Shown: positions 1 to 64,000 of the stretch, piece after piece | Numbering within the stretch: position 1 is the first letter of the stretch | How the letters are laid out: every line of letters starts with the position of its first letter | Origin: Hydrogenophaga pseudoflava | Lineage (GTDB): Bacteria > Pseudomonadota > Gammaproteobacteria > Burkholderiales > Burkholderiaceae_C | Length of the DNA stretch: 64,000 bases | Assembly: GCF_031020795.1 (NCBI RefSeq) | Contig: NZ_JAVHJP010000003.1 | Location: 117,408 to 181,407 of the forward strand | Reading direction: 5' to 3' | Position numbers and translations under genes: made by a program | The notes under the pieces: generated by a model | Database searches by the model: none | What the model saw: the letters and a program-made list of their open reading frames with translations, nothing else | Told to the model about the DNA's origin: nothing

Positions 1-298
1 GCGAGCGGTCGAACAGGCCCTTGAGCTTGGCCGGCAGGCCGCCCCACCACATCGGCGTGACCAGCACGAAGTGACCACACCACGCGAGGTCGTCCAGGAA
101 CTGCTGCAGCGCGGGCTCCAGCGGCTTGGTGGTCTCGTAGCCAGCCCGTCCGAAATCGGCGTCGAAGTCCAGGTCGTGCAGGTGGACCACGCGCAAATCG
201 TGCCCGGCCTCGCGCGCCGCGTCGGCGTAGCGCTGGGCGAGCGAGCGGCAGAGGGAGGCCGGCGCCGGGTGGCCGTCGAGAACCAGGATGCGGGTCAT
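1..298 (-). CDS. NAD(P)H-dependent quinone reductase, flavodoxin-like fold (N-terminal part)
   Basis: The protein begins MTRILVLDGHPAP, the phosphate-binding first strand and loop of NQO1/MdaB-type flavodoxin-like reductases, and later has TPMWWGGLPAKLKGLFDR, the typical flavin-contacting stretch of that family. Family members use FAD or FMN and NAD(P)H to reduce quinones in the cytoplasm. Only about 99 codons are present; the C-terminus lies off the left edge. The gene is divergent from a tetR gene across about 100 bp holding three palindromes, so it is probably the repressor's target. The exact substrate cannot be read from the sequence. Confidence 0.8.
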   Translation of the reverse strand, partial: MTRILVLDGHPAPASLCRSLAQRYADAAREAGHDLRVVHLHDLDFDADFGRAGYETTKPLEPALQQFLDDLAWCGHFVLVTPMWWGGLPAKLKGLFDRS

Positions 299-316
299 GG
301 GTGATCTCCTTTGAAA

Positions 317-380
317 TTGACCATGGTCAAATTCAATCACAAGTATTGACCATGGTCAATTTAAATTTGACTGCGGTCAA
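317..380. promoter_or_regulatory. Triple palindromic operator between the quinone reductase and tetR genes
   Basis: Three copies of a 14-bp palindrome are present: TTGACCATGGTCAA at 317-330 and again at 346-359, and TTGACTGCGGTCAA at 367-380. Start-to-start distances are 29 and 21 bp. They fill the AT-rich gap between two divergent genes, one of them a TetR regulator, which is the classic arrangement for an autoregulated TetR operator. Binding by this TetR is inferred from position. Confidence 0.75.
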
Positions 381-401
381 CGCCTGCGGCACAGTCCTGC
401 C

Positions 402-992
402 ATGCGCAAAGCCGTCCAGCAGAGAACCCTTGAAACGCGGGCCCGCCTGACCGAGGTGGCCCAGGCCCTGGTGAACGAAAAAGGCTTCGAGGCCTTGCGC
501 ATCGACGAGGTGGTGCAGCGCGCCGGAGTCGCCAAGGGCACCTTCTTCGCCCACTTCACCGACAAGGACGAGCTGATGGACCTGCTCATCGGCGAGCGCA
601 TCAACGCCCAGCTCGACCGCATGGCCGCCGCCGCCCCGCCCCGCAACGCCGAACAGCTCGCACGGCGCCTGATGCCACTGCTGGAACTGATGGCGTTGGA
701 GCGTTACGTGTTCGACGTGATCCTGCGCCGTTCGGGTGCGGCTGCGATGGAAGAGATCGGCCCCATCGCCACCACCTTCGAGCGCATGGGCCAGGTCTGG
801 GGCCCTTGGCTGGCCACCGGCGACTTCCGCCGGGACGTGCCGGTGGAACTGCTGGTCGAAGGCCTGCAGGCCCTGGTGGTGCAGACCCTGGCGCTGCACT
901 TCTGCGCCCTGCACCAGCACAAGCCCATGAAGGACCGCCTGCTGCCCTACCTGCGGGCCTGGCTGGGTCCGTTCAGCGACACACCGCGCTGA
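402..992 (+). CDS. TetR/AcrR family transcriptional regulator
   Basis: A 196-residue protein with the standard TetR layout. An N-terminal helix-turn-helix (about residues 10-55, including the recognition-helix segment VAKGTFFAHFTDKDEL) is followed by an all-helical ligand-binding domain. Members of the family repress their neighbours until a small ligand binds. The three palindromes just upstream and the divergent reductase suggest it represses both that gene and itself, perhaps in response to quinone-like electrophiles. The ligand is not deducible. Confidence 0.88.
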   Translation: MRKAVQQRTLETRARLTEVAQALVNEKGFEALRIDEVVQRAGVAKGTFFAHFTDKDELMDLLIGERINAQLDRMAAAAPPRNAEQLARRLMPLLELMALERYVFDVILRRSGAAAMEEIGPIATTFERMGQVWGPWLATGDFRRDVPVELLVEGLQALVVQTLALHFCALHQHKPMKDRLLPYLRAWLGPFSDTPR

Positions 993-1020
993 GCCACTGG
1001 CCGCAGCGCCGGGTGCGGCC

Positions 1021-1081
1021 CTCTACGTTCATCCTGTTTTATCCAGTTCAGATAATTATCCAAATCAGCTAACATCAGGAA
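1021..1081 (+). promoter_or_regulatory. AT-rich upstream region of the AAA ATPase gene with candidate -10
   Basis: This stretch is far richer in A and T than its surroundings. It holds the 10-bp palindrome GATAATTATC at 1051-1060, whose GATAAT half could be a -10 element; a weak TTCATC sits 17 bp upstream of it. An AGGA Shine-Dalgarno-like sequence touches the ATG at 1082. Promoter function is inferred. Confidence 0.35.
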
Positions 1082-2251
1082 ATGACCAGCGACGGCCTCT
1101 TCCACCGCGAAAGCTACGCCGGCCAGATGGCCGGGCAACTGCTCAACCCCGGCCCGCTGGACGAAAGCACGCGGTCGGGCGTGTTCCTTTCGGGCATCCG
1201 CCGGGTGGGCAAGACCACCTTCCTGCGCCAGGATCTGATCCCTGCGCTGGAGGCCCGGGGCGCGCTGGTGATCTATGTGGACCTCTGGGCCGATCCGGCC
1301 AAGAGCCCGTCAGCCCTGGTGCACGAGGCGGTGCGCCAGACCCTGCAGCAGCTGCAGACCAAAGGCTCGTCCCTGCTCAAACGCATCAAGGGGCTCAATG
1401 TCGGCGCGGCCGGGCTCAGCTTCGGCTTCGAGCTGGACAAGGTCGGCGAGCCCGGCGGCACCACGCTCGCCCAGGCCTTCGAGGCGCTGGTCGCGAAGAC
1501 CAGGGCCAACGTCGTGCTCATCGTCGACGAGGTGCAGCAGACCCTGGGCACCGACGAAGGCCAGGCCCTGCTGCACGCGCTCAAGGCGGCGCGCGACGCC
1601 GTCAACGCAAAACCGGGCACGCCGGGCCGCTTCCTCTTCATCGGCACCGGTTCGCACAAGTCCCTGCTGGCCGAGATGACGACCCGGCGCTCGCAGCCCT
1701 TCGCGGGCGCGCTCTCGGCGTCCTACCAGGTGCTCGGCAAGGACTTCGTGCAGTGGCAGCTGGAGCGCATCGGCACCCAGCCCGGCCTGGTCCTGCCCAG
1801 CCTGGACGCCGCGTGGCACGGCTTCCAGACCCTGGGCCACCGGCCGGAGGAACTGCTCAAGGCCCTGCGCCAGCTGCAGCAGGCCCGAGGCACCGACGCG
1901 GACACCGCCTGGCACATCATCTGCGCAACCCTGGCCGGCGCCGCGGCCGACGCCGACCTCAAGGCCTTCGACGACCTGGGCGAACTCGGCAAGGCGGTGT
2001 TCGAGCGCATCGCCGCAGGCGGCGAACAAGGCGTCTCGGGCCTGTTCGGCGCCGAGTCGCTGGCCTTCTACAGCCAGCGCATCGGCAGCGCGGTGGACGC
2101 CTCGCAGGTGCAGAAGGTGGTGGACAAGATGGTCGGCGCCCAGCTCATCATCCGGCCCAGCCACGGCGTCTACACGATTGCCGACCCCTTCGTGCGCAAG
2201 GTCTGGCAGGAGAAACAGGCGCTGCTGGCGCCGCCCCGGGATCCGCGCTGA
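1082..2251 (+). CDS. AAA family ATP-binding protein, orphan
   Basis: The 389-residue protein has a Walker A motif GIRRVGKTT at residues 38-46 and a Walker B motif VVLIVDEV at about 144-151. That places it among AAA_16/archaeal-type ATPases, which often act as stand-alone NTPase switches. The C-terminal third (from about residue 270) looks helical, with a winged-helix-like segment near the end. No partner gene is adjacent: an unrelated SDR gene converges downstream. An AT-rich patch precedes it. Function is unknown; a role in DNA transactions or defence is possible but not shown. Confidence 0.75.
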   Translation: MTSDGLFHRESYAGQMAGQLLNPGPLDESTRSGVFLSGIRRVGKTTFLRQDLIPALEARGALVIYVDLWADPAKSPSALVHEAVRQTLQQLQTKGSSLLKRIKGLNVGAAGLSFGFELDKVGEPGGTTLAQAFEALVAKTRANVVLIVDEVQQTLGTDEGQALLHALKAARDAVNAKPGTPGRFLFIGTGSHKSLLAEMTTRRSQPFAGALSASYQVLGKDFVQWQLERIGTQPGLVLPSLDAAWHGFQTLGHRPEELLKALRQLQQARGTDADTAWHIICATLAGAAADADLKAFDDLGELGKAVFERIAAGGEQGVSGLFGAESLAFYSQRIGSAVDASQVQKVVDKMVGAQLIIRPSHGVYTIADPFVRKVWQEKQALLAPPRDPR

Positions 2252-2271
2252 ACCGGGTCGGAACCGGTGCC

Positions 2272-3033
2272 TCAGAGGTGGATGCCGCCCGAGGCTTCGA
2301 TGCGCTGGCCATTGACCCAGCCCAGCTCGCCCGACAGGAGCGCGCCCATCACCTGGCCGATGTCGTCCGGCCGGCCCACGCGACCGAGCGCGGTCTGGCC
2401 CGCAATCATGGCGTTGAGCTGCGCGTTGTCGCGCACCGCGCCACCGCCGAAGTCGGTCTCGATCGCGCCCGGCGCGAGGGTGTTGACCGTGATGCGGCGT
2501 GGCCCCAGTTCCAGCGCCAGGTAGCGCGTCAGCACCTCGACACCGCCCTTCATGACCGCGTAGGCCGCGTAGCCAGGCAGCGAGAAGCGCGCCAGCCCGG
2601 AGGACACGTTGAGGATGCGGCCCCCGTCGGCGATCAGCGGTAGCAGCGCCTGGGTGAGGAAGAAACTGCCCTTGAGGTGCACGCGCAGCATCTCGTCGAA
2701 CTGGGCCTCGGTGGTCTGGGCGAACGACGCGTGCACGCCGCTGCCAGCGTTGTTGAGCAGGGCGTCAAAGGTCTCACGTTGCCAGTGGGTCCGCAGCGCG
2801 GCGCGCACCGCGTCGGCGAATGTGGCAAAGCCGCTGCTGTCGCCCAGATCCAGCGGCAGGGCCACCGCGGTTGCCCCGCGCGCCTGCAGCTCGGCGACCA
2901 GGGTCCCGGCATCGGCCGCGCCCTGGCGGTAGGTGACGATCAGGTCAAAGCCACGACTCGCCATCTGCAGGGCGGCGTTGCGTCCGAGGCCTCGGCTGCC
3001 CCCGGTGACAAGGGCGATGGGTCGGGTGTTCAT
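2272..3033 (-). CDS. SDR family NAD(P)-dependent oxidoreductase
   Basis: A 253-residue classical short-chain dehydrogenase/reductase. It has the cofactor motif TGGSRGLG at residues 10-17, NNAG at 94-97, a catalytic serine near 144-145 and the catalytic YxxxK pair Y158/K162. A basic residue after the glycine motif (R14) and TYRQ after strand 2 would fit NADP(H), but this is tentative. It is divergent from a LysR regulator, its likely controller. The substrate is unknown. Confidence 0.88.
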   Translation of the reverse strand: MNTRPIALVTGGSRGLGRNAALQMASRGFDLIVTYRQGAADAGTLVAELQARGATAVALPLDLGDSSGFATFADAVRAALRTHWQRETFDALLNNAGSGVHASFAQTTEAQFDEMLRVHLKGSFFLTQALLPLIADGGRILNVSSGLARFSLPGYAAYAVMKGGVEVLTRYLALELGPRRITVNTLAPGAIETDFGGGAVRDNAQLNAMIAGQTALGRVGRPDDIGQVMGALLSGELGWVNGQRIEASGGIHL

Positions 3034-3152
3034 GCGGAGGGTCCTTTCAAGGCAGGGTTGGAACAGGCCCGCAGTCTATTGATCGATCCTGAATGAATAA
3101 ACCCTTTTAATCTGGCTAGACTGTGCAGGAATTCAGACCAATCGATGGCACC
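3034..3152. promoter_or_regulatory. Divergent promoter region between the SDR and lysR genes
   Basis: The 119-bp gap includes the palindrome GATCGATC at 3081-3088 within an AT-rich run (about 3078-3115). LysR regulators normally bind such divergent gaps at T-N11-A sites. A fit is possible around the palindrome but no site is clear-cut. Confidence 0.4.
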
Positions 3153-4058
3153 ATGCACCTCACCGAATCGCTGCGCATCTTTGCCCGTGTGGCCGAACTG
3201 GCCAGCTTCAGCGCCGCCGCCGAACAGCTGGGCCTGCCACGCACCAGCGTGTCCGCCGCCGTGCGCGAGGCCGAGACCGAACTCGGCACGCGCCTGCTGC
3301 ACCGGACCACGCGACGCGTGCAGCTCACCCAGGACGGGCAGGTGGTCTATGAACGCGCGCTGGACCTGCTGGCGGACGTCGACGAGCTGCGCGGCCTCTT
3401 CCAGGCCGAACCCGCCGCGCTGCGCGGGCGCCTGCGCGTGGACATGCCGCAGACCCTGGCCCGGGAACTCGTCATCCCTGCGCTGCCGCGCTTCATGGCC
3501 GAGCACCCGGCGCTGGAGATCGAGCTCTCGTCGGTGGACCGCCGCGTGGACCTGGTGCGCGAAGGCTTCGACTGCGTGCTGCGCGTCGGCCACCTGGCCG
3601 ATTCCAGCCTGATCGCCCGGCCCCTGGGCGCCTACCTCATGGTCAACCTGGCCAGTCCCGCCTACCTCCAGGCCCACGGCAGACCCCGCACGCTGGCCGA
3701 TCTGGGCCGGCACCGCCTGGTGCACTACGTGCCCACGCTGGGCAACAGGACCGACGGCTTTGAATACGTGGACACCGACGGCACGGTGCACACCCTGGCC
3801 ATGGACGGCGCGCTCACCGTCAACACCACCGCCGCCTACGAAGCCGCCGCCCTGGCCGCTCTGGGCATCGTCCAGATGCCGGAGGCCGGCATGCGCGCCC
3901 ACCTGCAGGCCGGGCGGCTGGTGGAGGTGCTGCCGAAATGGCGCGCCGCCCCCCTGCCGGTCTCCGTGGTCTATGCCCACCGCCGCCACCTGCCGCAGCG
4001 TGTGCAGGTGTTCATGCACTGGCTGGCGGCGCTCATCACCCCCCGGTTGCAGGCCTGA
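3153..4058 (+). CDS. LysR family transcriptional regulator
   Basis: The 301-residue protein has a LysR N-terminal winged helix (about residues 1-60, with the FSAAAEQLGLPRTSVSAAVREAE pattern) and a type 2 periplasmic-binding-like effector domain (about 90-295). I chose the ATG beginning MHLTES; an in-frame GTG ten codons earlier is less likely because family proteins start just before the helix-turn-helix. It is divergent from the SDR gene and probably regulates it. The effector is unknown. Confidence 0.88.
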   Translation: MHLTESLRIFARVAELASFSAAAEQLGLPRTSVSAAVREAETELGTRLLHRTTRRVQLTQDGQVVYERALDLLADVDELRGLFQAEPAALRGRLRVDMPQTLARELVIPALPRFMAEHPALEIELSSVDRRVDLVREGFDCVLRVGHLADSSLIARPLGAYLMVNLASPAYLQAHGRPRTLADLGRHRLVHYVPTLGNRTDGFEYVDTDGTVHTLAMDGALTVNTTAAYEAAALAALGIVQMPEAGMRAHLQAGRLVEVLPKWRAAPLPVSVVYAHRRHLPQRVQVFMHWLAALITPRLQA

Positions 4059-4110
4059 CCGACACGGCGGCGACAGCCCGCACTGGTGCCGGCGCCATGC
4101 GGCGGATATA

Positions 4111-4124
4111 TTTCGCATGCGAAA
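4111..4124. promoter_or_regulatory. Perfect 14-bp palindrome, candidate MarR operator
   Basis: TTTCGCATGCGAAA is a perfect palindrome 15 bp before the marR start codon and next to GGATATA, which could be a -10 element. MarR repressors typically bind palindromes overlapping their own promoter. Assignment is by position. Confidence 0.6.
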
Positions 4125-4139
4125 CAAATCAGACACCGC

Positions 4140-4598
4140 ATGCCACCCGTCCGACCACCCCGCCTCATCTTTCTGCTCAACGCGGCCCAGCGCCGCCTGC
4201 AGCAGCTCGTGGCCGCCGAGCAGCTGCGCCTGGCCCACGAGAGCGAGCACGCCCCGTCGCCCGCGCAGGGCGGCCTGCTGTTCGTGCTGCAGAACGGCGA
4301 CGGTCGCACCATGGGCGAGGTCTCGCAGGAGCTGGACCTCGCGCCCTCGGCCACCACGGGCCTGGTGCAACGCACCGAGGCGCTGGGCTGGGTGCGGCGC
4401 GCCGCCTGCCCGCAGGACGCGCGCACCCAGCGCGTGTGGCTGCTGCCCGCCGGGCGCGAACAGCTGCCGCTGCTGCGCTCGGCCGTGCAGCGCATCAACC
4501 GCCGGCTGACCAACGGTTTCACCCCCGACGAGTTGGCCACCGTGGCCCGCTGGCTGCAACACGTGCAGCAGACCACCCAGGAGTCCGACGAACCATGA
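4140..4598 (+). CDS. MarR family transcriptional regulator
   Basis: A 152-residue protein with a MarR-type winged helix: MGEVSQELDLAPSATTGLVQ is the helix-turn-helix, followed by the basic wing segment ACPQDARTQRVWL. The chosen ATG lies downstream of the palindrome; an upstream ATG would place the operator inside the coding sequence. Its stop overlaps the next gene's start (ATGA), so it is co-expressed with the hydrolase and probably autorepresses the pair. Confidence 0.85.
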   Translation: MPPVRPPRLIFLLNAAQRRLQQLVAAEQLRLAHESEHAPSPAQGGLLFVLQNGDGRTMGEVSQELDLAPSATTGLVQRTEALGWVRRAACPQDARTQRVWLLPAGREQLPLLRSAVQRINRRLTNGFTPDELATVARWLQHVQQTTQESDEP

Positions 4599-5497
4599 AC
4601 ATTCCGCACCAGCCCACCGACGAAACCGTGTCCATCACCTGCGCCGACGGCCAGCGACTGCGCGGCCACTTCATCGCCCGCAGCGGCGGCGCACCGGGCG
4701 GCCTGCCGGTGCTCATCTCGCCGGCCACCGGCGTGCGGCAGCACTTCTACCTGCGCTTTGCGCGCTGGCTGGCCGCGCAAGGCCATGACGTGCTGGTGTT
4801 CGACTACCGGGGCATCGGCCTGTCGCTGCAGGGGCGCCTCAAGGACTGCCGCGCCACCCTGGCCGACTGGGGCCAGCAGGACCAGGTCGCGGCGCTGGAC
4901 TGGCTGCTCGCGCGCACCGGCGCGGCGCAGGCCGTCATCGTCGGCCACAGCGCGGGCGGGCAGATGATCGGCCTGCTGCCCAACCACCACCGTGTGGCGC
5001 GGCTGGTGGGCATCTCGGCCTCCACCGGCTGGTTCAAGGCCATGCGGCCCGGCTTCCGCCTGAAGGCCAACTTCGGCATGCGGCTGGTGCTGCCGCTGGG
5101 CACCCGCCTCACCGGCTACGGCACCACCGCCCTGCTCGGCCTGGGCGAGAACCTGCCGGCCGGCGTGGCGCTGCAGTGGTCGCGCTGGTGCGCGCGCGGC
5201 GGCTACGCCACCAACGCCGTGCGCCACCAGCCCGAGCGCGACTTCCACGCCCAGGTGCGCACGCCTGTGACCGTGCTGCACGCCGAAGACGACGACATCG
5301 CCAACCCGGCCACCGTGGCCGACCTGCTGCGCACCCTGCCCGCCGCGCCGCGCCAGGCCCACTGCCTCAAGCCGCGCGACCTCGGCCTGCGCCACCTCGG
5401 CCACCTCGACTGGTTCCGGCAGTCGCACCAGAGCGTGTGGCCGCTGATGGCGCGGGCGGTGCGGGGCGAAGCCGTGCGGTCTGCGCCGGGACACTGA
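4595..5497 (+). CDS. Alpha/beta hydrolase
   Basis: A 300-residue alpha/beta hydrolase. The nucleophile elbow is GHSAGG (Ser119), preceded by FDYRGIGLS, a common oxyanion-side segment. A late HLGHLDWFR supplies the likely catalytic histidine and HAEDDD the acid. There is no signal peptide, so it is cytoplasmic. Translationally coupled to the MarR regulator upstream. The family includes esterases and uncharacterised YbgR-like proteins; the substrate is unknown. Confidence 0.83.
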   Translation: MNIPHQPTDETVSITCADGQRLRGHFIARSGGAPGGLPVLISPATGVRQHFYLRFARWLAAQGHDVLVFDYRGIGLSLQGRLKDCRATLADWGQQDQVAALDWLLARTGAAQAVIVGHSAGGQMIGLLPNHHRVARLVGISASTGWFKAMRPGFRLKANFGMRLVLPLGTRLTGYGTTALLGLGENLPAGVALQWSRWCARGGYATNAVRHQPERDFHAQVRTPVTVLHAEDDDIANPATVADLLRTLPAAPRQAHCLKPRDLGLRHLGHLDWFRQSHQSVWPLMARAVRGEAVRSAPGH

Positions 5498-5523
5498 ACA
5501 CGCCCGCTGCGCTACGCTCGGGC

Positions 5524-8124
5524 ATGCCCGCACCGACCAGCCACCCCGCCGATCGGGACACACCGGCCGGTTCGGCCCAGGGCCTCTCCTCGGCCACGGC
5601 CGCCCGGCGGCTGGCCGAGGACGGCCCCAACGCCCTGCCCGGCGGCCAGCGCCGCAGCCTGCTGTCCATCGCGCGGGACACGGCGAAGGAGCCCATGTTC
5701 GCGCTGCTGCTGGCCGCGGGCACGCTCTACCTGGCCTTCGGAGACCTGCAGGAAGGGCTGACGCTGTTCGGCTTCGTGCTCGTCACGCTGGGGCTGACGC
5801 TGTACCAGGAGGGCAAGACCGAGCGTGCCATCGAGGCGCTGCGCGACCTGACCAGCCCCCGTGCGCTGGTGGTGCGCGACGGCGTGGTGCAGCGCATCGC
5901 CGGCTGCGACGTGGTGCGCGGCGACCTGCTGCAGCTGAGCGAGGGCGACCGCGTGCCGGCCGATGCCCTGCTGCTGTCGGCCGATGGCGTGCAGGCCGAC
6001 GAGTCGCTGCTGACGGGCGAGCCGGTTCCGGTGGCCAAGCGGGCCGCCCTGCCCGACGAACTTCCTGCGGCCGCACCCGGCGGCGACGACCTGCCCACGG
6101 TGTACGCCGGCACGCTGATCGTGCGCGGGCAGGCGCTGGCCCGGGTCACGGCCACGGGGGCGCGCAGCGAGATCGGCCGCATCGGCCTGGCGCTGGGCAC
6201 GCTGGACAACGAACGCTCCCCGCTGCAGCGGCAGACCACCGCGCTGGTGCGCAGGCTGGCCCTGCTGGCGCTGCTGCTCAGCCTGGCGCTGGTGCTGGTG
6301 CACGGGCTGGCGCGCGGCGACTGGCTGCAGGCCACGCTGGCCGGCATCGCGCTGGCCATGGCCATGCTGCCCGAGGAATACCCGGTGGTGATGACCGTGT
6401 TCCCCGCGCTGGGCGCACGCCGCCTGTCGCGCGAAGGCGTGCTCACGCGGCGCATCAACGCCATCGAGACCCTGGGCGCCACCACGGTGCTGTGCAGCGA
6501 CAAGACCGGCACGCTGACCGCCAACCGCATGACGGTGACCCACCTGGCCGCAGGCGGCGCTGCGCTGCCCGACCGCCTGGCGCTGGACACGCTGGGCAGT
6601 GCGCCGCTGCCCGAGGCCTTCCACACGCTGGTGGAGTATTCGATCCTGGCCAGCGTGGTGGAGCCGTTCGACCCGATGGAGAAGGCCTTCCACCAGCTGG
6701 GCGCGCGCTTCCTCGCTGACACCGAACACCTGCACCACGACTGGCGGCTGGTGCAGACCTACGCGCTGAGCCCGGCGCTGCGCGCCATGTCGCACGTGTG
6801 GGCGGCGTCGAGCGGCGGCGCGCAGACGGTGGCCGCCAAGGGCGCCCCCGAAGCGGTGATGGACCTGTGCCATCTCGATGCGACCCAGCGGGCGCACATC
6901 GCGGCGGTGGTGGACGGGCTGGCCGCACAGGGCCTGCGCGTGCTGGCCGTGGCCAGCGGCCGGTTCGAGGGCGAGGTCTGGCCCGCCAACGAACACGATT
7001 TCGACTTCAGCTTCGTCGGCCTGCTGGGTCTGGCCGACCCCGTGCGCCCGCAAGTGCCGGCGGCGATTGCCGAGTGCCGTACGGCAGGCATCCGCGTGGT
7101 CATGATCACCGGCGATTACCCCACCACCGCGCTGACCATCGCGCGGCAGGCGGGACTGGCCACATCGCTCACTGCGAACGACGTGCTCTCGGGCGACGAG
7201 ATGGCATCGCTCGGCGATGCCGCGTTGCAGGAACGGATGACGCACGTCAGCGTGTGCGCACGCATCGCGCCGGAACAGAAGCTGCGCATCGTGCAGGCGC
7301 TCAAGGCGCGCGGCGACATCGTGGCCATGACCGGCGACGGCGTGAACGACGCGCCCGCCCTGCGTGCCGCACACGTGGGCGTGGCCATGGGCTTGCGCGG
7401 CACCGACGTGGCGCGCGAGGCGGCCTCGCTGGTGCTGGTGGACGACGACTTCGCGGCCATCGTGCGCGCGGTGCGCCTGGGGCGGCGCATCTTCGACAAC
7501 CTGCGCAAGGCCATGTCCTACATCCTCGCGGTGCACGTGCCGATTGCCGGCATGGCGCTGCTGCCGGTGCTGTTCGGATGGCCCGCCCTGCTGTTCCCGA
7601 TGCACATCGCGCTGCTCGAACTCATCATCGACCCGGCCTGCTCGATCGCCTTCGAAAACGAACCGGCCGAAAGCGACCTGATGCAGCGCCCGCCACGCGA
7701 GGTCCACACGCCACTGTTCGGCGGCGCCACCCTGTGGCTGGCCCTGCTGCAGGGTCTGGGCGTGCTGGTCGCAGTGCTGGGCGCCTTCGCCTGGGCCGCG
7801 CCCCGCCTGCCCGAAGCCGAGGCGCGCGCCCTGGCCTTCGCGACGCTGGTGGTGGGCAACCTGGCGCTGATCCTGTCCAACCGCTCGGCCACCGAGCCGT
7901 TCTGGGTCACGCTGCGCAGGCCCAACCGCGCGCTCTGGGTGGTGGTGGGGCTGGCCCTGGCGCTGCTGCTGGCGGCGCTGCATGTGCCCTGGGCCGTGGA
8001 GATGCTGCGCTTTGCGCCGCTGGCCCGGAGCGAACTCGCGGCGGCCTGCGGGCTCGGCCTGCTGAGCGTGCTCTGGTTCGAGGCCCTCAAACGGGTGAGG
8101 CGCGGGCGGCGGGTACACCGCTGA
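5524..8124 (+). CDS. Cation-translocating P-type ATPase (P2-like)
   Basis: The 866-residue membrane ATPase carries the phosphorylation motif DKTGT (Asp326), an actuator LLTGEP motif and the hinge GDGVNDAP. It has two N-terminal membrane helices, two around the MLPEEYPVV M4 motif, and six at the C-terminus. PEEYP replaces the PEGLP of SERCA/PMA1-type pumps, and M6 carries IDPACSIAFE, so the transported ion is uncertain (Ca2+ or another divalent cation). The start chosen is the ATG reading MPAPTSH, 26 bp after the hydrolase stop. It may be the third gene of the marR unit. Confidence 0.88.
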   Translation: MPAPTSHPADRDTPAGSAQGLSSATAARRLAEDGPNALPGGQRRSLLSIARDTAKEPMFALLLAAGTLYLAFGDLQEGLTLFGFVLVTLGLTLYQEGKTERAIEALRDLTSPRALVVRDGVVQRIAGCDVVRGDLLQLSEGDRVPADALLLSADGVQADESLLTGEPVPVAKRAALPDELPAAAPGGDDLPTVYAGTLIVRGQALARVTATGARSEIGRIGLALGTLDNERSPLQRQTTALVRRLALLALLLSLALVLVHGLARGDWLQATLAGIALAMAMLPEEYPVVMTVFPALGARRLSREGVLTRRINAIETLGATTVLCSDKTGTLTANRMTVTHLAAGGAALPDRLALDTLGSAPLPEAFHTLVEYSILASVVEPFDPMEKAFHQLGARFLADTEHLHHDWRLVQTYALSPALRAMSHVWAASSGGAQTVAAKGAPEAVMDLCHLDATQRAHIAAVVDGLAAQGLRVLAVASGRFEGEVWPANEHDFDFSFVGLLGLADPVRPQVPAAIAECRTAGIRVVMITGDYPTTALTIARQAGLATSLTANDVLSGDEMASLGDAALQERMTHVSVCARIAPEQKLRIVQALKARGDIVAMTGDGVNDAPALRAAHVGVAMGLRGTDVAREAASLVLVDDDFAAIVRAVRLGRRIFDNLRKAMSYILAVHVPIAGMALLPVLFGWPALLFPMHIALLELIIDPACSIAFENEPAESDLMQRPPREVHTPLFGGATLWLALLQGLGVLVAVLGAFAWAAPRLPEAEARALAFATLVVGNLALILSNRSATEPFWVTLRRPNRALWVVVGLALALLLAALHVPWAVEMLRFAPLARSELAAACGLGLLSVLWFEALKRVRRGRRVHR

Positions 8125-8137
8125 CCGGACGGGGGTA

Positions 8138-8168
8138 TTTAGCGCCGCGCGAAGAAGCACGCTACACT
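8138..8168 (+). promoter_or_regulatory. Candidate promoter of the thi operon
   Basis: A TACACT hexamer at 8163-8168 would be a reasonable -10 placed just before the riboswitch; a weak TTTAGC at 8138-8143 is a possible -35 with long spacing. Supported mainly by position between the ATPase stop and the aptamer. Confidence 0.35.
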
Positions 8169-8176
8169 GCGCGCCT

Positions 8177-10358
<2,182 letters not shown>

Positions 10359-10361
10359 GCC

Positions 10362-11504
10362 ATGGCGCGCATCGGGATCGCGGGGGCCGGTCTGCTCGGC
10401 CGGCTGCTGGCCTGGCGGCTGGCGGGCACGCACGAGGTGACGGTATTCGACCCGGCCGACGGCCCCCAGGCCCGCAGCGACGGCCAGGGTCCGGCGGCCT
10501 TCACCGCGGCGGGCATGCTCAGCCCGCTGGCCGAGCTGGACAACAGCGGCCCGGCCATCGCGGCGCTGGGCTGGCGCTCGATGGTGCTGTGGCGCGAGAT
10601 CACCGATGCGCTGGCGCGCGCAGGCTCGTCGCACACGGGCGCCCTGCCCGCCGCCTGCGGCAGTTGCACCGGCTGTGCGACCACCCTCGGCCAGCCTGAA
10701 CAACCGGCGCTGCAGCTGCGCACCCTGGGTAGCCTGCTGGTGGCGCACGGCAGCGACCTGGGCGCGGCCCAGCGCGTGCTGGCGCGGCTGGCCCAGGCGC
10801 CCGACCTGGCCGGCGTGGTGCAGACCCCGCAGCGGCTGGACCGCGCCGCCCTGTCCACGCTGGAGCCCGCCATCGACCCGCGCCTGCACGCCTGGCTGCT
10901 GCCGGGCGAGGGCCAGATCCTGCCGCTGCAGGTGCTGCCCGCGCTGTGTGCGGCCGCGTGCGGCGTGCGCTGGCGCTGGCAGCACACGGTGGCGTCGGTG
11001 CAGCCGGGACGCATCGTGCTGGACGATGGCGGCGAAGAGCGCTTCGACCTCGCCATCGACGTGCGCGGCACCGGCGCGCGGCCCGAGTTGCCGGTGCGTG
11101 GCGTGCGCGGCGAGGTGGTCTGGCTGCAGGCGCCCGGCGTGCCGCTGCAGCGGCCGGTGCGCCTGCTGCACCCGCGCCACCGCGTCTACATCGTGCCGCG
11201 CCCGGGCGACCACATCGTCATCGGCGCCAGCGAGATCGAGAGCGAAGACCGCTCACCCGTGAGCCTGCGCAGCGCGGTGGAGCTGATGGCCGCCGCCCAG
11301 AGCGTGCTGCCCGAGCTGGCCGAGGCGCGCATCGTGCACCTGGAAACCAACCTGCGCCCCGCCCTGCCCGACAACGAGCCGCGCATCGAACATCAGGACG
11401 GCCTGCTGCGCATCAACGGCCTGTACCGCCATGGCTGGCTGCTCGCGCCGGCACTGGTCGAAGACGCCTTGCAGCAATGCTTCTCCCCCGTCACAACATG
11501 CTGA
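10362..11504 (+). CDS. thiO: FAD-dependent glycine oxidase ThiO
   Basis: The 380-residue DAO-family flavoprotein begins with the dinucleotide-binding motif GIAGAGLLG and ends with GLYRHGWLLAPAL, the FAD-binding C-terminal signature of ThiO/DadA-like oxidases. ThiO oxidises glycine to the imine needed for thiazole formation by ThiG. It lies 3 bp after thiC and overlaps thiS by 7 bp. The neighbourhood makes ThiO much likelier than another amino acid oxidase. Confidence 0.9.
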   Translation: MARIGIAGAGLLGRLLAWRLAGTHEVTVFDPADGPQARSDGQGPAAFTAAGMLSPLAELDNSGPAIAALGWRSMVLWREITDALARAGSSHTGALPAACGSCTGCATTLGQPEQPALQLRTLGSLLVAHGSDLGAAQRVLARLAQAPDLAGVVQTPQRLDRAALSTLEPAIDPRLHAWLLPGEGQILPLQVLPALCAAACGVRWRWQHTVASVQPGRIVLDDGGEERFDLAIDVRGTGARPELPVRGVRGEVVWLQAPGVPLQRPVRLLHPRHRVYIVPRPGDHIVIGASEIESEDRSPVSLRSAVELMAAAQSVLPELAEARIVHLETNLRPALPDNEPRIEHQDGLLRINGLYRHGWLLAPALVEDALQQCFSPVTTC

Positions 11505-11695
11505 CGTTCAACGGAACCGATCTTCCCTGCCCCGAGGGGCTGACACTGGCCCAGCTGCTGGATGAGCAGGGCCTGGAGGCCGATACCATCGCGACCGCCG
11601 TCAACGGCGCCTTCGTGCCGCGTGCGCTGCGCGCCACCACCGTCCTGCAGCCCAACGACACTGTGCTGACCTTCCAGGCCATCGTCGGCGGCTGA
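11498..11695 (+). CDS. thiS: Sulfur carrier protein ThiS
   Basis: A 65-residue ubiquitin-fold protein ending in the required di-glycine (VGG), which is adenylated and thiocarboxylated to deliver sulfur to ThiG. I chose the ATG giving MLTFNG; an earlier in-frame ATG would add seven residues. It overlaps the end of thiO. ThiG, its usual neighbour and partner, is displaced about 3.6 kb downstream by panD and the bio genes. Confidence 0.93.
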
Positions 11696-11724
11696 CCCCA
11701 CTCACCGAAACCGGAGACCCCACC

Positions 11725-12117
11725 ATGTTCCGCACCCTGCTCAAGTCCAAAATCCACCGCGTCGCCGTGACCCAGTGCGAGCTGCACTACGAAGGCTCCT
11801 GCGCCATCGACGAAGACCTGCTGGACGCCTCGGACATCGCCGAGAACGAACAGATCCACGTCTGGAACATCAACAACGGCGAGCGCTTCGTCACCTACGC
11901 CATCAAGGGCGAGCGCGGCAGCGGCATGATTTCGGTCAACGGCTCGGCCGCGCGCCGCGCATCGGCCGGAGACCTGATCATCATCGCGGCCTTCGCGCAG
12001 GTGCATGAGGACCAGGTGGCCACACACAAGCCCAAGCTGGTGTTCGTCGACGAGCACAACCGCGCCAACGGTTCGCGCGACCACGTGCCGGTGCAAACAC
12101 AGGAACAGGTGAAGTGA
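11725..12117 (+). CDS. panD: Aspartate 1-decarboxylase PanD (proenzyme)
   Basis: The pyruvoyl enzyme makes beta-alanine from aspartate for pantothenate and CoA synthesis. The 130-residue sequence has the self-cleavage site Gly24-Ser25 in YEGSC, where Ser25 becomes the pyruvoyl group, plus the conserved [11 protein letters not shown] and [10 protein letters not shown] segments. The stop overlaps the bioA GTG start. A pantothenate gene lodged between thiamine and biotin genes is unusual. Confidence 0.95.
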
Positions 12118-13412
12118 ACACCGCCGACCTGGCGCAGCGCAGCCTGCGCAGCGTGTGGCACCCCTGCACGCAGATGAAGCGCCACGAGGCCTTGCCGCCG
12201 GTGGCCATCGCACGCGCCGAAGGCCCATGGCTGTATGGCAGCGACGGCACCCGCTACCTCGACGCCGTGAGCTCCTGGTGGGTCAACCTGTTCGGCCACA
12301 GCCACCCCGCCATGCGCGCCGCGCTGGCCGACCAGATGGCCACGCTGGACCACGTGATGCTCGCCGGCTTCACCCACGCGCCGGTGGTGGAACTGTCGGA
12401 GCGGCTGGCGGCGCTGACCGGCCTGGGCCACGCCTTCTACGCCAGCGACGGCGCCTCGGCCACCGAGATCGCGCTCAAGATGAGCGCGCATTTCTGGCGC
12501 AACAGTGGCCGCCCGGCCAAGAGCCGCTTCGTCGGCCTGGCCGGGGGTTACCACGGCGAGACCGTGGGTGCGCTGGCCGTGACCGACATCGCCCTCTTCC
12601 GCGAGGCCTACGCGCCGCTGGTGCGGCTGGCCGACACCGTGCCCAGCCCCGACCGGCGCGGCATCGGAGCCGACGCCGCTGCGGCGGCGCTGGCCGACTG
12701 GCTGGCGCAACACCACGAGACCACGGCCGCACTGATCGTGGAGCCGCTGGTGCAGTGCGCCGCCGGCATGGCCATGCACGATCCGGCTTACCTGCGCCAG
12801 GCGCGCGCGCTGTGCGACCGCCACGGCGTGCACCTGGTGGTGGACGAGATCGCCACCGGCTTCGGCCGCACCGGCACCCTGTTCGCGCACGAGCAGGCCG
12901 GCATCCGGCCCGACTTCCTGTGCCTTTCGAAAGGCCTGACTGGCGGCACGCTGCCGCTGTCGGCGGTGCTGACCACCGACGCGGTGTACGCGGCCTTCTA
13001 CGACGACGACGTGGCGCGCGGCTTCCTGCACTCGCACTCCTACACCGGCAACCCGCTGGCCTGCCGGGCCGCACTGACCACGCTGGACCTGTTCCGGCAG
13101 GAAGACGCGCTGGCCCGCAACCGCGTCACCGCGCAGGCGCTGGACACGCTGCTGGCGCCGCTGACCGCGCACCCGCGGGTGCGGCACGCGCGGCGCCAGG
13201 GAATGATCTGGGCCTGGGACATCGAGACCCCGCTGCCCGACTTCGCGCGCCGCTACCAGGGCCATGCGCTGGCGCGCGGCCTGGTGCTGCGGCCCATCGG
13301 CAAGACGCTGTACTTCATGCCGCCCTATGTGCTGGACGACGAGGCGATGCAGCACCTGGCCCACGGCGCGCTGGCCGCGCTGGAGGCCACGCTTTCGGAA
13401 GAAGCCCCATGA
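12114..13412 (+). CDS. bioA: Adenosylmethionine-8-amino-7-oxononanoate aminotransferase BioA
   Basis: PLP enzyme converting KAPA to DAPA with SAM as amino donor in biotin synthesis. The 432-residue protein has the BioA start pattern VWHPCTQM, the [13 protein letters not shown] segment and the Schiff-base Lys273 in LSKGLTGG, matching E. coli BioA numbering closely. It starts with GTG overlapping the panD stop (GTGA), and its own stop overlaps the bioD ATG, so panD, bioA and bioD are translationally coupled. Confidence 0.96.
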
Positions 13413-14068
13413 CCGCCTTCTTCGTCACCGGCACCGACACCGGCGTGGGCAAGACCTTCGTGTCCTGCGCGCTGCTGCACGCGCTGGCGCGGCGCCACCC
13501 GCGCGTGGTGGGCATGAAGCCGGTGGCCGCCGGCCTGATCGAGACGCCAGACGGCTGGGACAGCGAGGACGCGATCGCCCTGCGCGCGGCCTCCACCGTG
13601 CGGGTGCCGCCCGCGCTGGACAACCCGGTGCGCCTGCCCGACCCGCTCTCGCCCCACATCGCCGCCGAGCGCGCGGGCACCACCATCGACATCGCCCATC
13701 TGGTGGCCTGCCAGCGCACACTGGCGCAGCACGCCGACGCCATGGTGGTCGAGGGCGCGGGTGGCTTCCTGGTGCCGCTCTCGCCCGAGCACACCGGCGC
13801 CGATTTGGCGCGGGCCCTGTGCCTGCCGGTGCTGCTGGTGGTGGGGCTGCGCCTGGGTTGCCTGAACCACGCGCTGCTGAGCGCCGAAGCCATCCGTGCG
13901 CGCGGCCTCACGCTGGCGGGCTGGGTGGCCAACCGCATCGACCCCGCCATGGCCGCGGCCGACGACAACATCGCCTTCCTGCGCCAGCGCCTGGGCGCGC
14001 CGCTGCTGGCCGACATTCCCCACAGCACCAAGCCCGACTTCCGAGCGGTGCCCATCGAGCTGCCATGA
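13409..14068 (+). CDS. bioD: Dethiobiotin synthase BioD
   Basis: ATP-dependent carboxylase closing the ureido ring of dethiobiotin. The 219-residue protein has the P-loop GTDTGVGKT at residues 8-16, MKPVAAG carrying the conserved lysine, and [11 protein letters not shown]. Length is normal for BioD. Overlaps both neighbours by ATGA junctions. Confidence 0.96.
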
Positions 14069-15291
14069 CGAACAGACCACCCACCGACTCCTGGCTCGAC
14101 GAAATCCCCGCCCGCATCGGCGCCCTGGACGCCGCCCACCTGCGCCGGCGCCGCCGCGCGGTCGAACCCGCCGGGGGAGCCCTGCTGCGCGTGGACGGTC
14201 GCGACATGCTGGCCTTCTGCAGCAACGACTACCTGGGCCTGGCCAGCCACCCCGAGATGGCGGAGGCCGCCTGCGAAGGCGCGCGCCGCTTCGGTGTCGG
14301 CGCCGGTGCCTCGCCCCTGGTCAGCGGCCACAGCACCGCCAACGAGGCGCTGGAGGAGGAGCTGGCGGCCTTCGTGGGCCTGCCGCGCGCGCTGTACTTC
14401 TACGCCGGCTACGCCACCAACATCGGCATCGTGCCGGCCCTGGTGGGCGACGGCGACGCGATCTTTTCCGACGCGCTCAACCACGCCTGCCTGATCGACG
14501 GCGCGCGCCTTTCGCGCGCCCGCATCCACCGCTTCACCCACGCCGATCTGGCGGACCTCGCACAGCAGCTCGCCGCCAGCCCGGCGCGGCGGAAACTGGT
14601 CATCAGCGATGCGGTGTTCAGCATGGACGGCGACGTGGCCGACATCCCCGCGCTGCTGGCGCTGTGCGAACGGCACGATGCGCTGCTGCTGCTGGACGAC
14701 GCGCACGGGTTCGGCGTCTGCGGCCCGCAGGGGCGCGGCAGCCTTGCCGCCGTGGGTCTGAATGGTGCCTGTGCGTCGCGCCGCGTGCTCTACATGGCCA
14801 CGCTGGGCAAGGCCGCGGGCGTGGCCGGTGCCTTCGTGGCCGGGCCCGACGACCTGGTGGAGTGGCTGCTGCAGAAAACCCGCAGCTACATCTTCGCCAC
14901 CGCCGCGCCGGCCCTGCTGGCCTGTGCGCTGCGCAGCAGCCTGCGCCTGATCGAACAGTGCGACGGACGCCGCGCGCAGCTGCAGCGCCTGATCGCGCGG
15001 CTGCGCCAGGGCCTGCAACCGGTGCTGGCGCGCAGCGGCTGGCGACTCGGCCACTCGGACACCCCCATCCAGCCGCTGCTGATCGGCGGCAACGCCGAGG
15101 CCCTGGCCGTCATGGAAGGCCTGCGCGGGCAAGGGATCTGGGTGCCCGCCATCCGCCCGCCCACCGTGCCCGAGGGCACGGCGCGGCTGCGCATCGCGCT
15201 CTCGGCCGCCCACACCGAGGCCCACATCGACCGGCTGGTCCAGGCGCTGGACCGGCTCGCCCCGGACACTGCTCAACCCCCTGGAGCCTGA
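14065..15291 (+). CDS. bioF: 8-amino-7-oxononanoate synthase BioF
   Basis: PLP-dependent alpha-oxoamine synthase joining pimeloyl thioester and alanine to give KAPA. In the 408-residue protein the signature [13 protein letters not shown], the [10 protein letters not shown] segment and the Schiff-base Lys249 ([10 protein letters not shown]) are intact. It is coupled to bioD and followed three bases later by thiG. No bioB or bioC is in the window, so the pathway is completed elsewhere. Confidence 0.95.
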
Positions 15292-15294
15292 ACC

Positions 15295-16074
15295 ATGTCC
15301 ACCTTCACCGTCTACGGCACCGAACTCACCAGCCGCTTCCTGCTCGGCAGCGCGGGCTACCCCTCGCCCCAGGCGTTGGGCGACAGCATCGCCGCCAGCG
15401 GCGCACAGGTCGTCACCGTCGGACTCAAGCGCACGCTGGCCGCGGCCGGAGACAACGGTTTCGTCGCCGGCATCCTGAAAAGCGGCGTGCGCCTGCTGCC
15501 CAACACCGCGGGCTGCCGCACCGCGCGAGAGGCCATCACCCTGGCCCACATGGCGCGCGAGCTGTACGGCACGCACTGGATCAAACTGGAAGTGGTGGGC
15601 GATGAACACACCCTTCAGCCCGACCCCTGGGGCACGGTGGAGGCGGCGGCGCAACTCATCAAGAACGGCTTTGCGGTCTTCCCCTACTGCACCGACGACC
15701 TGGTCACCTGCCAGCGCCTGCTGGACGCCGGCTGCGAGGTGCTGATGCCCTGGGGCGCGCCCATCGGCTCCGGCCAGGGCCTGATCAACCCCTTCGCGCT
15801 GCGCACCCTGCGCGCGCGCCTGCCGGGGGTGCCGCTGGTGGTGGACGCCGGCATCGGCGCACCCTCGCACGCCGCCGCCGCGATGGAACTGGGCTTCGAC
15901 GCCGTGCTGCTGAACTCCGCCGTTTCACAAGCCGTGGACCCGGTGCGCATGGCGCGCGCCTTCGGCCTGGCCATCGAGGCGGGGCGCACCGCCTACGAGG
16001 CCGGTGTGATGGCGCCGCAGGACATGGCGGTGGCGAGCACGCCCGTCAGCGGACATCCCTTCCTCATCGCATGA
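15295..16074 (+). CDS. thiG: Thiazole synthase ThiG
   Basis: Forms the thiazole phosphate from deoxyxylulose phosphate, dehydroglycine and ThiS thiocarboxylate. The 259-residue TIM barrel has the Schiff-base Lys97 in [10 protein letters not shown], plus [12 protein letters not shown] and [10 protein letters not shown] for phosphate binding. It lies immediately after bioF and overlaps thiDE by 4 bp, so it is cotranscribed with the biotin block although its partner ThiS is upstream of that block. Confidence 0.96.
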
Positions 16075-17669
16075 ACACGCCACCGATCATCTGGAGCATC
16101 GCCGGCACCGACAGCGGGGGCGGCGCGGGCCTGGCGGCCGACCAGCGCGCGGCCGACGCCTTCGGCGTGCACCTGTGCCCCGTGGTCGCCGCGGTCACCG
16201 CGCAGAGCACCACCGCGGTGACCCGCATCGACGCGGTGCCGCCCGATTGGCTGGATGCGCAGCTGGCCGCGCTCGCCGAGGACCTGCCGCCGGCCGTCAT
16301 CAAGACCGGGCTGCTCGGCAGCGTGGCCAACGCGCGGGTCGTCGCACGCTGGGTCGACCGGCTGCGCACGCGCGCACCGCTGGCCTTCGTGATCGACCCG
16401 GTGCTGCGCGCGAGCACCGGCGCAGGCTTCGTGGACGAGGCGCTGATGCGGGCCTACCGCGAAGAGCTGCTGCCGCGCGCCACCGTGGTCACGCCCAACC
16501 AGCATGAGGCGGTGCGGCTGCTCGGCCCGGACGGCGACAGCGGTGTGCCGGCCATGGCCGCGGCGCTGCGTTCGCAGGGCGTGCAGGCGGTGGTGGTCAC
16601 CGGGGGCGATGCCGCCACGCCAACGCTCTCGCACGACTGGATCGACACGCCGCACGCCCGCGGCTGGCTCACGCTGCCGCGCGTGGACACCCCGCACCAC
16701 CACGGCACCGGCTGCAGCTTCGCCAGCTCGATGGCCGCGGCCCTGGCGCTGGGCTTCGTGGCGGCCGACGCCGCCGTGCTGGCCAAGATGGCGACCACCC
16801 ACGCCCTGCGCCACGCGCGCGCCGTGGGGCGGGGTGCCGGACCGGTGGTGGCCGGCGCAGGCTTCGCCGCCGACCCGTCCCTGCTGCCGCGCCTCTCCTG
16901 CGGAGTGCAGGCGCCCACCGGCTGGCCTGTGCACGCACGTGGCCGCGAACCCGGTGTCTACGCCATCGTCGACAGCGCCGAGCGCGTGGACGTCGTGCTG
17001 AGCACCCAGCCCACGGTCGACACCATCCAGCTGCGCATGAAGCGGCCGGCGGCCATGGATGCCAGTGCCTGGACCACGCATCTGCAGCAAGCCATCGCCC
17101 GCAGCCAGCGCGCCGCCGACGCCGCCGGCGTCACACTGGTCATCAACGACCACTGGCAGGCCGCGCTGGCCGCGGGTGCCCGGGCCCTGCACCTGGGGCA
17201 GGAAGACCTGCTGGCGCTCGGCCCCGACGAGCACGCCGCGCTGCAGGCGGCACGCGAGAACGGCGTGCAGCTGGGCCTGAGTTCGCACAGTCTCTGGGAA
17301 CTGTGCCGCGCCGCCGCCCTGCAGCCCGACCTGATCGCCTGCGGCCCGGTATGGCCCACCACCACCAAGGACATGCCCTGGCGGCCGCAGGGCCTGGACA
17401 ACCTGGCCTGGTGGGCCCACATGGCGCCCGCGCCGGTGGTGGGCATCGGCGGCGTCCTGGCGCCGGAGCAGCTGCAGGCGGTGGCCGCGGCCGGCGCGGC
17501 GGGTGGCTGCGTGGTGCGGGGTCTGGGCGAAGACCCGTCCAAAACCCTGCCGGCCTGGCACGCCGCCTGGGCCGAAGGACGGTCTGCCGCAGCGCAGGCC
17601 CGGGTGCCGGCCCTGCCCCAACCCTCGCTGCCGGGCCCCTGCCGGCGTCCAGTAGGTGATAAGGGTTAA
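16071..17669 (+). CDS. thiDE: Bifunctional HMP-P kinase / thiamine-phosphate synthase (ThiD-ThiE fusion)
   Basis: Residues 1-265 form a ribokinase-fold ThiD ([12 protein letters not shown] near the start, [12 protein letters not shown] near residue 205), which phosphorylates HMP-P. From about residue 295 a ThiE barrel follows ([39 protein letters not shown]), which condenses HMP-PP with thiazole phosphate. ThiE usually has QLREK; here Glu is Met but the Arg and Lys remain. The 532-residue fusion completes de novo thiamine phosphate synthesis from this operon. Confidence 0.92.
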
Positions 17670-17705
17670 CCCTCATCTCTGGTAAGGTCGACGGGTTTGC
17701 CAACC

Positions 17706-17750
17706 GCCGGGCGACCGGGGCGCCAGACGCCCCGGGGCACCGGCTTTTTT
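17706..17750 (+). terminator. Intrinsic terminator/attenuator between thiDE and the TRAP binding-protein gene
   Basis: Outer stem GCCGG (17706-17710) with CCGGC (17740-17744), inner stem GGGGCG/CGCCCC, followed by six T residues. It should end the thi operon. Only 18 bp separate the T-run from the next ATG, so a promoter for that gene must lie upstream of the hairpin, making attenuation possible. Confidence 0.7.
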
Positions 17751-17768
17751 CATCCCGGAGAAACAACC

Positions 17769-18851
17769 ATGGATCGTCGTTCCCTCATCAAGAACGCTGG
17801 CATCGCCGGCGTGCTGACCGCTGGCATGGCCCCCGCCGTGCACGCCCAGGCCGCGGTGCGCTGGCGCCTGGCGTCGAGCTTCCCCAAGTCGCTGCCCACC
17901 ATCTTCGGTTCGGCCGAGAAGTTCTCGGAAACCGTCAAGGCCCTCTCGGGTGGCAAGTTCGAGGTGTCGGTGCACGCCGCCGGCGAACTGGTGCCGCCCT
18001 TCGGCGTGGTCGACGCGCTGCAGAACAGCACCATCGAGATGGCGCAGACCGCGTCCTACTACTTCACCGGCAAAAACCCCATCTTCGCCTTCGGCTGCGC
18101 CGTGCCCTTCGGCCTGACCGCGCGCCACATGGACGCCTGGATGGAACACGGCAACGGCCGCAAGCTGATGGACGAGTTCTACGCCCAGTACAACATCGCC
18201 TCCATGAGCGCGGGCAACACCGGCACCCAGATGGGCGGCTGGTACCGCAAGGAGATCAAGTCGCCGGCCGACCTCAAGGGCCTGAAGATGCGCATGGGCG
18301 GCGGCCTGTTCGGCGAAGCCATGACCAAGCTCGGCGTGGTGGCGCAGAACATGCCCGCGGGCGAGGTCTACCAGGCGCTGGAAAAAGGCACGCTGGACGC
18401 CACCGAATTCGTCGGCCCGTTCGACGATGAAAAGCTCGGCTTCCACAAGGTCGCCAAGAACTACTACTACCCCGGCTGGTGGGAAGGCGGCGCCGAGCTG
18501 GAGTTCTTCATCAACAAGAAGGCCTTCGACGCGCTGTCGGCCGAGAACAAGGCCATCGTGCGCGCCGCCGGCGCCGTGGCCGCGCGCGACATGACTGCCA
18601 AGTACGACGCCCAGAACCCGGCCGCCCTGCGCCGCCTGGTGGCCGCCGGCACCAAGCTGCGCGCCTTCGACAAGTCCATCATGGACGCCGGCTACAAGGC
18701 CTCGATGGAGGTGTTCGCCGAGCACGAGGCCAAGTCGCCGGAGTTCAAGAAGATCCACCAGGACATGCGCGCCTTCCAGCGCGACCAGGTGCTGTGGAGC
18801 AAGTTCTCCGAGTGGCGCTTCGACAGCTACATCGCCGGGCTGAAGCTGTAA
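17769..18851 (+). CDS. TRAP transporter substrate-binding protein (DctP/TakP-like)
   Basis: A 360-residue periplasmic binding protein. The N-terminus has a twin Arg (MDRRSLIKNAGIAG) then a hydrophobic stretch ending VHAQA, a likely Tat or Sec signal. The mature part has the TRAP pattern AAGELVPPFGVVDALQ and GLKMRMGG, with the conserved arginine that contacts carboxylates. Relatives bind 2-oxoacids or C4-dicarboxylates. No DctQ/DctM membrane genes are adjacent, so it is an orphan here. It sits behind the thi-operon terminator. Confidence 0.87.
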   Translation: MDRRSLIKNAGIAGVLTAGMAPAVHAQAAVRWRLASSFPKSLPTIFGSAEKFSETVKALSGGKFEVSVHAAGELVPPFGVVDALQNSTIEMAQTASYYFTGKNPIFAFGCAVPFGLTARHMDAWMEHGNGRKLMDEFYAQYNIASMSAGNTGTQMGGWYRKEIKSPADLKGLKMRMGGGLFGEAMTKLGVVAQNMPAGEVYQALEKGTLDATEFVGPFDDEKLGFHKVAKNYYYPGWWEGGAELEFFINKKAFDALSAENKAIVRAAGAVAARDMTAKYDAQNPAALRRLVAAGTKLRAFDKSIMDAGYKASMEVFAEHEAKSPEFKKIHQDMRAFQRDQVLWSKFSEWRFDSYIAGLKL

Positions 18852-18877
18852 GCACCCCCTGCGCTGCCGCCTCGCGC

Positions 18878-18906
18878 AAAAAAGCCGCTCGATGAGCGGC
18901 TTTTTT
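18878..18906. terminator. Bidirectional intrinsic terminator
   Basis: AAAAAAGCCGCTC, a three-base GAT loop and GAGCGGCTTTTTT form a perfect stem with T-runs on both strands. It lies between the 3' ends of the convergent TRAP binding-protein gene and dctA, and can serve both. Confidence 0.92.
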
Positions 18907-18928
18907 GTGGGCGCGGGGTGCCCGCCGG

Positions 18929-20274
18929 TCAGGACTTGCCGTCGGCGACCGCCATGTGCGCCACCTGCTGGTCCAGGATGGCCTCGGGTTCGTCGGCTTC
19001 CTGGGCGGTCGGGTGGGCCAGGCCTTCGTTCAGGCGTTTCATGTCCAGGTCACCGGTCCATTTGGCCACCACCAGGGTGGCCACACCGTTGCCCACCAGG
19101 TTGGTCAGGGCGCGGGCCTCGCTCATGAAGCGGTCGATGCCCAGGATCAGCGCCAGGCCGGCCACCGGCACGCCGCCCACTGCCGAGAGCGTGGCCGCCA
19201 GCACGATGAAGCCGCTGCCGGTGATGCCGGCCGCGCCCTTGGAGGTGAGCAGCAGCACGGCCAGAAGGGTCAGCTGCTGCACCAGGGTCATGGGCGTGTC
19301 GGTCGCCTGGGCAATGAACACCGCGGCCATGGTCAGGTAGATCGAGGTGCCGTCGAGATTGAACGAGTAGCCGGTGGGAATCACCAGGCCAACCACCGAC
19401 TTGCGGGCGCCCAGGTTCTCCATCTTCTCCATCATGCGCGGCAGCACCGATTCGCTCGACGAGGTGCCCAGCACGATCAGCAGCTTTCCTTGATGTACTT
19501 GATGAACCGGACGATGGAGAAGCCGTGCAGGCGCGCGATCAGGCCCAGCACGCCGAACACGAAGATCAGGCAGGTGAGGTAGAAGGTGCCCATGAGCTTG
19601 CCCAGCGAGAACAGCGAGTCGATGCCGTACTTGCCGATGGTGAAGGCCATGGCGCCGAAGGCACCGATGGGCGCGACCTTCATGATGATGCCGACGATGT
19701 CGAACAGCACGTGCGAGGACTTCTCGATGAAGTCGAACACCAGGGTGCCGCGGCCGCCGAACTTGTGCAGCGCGAAGCCGAACAGCACCGAGAACAGCAG
19801 CACCTGCAGGATGTCGCCCTTGGCGAAGGCATCCACCACCGAGGTCGGGATCACGTTCATCAGGAAGTCGACCGTTCCCTTCATCTTGCCGGGCTCGGTG
19901 TAGGCGGCGATGGCCTTGGTGTCCAGCGTGGCGGCGTCCACGTGCATGCCCTGGCCGGGCTGCACGAAGTTGACCACCAGCAGGCCGATCACCAGCGCCA
20001 GCGTGGACACGATCTCGAAGTACAGCAGGGCCAGGCCGCCGGTCTTGCCGACCTTCTTCATGTCCTCCATGCCGGCGATGCCGACCACCACGGTGCAGAA
20101 AATGATGGGCGCGATGATCATCTTGATGAGCTTGATGAAGGCATCGCCCAGCGGCTTCATCTGCTCGCCGAGTTCGGGATGGAAGTGACCCAGCAGCACA
20201 CCGATGGTGACGGCGGCCAGGACCTGGACGTAGAGGGATTTGTAGAGCGGCTTGCGCTCGGCGGGTGCAGCCAT
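18929..20274 (-). pseudogene. dctA: C4-dicarboxylate transporter DctA, interrupted by a -1 frameshift
   Basis: DctA is a DAACS-family symporter importing succinate, malate and fumarate. Residues 1-265 (from [17 protein letters not shown] to FIKYIKE) and the remaining 180 or so (from [13 protein letters not shown], containing the [12 protein letters not shown] substrate motif) are both intact but in different frames. The junction near 19484-19490 reads GAAAGCTG where GAAGAGCTG would restore [15 protein letters not shown]. One missing base therefore splits the gene; adding it gives about 448 residues, a normal length. This is either a real null mutation or a sequencing error. Confidence 0.88.
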
Positions 20275-20356
20275 GGCGTGTCTCCTGAGGGCTGTTTTGG
20301 GGGATGCGGGACGATACGCAGCCTCCCGCCGCGCGCCAACTGTGGCGTTCAACAGT

Positions 20357-20368
20357 CGTAGAACTACG
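20357..20368. promoter_or_regulatory. Palindrome CGTAGAACTACG upstream of dctA, candidate response-regulator site
   Basis: A perfect 12-bp palindrome 83 bp upstream of the dctA start. TACGTAG-like elements are typical of FixJ/LuxR-type response regulators, and one is encoded nearby. Binding is inferred. Confidence 0.5.
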
Positions 20369-20379
20369 TACCGGGCGGA

Positions 20380-21402
20380 TCAGCCGGTCTGGATGGCTCT
20401 CTGCACGTCGCGCAGCAGCCCTGCCCCCACGCTGCGGCCAAAGCCGTCCCTCACCGGCCGCAGGTGGCGGCGCAGCGCCTCGCGCTCGGCCGCGCCCAGC
20501 GCGTGCAGCTGCAGGCCGGGGGTCTGGCGCAGGGTCGCCAGGGCCTGCCGGTCCAGCGCTTCGGCCAGGCGGTTGCCGTGCGCCAGCGCCTCGGCCAGAG
20601 CCTCCTCCACCAGCGCGCGGTCGGCCCGCGACAGGCTGGCCCAGAAGCGCGGGTGCGTCACCACCGCGTAGCCCAGGTAGCCGTGCTGCGTCAGCGTCAG
20701 GTGCGGCTGCAGCACGGCCAGACCCTGCGTGAGGAAATTCGACAGCGGGTTCTCCGCCGCGTCCACCACGCCGCTGGCCAGCGCCCGCTGGGTTTCGCCA
20801 AAAGGCAGCACCACCGGCTGTGCGCCCAGCGCGCGCATCTGCTCGCCCAGTACGTGCGACGCCTGCACCCGCACGCGCAGGCCGCGGTAGTCGGCCGGTG
20901 TGCGCAGCGCGCGCCGGGCGCTCATCTGCTTGAAGCCGTTGTCCAGAAAGCCCAGCCCCCGCATCTGCTGGCGCGCCAGCCGCTCCAGCAGCCCGCGCCC
21001 CACAGCGCCCTGCGTCACACGCCGAACCTGGGACAGGTCGGCGAACAGGTAGGGCAGGTCGAACACCTCGAACTCGGGCACGCCCGCCATGCCGAACTTG
21101 GACAGCGAGGGCGCCAGCATCTCCACAGCGCCCAGGCGCAGCGCCTCCATCTCGTCGTCGTCGCCCCAGAGCTGCGAGTCCGGGTGCAGCTCGACGCGGA
21201 TGCGCCCGCCCCCGCGCTGATGCACCAGCGCCTGGAAATGCAGCGCCATCTGTCCCTTGGGCGTGTCGGGCGCCACCACGTGCGAGAAGCGCAGCAGCAC
21301 CGGTGGCGCACCCGCCAGCGCCGGAGCCCCCACCGCCGCACAGGCCGCCACCAGCAGGCGGCGGCGCGCGCGCAGCAGGGACGAAGGGCGTTCGACAGAC
21401 AT
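20380..21402 (-). CDS. TRAP-type C4-dicarboxylate-binding protein DctP-like
   Basis: A 340-residue periplasmic protein with an arginine-rich N-terminus and hydrophobic signal ending near ALAGAPP. It has the DctP-family features [21 protein letters not shown] and the GLRVRVQAS carboxylate-contacting arginine. No DctQ/DctM genes are adjacent. It is divergent from a sensor kinase with only 21 bp between start codons, and dctA follows on the same strand, so it may act as a periplasmic co-sensor or ligand carrier rather than as part of a TRAP transporter. Confidence 0.87.
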
Positions 21403-21423
21403 GCTGGCTATGCTAGCGGGCCC

Positions 21424-23409
21424 ATGGTTTCCGACACGCCCACGCGGCCCGCCCCCGACCTCGACGCACTCGATCTGGACACGCGCCAGACCGCTGCCCT
21501 GACGCGCCGCGCCATGGGCTGGCTGGTGGCGCTGCTGCTGCTGGCGGCCGCGGCGGCGCTGGCGCTGTGGCTGTTCCTGCGCAGCGAAGAAGCGCGCGAG
21601 GCCGACCGCCGCCGCACCGCCGACGCCGAATGGCTGGACCAGACCCTGCGCTTCCATTTCCGCCGGCTGGAGACCGACCTGGCCGCGCTGGCACAGGCCC
21701 ACCAGAACGGCGGCGACGACCAGGCGGTGGCCGCGCGCCACGGACCCTGGTGGCAGAGCCCCGGCCGCATCGCCTTCCACGGCTGGGTGTCGGCCGCGGC
21801 GCCGGGCGAGCGCAGTGGCTGGCCGGCCGGACTGATGGCCGCCGCCCAGACCCCCGAACACGCCGCCGCCCTGGCCACCATGCTCGACACCACCCGCGGC
21901 CTGCAGCGCCCGGCCTACGCCGGACCTTTCCCCACGGCGGACGGGGCCGACGCCTGGCTCTGGCTCGCCGTGCCGCACTTCGAGCAGGGCCGCTTCACCG
22001 GCGATGCGGTGGCCGCTGTGCCGCTCAAGCGCCTGCTGGCCGACGTGCTGCCCGCATGGTTCCTGCAGGACCACGCGGTCGCGCTGGCCGACGAAAGCGC
22101 CACGGCTGCGCCCGGCGACGCTCAGCACTTTGTGGCGCCCATCCAGTTGCCGGGCGCGCAGCTGCGCCTGCAGGTCGCACTGACCGACAGCACGCCACCG
22201 CTGGCACCACGCGCCTTTTTCGGCGTGGCCCTGCTGTGCCTGCTGGGCATGCTGCTGGCGCTGCTGGCCCTTTGGCGCGACAGCGCCCGCCGCCAGCGCG
22301 CCGAGGCCCGGCTACAGACCCAGCTGGCGCTGCGCACCGCCATGGAACGCTCGGTCACCCTGGGCCTGCGCGCCTGGGACACCAGCGGCCGCCTGCTGCA
22401 CGTCAACCCCGCGTTCGCCCGCCTCGTGGGCTGGACGCCGGCCGAGCTGATGGCGCACGGCGGCCCGCAGCCCCACGCGCCACCCTATTGGCCCGCCGGA
22501 CAGGGCGACGAGTTCGAACAGGTGCAGCGCGCCGCGCAGTCGCCCGAGGCCCTGGCCCTGCAGCTCCAGCACCGCGACGGCCAGCGGCTGGACGTGCTGG
22601 CGCACAGCGCGCCCTTGCGTCTGGCCAGCGGCGAGGTGGTGGGCTGGGTGGGATCGGTGCTGGACGTGACCGAGCGCCGCCGCATCGAACGTCTGGCCGC
22701 TCGCCAGCAGGAACAGCTCGAAGCCTCGGGCCGCCTGGTGGCCATGGGCGAGGTGGCGTCCACCCTGGCGCACGAACTGAACCAGCCGCTGGGCGCGCTC
22801 AGCAGCTTTGCCACCGGCCTGCTCAACCGGGTGCGCGAGCAGCGCATCACGCCCGCCGAGATCGTCCCGGTGGTCGAGCGCATGGAGCGCATGGCCGACA
22901 AGGCCGGCCGCGTGATCCAGCGCGTCAACGCCCTCGCCCGGCGCCAGGAAACCGTGCGCCTGCCACTGGCGCTGGCGCCCTGGGCCACCCGCGTCGCGCA
23001 AGCCGTGCCACTGCCCGAGGGCGTGCAGCTGGAACTGGCCATGCCCGAGGGCGGAGGCCCTACCGTACCGGCCGACGCCCTGCTGCTGGAAAACGCGCTG
23101 CACAACCTGGTGCTCAACGCCGGCGAGTGGGCCGCGCGCAGCGGCCGCACACCGCCCACCGTGCGCGTGGGCCTGGTGAGCGGCGACGGCCAGGCCGGCC
23201 TGCGCGTGTGCGACAGCGGCCCCGGCGTGCCGGCCGGGCAGCGCGCCACCGTGTTCGACGCCTTCGCCAGCCACAAGCCGGGCGGCATGGGCATGGGCCT
23301 GGCCATCTGCCGCTCCATCGCCGAAGCGCACCACGGCCACATCGACCTGAGCGACTGCCCCGACCTGCTCGGCGCACAATTCACGCTGTGGCTGCCCCTG
23401 ACCCCCTGA
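21424..23409 (+). CDS. Membrane sensor histidine kinase (DctS/DctB-like)
   Basis: The 661-residue kinase has a transmembrane helix at about 33-54, a periplasmic sensor domain of about 210 residues, and a second helix at about 265-285. A PAS domain (about 300-420) is followed by the phosphoacceptor His450 in LAHELNQPLGAL, then an ATPase domain with NLVLNAGEWA and DSGPGVP. The HELNQPL H-box and architecture match DctS/DctB dicarboxylate sensors. It is followed by an overlapping response-regulator gene. Confidence 0.87.
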   Translation: MVSDTPTRPAPDLDALDLDTRQTAALTRRAMGWLVALLLLAAAAALALWLFLRSEEAREADRRRTADAEWLDQTLRFHFRRLETDLAALAQAHQNGGDDQAVAARHGPWWQSPGRIAFHGWVSAAAPGERSGWPAGLMAAAQTPEHAAALATMLDTTRGLQRPAYAGPFPTADGADAWLWLAVPHFEQGRFTGDAVAAVPLKRLLADVLPAWFLQDHAVALADESATAAPGDAQHFVAPIQLPGAQLRLQVALTDSTPPLAPRAFFGVALLCLLGMLLALLALWRDSARRQRAEARLQTQLALRTAMERSVTLGLRAWDTSGRLLHVNPAFARLVGWTPAELMAHGGPQPHAPPYWPAGQGDEFEQVQRAAQSPEALALQLQHRDGQRLDVLAHSAPLRLASGEVVGWVGSVLDVTERRRIERLAARQQEQLEASGRLVAMGEVASTLAHELNQPLGALSSFATGLLNRVREQRITPAEIVPVVERMERMADKAGRVIQRVNALARRQETVRLPLALAPWATRVAQAVPLPEGVQLELAMPEGGGPTVPADALLLENALHNLVLNAGEWAARSGRTPPTVRVGLVSGDGQAGLRVCDSGPGVPAGQRATVFDAFASHKPGGMGMGLAICRSIAEAHHGHIDLSDCPDLLGAQFTLWLPLTP

Positions 23410-24044
23410 CCCCTCCGAACCCGCTGGTCCACATCGTGGACGACGACGCGGACTTCCGCGACGGCCTGGCCTGGCTGCTCGATTCGCGCGGTCTGCCCAC
23501 ACGCGCGTGGACCGGAGGCGACGCCTTCGTGCAGGCGCTGCAGCGCGGCGAGCTGGGCGATCTGGCGCGGGCCTGCTGCGTGGTGCTGCTGGACATCCGC
23601 ATGGAACCGCTCTCGGGCCTGGCCACGTTCGAGCAGCTCAAGGCCGCCCGCTGGCCCTGGCCGGTGCTGTTCCTCACCGGCCACGGCGACGTGGGCATGG
23701 CGGTGGCCGCGGTCAAGAACGGCGCCTGGGACTTCCTCGAAAAGCCGTTCCAGAACAACCAGCTGGTGGACAAGGTGGAGGCCGCGCGCGAGGCCGCCGT
23801 GCGCCTGCACACCGAGGCGCGGGAGAGGCTGCGCTTCCAGCAGGCGCTGGCCGCGCTGAGCGCGCGCGAACGCGAGGTGCTCGACGAGCTGCTGCAGGGC
23901 CACTACAACAAGAACATCGCCGACCACCTGGGCATTGCCCAGCGCACGGTGGAGTTCCACCGCGCCAACATCTTCGAAAAACTCGGCGTGGCCTCGGCGG
24001 TGGAACTGGCCCACCGCATGGGCCGGCTGATCGCCGACGACTGA
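23388..24044 (+). CDS. FixJ/LuxR-family response regulator (DctR-like)
   Basis: A receiver domain (VHIVDDDADFRD; phosphoacceptor Asp in LLDIRM; TGHGDVGMAVAAVKNGAWDF; Lys in LEKPF) is followed by a LuxR helix-turn-helix (LSAREREVLDEL ... NIADHLGIAQRTVEFHRANIFEKL). It resembles Rhodobacter DctR, not the sigma-54 activator DctD. The start is uncertain: GTG at 23388 overlaps the kinase gene, and CTG codons at 23406 and 23424 are alternatives. It probably controls dctA and the dctP-like gene. Confidence 0.85.
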   Translation: MAAPDPLTPPNPLVHIVDDDADFRDGLAWLLDSRGLPTRAWTGGDAFVQALQRGELGDLARACCVVLLDIRMEPLSGLATFEQLKAARWPWPVLFLTGHGDVGMAVAAVKNGAWDFLEKPFQNNQLVDKVEAAREAAVRLHTEARERLRFQQALAALSAREREVLDELLQGHYNKNIADHLGIAQRTVEFHRANIFEKLGVASAVELAHRMGRLIADD

Positions 24045-24068
24045 GCGCCTTCCGTTTTCTCTTTCTGC

Positions 24069-24614
24069 ATGACCGCGCCGACCGACCACGACCTGCCCCC
24101 GCTGAACGCCACCCCGCCCGGCCTGTACCGCCACTACAAGGGAGGCTGGTACGAGGTGATTTCGCCCCCTGCCCTGGCATTGCCAGGCCCCCCGGGGGGG
24201 TGCGATCGCTCTTGGGGCGGCCCGGCGAGCGATCACGACACCGTGCGCTGCAGCGAAACCCTGCAGGGCATGACGCTGTACCGCGCGCTCTACGGCGGCT
24301 TCGGCCTGTGGGTTCGGCCGGCGGCCATGTTCGCCGAGCGCGGGGTCTTCGGAGGGAAAGAACAGCCGCGCTTCACCCCGCACGACCCGGGCCTGCTGCC
24401 GCTGGGCGACCTGGCCACGGCGCGCGCCCTGATCGTCCACCTGCGCGGCCGGGCGCAGCGGGAGCGCGGCATCGATCTGGAGGCCACCCTGCGCCCGCCG
24501 CCGCCCGAGCCCGAGAGCTGCTGCGGCCGCGGTTGCAACGGCTGTGTGTGGGAAGGTTTTTACGAGGCGCTGCACCACTGGCGCGTCGACGCCCTCGAAC
24601 TGCTCAGGACCTAG
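24069..24614 (+). CDS. DUF1653 plus oxidoreductase-like domain protein, with internal insertion
   Basis: The 181-residue protein has a DUF1653 domain (GLYRHYKGGWYEVI ... SETLQGMTLYRALYGGFGLWVRPAAMF) and a C-terminal Cys-rich oxidoreductase-like motif CCGRGCNGCVWEGFYEAL. DUF1653 is split after YEVI by about 26 extra residues encoded by palindromic DNA, where relatives run directly into a SETLE-type segment. The frame is preserved. Function of both domains is unknown; the stop overlaps that of the convergent radical SAM gene (CTAG). Confidence 0.75.
   Translation: MTAPTDHDLPPLNATPPGLYRHYKGGWYEVISPPALALPGPPGGCDRSWGGPASDHDTVRCSETLQGMTLYRALYGGFGLWVRPAAMFAERGVFGGKEQPRFTPHDPGLLPLGDLATARALIVHLRGRAQRERGIDLEATLRPPPPEPESCCGRGCNGCVWEGFYEALHHWRVDALELLRT
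24161..24240. repeat. Palindromic (REP-like) insertion inside the DUF1653 gene
   Basis: Three inverted repeats lie back to back: CCTGGCA/TGCCAGG at 24173-24187, CCCCCC/GGGGGG at 24188-24200, and GATCGCTC (24204-24211) with GAGCGATC (24227-24234). The unit keeps the reading frame open and interrupts a conserved domain, so it looks like a mobile palindromic element that landed in the gene. Confidence 0.65.
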
Positions 24615-25705
24615 AACAGGTCGCCCTGCCCACGCAGCGCCGCCGGCCGGAAGCGGCTGACGTCCAGCGGCTCGCGCTCGCGGTTGAACCCCAGGCGGTC
24701 GCAGGTTTTCACGAAGCGCTGGCGGATCAGGTCGGCCCAGATGCCCTGGCCCTTCATGCGGGTGGCAAAGTCGGCGTCGTAGTCTTTGCCGCCGCGCAGG
24801 TCCTGCACGCGACCCATCACGCGCTCGGCCCGGTCGGGGTAGTGCTGGTCCAGCCACTGGCGAAACATGGGCGAGAGCTCCCAGGGCAGGCGCAGCACCT
24901 GGTAGAAGGCGCGCCGCGCCCCGGCCTCCCAGGCCGCTTCGAGCACCCGCTCCATGTCGTCGTTGAGGAACGGAATCTGCGGTGAGACGCTCACGCCGGT
25001 GGGCACGCCCGCCTCGGCCAGGGTGCGGATGGTGCGCAGCCGCCGGTGCGGCGCCGCGGCGCGCGGCTCGAGTACGCGAGCCAGCTTCGCATCGAGCGTC
25101 GTGACCGTCACGTACACGGCCGCCAGCCCGGCCTGCCCCATGGGCGCGAGCAGGTCCAGGTCGCGCTCGACCCCGCTGCCCTTGGTCACCATGCCCACCG
25201 GGTGCTGCGCGGCGCTCAGCACCTCCAGCACGCCGCGCGTGAGCCGCAGCTCGCGCTCCACCGGCTGGTAGGCGTCGGTCACCGTGCCCACCACCAGCAG
25301 GTCGGGCTGGTAGCGCGGCGCCAGCAGCTCGCGCCGCAGCAGATCGGCGATGTTGCGCTTGGCGACGATCTTCGTTTCGAAGTCGAGCCCCGGCGAGAGG
25401 TTGAGGTAGCTGTGCGTGGGCCGTGCGTAGCAGTACACGCAGCCGTGTTCGCAGCCGCGGTAGGGGTTGAGGCCGAGCCGGAAGCCGATGTCTGGCGAAT
25501 CGTTGGTGGTGATCGCGCTGCGCGCCTCTTCGAACGTCACTTCGGTGGCGGGCGCGGCGGCCTCCTCGCCCTCCGCCAGCCGCTCGTCCAGCGTGCCCCA
25601 GCCGTCGTCGAAGGCGGCGCGCTGGTTGCGCTCGAAGCGGTGCGGCTGGCGGTGGGCCACGCCGCGGCCCTTGATGGCGCTCGGAGGGATGAAAACGTCG
25701 GTCAT
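24611..25705 (-). CDS. PA0069-family radical SAM protein, SplB-like
   Basis: The 364-residue protein carries a CxxxCxxC cluster motif at Cys85, Cys89 and Cys92 (RGCEHGCVYCYARPTH), binding a 4Fe-4S cluster that cleaves SAM. Its family shares the fold of spore photoproduct lyase SplB, a DNA-repair enzyme, but its substrate is undetermined. A LexA-type box sits 21 bp before the start codon, suggesting DNA-damage induction. The gene converges with the DUF1653 gene. Confidence 0.88.
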   Translation of the reverse strand: MTDVFIPPSAIKGRGVAHRQPHRFERNQRAAFDDGWGTLDERLAEGEEAAAPATEVTFEEARSAITTNDSPDIGFRLGLNPYRGCEHGCVYCYARPTHSYLNLSPGLDFETKIVAKRNIADLLRRELLAPRYQPDLLVVGTVTDAYQPVERELRLTRGVLEVLSAAQHPVGMVTKGSGVERDLDLLAPMGQAGLAAVYVTVTTLDAKLARVLEPRAAAPHRRLRTIRTLAEAGVPTGVSVSPQIPFLNDDMERVLEAAWEAGARRAFYQVLRLPWELSPMFRQWLDQHYPDRAERVMGRVQDLRGGKDYDADFATRMKGQGIWADLIRQRFVKTCDRLGFNREREPLDVSRFRPAALRGQGDLF

Positions 25706-25726
25706 GGCGGTGCGGGTCGGGAGTAA

Positions 25727-25746
25727 TACTGTACATATTCACAGTT
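25727..25746. promoter_or_regulatory. LexA (SOS) box
   Basis: TACTGTACATATTCACAGTT matches the LexA consensus CTGT-N8-ACAG exactly, with the favoured TA flank and AT-rich spacer. It lies just upstream of the radical SAM gene on the minus strand, and about 70 bp upstream of the lipase-like gene on the plus strand. The closer gene is the more likely target. Confidence 0.8.
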
Positions 25747-25815
25747 TTTGTGCAAGGCAATAGCCCTAGGGCCCGCGCACCAACGAAATCACCCTGCGCT
25801 GGCTACCATGCCCCG

Positions 25816-26691
25816 ATGCCCATTTCATCGCCGTCCGGCGTCAGCGTCCGCATGAACTCCACCCGCCACAGCTCCCAGCCGGCACCCGCCGCACCACCGG
25901 ACCCGGACGACGGGCTGCACACCGTTCCCCCCGGCCTCTGGCTGATGATGCTGGAGGCGCGCGCGCCCTGGGAGGCGATGGCGCTGGCCGCCGTCTCGCC
26001 CTGGCTCTCCCGCATGCCGTCGGGCGACGGCCACGCGGTGCTGGTGTTCCCGGGCCTGGGCGCCAACGACATGAGCACGCTGGCGCTGCGGCGCTTCCTG
26101 AAGCGGCACCGCTACACCCCCTACGGCTGGGGGCAGGGGTTCAACCTCGGCCCGCGCGAGGGTGTGATCGAAGGCTGCCGCGCCCGCATCGAAGCGCTGC
26201 ACCGGAAGCACCAGGGCAAGGTCAGCGTGGTCGGCTGGAGCTTGGGCGGGATCTACGCCCGCGAGATGGCCAAGGAGATGCCCGACCTGGTGCGCTGCGT
26301 GGTCACCCTCGGCACGCCGTTCACCGGCCACCCCAAGGCCACCAACGCCTGGCGCTTCTACCAGTTGGTCAGCGGCCAGCACCCGCACGACGAGGCGCTG
26401 CTGGCCCAGGTGCGGCAGCCACCGCCGGTGCCCACCACCTCGATCTACAGCAAGACCGACGGCGTGGTCGCCTGGCAATGCAGCATCAACCCCGCGCGCC
26501 ACACCCACACCGAGAACATCGAGGTGCACGCCAGCCACCTCGGCATGGGCATGAACCCGATGGCGCTCTATGCCCTGGTCGACCGCCTGCGCCAGGACCC
26601 GCAGCACTGGCAGCGCTTCGACGTGCAGGGCGCGCGGCGCTGGTTCTTCCGGGTCGCGCACCAGCCCGAGGCCGTCACCCGGTGGTACTGA
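25816..26691 (+). CDS. Alpha/beta hydrolase, lipase-like
   Basis: The protein has the nucleophile elbow GWSLGG (Ser142 from this start), a preceding [14 protein letters not shown] oxyanion-type segment, and [11 protein letters not shown] as seen in lipase/acyltransferase-like hydrolases. No signal peptide is evident. Two ATG starts are possible, MPISSPS (used here, 291 residues) or MNSTRHS 12 codons later. Substrate unknown. Confidence 0.75.
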
Positions 26692-26738
26692 TGCCCCGCC
26701 GCTGAGCAGGCGAACGCCACCCCGGCCACAATGGCGGG

Positions 26739-27701
<963 letters not shown>

Positions 27702-27703
27702 GC

Positions 27704-28474
27704 ATGACGGGTCTGAATCTGCACGCGGTGCGTGCCATCTACATGTTCGAGATGAACCGCGCCTTCCGCACCTGGGCGCAGAGCATCATCGCGCCGGTGC
27801 TGACCACCTCGCTGTACTTCATCGTCTTCGGCACGGCCATCGGCTCGCGCATGGGCGACATCGGCGGTGTCGACTACGGCGCCTACATCATCCCCGGCCT
27901 GCTCATGCTCTCGCTGCTCTCCGAGAGCATCTCCAACGCGTCCTTCGGCATCTACATGCCCAAGTGGTCGGGCACCATTTACGAGCTGCTCTCGGCCCCG
28001 GTGAACTGGATCGAGGTGCTGCTGGGCTATGTGGGCGCCGCCGCCAGCAAGAGCCTGCTGCTGGGCACGCTGATCCTGCTGACCGCGCGCTTCTTCGTGC
28101 CCTACCACATCGCCCACCCGGTGTGGATGGTCGGCTTCCTGCTGCTGACGGTGGTGTCGTTCTGCCTGTTCGGTTTCATCATCGGCCTGTGGGCCGACAG
28201 CTTCCAGAAGCTGCAGGTGATTCCGCTGCTGGTCATCACGCCGCTGACCTTCCTGGGCGGTGCGTTCTACAGCATCAACATGCTGCCCGAGCCCTGGCAG
28301 ACCATCTCGCTGTTCAACCCGGTGGTCTACCTCATCAGCGGCCTGCGCTGGGCGTTCTACGGCCAGGCCGACGTGCACATCGCCGTCAGCACCGGCATGA
28401 CCCTGGTCTTCATGGCCGCCTGCCTGGCGGTGGTCTGGTGGGTATTCAAGACCGGCAAGCGCATCCGTCGCTGA
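27704..28474 (+). CDS. ABC-2 type transporter permease
   Basis: The 256-residue inner-membrane protein has six predicted helices and the ABC-2 signature region around [21 protein letters not shown], as in YadH. Pairs with the ATPase immediately upstream. Confidence 0.9.
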
Positions 28475-28496
28475 ACCGCATCACAGGAGCACGCCC

Positions 28497-28883
28497 ATGA
28501 CCCTGCGCATTGTCCGGCTCGGCAGCGAACGGCATCCCGATGAAGGCACCCGCATCGGCACGGTGCGCCGTCCGCCGCGGGGCGTGCCCAAGGCGGCCTT
28601 CGCCAGCGGCAACTGGTACGACGTGTGGTTCCCGGTGCTCGCCCCCAGCGCCGAGACCATGAAGCTGGGCCAGGCCGCCGAAACCCCGGCGCAATGGGCC
28701 GCCTTCGTGCGCCAGTACCGCAAGGAAATGGCCGCCGCCGAGGCCGAGCACAGCCTGAACCTGCTGGCCAGCCTCTCGCACACCTCGAACCTGTCGGTCG
28801 GCTGCTACTGCGAGGACGAATCGCACTGCCACCGCTCGGTGCTGCGCGAACTGCTGGCGGCACGGGGAGCCGATCTGGCCTGA
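28497..28883 (+). CDS. DUF488 family protein
   Basis: A 128-residue protein whose C-terminus, CYCEDESHCHRSVLRELL, is the conserved Cys/His motif of DUF488, and whose N-terminus shows the RIGTVRRPPRGVP variant of the family's DVR segment. The function of the family is not established. It is 22 bp downstream of the permease gene and might be cotranscribed with the exporter. Confidence 0.8.
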   Translation: MTLRIVRLGSERHPDEGTRIGTVRRPPRGVPKAAFASGNWYDVWFPVLAPSAETMKLGQAAETPAQWAAFVRQYRKEMAAAEAEHSLNLLASLSHTSNLSVGCYCEDESHCHRSVLRELLAARGADLA

Positions 28884-28902
28884 GCAGGGGGGCGCCCCCA
28901 AG

Positions 28903-28936
28903 AAAAAAGGCCCCGGAACCGGAGTTCCGAAGCCTT
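28903..28936 (-). terminator. Intrinsic terminator of the RNA-binding protein gene
   Basis: On the minus strand AAGGC ... GGAACTCCGGTTCC ... GCCTTTTTT forms a stem with a T-run, 47 bp after the stop of the RRM gene. Confidence 0.8.
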
Positions 28937-28982
28937 CTGACAGAACCCGACGCGAGGCCGGATGTTCTATGTGCCGCAGGGC

Positions 28983-29330
28983 TCAGTAGCCGCCGCGGCC
29001 GTAGCCGCCACCGCCGGAGCGGTTGCCGCCGCCGAAGCCGCCGCGGTCACCACCGAACCCGCCGCTGCGCGGGGGACGGGGTTCCATCGGACGGGCTTCG
29101 TTGACGGTGACGCTGCGGCCGCCCAGGGACTGGCCGTTCATGCCGTTGATGGCGGCTTGCGCCTCGGCATCGCTGCCCATCTCGACAAAACCGAAACCCT
29201 TGGAGCGGCCGGTGTCGCGCTCCATCATGACCTTGGCGCTGTTGACCGAGCCGAATTCGCTGAATGCCTGTTGCAGGTCGTCGTCGCGAACGGAGTACGG
29301 CAGGTTGCCGACGTAAAGTTTGTTGCCCAT
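28983..29330 (-). CDS. RNA recognition motif (RRM) protein with Gly-rich tail
   Basis: The 115-residue protein has one RRM domain (residues 1-80) with RNP2 LYVGNL and RNP1 KGFGFVEM, then an Arg/Gly-rich tail. This is the layout of bacterial and cyanobacterial Rbp proteins, often cold-responsive RNA chaperones. It has its own terminator and a 135-bp upstream region. Confidence 0.93.
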   Translation of the reverse strand: MGNKLYVGNLPYSVRDDDLQQAFSEFGSVNSAKVMMERDTGRSKGFGFVEMGSDAEAQAAINGMNGQSLGGRSVTVNEARPMEPRPPRSGGFGGDRGGFGGGNRSGGGGYGRGGY

Positions 29331-29465
29331 GGAGGACTCCTAAGAAAGCAGAAACACAAAAAAGCGATGGGGTCCCGAAAGCACAACAAACCCGAAAGTG
29401 CACCGTGGCACGCGAAACTGACCGATCACTTGGAATGCACGGGCCAAACACCCGAGCAACGCGGA
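29331..29465 (-). promoter_or_regulatory. Leader/promoter region of the RRM protein gene
   Basis: The gap is less GC-rich than its neighbours. Reading toward the RRM gene it has two TTTCGGG repeats and a CTTTTTTGTG pyrimidine-rich stretch, then TAGGAG before the ATG. No clear -35/-10 pair stands out; a structured leader is plausible for this gene family. Confidence 0.35.
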
Positions 29466-30440
29466 TTATGCGCCCGGAATGTCCGGGGCGTTGTTTTCCT
29501 CCACCACCGTGGTGAGGATCAGCAGCCCGCCCGGGTCTTCGTTGAGCTCGCTGCACACCAGCACGTCGACCGCCTCTCCGTCGGCGTGCCGCCACCGCGC
29601 CGGCTGCCAGCCGGTGTGTCCTTTCTCGAACAGCACCCGGCAATGCGCCTGCCACTGCTGCGGGTCGGCCCAGAAAGCATCGGCGCGCACCCCCTCCAAC
29701 CGGGGCCCGGCATAGCCGAAGCAGCGCTCGAACGCCGGGTTCACCGCCACCACGGCCTGTGTGCTGGCCGCCTGCACCAGCAGGGCGGTGGGATTGAGCT
29801 GGAAGATGCGCCGGAAGCGGCGCAGCGACCGGTCACGCTCGTGCTCCAGCCGCAGCCGGTCTTCCATCTGGCCCAGCCGCCGGAGGTAGACCTCGTCGGT
29901 CGTCCGCCGCGTCTGGTACAGCTGCAGTCCGATCAGCAGCAGGATGGCGCTGCCCATCAACCAGTAGCGCAGATCGGGCTGCATGCCCGCGGGCGGCAGT
30001 TGGCCGCTGGCCTCGGCCCAGGTCAGGCCGCCCAGGACCACCACACTGGAGACTGTGGTGGCCAGCAGCGCGCGCAGGCTCAGGTAGGTTCCGGCCATCA
30101 CCACCGCGCCCTGGAACGCGAAACCGGAGGCCGACCGGATGGACCCGTAGCTGTACACCGACCAGGCCGCCACCACCAGCACACCCGTGACCACGAGCGC
30201 GCCCTCCCAGCGGCGTCGGCTGTACCGCAGCACCAGGGTCGCCAGCAGCGCCACGCCGCCCATCGACAGCGAGATGTAGGCCCGGGAATCCCCGGCCGGT
30301 GCCAGCACATGGTCCGCCGCGGCCATGCCCAGCATGAACAGCGCCACGATCAGCAGCACCCAGCGCAGGTTGCGGTTCTGGTGTTGCAGCTGGCTGCGTT
30401 CAATCTCGGACGGGTCTTCGAGCTGAAGGGAGTCAATCAC
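29466..30440 (-). CDS. Membrane protein with C-terminal PAS domain, no output domain (paralogue 2)
   Basis: 324 residues: about six transmembrane helices (residues 25-180), a linker helix, then a PAS domain (about 205-315). No kinase, GGDEF or other effector follows. The GTG start has a strong AAGGAGG site and overlaps the upstream paralogue's stop by 8 bp. Both paralogues begin with an IDS tripeptide and share the plan, so they arose by tandem duplication. The function is unknown; a PAS-only membrane protein may sense ligand or redox state and signal by protein contact. Confidence 0.7.
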   Translation of the reverse strand: MIDSLQLEDPSEIERSQLQHQNRNLRWVLLIVALFMLGMAAADHVLAPAGDSRAYISLSMGGVALLATLVLRYSRRRWEGALVVTGVLVVAAWSVYSYGSIRSASGFAFQGAVVMAGTYLSLRALLATTVSSVVVLGGLTWAEASGQLPPAGMQPDLRYWLMGSAILLLIGLQLYQTRRTTDEVYLRRLGQMEDRLRLEHERDRSLRRFRRIFQLNPTALLVQAASTQAVVAVNPAFERCFGYAGPRLEGVRADAFWADPQQWQAHCRVLFEKGHTGWQPARWRHADGEAVDVLVCSELNEDPGGLLILTTVVEENNAPDIPGA

Positions 30441-31449
30441 CCGGGCCTCCTTCCAGCGGTGCGTACACCGTCGGCATCGCACTGGTGGTGTGGCCGGGCA
30501 CGCGCAGCACCGTGATGCGCAGGCCGTCGTCCGATCCATCGTCGCGCTCGCTGCAGATCTGCAGGGCGATCTGCTGCCCGTTGCGCCCGATGCCGGTGAT
30601 GGCGTGCCACCCCGTGCGCTGTTGGGCCCGGCGGTCCCGCGAGAAGGCGGCGTGGGCCTCGTCGTGCAGCCACAGGAAGCCGTCGCGGCGGTTCAACACC
30701 TGGTTGCGCGTGTAGCCCAGCACGCGTTCGAACGCGAGGTTCACGTCGAGGATGGCACCGGTGCGCATCGACTGCACGAAGATGGGCGTGGGACTGGCCC
30801 GGAACAGGCGCGAGAACCGGCCCTGCCCCAGGTCACGGTCCAGCTGGGTCTGCAGGCGCTGCGTCGCCTCCCGCAGATGCAGCTCCTGCGCCAGGCGCAC
30901 CTGTGTGCGGTTGAGGGACATCATCGCGGCCACGCCCACCAGACTGGCGCTCTGCGACAGCCAGTTGCGCCAGCTCACCGCAAAGCGCGGCGACCCGGCC
31001 AGCAGGCCGGCGGCGTCGGCCCAGGTCAGCAGGCCGAGCAGCGCCACCGCGCAGACCGTGGTCCAGAGCAGCCCGCGCCGGCTCAGGAAGATGCCTGCGG
31101 CGACCTGGCCCATCAGGATCAGCACGATGTTGATGGTGCGCACCGAACCGAAAAAATAGGCCGACGACGCAGCCATCCCGAACAGGAACAACACCAGCAG
31201 CCAGGCCACACTGTTGTAGCGGCGAACCTTCAGCAGCACCCAGGCCAGCGCCCCCATCACCGCCAGCACCAGCGTCATCATGCTGTCGGCGGTCACCGGC
31301 GTGCCGATGAAGCGGTCCACCGCGAACAGCGCCAGGCCCAGCACCGAGGTCATCCATGACAGGCGCATGGCGATCTCCGAACGCGCGGCCACGATGGACG
31401 GCGGCTCGGGCCATGGATCGGCTGTGGTGAGGCGGGGCGAATCGATCAA
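30433..31449 (-). CDS. Membrane protein with C-terminal PAS domain, no output domain (paralogue 1)
   Basis: 338 residues from a TTG start chosen because MIDSPRL mirrors the second paralogue's start; an ATG 27 codons later with a GGAG site is the alternative. Five to six membrane helices are followed by a coiled linker (residues about 180-205) and a PAS domain (FSRLFRASPTPIFVQSM ... LAFERVLGYTRNQVL). No effector domain. It is the first gene of the pair. Confidence 0.7.
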   Translation of the reverse strand: MIDSPRLTTADPWPEPPSIVAARSEIAMRLSWMTSVLGLALFAVDRFIGTPVTADSMMTLVLAVMGALAWVLLKVRRYNSVAWLLVLFLFGMAASSAYFFGSVRTINIVLILMGQVAAGIFLSRRGLLWTTVCAVALLGLLTWADAAGLLAGSPRFAVSWRNWLSQSASLVGVAAMMSLNRTQVRLAQELHLREATQRLQTQLDRDLGQGRFSRLFRASPTPIFVQSMRTGAILDVNLAFERVLGYTRNQVLNRRDGFLWLHDEAHAAFSRDRRAQQRTGWHAITGIGRNGQQIALQICSERDDGSDDGLRITVLRVPGHTTSAMPTVYAPLEGGPGD

Positions 31450-31614
31450 GACTGAACGGGCGGTGACGGGGCATCACCGGCAAAACGCTGGCAGACAAAA
31501 AAGGTTCGGCAGCATAACGCCATCCCGGCGGATCGATCGCGGCCCGACGGCAGGCCCGGAGCGCAATGGCATGATCTCCCGCCGTTCAACCCCACGCTCT
31601 GCGGAGACCGCAAC

Positions 31615-32223
31615 ATGTTCAAAAAGATTGCATCGGAGGCCCTGGGCCTCAGCGACATCGGATCCATCATCCAGCCCAAGGACTTTGGCAGCGTCGACGC
31701 AGACGACTACCTGTTCCACGAAGACGGCGAAAAGATCTTCTTCCTCATCAAGTCCAAGAAGGACGAATACTGCTTCACCAACCTCGCGCTGATCCATGTG
31801 GACGGCGATTCGGCCGTCTCGTCCAAGCGGTCGATCAAGCGCTACGAGTACGCCACCGAAGACATCGACCACGTGACGCTGGAAACCGCCGGCACGCTGG
31901 ACATGGACGTCGAACTCAAGTTCGTCATTGGCGGCGTGGCGTTCAGCATCGATGTCCGCAAGGTGTTCATCGAACAACTCAAGGACATCTACAAGGCGCT
32001 CATCAGCATCGGCAAACGCCAGCGCGCCGACGCCATCTGCCGCGACAACGCCCTGCGCACGCTGGATGCGACGGCCTCGATGTACAAGATCACCACCGCG
32101 GCCAGCGGCGAAGCCATCACCGCGCAGTACAACGAGATCCTGAAGAATCTCAACTCGGTGATGCTGGTCGGCTACACCAAGCGCGACTTCAGCGACGTGT
32201 TCACCAAGTACATCCACGCCTGA
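31615..32223 (+). CDS. Bacterial PH domain protein, YvbH-like
   Basis: The 202-residue protein resembles the bPH_1 family: an N-terminal pleckstrin-homology-like barrel (about residues 25-120, IFFLIKSKKDEYCFTNLALIHVDG) and a helical C-terminal extension (about 125-200) as in Bacillus YvbH. It is cytoplasmic with no signal. Its charged, lysine-rich composition and lower GC differ from neighbours. The role of these proteins is unknown. Confidence 0.7.
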   Translation: MFKKIASEALGLSDIGSIIQPKDFGSVDADDYLFHEDGEKIFFLIKSKKDEYCFTNLALIHVDGDSAVSSKRSIKRYEYATEDIDHVTLETAGTLDMDVELKFVIGGVAFSIDVRKVFIEQLKDIYKALISIGKRQRADAICRDNALRTLDATASMYKITTAASGEAITAQYNEILKNLNSVMLVGYTKRDFSDVFTKYIHA

Positions 32224-32236
32224 CCGGCGCCGCGGT

Positions 32237-32731
32237 TCAGCCGGCGTCGTCCGACCGCCGGGGCTTTGCGTAACCCGAGGCCACCCAGGCCTCGGCACTG
32301 GCCGCGTTGAGCCGGAACGTGGGCGGCACCGGCACACAGGCCAGTTCCTCACCGTATTCGTCGCTCGCGCGCAGCGTGGCCGACGCACCCTCCTCGTCGG
32401 GCACGATGGCCAGCACCACACGCAGTCGCCGGCCGTCCACCGTCACGCTCACGCTCTTGTTCAGTTCGGCATGGCGCTGCTGTTCGGATCGGCGGATGAA
32501 TTCACCGGCGGTCTTCACCAGCGTGTTGAAGGCGTTCACGTCCAGCGGCTTGGGGTTCTTCTTGTCGCGCCCCATGGTCCAGGGTCCGACGAGTGCCGGC
32601 TCGGACTGTCCGTGCAGGAACATGGCCACAGCCCAGCCGTCGTCGTCTTCGTTCTTGATCACACGCGCCGTCCAGCGCTCGTCGCTCCACACGCGGTCTT
32701 CGTGGATGGGTGCCTGGGTGTCTTCGGTCAT
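32237..32731 (-). CDS. Conserved hypothetical protein
   Basis: A 164-residue acidic cytoplasmic protein (ERWTARVIKNEDDDGWAVAMF near the start) with no motif I recognise. The ATG start MTEDTQAP is preferred over an upstream start that would add ten residues. It lies 52 bp downstream of the DUF2894 gene on the same strand, so it may belong to the four-gene cluster upstream. Confidence 0.6.
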   Translation of the reverse strand: MTEDTQAPIHEDRVWSDERWTARVIKNEDDDGWAVAMFLHGQSEPALVGPWTMGRDKKNPKPLDVNAFNTLVKTAGEFIRRSEQQRHAELNKSVSVTVDGRRLRVVLAIVPDEEGASATLRASDEYGEELACVPVPPTFRLNAASAEAWVASGYAKPRRSDDAG

Positions 32732-32783
32732 GGGGGAATGGTAAGGGCGGTGCGGGCGCACCGGGAGGGCGAGAGCGCCTCCG

Positions 32784-33197
32784 TCACTTTTTCTGACGCC
32801 CCGCTCTGGCCAGCTTGCCCGCCCCGCCCTTGCCCGCCGCTGGCGGCCGGAGCAGCCCGTGCGCCTGCTCCAGCCAGAGCAGGGTTTCGGTGTGGGTCAG
32901 GAAACGGCGCAGATAGTGCGGAGACAGCTCCCCCATGCGGGCAAGGGTTTCCAGCATCAGGCGCTGGGGGTTCAGCGGTCCGGCGTTGGGCGGGGCGCGG
33001 TCGCGCGCCTGCTGCACCCGCACTTCGGCGCCGATGCGCTCCCAGGTCTCACGAAAGCGCTGCGCGCTGCGCAGCTCGGGCCAGGGCCCCGCACCACTCG
33101 CAGTCACATCGTCGCGTGCGGCGGCGGAGGCCCGCTCGATGTGGGCGTGCAGCTCGGCCAGGAGCGAGGGTCGCGCGGCGGCGGGCTTCATTGTCAC
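32784..33197 (-). CDS. DUF2894 domain-containing protein
   Basis: The 137-residue protein matches DUF2894 in its ELSPHYLRRFLTHTETLLWLEQA core and its basic Lys/Arg-rich tail. Its GTG start overlaps the OmpA gene's stop (GTGA). It is the last gene of the DUF3348-DUF802-OmpA-DUF2894 operon. Biochemical function unknown; likely a cytoplasmic partner of the membrane complex. Confidence 0.78.
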   Translation of the reverse strand: MTMKPAAARPSLLAELHAHIERASAAARDDVTASGAGPWPELRSAQRFRETWERIGAEVRVQQARDRAPPNAGPLNPQRLMLETLARMGELSPHYLRRFLTHTETLLWLEQAHGLLRPPAAGKGGAGKLARAGRQKK

Positions 33198-33889
33198 GGT
33201 CTGGCGGCGGCAGGGGCTGCAGCGGCCGCCGTGGAGCTGGCGCGCGGCACCGGCGCCATCTCCACGCGGCGGTTGAGCGCCCGGCCCTGTTCGTCGGCGT
33301 TGCTGGCCACGGGCTGTTCGGCGCCAAAGGCCGCAGCGAACACCCGCGAGCGCGGCATGCCGCTGGTGATCAGCGCCCGCGTGACGGTGAGCGCGCGCTG
33401 GGCCGAGAGCTCGAGGTTGTCCTCGTAGCGCTGGCTCGGCCCCCGGACCACCGTCTTGTTGTCGGTGAAGCCGCTGACCATGAGCATTTCGTCGCGCTCG
33501 CCGAGGTACACCTGCAGCGGCGGCACCAGCGCCTTGAGCAGCTGTTCCCCTTCAGGGCGCAGCTGGTCGGAACTGAGGTCGAACAGCACGCTGCCGCTGA
33601 TGCCGATGCGGCCGTTGTCGAGCGTGACGCGTCCGCTGGCCAAGGGCACGGCCAGCGCCTTTTCCAGCGCCATGCGCCGGGCCTCTTCCTGCTGGCGCCT
33701 GGCGATTTCGCTTTGCAGGCTGTTGACCAGGTCCACCTGGGTGAGCAGCACGCCGATGAAGACCAGCACGAAGGCACCGACCAGACCGGCCATGAGGTCG
33801 CCGAACACGGCCCAGACGGGCGCGGTGAGCTCGGCGCTGTCGTCGCCCTCGGCCTGCGGGTCGTCCATGGCGTCGTGGAAGGCGCTCAT
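33194..33889 (-). CDS. MotB/OmpA family protein with N-terminal membrane anchor
   Basis: 231 residues with one membrane helix (about 26-49) that carries Asp31 in FGDLMAGLVGAFVLVF. This is the place of the proton-carrying aspartate of MotB (compare YADFMTAMMAFFLVM). The periplasmic OmpA peptidoglycan-binding domain follows (about 85-215; FDLSSDQLRPEG, GFTDNKTV, NRRVEM). It overlaps DUF802 upstream and DUF2894 downstream, so it is the stator-anchor half of a MotAB-type complex. No flagellar genes are nearby. Confidence 0.85.
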   Translation of the reverse strand: MSAFHDAMDDPQAEGDDSAELTAPVWAVFGDLMAGLVGAFVLVFIGVLLTQVDLVNSLQSEIARRQQEEARRMALEKALAVPLASGRVTLDNGRIGISGSVLFDLSSDQLRPEGEQLLKALVPPLQVYLGERDEMLMVSGFTDNKTVVRGPSQRYEDNLELSAQRALTVTRALITSGMPRSRVFAAAFGAEQPVASNADEQGRALNRRVEMAPVPRASSTAAAAAPAAARP

Positions 33890-36171
33890 GCCGGGGCCCC
33901 CGCCTGGGCCCTGGCGACCGGCCCACGCAGCTTGCGCAGGTCTTCGACGATGCCCTGCTGCGCGCTGATGGACAGGTCGATGACCTCGCGCGCCTGGGCC
34001 ACGTAGTAAGCCAGTTGCTCGTCGCTGCGCGCGAGCGACTGGCCGATGGCGCTCTCGACTTTCTGCAGGTTCTGCACCAGCTGCGCGTGGCTTTCGGCCA
34101 GTTGCTGCGTGCCCTGCTGGAAGGCCTCGCCCAGGCTGGCGAGCTGGGCCGCGCTGGCGGCGGCCTGTTCGGCCATGGCCTCGGCACGGCCGGCCTGCGT
34201 GCCGACGGTGTCGGCGAACTGCTGGCCCACACGGTCGAGCACGCCGGTGGCTGAGCCGACCAGGTGTTCGATGGCGGCGCGCTGCTCGCCGGTGGTCTGC
34301 TGCACCTGCTGCAGCAGGGCGCCGATCTGGCCCACCAGCTCGGCGCGCTCGCCGAGCGTGGCGTTGTCACGTTCGGCCAGGCGGCTCATCTGCTCGCGCA
34401 GCTGGCCGATCACCTCGGCCGCGGCCTTGGGGGCTTCGGACGCGGTCTGCATCAGGCGCGCCATGGGCGCTTCCAGCGCTGTGCCCAGCGTGGCCAGCTG
34501 GGTGGCCAGCGCCGCCTGCAGATCCGCCAGGCGCTGCACGGCGGCGTTGCCGCGCGCGGCCTCGTCTTCGCGCAAGGCCTGCAACTGGCGCGCGAGGGCG
34601 CCGAAGGCCTGGCCCTGCTGTTCGGACCTTGCCTGCTGGCGCTGCTGCTCGGCCTCGTGCAGGGCAGCCAGTTCGCTGCGCCACAGCCCGGCCAGCTGGT
34701 CCATGCGCTGGGCGTGCTGTTCGGTCCACGCGGCCTCGCTGGCGGTGCGGGCCTGCACCAGGGCCTCGGTCTGCGCGATCAGGCGGGCCACGCCGTCCAG
34801 GCTGCGGCCAGTCTGCTCGCTGCTGTGCTGCGTGAGGTGTGTGGCGGTGTCTTGCAGCGCCTGCAGCACCGTGCGCTGCTGCGCAAGGGTCTGTTCGCCG
34901 GCCTGCTGCCACTGGGTGCGCAGGTCCTGCGCCATGCGCTCCAGCGCGGCCGTGAGCTCGGCCTGCTGCTGCTGTTCGGCCCGGGCGCGCAGGGCCTGGG
35001 CCTCGGTCTGCGCGGCCTGCACGCTGGCCAGAAGCTGGCCGGCGCGCTGGTCGAAGCCGCTGTTGAAGGCTGCGAGCGACGTGTCCAGGCCTTGCAGCAG
35101 CCGCTGGCTCCCCTGCTCCTGCCGGTCCAGCGCACGGGTCCAGGTGTCGGCCACGGTGGCGGTGGTGGCGCTGAAACGGGCCGACAGGCCCTCGAGCTGG
35201 GCCTGCACCGCGGCGTTCACGCCTTCGTGCAGGCGGCTGGATTCGGCGGCGATGCCGGCCATGGCCTGCTGCACCACCGGCTGCAGGCCCTCGGTGGCGG
35301 CACGGGCGCTGGCGGCGAGGCTTTCGCGCAGCGACTGCTCCACCGACTTCGCCAGGCCGGTGTAGGCGGCGGCGGCTTCGCGCTGGAACTCGGCCTGGCG
35401 GGCCAGCAGGGCCTCGTCCAGCTGCTGGCTGCGGCGTTCCACCTGTTCGATGAGCGTCTGCAGATGCTGCGCGGCGGCGGGCAGGGCCTCGGCCTGGCGC
35501 TGCAAGGCCTCGAAGCTCTGCTGGCGCTGGTGCGCGGCCGAGAAGGGGCGCAGCGTGGTGGCGGCCAGTGCGTCCAGCGTGCGCAGCGCCTGGGTGCGCT
35601 CGCGCCGCGCGAGCGTGGCCATGAGGCCGAGCATGGCCGAGGTGGCGACACCGGCCACCGAGGTGCCGAAGGACAGGCCAAGGCCCTTGATGGGCGCGGC
35701 CAGCGCGGCGCGGATGGCGTTGAGGTCGGCCGAGCCTTCGAGCGCGAACACCGCGCCCTTGAAGGTGACCACCATGCCCAGGAAGGTGCCGAGCATGCCG
35801 AGCATGACCAGCAGGCCGATCAGATAGGGCGTGAGCGCCAGGCCGGGAAACGCGCTGCGCTCGCCTTCGATGCGCTGGCGCACCGCGTTGCGCAAGGGCG
35901 CGGGGACGCCGGCCAGCCAGTCGGCCAGTTGACCCAGCGGTTGCGGCACGCGGGACATGGCGGCGTTGAACCCCTCGGTGGCCTGGCCGAAGCGGCGCAA
36001 TTCCCAGGCACCGCCCAGGAAGACGGCGCCGATCAGCAGCGTCATGCCCAGCGCGAAGGCGCTGCTGCCGACGAAGCCGCTGGCCACCCAGGCCACGGCG
36101 GCCAGACCGGTGACGAAGGCCGCGACGGACAGGGCGCGGTAGGAACGGGACGAAGAGGTTTCAGTGCTCAT
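33886..36171 (-). CDS. DUF802 protein, MotA/ExbB/ZorA-like channel with long coiled coil
   Basis: 761 residues from the ATG; a TTG two codons earlier is possible. Four membrane helices (about 12-32, 36-56, 113-136, 165-188) include GMLGTFLGMV and LSFGTSVAGVATSAMLG, the pore-lining patterns of MotA/TolQ/ExbB proton channels. About 550 residues of Gln/Ala/Glu-rich coiled coil follow in the cytoplasm, with DUF802 segments. The gene overlaps both neighbours. The plan (channel plus very long cytoplasmic tail, followed by a MotB-like gene) resembles ZorA of the Zorya defence system. Confidence 0.83.
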   Translation of the reverse strand: MSTETSSSRSYRALSVAAFVTGLAAVAWVASGFVGSSAFALGMTLLIGAVFLGGAWELRRFGQATEGFNAAMSRVPQPLGQLADWLAGVPAPLRNAVRQRIEGERSAFPGLALTPYLIGLLVMLGMLGTFLGMVVTFKGAVFALEGSADLNAIRAALAAPIKGLGLSFGTSVAGVATSAMLGLMATLARRERTQALRTLDALAATTLRPFSAAHQRQQSFEALQRQAEALPAAAQHLQTLIEQVERRSQQLDEALLARQAEFQREAAAAYTGLAKSVEQSLRESLAASARAATEGLQPVVQQAMAGIAAESSRLHEGVNAAVQAQLEGLSARFSATTATVADTWTRALDRQEQGSQRLLQGLDTSLAAFNSGFDQRAGQLLASVQAAQTEAQALRARAEQQQQAELTAALERMAQDLRTQWQQAGEQTLAQQRTVLQALQDTATHLTQHSSEQTGRSLDGVARLIAQTEALVQARTASEAAWTEQHAQRMDQLAGLWRSELAALHEAEQQRQQARSEQQGQAFGALARQLQALREDEAARGNAAVQRLADLQAALATQLATLGTALEAPMARLMQTASEAPKAAAEVIGQLREQMSRLAERDNATLGERAELVGQIGALLQQVQQTTGEQRAAIEHLVGSATGVLDRVGQQFADTVGTQAGRAEAMAEQAAASAAQLASLGEAFQQGTQQLAESHAQLVQNLQKVESAIGQSLARSDEQLAYYVAQAREVIDLSISAQQGIVEDLRKLRGPVARAQAGAPA

Positions 36172-36871
36172 GGGCAAGGGCTTCGATCAGGCCGGTCACG
36201 GGCTGCAGGCGCAGGTCGAGTTCGGCGAGCAGCGTCTGCTCGAACTCGGCCGCGAAGCTCTGCAGCCAGCGCAGGTCGTCGGGGGTATCAGGTTCACGGG
36301 CCTGTGCTGCCTCGCGGCGCAAGGCCGCGAAGCGCGCCTTCAGAAAGGCCGGCAGGGTGGACAGCAGGCGCTGCTCGCGCCCGCCGAAAAAACCGTCCAT
36401 CACGGCGTCGGTGGCAGCCAGCTGCGCCATGGCCGGCGTGGACTGGGCCAGCTGCTGGCGCACGTGTTCGCGCAGCGAGTCCACGCTCATCTCCATGCGG
36501 CGCTGCTGGTCGCCCAGCCGCTGGTGGAACAGCGCGAACTCGGTATCGAGGTCGTCCGGGTCGGGCTTGTGAGCCGGCGCGGTGGTGATGGAGCGGGCCA
36601 GCACGGCGCGCACACGGTCGAGTTCGGTGCTCAGCGTGGCGTGCAGGGCCGCCGGCTCGGTGCGCGGTGGGCGGCGCGCGGCCGCCGCGCCCGCGGCCGT
36701 CACCGCCGGCTGCGCCGCGTGCAGCTCGACCGCCTCGGCCACGTTGAGCCACTGCCCCAGGCGCTCGGCCACGTCCTGCCGCGGCGCGTCGGGTGACACG
36801 CCCGCGGGCAGCGCACGCGCGAGCTGGCGCGCGAGGCCGGAAGGATGGGACAGACGGTAGGAGCTGCGCAA
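36161..36871 (-). CDS. DUF3348 family protein
   Basis: The 236-residue mainly helical protein (ALHATLSTELDRVRAVLARS; FHQRLGDQQRRMEMSVDSLR) matches DUF3348 and is probably cytoplasmic. First gene of the operon; it overlaps DUF802 by 11 bp. Helical heptad-like stretches suggest contact with the DUF802 coiled coil. Function unknown. Confidence 0.8.
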   Translation of the reverse strand: MRSSYRLSHPSGLARQLARALPAGVSPDAPRQDVAERLGQWLNVAEAVELHAAQPAVTAAGAAAARRPPRTEPAALHATLSTELDRVRAVLARSITTAPAHKPDPDDLDTEFALFHQRLGDQQRRMEMSVDSLREHVRQQLAQSTPAMAQLAATDAVMDGFFGGREQRLLSTLPAFLKARFAALRREAAQAREPDTPDDLRWLQSFAAEFEQTLLAELDLRLQPVTGLIEALAHEH

Positions 36872-37066
36872 AACGGGTCCGCGGCGCCCGGGCGGGCACC
36901 GGTGGTGATTCGGTTCGGGTGGGGATGTCCGGCCCGCCGGGGGCCGGTGCCGCGCCGGGCAACGGCCCGGGTGGCAGGGCGTAATTAGAAACGATTCGGC
37001 GGCCGGGTTTGTAACCGGCCGTGGGCGAGGCGTCCGGCGGAGGCGAGGACCCGCTCAGGCGTTCCG
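36872..37066. promoter_or_regulatory. Upstream region of the DUF3348 operon with hairpin
   Basis: The 195-bp gap follows the MFS gene on the same strand. It contains the inverted repeat CGGCCGG (37000-37006) with CCGGCCG (37015-37021), and on the minus strand TCTAAT just after it could be a -10 element. It probably holds the operon promoter and perhaps a weak terminator for the MFS gene. Confidence 0.4.
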
Positions 37067-38230
37067 TCAGGGCCGGGCCGACCGTGCCACCACCCGGTGG
37101 GCACACAGGGGCAGCAGGGCGAGCAGGGCCGCCAGCAGGGCGAAGGCGACGGGCAGGCCGAGCAGCTGCGACACGAAGCCGATGGCGGCGGGGCCGAGCA
37201 GGACCCCGGCGTAACCGGTGGTGGAGATGGCAGCGATCGCCAGGCCGGGCGCCATCACGGTCTGCGCACCGGCGCGCCGGAACAGCACCGGCACCAGGTT
37301 GGAGGCGCCCAGACCAATGCCGAAGAAGCCCGCCATCGCCGGCGCTGCCGAGGCCGCCAGCAGCACCAGCACGAAGCCGCCGACCGCGAGCAGGCCACCG
37401 GCCGTCAGCACCACCCGGTCGCCCAGGCGCGCGCACAGCGCGTCGCCGCCGAACCGCCCGGCGGTCATGGCGACCGAAAACACCATGAAACCCAAACCGC
37501 CCTGCTCCGCGGCCAGCAGACCGCCTTCGGTCAGCAGCAGCGCGCTCCAGTCGAGCACCGCGCCTTCGACCAGAAAGCACACGCCCGCCAGCAGCGCCAG
37601 CAGCAGCACCGGACCGCGCGGCCAGGCCAGCGCCGGCGCGCCGGCGGCGGGCGTGGCGCGCAGCAGGCGGGGCGCCACGCCCGCCATGGCGGCCAGCATG
37701 AGCGCCGAGCCCAGCAGCGTGCCGGCCAGCGGCGACCAACCCGCCGAGAGCAGCGCGGTCATGAAGGCCGCACCCAGCAGGCCGCCCACGCTGAACAGCG
37801 CATGGAAGCCCGACATCAGCGGCCGGCCCGCGTCGCGCTCGACCGCCAGCGCATGCACGTTCATCGCCACGTCCAGCGAACCGAGCGCCGCACCAAAGAG
37901 CATCAGGGCGAGACCGAGCGTCAGCGGCGCGTCTGCCACGGCGAGCAGCGGCAGCAGCAGGGCCACACCCAGGCCGCCCGCGATCACCACCGACCGGCTG
38001 CCGTGGCGCGCGCTGAACCAGCCGGCCCACAGCATCGCCACCACCGAACCGATGCCCAGGCACAACAGCAAGGCGCCCAGAACGCCATCGCCCACCCCGA
38101 GGCGCTGCTTGGCGAACGGCACCAGCGGCGCCCAGCAGGCCAGCCCGAAGCCCGCGACGAGGAAGGCCAGGCGCGTGGCCAGGCGGGTGGCGGGGCTGTC
38201 GGCACCCACCGTCAACACAGCAGCGGTCAT
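37067..38230 (-). CDS. MFS transporter
   Basis: The 387-residue inner-membrane protein has 12 predicted helices in two similar halves; WAGWFSARHGSRSVV is the inter-helix 2/3 signature of the superfamily. It resembles the YbjJ-like group. It lies 7 bp after the DeoR-type regulator gene and is likely controlled by it. The substrate may be a sugar acid given the glycerate genes upstream, which is inference. Confidence 0.85.
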   Translation of the reverse strand: MTAAVLTVGADSPATRLATRLAFLVAGFGLACWAPLVPFAKQRLGVGDGVLGALLLCLGIGSVVAMLWAGWFSARHGSRSVVIAGGLGVALLLPLLAVADAPLTLGLALMLFGAALGSLDVAMNVHALAVERDAGRPLMSGFHALFSVGGLLGAAFMTALLSAGWSPLAGTLLGSALMLAAMAGVAPRLLRATPAAGAPALAWPRGPVLLLALLAGVCFLVEGAVLDWSALLLTEGGLLAAEQGGLGFMVFSVAMTAGRFGGDALCARLGDRVVLTAGGLLAVGGFVLVLLAASAAPAMAGFFGIGLGASNLVPVLFRRAGAQTVMAPGLAIAAISTTGYAGVLLGPAAIGFVSQLLGLPVAFALLAALLALLPLCAHRVVARSARP

Positions 38231-38237
38231 GAATGCA

Positions 38238-39014
38238 TCACTCCGGCCTGTCTGCTTTGAGCACCTGCGTGCCCTGCTTCGCCAGCGCCTTCAGGAAGGC
38301 GAAGTCGGCGTCGTGTTCGACCACGAAATGGTCGATCTCGCGGGTGGGGGTGACCCGGTGCGGCAGCAGCAGGCCGAGCTTGTCGTTGGTGGCCATGGCC
38401 ACGCAGCGCTGGCTGGCGGCGCGCAGCGCGCGCTTGAAAGCGGCGTCGGCCGCGTCCACGGTGCAGATGCCGGTCTCCACCAGCACGCCGCAGGTGCCGA
38501 GGAAGCAGCGCTGGATGTTCATCTGCCCCACGGCGAGCACCGCGGTGGCGTCGATGCAGCCGCCCACCAGCGGGTCCACCGCGCCGCCCACCATGATCAG
38601 GTGCACGTCCTGGCGGCGCAGCAGCGCGGCGGCGATGTCCACCGAGTTGGTGGCCACGGTGAGGGCGTACTCCGGCGGCAGGCACTGCGCCAGCGCGAGG
38701 TTGGTGCTGCTGCTGTCGAGAAACAGGAATTCGCCGGGTTCGATGATGGCGACCGCCGCCCGCGCCAGCGCGGCCTTGCGCTCGCGCTGCTCGTCCATGC
38801 GCACCGCCATGGGCGTGGCGCCGGGCAGCGGCGGCAGCGCGCCGCCGTAGACGCGGCGGCACAGGCCTTCACCGGCCAGCGCGCGCAGGTCGCGGCGGAT
38901 GGCGTCTTCCGACACCTCGAATTCGGCGGCCAGCGTGGCCGCCACCACGGACTGGCCCTGGGCCAGCCGTGAGGCAATCTGGTCGCGACGCGCCAGGGGG
39001 ATGTCCGTGTTCAT
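38238..39014 (-). CDS. DeoR/GlpR family transcriptional regulator
   Basis: 258 residues: an N-terminal DeoR winged helix (RRDQIASRLAQGQSVVAATLA; EVSEDAIRRDLRAL) and a C-terminal sugar-phosphate-sensing domain with FLDSSST and NDKLGLLLP. The ATG start MNTDIPL is preceded by direct repeats. Precedes an MFS gene and follows the glycerate kinase gene on the same strand, so it may respond to a three-carbon phosphate. Confidence 0.87.
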   Translation of the reverse strand: MNTDIPLARRDQIASRLAQGQSVVAATLAAEFEVSEDAIRRDLRALAGEGLCRRVYGGALPPLPGATPMAVRMDEQRERKAALARAAVAIIEPGEFLFLDSSSTNLALAQCLPPEYALTVATNSVDIAAALLRRQDVHLIMVGGAVDPLVGGCIDATAVLAVGQMNIQRCFLGTCGVLVETGICTVDAADAAFKRALRAASQRCVAMATNDKLGLLLPHRVTPTREIDHFVVEHDADFAFLKALAKQGTQVLKADRPE

Positions 39015-39028
39015 GCGCGCATCATATC

Positions 39029-39068
39029 GTGCACAAACAAGAAAAACAACATGCACAAACGTGCAAAC
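39029..39068. promoter_or_regulatory. Direct repeats TGCACAAAC upstream of the deoR-type gene
   Basis: TGCACAAAC occurs at 39030-39038 and 39052-39060, with a shorter TGCAAAC at 39062-39068, in an A-rich stretch between ttuD and the regulator start. DeoR/GlpR regulators often bind direct repeats. Candidate autoregulatory operator. Confidence 0.55.
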
Positions 39069-39079
39069 CACCCGCGATG

Positions 39080-40402
39080 TCAGGTCACGAGCAGCGCGCG
39101 GAAGTCGTTGACGTTGGTGTGCGTGGGGCCGGTGACCACCAGATCGCCCAGCGGTTCGAAGAAGCCAACCGCGTCGTTGCGGGCCAGGTGGTCGGCCAGC
39201 TTCAGGCCCTGGGCTGCGGCGCGCGCCAGCGTGTCGGGCGCCACCAGCGCGCCGGCGTTGTCCTCCACGCCGTCGATGCCGTCGGTGTCCGCCGCCAGTG
39301 CCCAGACACTCGCCTGCCCACCCAGCGCCTGCGCCAGGCCCATGCAGAACTCGCCGGCCCGTCCGCCCCGCCCCTTGGGCTGGCCCTCCGCGCGCGGACG
39401 CACGGTCACCGTGGTCTCGCCACCGCTGAGGATGACGCAAGGCGCTTCGAAACAGCTGCGACCCAGCGCCGTCGAGCGGGCCAGTGCCGCGTGCACCTTG
39501 CCGACCTCGCGCGACTCGCCTTCGATCTCGTCGCTGAGCACGTAGGCGCGCAGGCCCAACGCGCGCGCGGCTTCGGCTGCGGCGTCCAGGCTCTGCTGTG
39601 GCGTGGCGATCAGGTGGGTCTCACAGCGCGCCAACCGCGGGTCACCTGGCTTGGGGGTTTCGAGTGCGCCGCACGCCAGTTGATGTTTCACCGACGCGGG
39701 GACTTCGATGCCGTAGCGGCGCAGGATCTCCAGCGCGTCGGCGCAGGTCGTCGCGTCGGCCACGGTCGGTCCGCTGGCGATCACGCTCACGTCGTCGCCC
39801 GGCACGTCACTGATGGTCAGCGTGACCACGCGCGCGGGCGCACAGGCCGCCGCCAGACGCCCGCCCTTGATGCGCGAGAGGTGCTTGCGCACCGTGTTCA
39901 TCTCGCCGATGTGGGCGCCGCTTTCCAGCAGTTGCAGGTTGATTCGCTGTTTGTCTTCCAGCGTCAGGCCCTCGCCCGGCAGGGTCAGCAGGGCCGAGCC
40001 ACCGCCCGAGATGAGGCAGAGCACCAGGTCGTCCTCGGTCAGGCCCTGCGTGAGCGCGAGGATGCGCTGCGCGGCTTCGAGACCGGCGGCGTCGGGCACC
40101 GGGTGCGCCGCCTCGACGACCTCGATGCGCTGTGCGAGGCCTTCCGGTCGCGGCGGCGTGTGGCCGTAGCGCGTGACCACCAGACCCGAAAGCGGTGCCT
40201 CCTGCGGCCACAGGGCTTCGACCGCGTGCGCCATCGCCCCGCCCGCCTTGCCGGCACCCAGCACCAGGGTGCGCCCTTTCGGTGGCGCCGGCAGGTGGGC
40301 GGCGGTGTTGTGCAGCGGCAGGGCGCGCTGCACCGCCACGTCGTACAGGTGGCGCAGCAGGGCGCGGGGGTCTTCAAGGGTGGGAGGCTGGATGGCGGTC
40401 AT
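39080..40402 (-). CDS. ttuD: Glycerate 2-kinase (MOFRL family)
   Basis: The 440-residue protein has the MOFRL-family pattern: GAGKAGGAMA near the start, LISGGGSALL, TLTISDVPGDD, LSGGETTVTV, and ADTDGIDG near the end. It phosphorylates D-glycerate to 2-phosphoglycerate; many homologues are labelled hydroxypyruvate reductase TtuD for historical reasons. Last gene of the gcl-hyi-glxR operon, where it would channel glycerate into glycolysis. Confidence 0.88.
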   Translation of the reverse strand: MTAIQPPTLEDPRALLRHLYDVAVQRALPLHNTAAHLPAPPKGRTLVLGAGKAGGAMAHAVEALWPQEAPLSGLVVTRYGHTPPRPEGLAQRIEVVEAAHPVPDAAGLEAAQRILALTQGLTEDDLVLCLISGGGSALLTLPGEGLTLEDKQRINLQLLESGAHIGEMNTVRKHLSRIKGGRLAAACAPARVVTLTISDVPGDDVSVIASGPTVADATTCADALEILRRYGIEVPASVKHQLACGALETPKPGDPRLARCETHLIATPQQSLDAAAEAARALGLRAYVLSDEIEGESREVGKVHAALARSTALGRSCFEAPCVILSGGETTVTVRPRAEGQPKGRGGRAGEFCMGLAQALGGQASVWALAADTDGIDGVEDNAGALVAPDTLARAAAQGLKLADHLARNDAVGFFEPLGDLVVTGPTHTNVNDFRALLVT

Positions 40403-40422
40403 GCAGGCAGTCTAGCGATGCC

Positions 40423-41331
40423 TCAGGCGGCCGGCGCGGGGGCGATCTCGTGTCCGGCCATCAGCTCCAGACTGCGGCACAGCGCCGAATGGTCCAGCCC
40501 GGCCATCCCGTGCGCGGCGCAGCTCTGCATCAGCTGCGCCGCACTGGCCGTGTTGGGCAGACTCACGCCCAGCTCCTTCGCGCCCTGCAGCGCCAGGTTC
40601 AGGTCCTTCTGGTGCAGCTCGATGCGAAAGCCCGGGTTGAACGTCCGCTTGACCATGCGCTCGCCGTGCACCTCCAGGATGCGGCTGGCCGCGAATCCGC
40701 CCATCAGCGCCTGGCGCACCTTGGCCGGATCGGCACCGGCCTTGCTGGCGAACAGCAGGGCCTCGGCCACCGCCTCGATGTTGAGCGCCACGATGATCTG
40801 GTTGGCCACCTTGGTGGTCTGGCCGTCGCCGTTGCCGCCCACCAGGGTGATGTTCTTGCCCATGGCCTCGAACAGCGGTTTGACGCGCTCGAACGCCGCT
40901 TCGGGTCCGCCGACCATGATGGTCAGGCTGCCGGCCTTGGCCCCCACCTCGCCGCCGCTGACCGGCGCGTCCAGGTAGTCGCAGCCCAGGGCATTGATCT
41001 GCCGCGCGAACTGCTTGGTGGCCATGGGGCTGATCGAACTCATGTCCACCACCGTCTTGCCGGCCGACAGACCTTTGGCCACGCCGGTCTCGCCGAACAG
41101 CACGTCCTGCACGTGCGGCGTGTCCGGCACCATGGTGATGACCACGTCGGCGCGCTTCGCCACCTCGGTGGCGTTGGTGCAGACCGTGGCGCCCGCTTCA
41201 GCCAGCTCCGCCGGAATCTTGCTGCGGCTGGCGACGAACAGGGTGTGACCGGCCTGGATGAGCTTCAGCGCCATGGGCGCGCCCATGATGCCCAGGCCGA
41301 TAAAACCGACTTTGGTGCCGCTCTTGGTCAT
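40423..41331 (-). CDS. glxR: 2-hydroxy-3-oxopropionate (tartronate semialdehyde) reductase
   Basis: The 302-residue beta-hydroxyacid dehydrogenase has the NAD(P) motif GFIGLGIMGAPM, the substrate segment DAPVSGGEVGAKAG and the catalytic lysine in GQTTKVANQ. It reduces tartronate semialdehyde, the product of Gcl, to D-glycerate. It is 20-24 bp from both neighbours in the same operon. Confidence 0.93.
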   Translation of the reverse strand: MTKSGTKVGFIGLGIMGAPMALKLIQAGHTLFVASRSKIPAELAEAGATVCTNATEVAKRADVVITMVPDTPHVQDVLFGETGVAKGLSAGKTVVDMSSISPMATKQFARQINALGCDYLDAPVSGGEVGAKAGSLTIMVGGPEAAFERVKPLFEAMGKNITLVGGNGDGQTTKVANQIIVALNIEAVAEALLFASKAGADPAKVRQALMGGFAASRILEVHGERMVKRTFNPGFRIELHQKDLNLALQGAKELGVSLPNTASAAQLMQSCAAHGMAGLDHSALCRSLELMAGHEIAPAPAA

Positions 41332-41355
41332 GTGTCGTCTCCTTGTGGGTGCTTG

Positions 41356-42153
41356 TCAGAGCTTTTGACCGTGGGCGGCGATCCAGCCCAGGCCACGGTC
41401 CGTGCCGCCCGGCGTTCCATCCTTCGGCTTGTATTCACAGCCGATCCAGCCGGTGTAGCCCACTGCGTCGATGTGGTCGAAAACGTTGCGGTGGTGGATC
41501 TCGCCCGTGCCCGGCTCGTGGCGGCCGGGTGTGTCGGCCAGCTGCATGTGGGCGATGCGCGGCAACAGTTCGCGAATGGTGTTGCACAGCTCGCCTTCCA
41601 TGCGCTGCGCGTGGTAGATGTCGTACTGCAGGAAGACGTTGTCCGCACCCACATCGTCCATCAGCGCGATGGCCTGGCGCGGCCGGTTGACGAAGTAGCC
41701 CGGCATGTCGAAGGTGTTGATGGGTTCGATCAGCAGCGCGATCCCGAGCTTCTTCGCCTCGGCGGCGGCAAAGCGCACGTTGGAAACCCAGGTGGCACGC
41801 GCCTGCGCCTCGCTCACACCCGCCGGCATCAGACCGGCCATGCAGTGCCAGCGCTGCACGCCGATCACCGGCGCGTAGGCGGCGGCCTTGGCCACGCCGG
41901 CGCGGAACTCGTCCTCGCGCCCCGGGAGGCAGGCGATGCCGCGCTCGCCCGCAGCCCAGTCGCCGGGCGGCAGGTTGTGCAGCACCAGCTGCAGGCGGTT
42001 TCGCTGCAGGCGTTCGGCCACTTCGGCGGCCGGGTGGTCGTAGGGAAACAGGAACTCCACGGCCTTGAAGCCCGCCTTCGCCGCCGCGTCGAATCGGTCG
42101 AGGAAGGGCAGCTCGTTCCAGAGCATGGAGAGGTTGGCAGCAAATTGCGGCAT
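41356..42153 (-). CDS. hyi: Hydroxypyruvate isomerase
   Basis: The 265-residue xylose-isomerase-like TIM barrel begins MPQFAANLSMLWNE, near-identical in pattern to Hyi/GIP, with metal ligands in IEPINTFDMPGYF and the late CEYKPKDGT. It interconverts hydroxypyruvate and tartronate semialdehyde. Lies between gcl and glxR. Confidence 0.93.
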   Translation of the reverse strand: MPQFAANLSMLWNELPFLDRFDAAAKAGFKAVEFLFPYDHPAAEVAERLQRNRLQLVLHNLPPGDWAAGERGIACLPGREDEFRAGVAKAAAYAPVIGVQRWHCMAGLMPAGVSEAQARATWVSNVRFAAAEAKKLGIALLIEPINTFDMPGYFVNRPRQAIALMDDVGADNVFLQYDIYHAQRMEGELCNTIRELLPRIAHMQLADTPGRHEPGTGEIHHRNVFDHIDAVGYTGWIGCEYKPKDGTPGGTDRGLGWIAAHGQKL

Positions 42154-42184
42154 GTGGTTTGTCCTTGTTTTTTGTGGTCCGTGA

Positions 42185-43972
<1,788 letters not shown>

Positions 43973-44013
43973 GCCTGTCTCCAGTGGTTTGTGGACTGGG
44001 ACCGATGCTATGG

Positions 44014-44027
44014 AGACCATATGGTCT
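44014..44027. promoter_or_regulatory. Palindrome AGACCATATGGTCT upstream of gcl
   Basis: A perfect 14-bp palindrome 42 bp upstream of the gcl start codon. It differs from the LysR-type site nearer the regulator gene, so it may bind a second regulator such as a GntR- or IclR-type repressor. The binding protein is unknown. Confidence 0.5.
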
Positions 44028-44051
44028 TGTGAATGCCACCGGCGGTCAGTT

Positions 44052-44076
44052 GATTCGATACTTGCGGTATGCAATC
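44052..44076. promoter_or_regulatory. LysR-type operator between gcl and lysR
   Basis: GATT-CG-ATAC, a TTGCG spacer and GTAT-GC-AATC form a 25-bp interrupted palindrome containing ATAC-N5-GTAT, a T-N11-A type LysR box. It lies 20 bp before the lysR ATG and about 80 bp from gcl, as expected for an activator that represses itself. Confidence 0.65.
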
Positions 44077-44095
44077 GCGCCGGTAACATGCCCTC

Positions 44096-45001
44096 ATGGA
44101 CCGCTACAAGGAAATCGAAGCCTTCGTGAACGTGATGGAGCACGGCAGCCTGGCCGCGGCCGCGCTGCACGCCGGCATCACCCCGGTGATGATGGGCCGG
44201 CGCATCGACGCGCTCGAAAAACGTCTGGGCACCCAGCTGATGCACCGCTCCACCCGGCGCCTGGTGCTGACCGACGCGGGCGCGCGCTTTCTCGACGAAT
44301 GCCGCCCGCTGCTGACGCAGTGGGCCCAGGCCGAGGCCAGCGTGGCGGCGCAGAAGCACCAGGCCAGCGGCCACCTCATCGTGTCCGCACCAGCCGCCTT
44401 CGGACGGCTGCATGTGGCGCCACACGCCAGCGCCTTCCTCAAGGCCCACCCCGCGGTCAAGCTCTCGTTCAACCTGACCGACCGCGTGGTGGACCTGGTG
44501 CGCGAGGGCTACGATATGGGCATCCGCATCGGCGGTGCCATCGACCCGAACTTCGTCGCCATCAAGCTCGCGACCAACCAGCGCGTGGTCTGCGGCACGC
44601 CGGCCTATTTCCGCAAACACGGCAAGCCGCAGACGCTGGACGACCTGGCGCGACACAACTGCCTGGCCTTCAACCTGCAGGGCGGCCAGCAGCGCGGCTG
44701 GTACTTCCAGCAGGACGGCAGGACCGTGACCGTGCGCGCCGAGGGCAACCTGGACTGCAACGACGGCGAGCTGCTGCACCGCTGGGTGAGCGAGGGCCTG
44801 GGCCTGGGCTGGCGCAGCACCTGGGAAATCCAGGCGCAGCTGCAGCGCGGCGAGCTGGTGACCGTGCTGGACGAGTACGCCCTGCCCGCCTACGACATCC
44901 TGGCCGTGTACCCGCAGCAGCGGCACCTGCCGGCCAAGGTGCGGTTTTTCATCGAGCACCTGAAGAAGACCTACGCCAAACCCCACTACTGGTTGAAGTG
45001 A
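44096..45001 (+). CDS. LysR family transcriptional regulator of the glyoxylate locus
   Basis: 301 residues with an N-terminal LysR winged helix ([33 protein letters not shown]) and an effector-binding domain. It is divergent from gcl and one base ahead of an amidohydrolase gene, so it probably controls both arms. The inducer could be glyoxylate or a purine-derived compound (inference). Confidence 0.88.
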
Positions 45002-45002
45002 C

Positions 45003-46451
45003 ATGAACTCCCTGCTGATCCACCACGCCACCTGCATCGCCACCTTCGACCATGCCGATCCGGCCCAGGCCCGCGAACTGAAGGACGCCTCGCTGTTCGT
45101 GCGCGACAACGTCATCGAGTGGATCGGCCCCACCGCCGAACTGCCGCGCGCCCTGCGCGAATCGGCGGGCGAGACCATTGACGCGCGCGACCACCTGGTC
45201 ATGCCCGGTCTGGTGAACACCCACCACCACATGTACCAGTCGCTCACGCGCGCCATCCCGGGCGTGCAGGACGCCGAACTGTTTTCGTGGCTGCGCGGGC
45301 TCTACCCGATCTGGGCCGGCCTCACGCCGGAGATGGTGCTGGTCTCGACCCAGGTGGCGATGGCCGAGTTGCTGCTGTCCGGCTGCACCACCAGCAGCGA
45401 CCACCTCTACATCTACCCCAACGGTGTGCGGCTGGAGGACAGCATCGAAGCCGCGCAGCGCATCGGCATGCGCTTCGTGGCCACGCGCGGCAGCATGAGC
45501 GTCGGCCAGAGCGCGGGCGGGTTGCCGCCGGACCGTGTGGTGGAGCAGGAGGAAGCGATCCTGAAAGACAGCCAGCGCCTGATCGAGACCTGGCACGACG
45601 CGTCGCACGGTGCCATGGTGCAGATCGCGCTGGCGCCGTGTTCGCCGTTCTCGGTCAGCCCGGCGCTGATGAGGCAGAGCGCCGAACTCGCGCGCAGCTT
45701 CAAGGGCCAGGGCGTGCGCCTGCACACCCACCTGGCCGAAAACGCGCACGACATCGCCTACAGCCGCGAGAAGTTCAACAAGACCCCGGCGCAGTACGCG
45801 CAGGAACTGGGCTGGCTGGGTGACGACGTCTGGCACGCGCACTGCGTGCAGCTCGACGACGAAGGCATCGGCCTGTTCGCCGCCAGCCGCACCGGCGTGG
45901 CGCACTGCCCCTGCAGCAACATGCGCCTGGCCAGCGGCATCGCGCCCGTGCGCCGCATGCTCGACGCCGGGGTGCCGGTGGGCCTGGGGGTGGACGGCAG
46001 CGCCAGCAACGACGGCGCCCACATGGTCAACGAGGCGCGGCAGGCGCTGCTGCTGGCGCGCGTGGGCCGCGCCCTCTCGGCGCCAGAGACCCGCGGCGGC
46101 CGCACGTTCTTCGGCTGCGACCTCGGCCCGGCCGAGATGACGGCGCGCGACGCCCTGCACCTGGCCACCCGCGGCGGCGCGCAGGTGCTGGGCCGCCGGG
46201 ACATTGGTCATCTGGCGGTGGGCATGTGCGCGGACTTCGCGCTGTTCGACCTGCGCACGCTCGGCTTCGCCGGCGGCGCGGTGCACGACCCGGTGGCCAG
46301 CCTGCTGCTCTGCGCCAGCCCGCAGGCGGCGTGGACCGTGGTCAACGGCCGGGTGGTGGTGCGCGACGGCCGACTGGCCAGCGTGGACCTCGGTCCGCTG
46401 GTGGAACGCCACAACCGCCTGGCGCTTGAACTGGCCGATGCGGCGCACTGA
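45003..46451 (+). CDS. 8-oxoguanine deaminase-type amidohydrolase
   Basis: The 482-residue metal-dependent deaminase has HHH in [45 protein letters not shown] and the catalytic Asp in [10 protein letters not shown]. The pattern is that of the Pseudomonas 8-oxoguanine deaminase subgroup of the TRZ/ATZ family; a guanine or triazine deaminase is the alternative. It shares an operon with the LysR regulator. Oxidised purines feed via urate and allantoin to glyoxylate, which fits the divergent gcl operon. Confidence 0.83.
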
Positions 46452-46463
46452 GCGCCGACGCGC

Positions 46464-47171
46464 TCAATGCCAGGGCGCGAGCAGCGCCGACAGCCAGCCG
46501 TTGAGGTCGTGGAGCTCCTTGGGGCTGATCTCGTGTCCCATCGGATAGTCGTGCCAGGCGATGTCGTACCCCATGCGCAGCAGCTTGTCGCGCGACGACT
46601 CGGCGCGCTGGGGCGACACCACCGGGTCCTGCCGGCCGTGCGCCATGAAGATCGGCACGTCGCGGTTGGCGGCGCTGGCTTCGGCTTCGGTGGCAATCGA
46701 CAGCGGCAGGTAGCCCGAGAGCACCACCAGACCAGCCAGCCGCTGCGGGGCGCGCAGACCCGCCATCAGCGTCAACACCGCGCCCTGGGAAAAGCCCAGC
46801 AGCACCACGTGCCCGGGGGGCATGCCACGCGCCGCCTCGCGGTCGATCAGCGCCTGCACCACCTCGCAGGACGCTCGCAATCCCTCTTCGTCCTGGGTGG
46901 ATACCGCACCGCTCTCGGCCGCCACCGGACGCGGGTCGTACCAGGCGCGCACCGGCTCGCCGTCGCCGATGCTCACCGTGCGCAAGGGTGCGTTGGGGAA
47001 CACGAAGCGCACCGGCCCGGCCGAGGACAGGTCCAGCTCCTTCACCAGCGGCGCAAAGTCCTGCCCATCCGACCCGAGGCCGTGCAGGACGATCAGAGTG
47101 GCCGTGGGCGCCACCGACGGGTCGTCGCCGGTGACGGTTTCTCGCAGCTGGATCTTCTGACGGACGCTCAT
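46464..47171 (-). CDS. Carboxylesterase/phospholipase family hydrolase (copy 1)
   Basis: The 235-residue alpha/beta hydrolase has HGLGSDGQDF oxyanion loop, nucleophile GFSQGAVL, the acid in HGRQDPVV and the histidine in PMGHEI, as in the EstB/YpfH acyl-protein-thioesterase-like family. Paralogous to the gene at 49329-50024 with matching motifs and matching bases just upstream of the start. Converges with the deaminase gene. Confidence 0.87.
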   Translation of the reverse strand: MSVRQKIQLRETVTGDDPSVAPTATLIVLHGLGSDGQDFAPLVKELDLSSAGPVRFVFPNAPLRTVSIGDGEPVRAWYDPRPVAAESGAVSTQDEEGLRASCEVVQALIDREAARGMPPGHVVLLGFSQGAVLTLMAGLRAPQRLAGLVVLSGYLPLSIATEAEASAANRDVPIFMAHGRQDPVVSPQRAESSRDKLLRMGYDIAWHDYPMGHEISPKELHDLNGWLSALLAPWH

Positions 47172-47265
47172 GTCGCCAGCATAGCGCCAGCCCTGGCGTT
47201 GCTGCAGGCCAGGGCTGCACCGACGCAGGATAGTTGCAGCTGAATTGATCCGTAACAAATGGCGG

Positions 47266-49221
47266 TCACGACGCCCCCACGAACTGCCGCACGGTCTGCA
47301 CCAGCCGGGCCGACTGTTGCTGCAGCGAGTCCGCTGCGGCGGCGGCCTGCTCCACGATGGCGGCGTTCTGCTGGGTGTTCTGGTCGAGCTCGCCGATGGC
47401 GTCGGTCACCGAGCGGATGCGCCCGGACTGCTCGCGCGTCACCTGGCTGACCTCGGACAGCAGCTGGTCGACCTGCTGCACGGCGTCGCCCAGGTGGTTC
47501 AGCGAAGCCTCGGCCTGGCGGATCAGCGCCGCCCCGGAGGCCACGCGGTCGACCGAGTCGACAGTGAGCTGGCGGATGTCCTTGGCCGCGGTGGCGCTGC
47601 GCTGCGCCAGCGTGCGCACCTCGCCCGCCACCACGGCGAAGCCGCGTCCCTGGTCGCCGGCCCTGGCCGCCTCGACGGCGGCGTTGAGCGCCAGGATGTT
47701 GGTCTGGAAGGCGATCGAGTCGATCAGGCCGGTGATGTCGGCGATGCGGCGGCTGGACTCGTTGATCTTGTCCATGGCGTCGCGCGTCTCGCGCATCACG
47801 TTCCGGCCGTTGTGGGCCTGCGCGACCGCATCGCGCGCCAGCTGGGCCGCATGGTCGGACGACTCCGCGCTGTGGGCCACGGCGTCGGTGAGTTCGCGCA
47901 TGGCGCTGGCACTCTGCTGCAGGTGCGAGGCCTGCTGCTCGGTGCGCACGGACAGGTCGGCGTTGCCCGTGGCGATCTCGCGCGACGCGTTGGCCACGCC
48001 GCCCGAGACATCGCCCACCTCGCTGAACGCATTGCGCAGCTTGCGCGCAAACCCGTTGAAGCCCTGGGCGATCACGGAGAGTTCGTCGGTGCCCCGCACC
48101 GGCAGCTCGACGCGCAGGTCGGTGCTGCCCGAGGCCAGCCCGTTCATGGTGCCGCCGAGTTCGCGCAGCGGTTTCATGAGCGAGCGCACCAGCAGCGTCA
48201 TGAAGACGGCGGCCAGCGCGCAGGCCACCGCTGCGGCGGCGACGGCGCCATAGAGCTGCTGTTGTGCGGCGGCCGCGGCCAGCGCCAGCGGGTAGGACAC
48301 CACCACGCTCCAGGGGGCCGTGCCCTGCAGCACGGTGACCGGCGTGTACAGGTGGACCCAGCCCCGGCCGTCGTCCCACACATGGTGTTCGCCCTTGGCG
48401 ATGCGGGCCAGCACATCGGCCGGCAGGTCGTCTGCACGCTTGCCCAGCCGGGCCTTGTCCTGCACCGCGAGGTACAGCCCGCCGTTGGACAGCAGCGAGA
48501 CCCGGCCGCCGGGCACGGGTTCGAGTTTGCTCAGTCGTTCGGACAGGTCCGACAGCGGCATGTCGGCCCCCGCGGCGGCGACGAACTTGCCGCCCACCAG
48601 CACCGGCGTGACCATGGTGGTCATGAGCACGTCCTTGCCGGCCACCGGGTAGACATAGGGCTCGATCAGGGCGGGCTTGAGCGTCTTGCGCGGAATCGCG
48701 TACCAGTCGTTCGCACCGTCCTTTTCATAGTCCAGCAGCGGCTCCACCGCGATCTGTCCGCTGCCGCGGTTCCAGTAGGCGATGTAGCGCCCGGTCGCGT
48801 CGTCGGCGGGGCCCTTCTTCACGAACTCCGCGTCCCGGCCGTCGAGGGCGTTCGGCTCCCAGATCGAGTAGGTGCCGATGAACTCGCTGCGCTGGGTCAG
48901 CAGCTGGCGCGCCATGTCGTCGAGCTGCTCGCGGCTGGGCGGGTGGCCGGCGGCCTTCATGCCCTCCATGCTGGCGGCCATGCCGAGCACTGCCGCAAAG
49001 CTGCGGCCGAGTTCTCCACCGACCTGCGCCGCCGCCTGGTCGGCCACCACACGGGCCTGGTCGCCGGCCGCCTGGCGCGCCCGGTCGCTGGCCTGCAGGC
49101 CCACGACGGCGCTGGTGGCGCCCACGCACAGCACACACAGGAGAACGGCGGACAGGCTCAGCTTGGTGGTCAGGGACCAGGCGCCTGGCCGGAACCGGGA
49201 AGACAGGGCGACAGGGGTCAT
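47266..49221 (-). CDS. Methyl-accepting chemotaxis protein with Cache sensor
   Basis: The 651-residue receptor has a membrane helix at about 21-43, a periplasmic Cache-type domain (YIAYWNRGSGQIAVEPLLDYEKD ... DWYAIP) to about residue 320, a second helix, a HAMP domain, and a signalling domain with the hairpin tip NILALNAAVEAARAGDQGRGFAVVAGEVRTLAQRS. No C-terminal NWETF-type pentapeptide is present. Cache domains of this kind often bind amino or organic acids; the ligand is unknown. Confidence 0.92.
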   Translation of the reverse strand: MTPVALSSRFRPGAWSLTTKLSLSAVLLCVLCVGATSAVVGLQASDRARQAAGDQARVVADQAAAQVGGELGRSFAAVLGMAASMEGMKAAGHPPSREQLDDMARQLLTQRSEFIGTYSIWEPNALDGRDAEFVKKGPADDATGRYIAYWNRGSGQIAVEPLLDYEKDGANDWYAIPRKTLKPALIEPYVYPVAGKDVLMTTMVTPVLVGGKFVAAAGADMPLSDLSERLSKLEPVPGGRVSLLSNGGLYLAVQDKARLGKRADDLPADVLARIAKGEHHVWDDGRGWVHLYTPVTVLQGTAPWSVVVSYPLALAAAAAQQQLYGAVAAAAVACALAAVFMTLLVRSLMKPLRELGGTMNGLASGSTDLRVELPVRGTDELSVIAQGFNGFARKLRNAFSEVGDVSGGVANASREIATGNADLSVRTEQQASHLQQSASAMRELTDAVAHSAESSDHAAQLARDAVAQAHNGRNVMRETRDAMDKINESSRRIADITGLIDSIAFQTNILALNAAVEAARAGDQGRGFAVVAGEVRTLAQRSATAAKDIRQLTVDSVDRVASGAALIRQAEASLNHLGDAVQQVDQLLSEVSQVTREQSGRIRSVTDAIGELDQNTQQNAAIVEQAAAAADSLQQQSARLVQTVRQFVGAS

Positions 49222-49328
49222 GGCGGTGGTTTTCTGAAGGTGACAAAGGGGCTGTTGCCACTATCGGACACACCCTGGAATACTGAAGCGCCGATCAACG
49301 GCGCAAGAACCGCCCTGTTTGCGCCAGA

Positions 49329-50024
49329 TCAAGTTGCGAGGCGCTGCAACAGCCAGGCGTTGAGGTCGGTGATCTCGTCCATGCACACCTCGTGCCCCAT
49401 GGGGTAGGACCGCCAGTCCACCGGATACCCCAGGGCCGCCAGGGTGTCGCGCGCCGCCGCTCCGCGCGCCGGCACCACGATGTCGTCGGCGTCGCCATGC
49501 GCCATGAACACCGGCACCCCGCGGCTTTCCTTGCTGGCCTCGGCCGCCGTGCGCGAAGCCAGCGGCAGGTAGCCCGACAGCGCCACCAGGCCCGCCAGCC
49601 GCTGCGGCGCACGCAGGCCGGCCAGCAGGGTCATGGCGCAGCCCTGCGAGAAGCCCATGAGCACGGTGCGAGCCGGTGGCACACCACGCTGCGCCTCGCG
49701 GTCCAGCAGCTGCTGCACGATGGCCTGGCTCTCGCGCAGGCCCGCCTCGTCCTCGAGCCGCGGCAGCGACGGGTCGCTGCTGGGCGGAAAGATGTCGTAC
49801 CAGGCGCGCATCCGATAGCCGCCGTTGATCGTCACCGGCCGCACCGGCGCGCTGGGGAAGACGAAGCGCACCGGGCCGACGGCCGACAAGTCCATGGCCT
49901 GGGCCACGGGCACGAAGTCGCGGCCGTCGGCGCCCAGGCCGTGCAGCACCACGATGCTGGCCACCGGCCGGGCGTCCGGGTCGCCGCCGGTGGTGAATTC
50001 GATGAGTTCGATGGAGGTGGTCAT
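49329..50024 (-). CDS. Carboxylesterase/phospholipase family hydrolase (copy 2)
   Basis: A 231-residue paralogue of the gene on the other side of the chemoreceptor: HGLGADGRDF, GFSQGCAM, HGDADDIVV and PMGHEVCMDEI occupy equivalent places. Both copies lie on the same strand. The substrate is unknown. Confidence 0.87.
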   Translation of the reverse strand: MTTSIELIEFTTGGDPDARPVASIVVLHGLGADGRDFVPVAQAMDLSAVGPVRFVFPSAPVRPVTINGGYRMRAWYDIFPPSSDPSLPRLEDEAGLRESQAIVQQLLDREAQRGVPPARTVLMGFSQGCAMTLLAGLRAPQRLAGLVALSGYLPLASRTAAEASKESRGVPVFMAHGDADDIVVPARGAAARDTLAALGYPVDWRSYPMGHEVCMDEITDLNAWLLQRLAT

Positions 50025-50053
50025 GCGGCCAGCATAGCGCCGGCCGGCGCCGC

Positions 50054-50707
50054 TCAGGCCTCCAGCCCCAGCAGGCGCCGGGCCATCCCGAACGACGCCG
50101 CCGGCTGAAGCACGTCGAAGTGCACCACCTGCATGCCGGCCTTCACCCCGCCGTCGGCGTTGCGCTTCTGGTCGTCCACGAACACACATTCCCCGGCCGG
50201 CAGGCCCAGCGCTGCGGTCACGGCCGCGTAGGCGCGCGGGTCGGGCTTGAGGATGCCGGTGTAGGTCGCGTCCACGACCACGTCGAACAGCTGCAGCAGC
50301 GGCAGGCGGCGGCGGAAGTCGGCGCCGTAGAACAGGTCCAGCTCGTTGGAGAGGATGGCGAGTTTTTTGCCGGCCGCTTTCGCCGCGTGAATGATGGACA
50401 CCGCCTCGGGCCGGATCACCGCCTCGACGTCGGCGCCGCGCGCGCGCTGCACGAAGGTTTCCATGCGGTCCCAGTCTTCGCCCAGCAGCCGGCCGACCTC
50501 GCGCGTGCGGGTCATCCAGTAGTCGCGCTCGCTGAGCTGGTCGGCCTGCATGGCCTGCCAGAGCGGGTCGGTGGCCGGGTCGAACGGGCCCCTCCACGTC
50601 AGGGTGCCGGGCTTCAGGCCCAGGGCCTGTTCCGACAGATCGTGCGTCTCGAACAGCATGCGGCTGACGACGCCGCCGAAGTCGAGCACCAGGGCCTTGG
50701 CTGTCAT
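50054..50707 (-). CDS. HAD family hydrolase
   Basis: 217 residues with HAD motif I DFGGVV (Asp9), motif II SNEL, the lysine in LKPDPRAY and motif IV FVDDQKRN. The IA subfamily with a helical cap, like epoxide-hydrolase N-terminal or phosphatase-type HADs. The ATG overlaps the stop of the UPF0261 gene, so it belongs to the same operon; it could clear a phosphorylated intermediate. Activity unknown. Confidence 0.85.
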   Translation of the reverse strand: MTAKALVLDFGGVVSRMLFETHDLSEQALGLKPGTLTWRGPFDPATDPLWQAMQADQLSERDYWMTRTREVGRLLGEDWDRMETFVQRARGADVEAVIRPEAVSIIHAAKAAGKKLAILSNELDLFYGADFRRRLPLLQLFDVVVDATYTGILKPDPRAYAAVTAALGLPAGECVFVDDQKRNADGGVKAGMQVVHFDVLQPAASFGMARRLLGLEA

Positions 50708-51990
50708 GCGGCTTTCCTTTCTTCGACTGCATCGACCACACCGGCAGGCACCAGGCCAGCGGCCACCCAGCCATCGAACACGCGCAGCGCGGCCTGGGCG
50801 AACGCTTCGTCGTTGATGTGTGCATCCACCGGCTGGAACACCGTGTCGGGCGACACCACATGGACCATCTCGTCGGTGAAGGCCTTCAGGCCCTCGGGGT
50901 CGTGCAGCGGCTCGCCCGGCCGGTCCCACTGCTCGACGCCGCCCGTGGGCAGCAGCAGGCAGGTGGGCCCGGTGGCCTGCTCCAGCCGGTCGGCGAGGGC
51001 GCGCGCCACATGGCGGCGCATCTCGGGGTCGATGCAGACCGAGGCGATCAGGCGGTTGTGCTCGTGCACCGAGCGGCCGATGAACTGCTCCGGGCAGCGC
51101 GTCCAGGCCGGGAAGTCGACCATGTCGGTCGCGCCGGGCGCCACGATCTGCGGCACGCCCGCGCGGCCCGCGCCCAGCAGGCGCTCGCTGCCCGCGCTCA
51201 CGCAGCTGCCCGCCAGATCGTTCACCAGTTCCTGCAGGCTGAAGTCCATCACCGCGGCGAAGTAGCCGCGCCGCGCCAGGTCTTCGAACGCCCGCCCGCC
51301 CATGCCGGTGGTGTGGAACACCGCCAGTTCGTAGCCACGCGCCTCCAGCGCCGGCTTGAGCTTCTTCATGTAGGACAGCGCGCTGCTGCCCAGCGAGGTC
51401 ATGCCGATCACGGGGCGCGGATCGGGCTCGGCCGCGCGCGCCTGGCAGGCACCCAACACCGCACCGGCCGCCTGGCCCAGCGCCGCCTTGCACAGGCGGT
51501 TCAACCCATACAGGCCGCCGGCCCAGAGCCGCATGATCAGGTCCGGCGGGATGCGGTCGGGTGGGATCAGCGGCGAGTACGCGATGGTGGACAGCACCAC
51601 CTTCGGGCAGCCCATGGGCAGCGCGTTCGCCACGTCCAGCGCCAGGTCGGTGCCCATCGTGCCGCCCAGGGCCAGCATGCCGTCGAAACGGCCTTCGACG
51701 TACCACCGGGTCGCGATCAGCGCGGCGCCGGTGGCCATCAGCTTCATCGAGGTGTTCTCGTCGCCGGTCTCCATCACCTGCTGCAGCGTCACGCCCGCAG
51801 CGGCCGCCACCTCGGTGTTGAGAACGTCGGGAGTGAAGCCGCCCTGGCCCAGCACGCCCACGTCCATCACCAGCGCGGTGCCGCCCAGGTGTTCGACCGA
51901 TTCGCGCAGGTAGGCGATCTCGTCGCTCTTGGTGTCGACCGTGCCGATCAGCAGGATGACCGGCGGGCGGCCGGCGTGGGTGGGGCTCAC
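50704..51990 (-). CDS. Tm-1-like / UPF0261 ATP-binding protein
   Basis: The 428-residue protein matches the UPF0261 family (N-terminal LLIGTVDTKSDEIAYLR, GGTMGTDLALDVANALPMG, C-terminal EQFIGRSVHEHNRLIASVC and GGVEQWD). The N-terminal part is related to the plant Tm-1 virus-resistance protein. Bacterial function is unknown, though such genes often sit in catabolic operons. It starts with GTG overlapping the aminotransferase stop. Confidence 0.85.
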   Translation of the reverse strand: MSPTHAGRPPVILLIGTVDTKSDEIAYLRESVEHLGGTALVMDVGVLGQGGFTPDVLNTEVAAAAGVTLQQVMETGDENTSMKLMATGAALIATRWYVEGRFDGMLALGGTMGTDLALDVANALPMGCPKVVLSTIAYSPLIPPDRIPPDLIMRLWAGGLYGLNRLCKAALGQAAGAVLGACQARAAEPDPRPVIGMTSLGSSALSYMKKLKPALEARGYELAVFHTTGMGGRAFEDLARRGYFAAVMDFSLQELVNDLAGSCVSAGSERLLGAGRAGVPQIVAPGATDMVDFPAWTRCPEQFIGRSVHEHNRLIASVCIDPEMRRHVARALADRLEQATGPTCLLLPTGGVEQWDRPGEPLHDPEGLKAFTDEMVHVVSPDTVFQPVDAHINDEAFAQAALRVFDGWVAAGLVPAGVVDAVEERKAA

Positions 51991-53351
51991 AGGCTGGCCT
52001 CCACGGCGGCGAACGACGCTTCCAGCACGTCGCAGAGGTGGTTCACTTCGTCCAGCGAAATCACCAGCGGCGGCGAGAGGATGAGGTTGGGACCGGAGAT
52101 GCGCACCATCAGGCCGCGCCGGTAGGCCTCCTTGGCCACGCGGGCCGGGATGTCGCTGCTGCGCGGCATGGGGGTGCGCAGGGCCTTGTCGTCCACCATC
52201 TCGATGCCCAGCATCAGACCGACGCCGCGCACGTTGCCGACGAAGCTGCAGCTCTGTTCGAGCTTGCGCAGGCGCTCCTGCATCACCGCGCCCACGCGAC
52301 CGGCGTGGCCCGGCACGTCCAGCGCCGCGATCTGGTCCAGCGTGGCCAGCGCGGCGGCGGCGGCCACCGGGTGGGCGCTGTAGGTGTAGCCGTGGCCCAC
52401 GGCCGCCTGGCCGCTCTTGTCGTCGTTGAACACCTGGGCGACCTTGGCCGAGATCGCCGTCGCGCCCAGCGGCACATAACCCGAGCTGATGCCCTTGGCC
52501 AGGCACCACAGGTCGGCGTTCACGCCCCACAGGCGGGTGCCGAACAGATGCCCGGTGCGGCCGAAGCCGGTGACCACCTCGTCGGCGATCAGCAGCACGC
52601 CGTATTTGTCGCAGATCCGGCGCACCAGCGGCCAGTAGTTGGCCGGCGGCACGATCACGCCGCCCGCACCTTGCACCGGCTCTGCAATGAAGGCCGCCAC
52701 GGTGTCCGGGCCCTGGAACACGATCTCGCGCTCCAGCAGCTCGGCGCAGATCTCGCCCAGCTCCAGCGGGTCGCTGGTGTAGGGGTTGCGGTAGAGCCAG
52801 GGCGTGTCGATGTGGAAGCAGCCCGGCAGCAGCGGCTCGTAGGCGCGGCGGAAGTTGGTGTTGCCGTTGACGCTCATGCCGCCGAAGTGCACGCCGTGGT
52901 AGCCCTGGCGCAGGCTGATGAACTTGAAGCGGTCCTTCTCGCCGCGCAGCTTGTGGTACTGGCGCGCCAGCTTGAGCGCGGTCTCCACCGCGTCCGAGCC
53001 GCCGCTGGAGAACATGACGCTGGCCACGCCGTCGGGCTCCATCATCTTCACCAGGCGGGCCGAGAGTTCGATGGCGCGCGGGTGCGAGGTGCCGCGGAAG
53101 GTGTTGTAGAAGGGCAGCTCGTCGAGCTGCGCCACGATGGCGTCGCGCACCGCGGTGGCGCTGTGGCCGAGGTTGCTGGCCCAGAGGCCGCCCACGCCGT
53201 CGAGCATCCTGTGGCCGTCCACGTCCCAGATCCAGCAGCCTTCGCCGCGCGCGACGATGTCGGGCTTGGCCTTCTTCATGGCCGCCGGATGGGCCATGGG
53301 GTGCCACTGGTATTCGGCGTTGTCCTGTTTGAGTTGTTCGGTGGTGCTCAT
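51987..53351 (-). CDS. Class III PLP aminotransferase (omega-amino acid type)
   Basis: The 454-residue fold-type I enzyme has GGLWASNLGHS, SSGGSDAVETALKLAR, the cofactor aspartate in ADEVVTGFGRTG and the Schiff-base lysine in LAKGISSGYVPLG. The pattern resembles omega-amino acid:pyruvate transaminases. It lies 14 bp after the aldehyde dehydrogenase gene, so it may make the aldehyde the dehydrogenase oxidises, or handle the next amine. Amine donor unknown. Confidence 0.88.
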   Translation of the reverse strand: MSTTEQLKQDNAEYQWHPMAHPAAMKKAKPDIVARGEGCWIWDVDGHRMLDGVGGLWASNLGHSATAVRDAIVAQLDELPFYNTFRGTSHPRAIELSARLVKMMEPDGVASVMFSSGGSDAVETALKLARQYHKLRGEKDRFKFISLRQGYHGVHFGGMSVNGNTNFRRAYEPLLPGCFHIDTPWLYRNPYTSDPLELGEICAELLEREIVFQGPDTVAAFIAEPVQGAGGVIVPPANYWPLVRRICDKYGVLLIADEVVTGFGRTGHLFGTRLWGVNADLWCLAKGISSGYVPLGATAISAKVAQVFNDDKSGQAAVGHGYTYSAHPVAAAAALATLDQIAALDVPGHAGRVGAVMQERLRKLEQSCSFVGNVRGVGLMLGIEMVDDKALRTPMPRSSDIPARVAKEAYRRGLMVRISGPNLILSPPLVISLDEVNHLCDVLEASFAAVEASL

Positions 53352-53365
53352 GGTTGCTCCCGGGT

Positions 53366-54826
53366 TCAGAACGGTTGGCCGATGGTCACGGTCTTGACCT
53401 CGGTGTAATGGGTGATGCCTTCGGCGCCCTGCTCCTGGCCGAGGCCGCTTTCCTTGTGGCCGCCGAAGGGCAGCTCGGGCTGCGAGACACCGAAGTGGTT
53501 GATGCCGACCATGCCCGCCTCGATGCCTTCACCCAGGCGGTGGGCGGTGTGCAGGTCGCGCGTGAAGGCGTAGGCGCCGAGCGCATAGGGCAGCGCGTTG
53601 GCCTGCTCGATGGCGGCGTCCAGCGTGTCGTAGGGCTGGACCACGGCGATGGGACCGAAGGGCTCCTGCTGCATCACGCGGCTGCTGGCGGGTGCGTCGG
53701 CGAACACCGTCGGTTCGAAGAAGAAGCCGGGCCGCGCCACCCGCTGGCCGCCGGTGAGCAGGCGCGCGCCCTGGCCCACGGCGTCGTCCACGAAGCGTTC
53801 CATGTCCTCGATGCGGCGCGCGTGGGTCAGCGGGCCCATCTGCGTGGCAGCCTCCAGGCCCGACCCGAGCTGCAGCTGCTGCGCGGCGGCGGCAAAACGC
53901 TCGCCGAATACACCGAGCTGCGCGCGCGGCACGTAGAAGCGGATCGGCGAGGCGCAGACCTGGCCGGCGTTGCGGTACTTGGCGGCCACCGACTGCTTGA
54001 GCACGAAGTCCAGGCCAGCGCCTTCCGCCATGTCCTCGGCCACGATCACCGGCGCGTGGCCGCCCAGCTCGCCGGTGAAGCGCTTGACGTGGCGCGCGGC
54101 CTGCTCGCCCAGCAGCTTGCCCACGGCCACCGAGCCGGTGACCGAGACCTTGGCGATTTCGGGCCGCTCGATCAGGAAGGACGAGACCTGCGCCGGGTCG
54201 CCCCACACCAGGTTGATCGCGTCGGCGGGCACACCCGCATCCAGGAAACACCGCACCAGCAGCATCGCGCTGCCCGGCGTTTCTTCGGCCGGCTTGAGCA
54301 CCACGCTGCAACCCGCCGCCAGCGCGCTGCCCAGCTTGCGGCTCGGCAGGTTGACCGGGAAGTTCCAGGGCGTGAACGCGGCCACCGGGCCCACCGGCAC
54401 GCGCTGCACGGTGTGCGAGAGGATGCCGTCGACACGCGGCGCGACGGCGCGGCCGTAAAGGCGTTTGCCCTCCTCGGCCTGGAAATCGATGATGTCGGCC
54501 GAGAGCAGCACCTCGCGCTTCGCCTCGGTGAGGGTCTTGCCCTGTTCGAGCGTGAGCACGGTGGCGATCTCACCCGCGCGCTGGCGCAGCAGTTCGGCCG
54601 CGCGGCGCAGGACGACGTAGCGCTCGTGCGGGCGCACGCGGCGCCATTGTTCGAAGCCGCGGCGGGCCGACTCGGCGGCGGCGGCCAGCTCGGCCGGGCC
54701 GGCGAGCGGCAGCGTGGCGAGCACGCTTGCATCGGCGGGATTGACAACGGCGCGTTCGCCGCCCGAGGCCTGGGACAGCCACTGGCCGGCCACGTGCAGG
54801 GAGAGGGTTGGGTAGGAAGAACTCAT
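53366..54826 (-). CDS. NAD(P)-dependent aldehyde dehydrogenase, succinate-semialdehyde (GabD) type
   Basis: The 486-residue ALDH has PWNFPVNLPSRKLGSALAAG, the catalytic Glu in GELGGHAP and the catalytic Cys in NAGQVCASP. It matches the GabD group, but in this locus the true substrate may be another semialdehyde such as 2-aminoadipate semialdehyde or a simple aldehyde from phospho-lyase action. First gene of the minus-strand arm; a regulatory motif lies 33 bp upstream. Confidence 0.88.
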   Translation of the reverse strand: MSSSYPTLSLHVAGQWLSQASGGERAVVNPADASVLATLPLAGPAELAAAAESARRGFEQWRRVRPHERYVVLRRAAELLRQRAGEIATVLTLEQGKTLTEAKREVLLSADIIDFQAEEGKRLYGRAVAPRVDGILSHTVQRVPVGPVAAFTPWNFPVNLPSRKLGSALAAGCSVVLKPAEETPGSAMLLVRCFLDAGVPADAINLVWGDPAQVSSFLIERPEIAKVSVTGSVAVGKLLGEQAARHVKRFTGELGGHAPVIVAEDMAEGAGLDFVLKQSVAAKYRNAGQVCASPIRFYVPRAQLGVFGERFAAAAQQLQLGSGLEAATQMGPLTHARRIEDMERFVDDAVGQGARLLTGGQRVARPGFFFEPTVFADAPASSRVMQQEPFGPIAVVQPYDTLDAAIEQANALPYALGAYAFTRDLHTAHRLGEGIEAGMVGINHFGVSQPELPFGGHKESGLGQEQGAEGITHYTEVKTVTIGQPF

Positions 54827-54859
54827 GCCGGGCACTGTGCCGGCCTACCCCTTCACCAC

Positions 54860-54898
54860 GTGATCGGAAATGCGCAAAGTGGGGTTACGGGTTTACCC
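54860..54898 (-). promoter_or_regulatory. Candidate EutR-like regulator site in front of the aldehyde dehydrogenase
   Basis: On the minus strand GGGTAAACCCG is followed by TGCGCATTTCCGATCAC. The same two blocks, GGG-n-AAACCCG and TGCGCANTTNNGATNAC, recur with the same 39-bp total span at 55973-56011 in front of the divergent permease. Two such composites flanking an AraC-type gene suggest its binding sites. Confidence 0.6.
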
Positions 54899-54945
54899 TG
54901 AACACACGCCACTCTGCTGCGGCAGGCGAGGTGCACCCAAGGAAA

Positions 54946-55941
54946 TCAGCCCTTCGACTTCCGGGCCCGCGCCAGCGTCTCCGACGGCAGCTCGAAAAAG
55001 TGCTTCTTGTAGTCGAGCGAAAACTGCCCCAGGTGCCAGAAGCCCCAGCGCGCCGCCACGTCCTGCACCGTCGAGCCCGCTGCCGCTTCGCGCAGCCCGC
55101 GCCGCACCCCGTTGAGTCGCAAGGCCCGCAGGTACTGCGTGGGCGACGTGCCCAGCACATCCTGGAAGCAGTAGTTCAGCTTGCGCCGGCTCGCCCCCAC
55201 GCGGCTGCATACATCCAGGATCGAGGGCGGCTCGTCGGGGTTGGCCATCATCAGTTCGCAGGCCTTGTCCACCATGCGCTTGCGCCGCGCCAGCGAGTCC
55301 AGGTCGGAGGTGTCCACGCTCGGCGGCAGCGCCTCGATCCACTCGATCAGGATGTCGTCGCGCAGCTGGTTCAGCGCCGAGGGCTCATTGAAATGCTGCG
55401 CCAGCGCCAGCGCCTCCTTCAGCGCCTGCAGGTGCTTGCCGCGCAAGGCGGCGCTGCTCTCGGGCGTGGGCAGCAGCTCCATCTGCCGCTCCAGCCAGCT
55501 GGCCAGCGGCTTCTGGTACATGTGCTCCCACAGCGGATTGAGCAGGCTGCGCTCCACCGTCAGCGCGATCAGGTGGTGCTGCGCCGGCGTGACGAAGTCG
55601 ATCTCGCGTCCGCTGCCGCAGAGGATGGCGTCGGGGTGGACCTTGCGGCCGTCGAAGTACACGTCCCCGGTGGGCGCCACCGACATCGCGAACCCGTAGA
55701 CCTGCTCGCCCAGCCGGCCGCGCTGGCGCAGCGCCAGGCTGGTCTTCTCTTCGGTCAGGCGCACGCCGACCAGCTGCACCAGGGACAGTTCGCCACGAAA
55801 GCGCCCGCTGGAGAGCTGCTCGTAATGCAGCGACCAGTCGCCCTGCGCCATGGCGTGGGCATCCATGTCGAAGGTCAGCAGGGACTGGGCCCAGGCGGGC
55901 GCGGGTGCGTCTTCGGGGGCCTCGGCGGCGGGGTCGCTCAT
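54946..55941 (-). CDS. AraC family regulator, EutR-like
   Basis: The 331-residue protein has a ligand domain (1-210) and a C-terminal AraC helix-turn-helix pair (about 222-320). Its PSILDVCSRVGASRRKLNYCF and RWGFWHLGQFSLDYKKHF segments closely follow the pattern of E. coli EutR, the ethanolamine-utilisation activator. That places it with the FeaR/EutR branch sensing small amines. It is central to a divergent catabolic locus and likely activates both arms. Confidence 0.87.
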   Translation of the reverse strand: MSDPAAEAPEDAPAPAWAQSLLTFDMDAHAMAQGDWSLHYEQLSSGRFRGELSLVQLVGVRLTEEKTSLALRQRGRLGEQVYGFAMSVAPTGDVYFDGRKVHPDAILCGSGREIDFVTPAQHHLIALTVERSLLNPLWEHMYQKPLASWLERQMELLPTPESSAALRGKHLQALKEALALAQHFNEPSALNQLRDDILIEWIEALPPSVDTSDLDSLARRKRMVDKACELMMANPDEPPSILDVCSRVGASRRKLNYCFQDVLGTSPTQYLRALRLNGVRRGLREAAAGSTVQDVAARWGFWHLGQFSLDYKKHFFELPSETLARARKSKG

Positions 55942-55972
55942 GGCGCGCAGCGTAGCAGCAGCGGGGGTGATT

Positions 55973-56011
55973 GGGACAAACCCGGACCACATCGTGCGCA
56001 GTTTTGATAAC
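55973..56011 (+). promoter_or_regulatory. Candidate EutR-like regulator site in front of the permease operon
   Basis: GGGACAAACCCG (55973-55984) and TGCGCAGTTTTGATAAC (55995-56011) mirror the composite before the aldehyde dehydrogenase. A TAGCAT at 56031-56036 could be the -10 of the permease operon, 90 bp upstream of its ATG. Confidence 0.6.
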
Positions 56012-56100
56012 CCGTTCGGCGGCCCGTCCCTAGCATCCCGTCCACCCTGGCCCCCAAGGCCGGAGGCACGGATACACCGACACAACGACGAGGAACAGCC

Positions 56101-57621
56101 ATGAACACCGCTTCCACTTCACTTTCATCGTCCGGGCCCGCCCCGGGCGCCGAACAGTCCCTGCGATCCGGCCGCCTGGGGGTGATCGGCATCGTCTTTT
56201 TCGTGGTCGCCGCCGCCTCGCCGCTGGTGGGCATGACCGGCGCGCTGCCCGCCGCCATCCTGCTGGGCAACGGCGCCGCGGCGCCCGGCGCCTACCTGCT
56301 GGCCGGCCTCACCCTGCTGCTGTTCAGCGTGGGCTACGCCGCCATGAGCCACCAGGTCACCAACTCCGGTGCGTTCTTCGCCTACATCGGTCGCGGCATG
56401 GGCCTGCACCTGGGCGTGGGGTCGGCTTTCGTCTCGCTGCTGGCCTACCTCGCCATCCACCTGTCCATCTTCGGCTTCTTCGGCGGGCTGATGGCCGAGC
56501 AGGTGGGCGGCTTGCCCTGGTGGGGCTGGTCGCTCATCGCCTGGGTCGCGGTGACCTGGCTGTCGCTGCGCAGCGTCGACGTGGGTGCGCATGTGCTGGG
56601 CCTGCTGCTAGGGCTGGAGCTGCTGGTGCTGGTGATCACCACGGTGGCCATCCTGATGCAGGGCGGCCCCGAAGGCTGGAACTTCGCCGCCTCCTTCAGC
56701 CCGTCCAACATCCTGGCCGGCGGTCTGGCGGGGTCGGCGGGCATCGCGCTGGCGTTCGCATTCGCCTCCTTCGTCGGCTTCGAGGCCACCGCCATCTACG
56801 GCGAAGAGTCGATCGACCCCAAGCGCACGGTGCCGCTGGCCACCTACGTGGCCGTGCTGTTCATCACCGTGCTGTTCGCCAGCACCACCTTCGCCGTGGT
56901 GACCGGCCTGGGTTCGGGCAAGGTGATGGACCGCGTGGTCGAACTCTCGTCCGTCGATGGCGCACCCCTCGTCAATCCGGCCAACGTGCTGTTCACGCTG
57001 GCGAGCCAGTACGTGGGCGACTGGCTGGCGGCCATGATGAAGAGCCTGGTGCTCTCCAGCCTGTTCGCCGCCATGCTGGCGTTCCAGAACTCGGCCGCGC
57101 GCTACCTGTTTGCACTGGGTCGCGGCGGCACCCTGCCGGCCGCCCTGGCCAGGGTCAACGGCCGCGGCGCCCCGTCGGCGGGTTCCGTCACCGTGTCGGT
57201 GATCACGCTGGCCGTGATCGCGACCTTTGCGCGGGCCGGCCTGGACCCCATCCTCAACATGTTCTTCTGGTTCTCCGGTCTGGCGGTAGTGGCCATCCTG
57301 CTGATCGAGATCCTGGTGTGCGTCGCGGTGATCGCCTGGTTCCGCCGCGTGCCCGGCGACTCGAACCTCTTCCAGTCGCTGATCGCGCCGGCGCTGGCGA
57401 TCGCCGGCCTGTCGGTGGGCCTGTACCTGCTGATGGCGCGCTTCGGCCTGCTGACCGGTGCCGTGGCCGAGGGCCTGGACCCGACCACGACCTCCTGGGC
57501 CATGAACGGCCTGGGCTGGTTCATGGCGCTGCTGCCCTTCGGCGTGCTGGTGGTGGGCTACTTCTTCGCCATCGCCCGCCACAAGGAGAACAAGGAACTG
57601 ATCCAGGACGTGATCTCCTGA
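56101..57621 (+). CDS. APC family amino acid/amine permease
   Basis: The 506-residue inner-membrane protein has about 12 helices and the APC features GVIGIVFFVVAAASPL in helix 1 and FAFASFVGFEATAIYGEE in helix 6. The group includes amine and amino-acid importers. It heads the plus-strand arm next to the EutR-like gene, so it likely imports the locus substrate. Confidence 0.9.
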   Translation: MNTASTSLSSSGPAPGAEQSLRSGRLGVIGIVFFVVAAASPLVGMTGALPAAILLGNGAAAPGAYLLAGLTLLLFSVGYAAMSHQVTNSGAFFAYIGRGMGLHLGVGSAFVSLLAYLAIHLSIFGFFGGLMAEQVGGLPWWGWSLIAWVAVTWLSLRSVDVGAHVLGLLLGLELLVLVITTVAILMQGGPEGWNFAASFSPSNILAGGLAGSAGIALAFAFASFVGFEATAIYGEESIDPKRTVPLATYVAVLFITVLFASTTFAVVTGLGSGKVMDRVVELSSVDGAPLVNPANVLFTLASQYVGDWLAAMMKSLVLSSLFAAMLAFQNSAARYLFALGRGGTLPAALARVNGRGAPSAGSVTVSVITLAVIATFARAGLDPILNMFFWFSGLAVVAILLIEILVCVAVIAWFRRVPGDSNLFQSLIAPALAIAGLSVGLYLLMARFGLLTGAVAEGLDPTTTSWAMNGLGWFMALLPFGVLVVGYFFAIARHKENKELIQDVIS

Positions 57622-57652
57622 CGCCGCGACCACGCCTGCACGGACCTCTGAC

Positions 57653-58936
57653 ATGAACGACAACGAACTGGTGGAGAAGCGGCGGGCGCTGCTCGGCCCC
57701 AACGTCTCCACCTTCTACCGCCGGCCGGTCCACATCGTCCGGGGTGAGGATGTGTGGCTCTGGGACGCGGACGGCCGCCGCTACCTGGACTGCTACAACA
57801 ACGTGCCCCACGTCGGCCACTGCAACCCGCGGGTGGTCGAAGCGATCTGCGCGCAGAGCCGCCAGCTCAACGTGCACAGCCGCTACCTGCACGAGAACCT
57901 GCCGGACTATGCGGAGCAGCTGACCGCCACCTTTGGCGGCGGACTCTGCAACGCCCTGCTCACCTGCACCGGCTCCGAGGCCAACGACATCGCGCTGCGC
58001 ATGGCCGAGGCCATGACCGGCAAGCGCGGGATCATCGCCACCGACGCCACCTACCACGGCAACACCAGCCTGGTGAGCCAACTGTCGACCAGCAATGCGC
58101 CGACATACGGCTACGGGCTGGGCCAGTACGTGCGCCATGTCGAAGCGCCCGACAGCCTGCGCATTCCCGACCCCCAGGGGCTGCGCTTTGCGGCCAAGGT
58201 GCAGGAGCAGATCGACGCGCTGGAGCGCTCGGGCGTCGGCTTTGCGGCGCTGATCGTGTGCCCGCTGTTCCTCAACGAGGGTTTCCCCACCCAGGCCCCG
58301 GGCTGGTTGCGCCCCGCCGAGCAGGTGGTCCGCCAGGCCGGCGGCTTGCTGATCTGCGACGAGGTGCAGTCGGGTTTTGCGCGCAGCGGCAGCCATTTCT
58401 GGGCGCACCAGAAGCAGGGCGTGACGCCCGACATGGTGACCATGGGCAAACCCATGGGCAATGGCTACCCGGTGGCGGGCCTGGTGACCCGGCCGGAGGT
58501 GATGGCGCGCTTCCGCAACTCCTACCGCTACTTCAACACCTTCGGCGGCAACCCCGTGGCCTGCGCCGCCGCAATGGCGGTGCTGGAAGAAATCGGGCAG
58601 CGCCAGCTGCAGGCGAACGCCGCGAAGATCGGCGCCCTGGCCGCGCAAGCGCTGCGCGGGCTGGCGTCGAAGCACCCTGTGATCGGCGATGTGCGCCAGA
58701 GCGGCATGGTGTTTGGCGTGGAGTTCGTGAAGGACCATGCCACGCTGGCGCCGGCGACCGAGGTGGCCGAACAGGTGGTGGAGGCCATGCGCGAGCGCGG
58801 TGTGCTGCTGTCCAGGCTGGGCCGGCACAAGAACACCCTCAAGATCCGCCCGCCGATGACCTTCTCCGAAGAGCACCTGGGCCTGCTCATGCAGACGCTG
58901 GACGAGGTGCTGGCCGAGCTGGCGACACAGCCATGA
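57653..58936 (+). CDS. Class III PLP enzyme, AGXT2L-type phospho-lyase candidate
   Basis: The 427-residue fold-type I enzyme has DCYNNVPHVGHCNP, CTGSEANDIALRMA, CDEVQSGFARSG and the Schiff-base lysine in TMGKPMGNGYPVAG. The GKPMGNG form, in place of the AKG of true aminotransferases, is the pattern of AGXT2L1/AGXT2L2, which eliminate phosphate and ammonia from phosphoethanolamine or 5-phosphohydroxylysine. An adjoining kinase supports a phospho-lyase role. Annotation as an aminotransferase is the conservative alternative. Confidence 0.8.
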   Translation: MNDNELVEKRRALLGPNVSTFYRRPVHIVRGEDVWLWDADGRRYLDCYNNVPHVGHCNPRVVEAICAQSRQLNVHSRYLHENLPDYAEQLTATFGGGLCNALLTCTGSEANDIALRMAEAMTGKRGIIATDATYHGNTSLVSQLSTSNAPTYGYGLGQYVRHVEAPDSLRIPDPQGLRFAAKVQEQIDALERSGVGFAALIVCPLFLNEGFPTQAPGWLRPAEQVVRQAGGLLICDEVQSGFARSGSHFWAHQKQGVTPDMVTMGKPMGNGYPVAGLVTRPEVMARFRNSYRYFNTFGGNPVACAAAMAVLEEIGQRQLQANAAKIGALAAQALRGLASKHPVIGDVRQSGMVFGVEFVKDHATLAPATEVAEQVVEAMRERGVLLSRLGRHKNTLKIRPPMTFSEEHLGLLMQTLDEVLAELATQP

Positions 58937-59883
58937 CGGACCTTGCCCAGCGGGCGGCCGCCGCCTGGGGCCTCGCCCACGCACGCCTGCGGTTCGTGGC
59001 AGGCCGGGAGAACCAGGTCCACCGGGTCACCGTCGCATCAGCCGGCCACTATGCCCTGCGCATCAAGCGGCCCGGCTACCGCAGCCGGGCCGAACTCGCT
59101 TCCGAACTGCAGTGGATGGCGGCGCTGGCCCAGGCCGGCCTGCTGGTCCCCCGGCCCGTGCCCTCGCTGGCAGGCCGGCTGCTCGAAGAAGTGGACGGCC
59201 ACCAGGTGGACCTGCTCACCTGGCTGCCCGGCCAGACCCTGGGCGCGGCGCTGCAGGAAGACCCGGCGCCCGACCCCGCCCCCCTGTTCCACGCGCTGGG
59301 CCAGCAGATGGCCCGGCTGCACGCCGCCTCGGACGCGTGGATCCCGCCGGCGGACTTCACGCGGGTGCGCTGGGACGCCGAAGGCCTGCTGGGCGAAGCG
59401 CCGGTCTGGGGCCGCTTCTGGGAACACCCGGCCCTGTCCGCCGACGACCGGCGCCTGTTCGTGCAGGTCCGGTCCGCGGCGCGGCACGAGCTGCAGCGCC
59501 TGCAGGACCGTCTCGACTTCGGCCTCATCCACGCCGACCTGGTGCGCGAGAACGTGCTGCTGCACGGCGAGCGCATCGGCCTGCTGGATTTCGACGATGG
59601 CGGCTGGGGCTACCGCGTCTTCGATCTGGCCACCACCCTGCTCAAGTTCACCGGCGCGCCCGGCTATCCGGTGATCCAGCGCGCCCTGCTGCGCGGCTAC
59701 CAGGCCGTGCGCCCGCTGGACACGGCCACGCTCGACCTCTTCCTGGCCCTGCGCGCCCTGACCTACGTCGGCTGGGTCGTGCCCCGCCTGGCCGAAGACG
59801 GCGCGCAGGCGCGCAGCCAGCGCTACATGGCCACGGCCCGCGAGGTCTGCGAGCGCTGGCTGTCGGGGCCGCCCGCCCCTTGA
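58933..59883 (+). CDS. APH-fold small-molecule kinase (hydroxylysine/ethanolamine kinase-like)
   Basis: 316 residues with the aminoglycoside/choline kinase motifs LIHADLVRENVLL (catalytic Asp and metal Asn) and LLDFDDGGWG (metal Asp); HYALRIKRPG holds the ATP lysine. It overlaps the phospho-lyase gene by ATGA. Human AGPHD1, a hydroxylysine kinase, has the same fold and pairs functionally with AGXT2L2, so this kinase probably makes the phospho-lyase substrate. A resistance kinase is unlikely in this setting. Confidence 0.78.
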   Translation: MTDLAQRAAAAWGLAHARLRFVAGRENQVHRVTVASAGHYALRIKRPGYRSRAELASELQWMAALAQAGLLVPRPVPSLAGRLLEEVDGHQVDLLTWLPGQTLGAALQEDPAPDPAPLFHALGQQMARLHAASDAWIPPADFTRVRWDAEGLLGEAPVWGRFWEHPALSADDRRLFVQVRSAARHELQRLQDRLDFGLIHADLVRENVLLHGERIGLLDFDDGGWGYRVFDLATTLLKFTGAPGYPVIQRALLRGYQAVRPLDTATLDLFLALRALTYVGWVVPRLAEDGAQARSQRYMATAREVCERWLSGPPAP

Positions 59884-59999
59884 TCCAGGTCAGGGCCCAC
59901 TCCAAAACTGGAGCGCAAGCTCTAGAAAACACGCGGGAAAGCCCGCTGCCCGGCCCCTGGCCCGGCCCGGTAGATTCCGGCATTCACCTGGAGACCCGC

Positions 60000-61688
60000 A
60001 TGACCAAGATTGCCGCCGAACACCTCGCCCTGCAACGCCTGTACCACTGGGAGAAGACCACCCCGTCGCGGGTGGCCCTCACCCAGCCCATGGGCGCCGG
60101 CGCGGTGCAGGATTTCACCTGGGCCCAGGTGGCCGACCACAGCCGGCGCATGGCCGCGCACCTGAAGGCGCAGGGCTGGGCGCCCGGCAGCAAGGTGGCC
60201 ATCCTGTCCAAGAACTGCGCCTGGTGGATGATGAGCGACCTGGCGATCTGGATGGCCGGCTATGTCTCGGTGCCGCTGTACCCGACGCTGGCGCCCGAGA
60301 CCATCGCCCAGATCCTGAACCACAGCGAGTCCAAGGCCCTGTTCGTCGGCAAGCTCGACGGCTGGGACCACATGAAGCCCGGCGTGCCGGCCGGCCTGCC
60401 CTGCATGAGCTACCCGCTCTCGCCCGACGACGCCAAGCAGGCCTACGAGGGCTGGGACGCCATCGTGGCGCGCACCGCGCCCATGAAGGAATCGCCCGTT
60501 CGCGGCGAGGACGAGCTGGCCACCCTCATCTACACCTCGGGCACCACCGGCCTGCCCAAGGGCGTGATGCACAGCTTCGGCAACTTCGCCTGGGCGCTGG
60601 ACCGCGGCCTCCAGCGCATCCCGCTGACCCAGGACGACCGCATGCTGTCCTACCTGCCGCTGGCCCACGTGGTCGAGCGTATGCTGGTCGAACACGGCTG
60701 GCTGCGCACGGCCATGCACGTCTACTTCGCCGAGTCGCTGGACACCTTCACCGCCGACCTGCAGCGCGCCCGCCCCACGGTGTTCTTCTCGGTGCCGCGC
60801 CTGTGGGTCAAGTTCCAGCAGGGCATCCACCACAAGATGCCGCCGGCCAAGCTGAACCGGCTGCTGGGCATCCCGCTCATCGGCGGCCTGGTGCGCAAGA
60901 AGATCCGCAAGGCCCTGGGCCTGGACCAGTGCCGCTTCGCCGCGGGTGGTGCGGCGCCCATGCCGCTGGCGCTGCTGGAGTGGTACGGCCAGCTGGGCAT
61001 CGCCATCAACGAAGGCTACGGCATGACCGAGAACCTCGCGCTCTCGCACATCACCGAGGCCGGCAAGAACCAGCGCGGCACCGTCGGCCCGACCTACCCC
61101 GACGTGCAGCAGCGCATCGACCCCGAGACCGGCGAGGTCCAGATGAAGAGCCAGGCGCTGATGATGGGCTACTACAAGGAGCCCGAGAAGTCCGCCGAGG
61201 TGTTCACCGCCGACGGCTGGCTCAAGACCGGGGACAAGGGGCAACTCGACGCGCAGGGCATGCTGCGCATCACCGGCCGGGTGAAGGACCTGTTCAAAAC
61301 GGGCAAGGGCAAGTACGTCGCGCCGGCGCCGATCGAGGACAAACTGGTGATGCATGAGGCCATCGAGGCCTGCGTGGTCACCGGCGCCAACCTCGGCCAG
61401 CCGCTGGGCATCGCCATGCTCAACGCCGACGCGGTGGCCCAGTCGGCCAGCGCCGAAGGCCGCGGCGCGCTGGAGGCTTCGCTGGCAGCCCACCTCAAGG
61501 CCATCAACGCCACCCTGGACCCGCACGAACGGCTGCAGTGCCTGGTGGTGACCACCACCGCCTGGACCGTGGACAACGACGTGATCACACCCACCTTCAA
61601 AGTCAAGCGCAACCGCATCGAAGACCTCTACGCGAAACACTACGAGGCCTGGGAGGAATCGGGCAAGCCCGTGCTCTGGCAGAGCTGA
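60000..61688 (+). CDS. AMP-dependent acyl-CoA synthetase/ligase
   Basis: The 562-residue adenylate-forming enzyme has the P-loop YTSGTTGLPKGV, NEGYGMTE, the acyl-AMP aspartate in WLKTGDKG, and FKVKRNRIED near the C-terminus with a catalytic Lys. LYPTLAPETI and the overall length match the long-chain acyl-CoA synthetase FadD15-like group. The ATG follows a GGAGA site. No other lipid genes are adjacent. Chain preference unknown. Confidence 0.9.
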   Translation: MTKIAAEHLALQRLYHWEKTTPSRVALTQPMGAGAVQDFTWAQVADHSRRMAAHLKAQGWAPGSKVAILSKNCAWWMMSDLAIWMAGYVSVPLYPTLAPETIAQILNHSESKALFVGKLDGWDHMKPGVPAGLPCMSYPLSPDDAKQAYEGWDAIVARTAPMKESPVRGEDELATLIYTSGTTGLPKGVMHSFGNFAWALDRGLQRIPLTQDDRMLSYLPLAHVVERMLVEHGWLRTAMHVYFAESLDTFTADLQRARPTVFFSVPRLWVKFQQGIHHKMPPAKLNRLLGIPLIGGLVRKKIRKALGLDQCRFAAGGAAPMPLALLEWYGQLGIAINEGYGMTENLALSHITEAGKNQRGTVGPTYPDVQQRIDPETGEVQMKSQALMMGYYKEPEKSAEVFTADGWLKTGDKGQLDAQGMLRITGRVKDLFKTGKGKYVAPAPIEDKLVMHEAIEACVVTGANLGQPLGIAMLNADAVAQSASAEGRGALEASLAAHLKAINATLDPHERLQCLVVTTTAWTVDNDVITPTFKVKRNRIEDLYAKHYEAWEESGKPVLWQS

Positions 61689-61713
61689 GAAAAAATCGGG
61701 GCGGGCGGGGAAT

Positions 61714-61759
61714 AAACCGGTCCGGCGCGGTGTTTACCGTCTGCCAACCGGTTTTTTTT
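61714..61759 (+). terminator. Intrinsic terminator/attenuator upstream of the lipoprotein gene
   Basis: AAACCGG (61714-61720) pairs with CCGGTTT (61748-61754), with an inner CGGT/ACCG stem, and ends in eight T residues. It terminates the ligase gene. The T-run is only 23 bp before the next ATG, so transcripts of that gene from any upstream promoter must pass through it. Confidence 0.75.
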
Positions 61760-61782
61760 CATTCCCTTTCCAGGAGTTCACC

Positions 61783-62175
61783 ATGTCCCGATTCGCTTCC
61801 CTCCGCACCGCCGCCCTGCTGGTGCTCGGCGCCGCCAGCCTGATCGGCTGTGCCGGCACCCCGGCCGCACCCGGCGGCGTCATGGCCCGCGACGGCCTGC
61901 TCGCCGGCCCGAACGGCATGACGCTCTACACCTTCGACCGCGACACCGCCGGCAGCGGCAAGAGCGTCTGCAACGGTCCCTGCGCCACCAACTGGCCGCC
62001 GCTGATGGCCGGCAGCGCCAGCCCGTCGGGCGACTACAGCGTCGTGACGCGGGACGACGGCGGCAAGCAGCTGGCCTACAAGGGCAAGCCGCTGTACTAC
62101 TGGGCCAAGGACAGCAAGCCGGGTGACAAGACCGGCGACGGCTTCAACGGCGTCTGGCGCGTCGCGGCGCCCTGA
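61783..62175 (+). CDS. Secreted-repeat (COG4315) lipoprotein
   Basis: 130 residues with a lipoprotein signal and lipobox LIGC (Cys about 23), so it is anchored in the cell envelope. Two short repeats of the secreted-repeat family follow (LYTFDRDTAGSGKSVCNGPCATNWPPL and LYYWAKDSKPGDKTG, each with a Y-x-aromatic core and D). Function unknown. It is 9 bp ahead of an ECF sigma factor gene. Confidence 0.87.
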   Translation: MSRFASLRTAALLVLGAASLIGCAGTPAAPGGVMARDGLLAGPNGMTLYTFDRDTAGSGKSVCNGPCATNWPPLMAGSASPSGDYSVVTRDDGGKQLAYKGKPLYYWAKDSKPGDKTGDGFNGVWRVAAP

Positions 62176-62184
62176 GCACCGACC

Positions 62185-62718
62185 TTGGGACCGCAGGACA
62201 CGCTGCCCCACATCCCCCGTCTGCGGCGCTACGCGCGCCTGCTGACGGGGGACCCGACACGCGCCGACGATCTGGTGCAGGACACGCTGGAGCGCGCCTG
62301 CCACAAGTGGTCGCTCTGGAAGCCCCGCGCCGACGGCACCGGCCTGCGCGCCTGGCTGCTGTCGATGATGCACAACCTGCACCTCAACCAGGTCCGCGAC
62401 CAGGTGCACGAGCGCGAGGCGGTCGAACTCGACGAACTCAACGAACCACGCCACGACCCCTTCGCGCACACGCCCGAGCGCATGGACCTGGAACTGGCGC
62501 TGGCGCAGCTCCATCCGCTGCTGCGCGAAACCGTGCTGCTGGTCTGTGTGGAAGAAATGTCCTATGCCGAAACCGCGCAGCTCATGGGCGTGCCGGTCGG
62601 CACCGTGATGTCCCGCCTGTCGCGCGGGCGCGAGCGGCTGCGCCAGCTCACCAGCGGAGAGCCCACCGCGACCACCGCCCCCCGCCTGAAAGTCGTCTCC
62701 GGAACCCGCGCGCCATGA
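62185..62718 (+). CDS. ECF-type RNA polymerase sigma factor
   Basis: 177 residues with sigma-70 region 2 (RRYARLLTGDPTRADDLVQDTLERA) and region 4 (VEEMSYAETAQLMGVPVGTVMSRLSRGRERL) and no region 3, the ECF plan. It appears to start at a TTG. The adjoining membrane protein is the likely anti-sigma. The inducing stress is unknown; the co-located lipoprotein may be the target or part of the sensor. Confidence 0.9.
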   Translation: MGPQDTLPHIPRLRRYARLLTGDPTRADDLVQDTLERACHKWSLWKPRADGTGLRAWLLSMMHNLHLNQVRDQVHEREAVELDELNEPRHDPFAHTPERMDLELALAQLHPLLRETVLLVCVEEMSYAETAQLMGVPVGTVMSRLSRGRERLRQLTSGEPTATTAPRLKVVSGTRAP

Positions 62719-63497
62719 ACACCGATGCCACCTCTCCTGTGACCGAGGCCGAGCTGCACGCCTGGGTCGACGGGCAGTTGCCGCACGACCGCCGCGAGGC
62801 GGTGTCGGCCTGGCTGCAGCAGCACCCCGACGAAGCGCGCCGGGTGCAGGACTGGCAGGCCCAGCGGACCGCGCTGCAAGGCCTGCAGCGCAGCGTGCTC
62901 GACGAGCCGGTGCCGCTCGCGCTGGCGCGGGCCACCCGCCCAGCGCGCCGCGCCGTCTGGCCGCAGGCTCTGGCGGCCAGCGTGCTGCTGGCTCTCGGTT
63001 TTGCCGGTGGGTGGTGGGGACGCAGTGCCGGCGATCCAGCCGCCCGTCTGGCTGCCACGCCTCCGGGCTTTGTGCAGGAAGCGCGCGTGGCCCACGCCGT
63101 CTACACGCCCGAGAAACGCCATCCGGTGGAGGTCGGCGTGGACCAGCAGGCGCACCTGATCCAGTGGCTGTCCAAGCGACTGGGCACGCCGCTGACGGCA
63201 CCGGTGTTGCGGGACCAGGGTTTTTCACTGATCGGCGGGCGGCTGCTGCCTGGTCGGAACAGCGAGGCCCGCGCCCTGTTCATGTACGAGTCGGCCACCG
63301 GCGAGCGGGTCACCCTGCATGTGTCCGCCCTGGGTGAACAGGCGGGGCGCGACACCGCGTTCCAGTTCACCCGCACGGGCGAGACCGAGACCTTCTACTG
63401 GGTCGACCGGACCATGGGCTACGCGCTCAGCGGCCAGCTGCCGCGCGAGCGGCTGGCGGTGCTGGCCGATGCGGTCTACCGCCAGCTGCCGCGCTGA
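62715..63497 (+). CDS. Anti-sigma factor, membrane-anchored
   Basis: The 260-residue protein has an N-terminal anti-sigma domain (ELHAWVDGQLPHDRREAV ... LQQHPDEARRV), one membrane helix (about 76-94) and a periplasmic C-terminal domain. No zinc-binding HxxxCxxC is seen. Its ATG overlaps the sigma gene stop, typical of sigma/anti-sigma pairs kept in fixed ratio. Confidence 0.87.
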   Translation: MNTDATSPVTEAELHAWVDGQLPHDRREAVSAWLQQHPDEARRVQDWQAQRTALQGLQRSVLDEPVPLALARATRPARRAVWPQALAASVLLALGFAGGWWGRSAGDPAARLAATPPGFVQEARVAHAVYTPEKRHPVEVGVDQQAHLIQWLSKRLGTPLTAPVLRDQGFSLIGGRLLPGRNSEARALFMYESATGERVTLHVSALGEQAGRDTAFQFTRTGETETFYWVDRTMGYALSGQLPRERLAVLADAVYRQLPR

Positions 63498-63512
63498 GCC
63501 GGGGCCCGGCGC

Positions 63513-64000
63513 TCAGGCCAGCGCCTGCGCGTGGTGGCGCAGGTGGTCGTCGATGAAGCTGCTGATGAAGTAATAGCCGTGGTCGTAGCCGGCATGGCGC
63601 CGCAGCGTGAGCGGCTGCCCCACCTGTGCGCAGGCCGCCTCGAAGGCCTCGGGGTGGAGCTGCTCGGCCAGGAATTTGTCGGCCAGGCCCTGGTCGACCA
63701 GGATGCCGCCAAGGAACGGTGCCGTGGTCTGTGCGGCCATGAGCAGGCTGGCGTCGTGCGCCGCCCAGGTGGCTTCGTCCTGCCCGAGATAGCCCAGGAA
63801 GGCCTTGCGGCCCCATGGGCACTTCGTCGGCGCGCAGATCGGCGCAAAGGCCGAGAGGCTGCGGAACACGCCGGGGTGGCGCAGCGCCAGGGTGAGCGCG
63901 CCGTGCCCGCCCATGGAGTGGCCGGTGATGCCCAGACGGTCGCCGTCGAGTCCGAACTCGGCCACCACGCCGGGAATCAGGTCTTGCAGCAGGTAGCTCT
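63513..64000 (-). CDS. fghA: S-formylglutathione hydrolase (C-terminal part)
   Basis: About 160 residues of an esterase-D family hydrolase: YLLQDLIPGVVAEF, nucleophile GHSMGGHGAL, FAPICAPTKCPWGRKAFLGYLG, and the histidine in YDHGYYFISSFIDDHL. The family hydrolyses S-formylglutathione in formaldehyde detoxification. The N-terminus lies off the right edge. It converges with the anti-sigma gene. Confidence 0.92.
   Translation of the reverse strand, partial: SYLLQDLIPGVVAEFGLDGDRLGITGHSMGGHGALTLALRHPGVFRSLSAFAPICAPTKCPWGRKAFLGYLGQDEATWAAHDASLLMAAQTTAPFLGGILVDQGLADKFLAEQLHPEAFEAACAQVGQPLTLRRHAGYDHGYYFISSFIDDHLRHHAQALA

Follow-up and report, generated by a model that had tools for sequence, protein, structure and literature searches.

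A divergent gene cluster predicted to degrade beta-hydroxylated arylethylamines through a kinase and a phospho-lyase

The locus at positions 50054-59883 of the window, the whole 64,000-nucleotide stretch of DNA analysed here, is probably a catabolic module for beta-hydroxylated arylethylamines that would feed the homoprotocatechuate pathway. The candidate substrates are octopamine and noradrenaline, as well as synephrine or adrenaline once these have been N-demethylated, with phenylethanolamine as a possible further one. Both the exact substrate and every reaction of the following scheme are what we infer. The amine would be imported by the APC permease, and its side-chain (benzylic) hydroxyl would be phosphorylated by the APH kinase with ATP. 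The PLP enzyme would then expel the phosphate, leaving an enamine that would collapse to an arylacetaldehyde and ammonia. Oxidation by the aldehyde dehydrogenase (ALDH) would give 4-hydroxy- or 3,4-dihydroxyphenylacetate, for ring cleavage via the homoprotocatechuate pathway, whose genes lie elsewhere in the host genome. The aminotransferase may do the equivalent job on non-hydroxylated amines (tyramine, dopamine), and the UPF0261 and HAD products are putative dedicated accessory proteins.

Gene content and organization of the locus

All the genes that the sequence-only reading had named in 50054-59883 were observed as long open reading frames, and Pfam and NCBIfam agreed on the gene kinds, so that the claimed gene set is real; the start codons were picked among candidate starts. 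The genes form two divergent operons around an AraC-family regulator gene (54946..55941, minus strand; PF12833). The plus-strand operon comprises an APC-family amine/amino-acid permease (56101..57621; PF00324, 74 bits), a class III PLP enzyme (57653..58936), predicted to be an O-phospho-beta-hydroxyarylethylamine phospho-lyase from phmmer searches against solved structures and its place in the tree, and an APH-fold small-molecule kinase (58933..59883; PF01636), predicted to be a beta-hydroxyarylethylamine kinase. The minus-strand operon comprises the ALDH (53366..54826; PF00171), a class III aminotransferase of the PRK07481 group (51987..53351; NF005683, 702 bits, cut-off 575), a UPF0261/Tm-1-like protein (50704..51990; PF06792 and PF23189), for which a GTG start overlapping the aminotransferase stop was chosen, and a HAD-IA hydrolase found as a conserved cluster partner (50054..50707; PF00702 and TIGR01509 above cut-off). 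With the chosen starts, the lyase/kinase, aminotransferase/UPF0261 and UPF0261/HAD junctions are 4-base overlaps. The stretch 55942..56100, which separates the starts of the regulator and permease genes, is a predicted divergent control region, and no Rfam element was found in 49000-62000.

Gene order is the same in the genus mate G208, where the HAD gene has an 86% identical copy, and relatives carry the set in rearranged order; the cluster is thus more than a chance assembly. An AMP-binding acyl-CoA synthetase gene (60000..61688, plus strand; PF00501) begins 116 bases downstream of the kinase gene and is kept beside it in G208 (79%), and it was matched at 25-27% only, in 2 of the best 80 of 586 related loci; its membership of the pathway is uncertain. 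A carboxylesterase gene at 49329-50024 was rejected as a cluster member, since no match to it lies beside the HAD gene in G208 (E 1e-12).

The PLP enzyme resembles phospho-lyases and the kinase an amino-alcohol kinase

The PLP enzyme contains a PF00202 domain (265 bits), which denotes the class III PLP fold. In phmmer searches it scored 366 bits, at 42% identity, against the phospholyase 5g4i and 329 bits against the ethanolamine-phosphate phospho-lyase 6tor, far above its best aminotransferase match (184 bits), and a function as a plain transaminase was rejected on these scores. Against the NCBIfam PbfA model its score was 210 bits (cut-off 525). The TMGKPMGNG motif corresponds to residues 263-271, and its K266, which we take to be the PLP-binding lysine, is conserved in at least 97% of 128 aligned rows. 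Residues specific to the clade include T133, P204, N208, E209, F211, P212 and R288, some of which may line the pocket. For the lyase, AlphaFold yielded only a poor model (pLDDT 60).

The best match of the kinase, both by sequence and by fold, was 6ef6, whose title is aminopropanol kinase, and this suggests an amino-alcohol kinase. H200, D202, N207 and D219-F-D-D222 are invariant across 13 aligned kinases, so that the HxDxxxxN and DFD motifs of the APH domain, and with them the catalytic residues, are kept. A kinase feeding an O-phosphate phospho-lyase, as proposed from the sequence alone, is supported by these nearest relatives (6ef6 for the kinase, 5g4i and 6tor for the lyase).

Regulator, permease and aldehyde dehydrogenase

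EutR (NF007522) was indeed the best NCBIfam model for the regulator, yet its score of 147 bits falls far short of the cut-off (319); the label EutR-like is overstated, and EutR-related is the most that we retain. The permease scored 43 bits against the ethanolamine permease model TIGR00908 (cut-off 382), and the APC permease found in rhizobial loci shares 38-41% identity with it. With regulator and permease both far below the model cut-offs, the ethanolamine/EutR reading was rejected. The GabD label given to the ALDH was likewise dropped, since the cut-offs of the succinic semialdehyde dehydrogenase (SSADH) models were missed (TIGR01780, 424 vs 646 bits; NF008415, 375 vs 828), and the assignment holds at the superfamily level; among the matches listed, no NCBIfam cut-off was reached. 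Its best solved matches were 9zh8 and the alpha-ketoglutaric semialdehyde dehydrogenase 5x5t, and, with 31-39% identity, it and the ALDHs in alphaproteobacterial loci are not orthologues. The enzyme is predicted to oxidise the arylacetaldehyde, and succinic semialdehyde could be an alternative substrate.

Related loci are linked to homoprotocatechuate genes

Related clusters were observed to recur in Alphaproteobacteria with homoprotocatechuate (hpa) genes linked to them, the recurrent pathway neighbours being hpaR, F, E, D, G, H and I and, at times, hpaBC. The related loci compared were the best 80 of 586 confirmed, and the controls were 32 loci of distant paralogues. At least two hpa structural genes lay within the fetched flanks (at most 10 kb) at 22 of the best 80 of 586 vs 0/32 control loci, a comparison that favours the related loci because the control loci are shorter (13-14.5 kb, as against up to 21 kb). 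Among the 58 of these 80 (best 80 of 586) that span at least 20 kb, 19 were hpa-linked. One control locus, L136, falls within the large lyase clade, on a long branch.

A second count applied one distance, 25 kb, to HpaH at close and distant lyase loci alike, and drew on two families, in which 494 genomes were searched and all 147 that gave a lyase match were included: f55, taken as Rhodobacteraceae because the G818 and L014 (R. calidifons) lyases are identical, and f51, taken as Rhizobiaceae because the G1044 place begins at the same base as the Sinorhizobium sojae place. HpaH lay within this distance at 20/43 close loci (at least 62% identity in f55, at least 55% in f51), 3/62 intermediate loci (f55, 55-61%) and 1/64 distant loci (<55%); these bands were set after the results had been seen, the figures for all loci of at least 55% being 23/105 vs 1/64, and the loci in both counts are not independent, owing to shared descent, which the Fisher values computed for HpaH leave out of account. 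One of the 20 linked close loci (G885) has an HpaH match slightly below cut-off, and the lyase locus of G870, a distant one (54%), is also hpa-linked.

At L138, with a lyase 74% identical to that of the window, the order is hpaBC and two other genes, ALDH-APC, IclR-UPF0261-HAD-aminotransferase-lyase-kinase, hpaR and hpaFEDGHI. In L139 a single strand carries the genes for ALDH, UPF0261, hpaF, E, D, G and H, followed by those for lyase and kinase, all overlapping or closely spaced. The lyase gene lies directly among hpa genes in L139, L041 and L045, together with the kinase gene in L139 and L041, and no aminotransferase was found in the stretches covered for these three loci. No hpa genes were present within the flanks of L013-L020, the eight loci at the head of the list of related loci (72-76% identical), or in the annotated regions from Leisingera and R. 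pomeroyi DSS-3.

The branch of 5g4i shows similar neighbours. We take this enzyme to be UniProt A1RDF1 and to be active on O-phosphoethanolamine. Its gene, AAur_pTC20101 of Paenarthrobacter aurescens TC1 (plasmid pTC2), adjoins genes for a kinase and a permease 38% and 36% identical to those of the window, with annotated phenylacetaldehyde dehydrogenase feaB, SSADH, hpaI, hydratase and hpaE genes nearby. Together with Mesorhizobium and Phyllobacterium enzymes it forms a separate clade (support 98, in a quick tree and on a long branch). The Mesorhizobium relative has an APC permease on one side and on the other a kinase that shares 40% identity with the window kinase and is followed by the phenylacetate operon paaX/pcaF/paaABCDE/paaZ, and the Phyllobacterium relative lies near an annotated tyramine oxidase. 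A FAD/GcvT-like protein at least 70% identical to the query occurs in 11 of the best 80 of 586 related loci, with model matches below cut-off, and in S. fredii NXT3 the aminotransferase gene is separated from the permease-lyase-kinase genes by genes for ETF, ETF-QO, folD and purU; both are hints of N-demethylation.

The recurrence of hpa genes points to an aromatic beta-hydroxy-phenethylamine as the substrate, which the neighbourhood alone is unable to fix. It is unlikely, in our judgement, that the kinase and lyase act instead on ethanolamine or 1-amino-2-propanol, with the ALDH oxidising the aldehyde, and that the hpa linkage of relatives stems from action of the aminotransferase and ALDH on tyramine or dopamine, or from a general clustering of amine catabolism. 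The names of the solved relatives (phospholyase, ethanolamine-phosphate phospho-lyase, aminopropanol kinase) and the EutR model, though under its cut-off, speak for such aliphatic substrates. Against them, the lyase sits among hpa genes at the three loci where no aminotransferase was found, the linkage is concentrated in the clade of the window lyase and in a rhizobial clade, paralogues are nearly devoid of it, partly within the same genomes, and the regulator and permease scores argue in the same direction.

Conservation of the divergent half

The best solved match of the aminotransferase was the omega-transaminase 5lh9, and the enzyme possibly acts on arylethylamines; the solved relatives of the UPF0261 protein are 9mpy and Tm-1 (3wry). 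The ALDH, aminotransferase, UPF0261 and HAD genes could in principle be a separate operon that only adjoins the kinase and lyase genes, as their opposite strand and an ALDH unlike those of other loci would allow. This is very improbable given the conserved neighbourhood that we observed, which supports the joining of the two halves made in the sequence-only reading. UPF0261 is present at 54/80 related loci, the aminotransferase (at least 45% identity) at 47/80 and a HAD match at 27/80 (all among the best 80 of 586), in several orders, as against 0/32 control loci for each, and rhizobial loci show a contiguous same-strand order.

Other hydroxylated substrates

If the substrate were an amino acid or a diamine hydroxylated beta to its amine, for example 4-amino-3-hydroxybutyrate or 2-hydroxyputrescine, the route would yield succinic semialdehyde or 4-aminobutyraldehyde for an SSADH-like ALDH. 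The ALDH is nearest to SSADH and alpha-ketoglutaric semialdehyde dehydrogenases, and TctC, of the tripartite tricarboxylate transporters, which are better known for carboxylates, occurs in 41 of the best 80 of 586 related loci, many of them alphaproteobacterial, and suggests a carboxylate. We nevertheless give this explanation little credence, since conservation of the module does not extend to the ALDH (31-39%) and since the flanking hpaBC and hpaR/FEDGHI genes and the paa-linked relative would be left without a reason. In the accessible text of the LB400 paper, the last part of the hpa route also includes Sad, a succinic semialdehyde dehydrogenase, and this could account for a neighbouring SSADH.

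Neither hydroxylysine nor an aliphatic amino alcohol, the substrates first put forward for this locus, is supported by recurrent neighbours that are homoprotocatechuate/4-hydroxyphenylacetate genes. For hydroxylysine the chance is of the slimmest: a kinase and a PHYKPL-like lyase would give aminoadipate semialdehyde, the ALDH 2-aminoadipate and the aminotransferase 2-oxoadipate, a chemistry equal to that of the mammalian HYKK/AGXT2L2 pair and in keeping with a semialdehyde-type ALDH and an aminotransferase, but none of the identified neighbours was recognisable as a lysine or aminoadipate gene, aromatic genes recur, and the aminotransferase belongs to an omega-amine group.

Homoprotocatechuate genes in the host genome

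For the arylethylamine route favoured here, genes of the predicted sink were observed in the host genome (G000), where HpaR, HpaE, HpaD_Fe, HpaH and HpaI exceed the NCBIfam cut-offs and HpaG was found by BLAST; HpaF was not recognised in this cluster. Judged by its genes, the host would be able to cleave homoprotocatechuate. The cluster lies on contig C18, unlinked to the window on C16, and none of the ten genes at 49329-61688 of the window is an hpa gene. No PF03241 HpaB was found in the host genome, so that the use of 4-hydroxyphenylacetate would call for a different hydroxylase, unless the substrate is a catechol; the presence of a PaaK equivalog makes a phenyl substrate possible. In three genomes of the genus no match was obtained with a homogentisate dioxygenase query, nor with a TIGR02295-type HpaD query, whose empty answer is uninformative. 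It has to be noted that the genus mate G114 has HpaE and no close kinase match, so hpa genes alone are not diagnostic.

Significance and comparison with known systems

Our literature search, with most subscription papers outside its reach, returned no earlier report of a kinase/phospho-lyase route for octopamine-type amines, and the terms octopamine, synephrine and tyramine are absent from the main text of the Arthrobacter Rue61a genome paper (PMC3534580). We give roughly even weight to a broader joint reading, that of a widespread, horizontally moved proteobacterial kinase plus PLP-lyase route leading from signalling amines of invertebrate and plant type (octopamine, noradrenaline and N-methylated forms) to homoprotocatechuate or phenylacetate, used in Arthrobacter via a related gene set, with 5g4i serving in the cell as an aryl-ethanolamine-phosphate lyase and the orphan domain UPF0261 (Tm-1-like) dedicated to aromatic amine catabolism. 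If true, the substrates of class III PLP lyases, a small group, would be extended to neurotransmitter-like aromatic amines, octopamine and synephrine breakdown in bacteria would gain a gene-level candidate, 5g4i could be placed in a physiological context, and the uncharacterised UPF0261 family would be assigned to a pathway. The route is testable in cultured, sequenced soil and marine bacteria, and bears on the use of host signalling amines by animal- and plant-associated microbes.

Human AGXT2L1 (ETNPPL) and AGXT2L2 are O-phosphate phospho-lyases, a kinase (HYKK) acting first in the hydroxylysine case; their substrates are phosphoethanolamine and phosphohydroxylysine, towards which the window locus points by homology only. 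By its title, the aminopropanol kinase of a bacterial microcompartment (6ef6) acts on an aliphatic amino alcohol, whereas the relatives of the window locus have aromatic-catabolism neighbours. The 5g4i system shares with the window the class III PLP subgroup, a related kinase and permease, and ALDHs, and hpa genes adjoin it; it differs in that the stretches covered carry no annotation for UPF0261, HAD or a second aminotransferase.

Class III PLP lyases are discussed in PMC8154272, whose accessible text includes PbfA, an (R)-1-hydroxy-2-aminoethylphosphonate ammonia-lyase of this class converting a beta-hydroxy amine to an aldehyde and ammonia; no kinase step is described there for PbfA, under whose model cut-off the window lyase falls. 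The entry into the hpa pathway described in the accessible text of PMC3053370 uses a 4-hydroxyphenylacetate hydroxylase. The hpa pathway is the predicted sink of the window route, and entry by a kinase and a phospho-lyase was not found in the literature searched, nor was a paper on synephrine dehydratase. This Arthrobacter enzyme (EC 4.2.1.88) in net terms turns a beta-hydroxyarylethylamine into 4-hydroxyphenylacetaldehyde, and its reaction is described as a dehydration freeing methylamine. The net conversion is the same as that proposed for the window, where a kinase and a phospho-lyase would take the place of the dehydration.

Organization of the window cluster

The genes that the sequence-only reading had proposed were all found where it had placed them, and their Pfam and NCBIfam matches were as expected. 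An APC permease gene (56101-57621, + strand) opens an operon that continues with the class III PLP enzyme, the predicted phospho-lyase (57653-58936, + strand), and the APH kinase (58933-59883, + strand). This operon diverges from an AraC regulator gene (54946-55941, - strand) and from an operon encoding an aldehyde dehydrogenase (ALDH), a class III aminotransferase, a UPF0261 protein and a HAD protein according to Pfam and NCBIfam (50054-54826, - strand). Directly after the kinase lies the gene of an AMP-binding synthetase (60000-61688, + strand), whose participation in the pathway is uncertain. With start codons chosen among candidates, 4-base overlaps occur at three gene junctions of the cluster. 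The order synthetase, kinase, lyase, permease, regulator, ALDH, aminotransferase, UPF0261 and HAD is common to a genus mate of the host (G208). The kinase is rare in the host's family: at E <= 1e-40 it had matches in 3 of 250 genomes, the host among them, and in one of the three, the incomplete genome G209, it was found only on a 3.8 kb contig.

Other genes of the window were also recorded. An S-formylglutathione hydrolase-like gene, read in part, lies near the cluster (63513-63968, - strand; 234 bits for the part seen vs a cut-off of 282), and in G208 a similar gene (locus L012, 7768-8604) lies next to the synthetase, on the other strand. A bioA-type class III aminotransferase (12114-13412, + strand; TIGR00508 over cut-off) has no relation to the cluster. 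A PF01979 amidohydrolase (45003-46451, + strand), which we take to be possibly a guanine/8-oxoguanine deaminase, adjoins a LysR gene (44096-45001).

Conservation of the gene neighbourhood

With the lyase as protein query, 8000 candidates were scored, and the 120 matches listed included Hydrogenophaga-named proteins as well as proteins with 74-79% identity whose names come from Rhodobacteraceae, Rhizobiales and one Variovorax. Scanning of genome contigs yielded 586 loci, the best 80 of which (lyase 56-76% identical) contained the kinase in 76 cases, UPF0261 in 54, the IclR regulator in 54, ALDH of a/b/c/d types (>=60%) in 50, the aminotransferase at >=45% identity in 47 and HAD in 27, in several orders and orientations. 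Among 32 control loci of distant paralogues (45-51% identical; 13-14.5 kb vs up to 21 kb for related loci), the kinase was present in 4, and UPF0261, aminotransferase, HAD, IclR and ALDH in 0/32 each. The frequency of these partners in related loci and their absence from paralogue loci indicate, at the level of gene context, that the divergent half (ALDH, aminotransferase, UPF0261, HAD) belongs with kinase and lyase.

Three distant paralogues (L163, L164, L165; 46-49% identity) are lyase-kinase pairs that neighbour ABC transporters and SDR oxidoreductases; the annotation of their 6 kb flanks shows no aromatic genes, and they probably represent other amino-alcohol routes. On S. meliloti pSymB (L167, CP140959.1, 4264-7290), a single gene of ~1000 residues shows lyase homology in its C-terminal part, and the kinase and lyase of the window are both hit, under its cut-off, by NCBIfam PRK06148, a model of 1015 positions. 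Given these two observations, kinase-lyase fusions probably exist.

Linkage to homoprotocatechuate genes

Homoprotocatechuate/4-hydroxyphenylacetate (hpa) genes adjoin the cluster on annotated plasmids of Agrobacterium (L095) and Shinella (L096), and hpaR lies at the cluster in Ruegeria conchae (L098); no hpa genes were seen in the annotated stretches of Leisingera (L093) and R. pomeroyi (L094). In the latter, strain DSS-3, the lyase gene is SPO_RS21625, that of the kinase SPO_RS21630, that of UPF0261 SPO_RS21635 and that of the aminotransferase SPO_RS21615. In L095, HpaR, HpaE, HpaD, HpaH and HpaI exceeded the NCBIfam cut-offs and HpaG fell under. At least two hpa structural genes were found in 22 of the 80 best of 586 loci, a PF00282-type decarboxylase in 10, HpaB in 5 and HpaC in 6. 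At L139 (lyase 72%), ALDH, UPF0261, hpaF, hpaE, hpaD, hpaG, hpaH, lyase and kinase follow each other on one strand with short gaps or overlaps. L138 (74%) carries hpaB, hpaC, two other genes, ALDH-APC and IclR-UPF0261-HAD-aminotransferase-lyase-kinase, then hpaR and hpaFEDGHI. The lyase also sits among hpa genes at L041 and L045, where the aminotransferase was not found in the available stretch, that of L041 starting at the lyase.

Linkage was then measured genome-wide as HpaH (TIGR02312; E <= 1e-85, a few matches being just under the curated cut-off) within 25 kb of the lyase, in the 147 genomes that matched the lyase (E <= 1e-112) among 295 of family f55, taken as Rhodobacteraceae, and 199 of f51, taken as Rhizobiaceae. 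HpaH was linked at 10 of 24 f55 loci with >=62% identity, at 3 of 62 f55 loci with 55-61%, and at 10 of 19 f51 loci with >=55%; below 55% the counts were 1/29 plus 0/35. The window's clade and one rhizobial clade therefore show strong linkage, with weak linkage between them. A quick tree placed the window in a 17-row clade (support 100; three rows hpa-linked) nested in a 51-row clade (support 99; 14 rows hpa-linked).

The host itself encodes HpaE, HpaD_Fe, HpaH, HpaI and HpaR, all exceeding their cut-offs; these genes share a strand and lie within ~9 kb of a contig other than the window's. It also encodes a PaaK equivalog. Neither PF03241 HpaB nor hmgA had a match in the host genome. The absence of HpaB is not decisive, since the hydroxylase proposed in B. 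xenovorans LB400 is described as no more than a distant relative of E. coli HpaB (PMC3053370).

A second branch of lyases

The gene of 5g4i, a solved phospholyase, is AAur_pTC20101 on plasmid pTC2 of P. aurescens TC1 (L159/L161, CP000476.1, 93130-108860), a plasmid typed as conjugative. Its neighbours include a kinase annotated as homoserine kinase, which shares 38% identity with that of the window, an amino acid permease sharing 36% with the window permease, two ALDHs, one of them annotated as maoB/feaB phenylacetaldehyde dehydrogenase, SSADH, hpaI, a hydratase and hpaE. The published substrate of 5g4i is reportedly phosphoethanolamine, which may not be the physiological one. In Mesorhizobium AR07, from Oxytropis nodules (L160, NZ_CP080526.1, 7477-19221), a related lyase, a phosphotransferase (a kinase 40% identical to the window's) and an APC permease lie beside paaX-pcaF-paaABCDE-paaZ, an operon that suggests phenylethanolamine as substrate. 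A Phyllobacterium relative lies near an annotated tyramine oxidase and an ALDH, with an APC permease and a related kinase alongside. These three lyases form one clade (98) apart from the window's, by a quick method and with a long branch. Their separate clade and their hpa, feaB, paa and tyramine oxidase neighbours argue, from gene context, for a tie to arylacetate catabolism in two separate lyase branches.

Proposed substrate and route

Class III PLP enzymes are able to eliminate phosphate from the beta position of a primary amine, and the enamine that results hydrolyses to aldehyde and ammonia; this chemistry is established. By such phosphate expulsion, octopamine would yield 4-hydroxyphenylacetaldehyde and noradrenaline 3,4-dihydroxyphenylacetaldehyde; the arylacetaldehyde would then be oxidized to the corresponding acid and consumed by the hpa gene products. 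In this reading the lyase and kinase would serve beta-hydroxy amines, and the aminotransferase perhaps tyramine or dopamine only. Ethanolamine or hydroxylysine, the substrates previously considered, fit less well, as neither would call for the hpa or paa neighbours found in relatives.

Some related loci hint at a variant of the octopamine-type substrate. A conserved FAD/GcvT-like protein (~820 residues), matching ThiO and GcvT models under both cut-offs, is encoded near lyase and kinase in 11 of the 80 best of 586 loci at >=70% identity to a query itself taken from one of the 11 (L023, L025, L027, L028, L035, L037, L038, L055-L058; L077 was just under 70%). In S. fredii NXT3 (L166, NZ_CP024308.1, 275-12141), ETF, ETF-QO, folD and purU lie between HAD-aminotransferase and permease-lyase-kinase, a gene set that reads as if an N-demethylating flavoenzyme belonged to the route. 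Both gene sets would suit a substrate with an N-methyl group, for example synephrine or adrenaline.

The pairing of a kinase with a phospho-lyase is a known kind of route. Searches of an open-licence library, outside which most subscription journals lie, did not turn up an aromatic-amine version. PMC8154272 includes a discussion of class III lyases.
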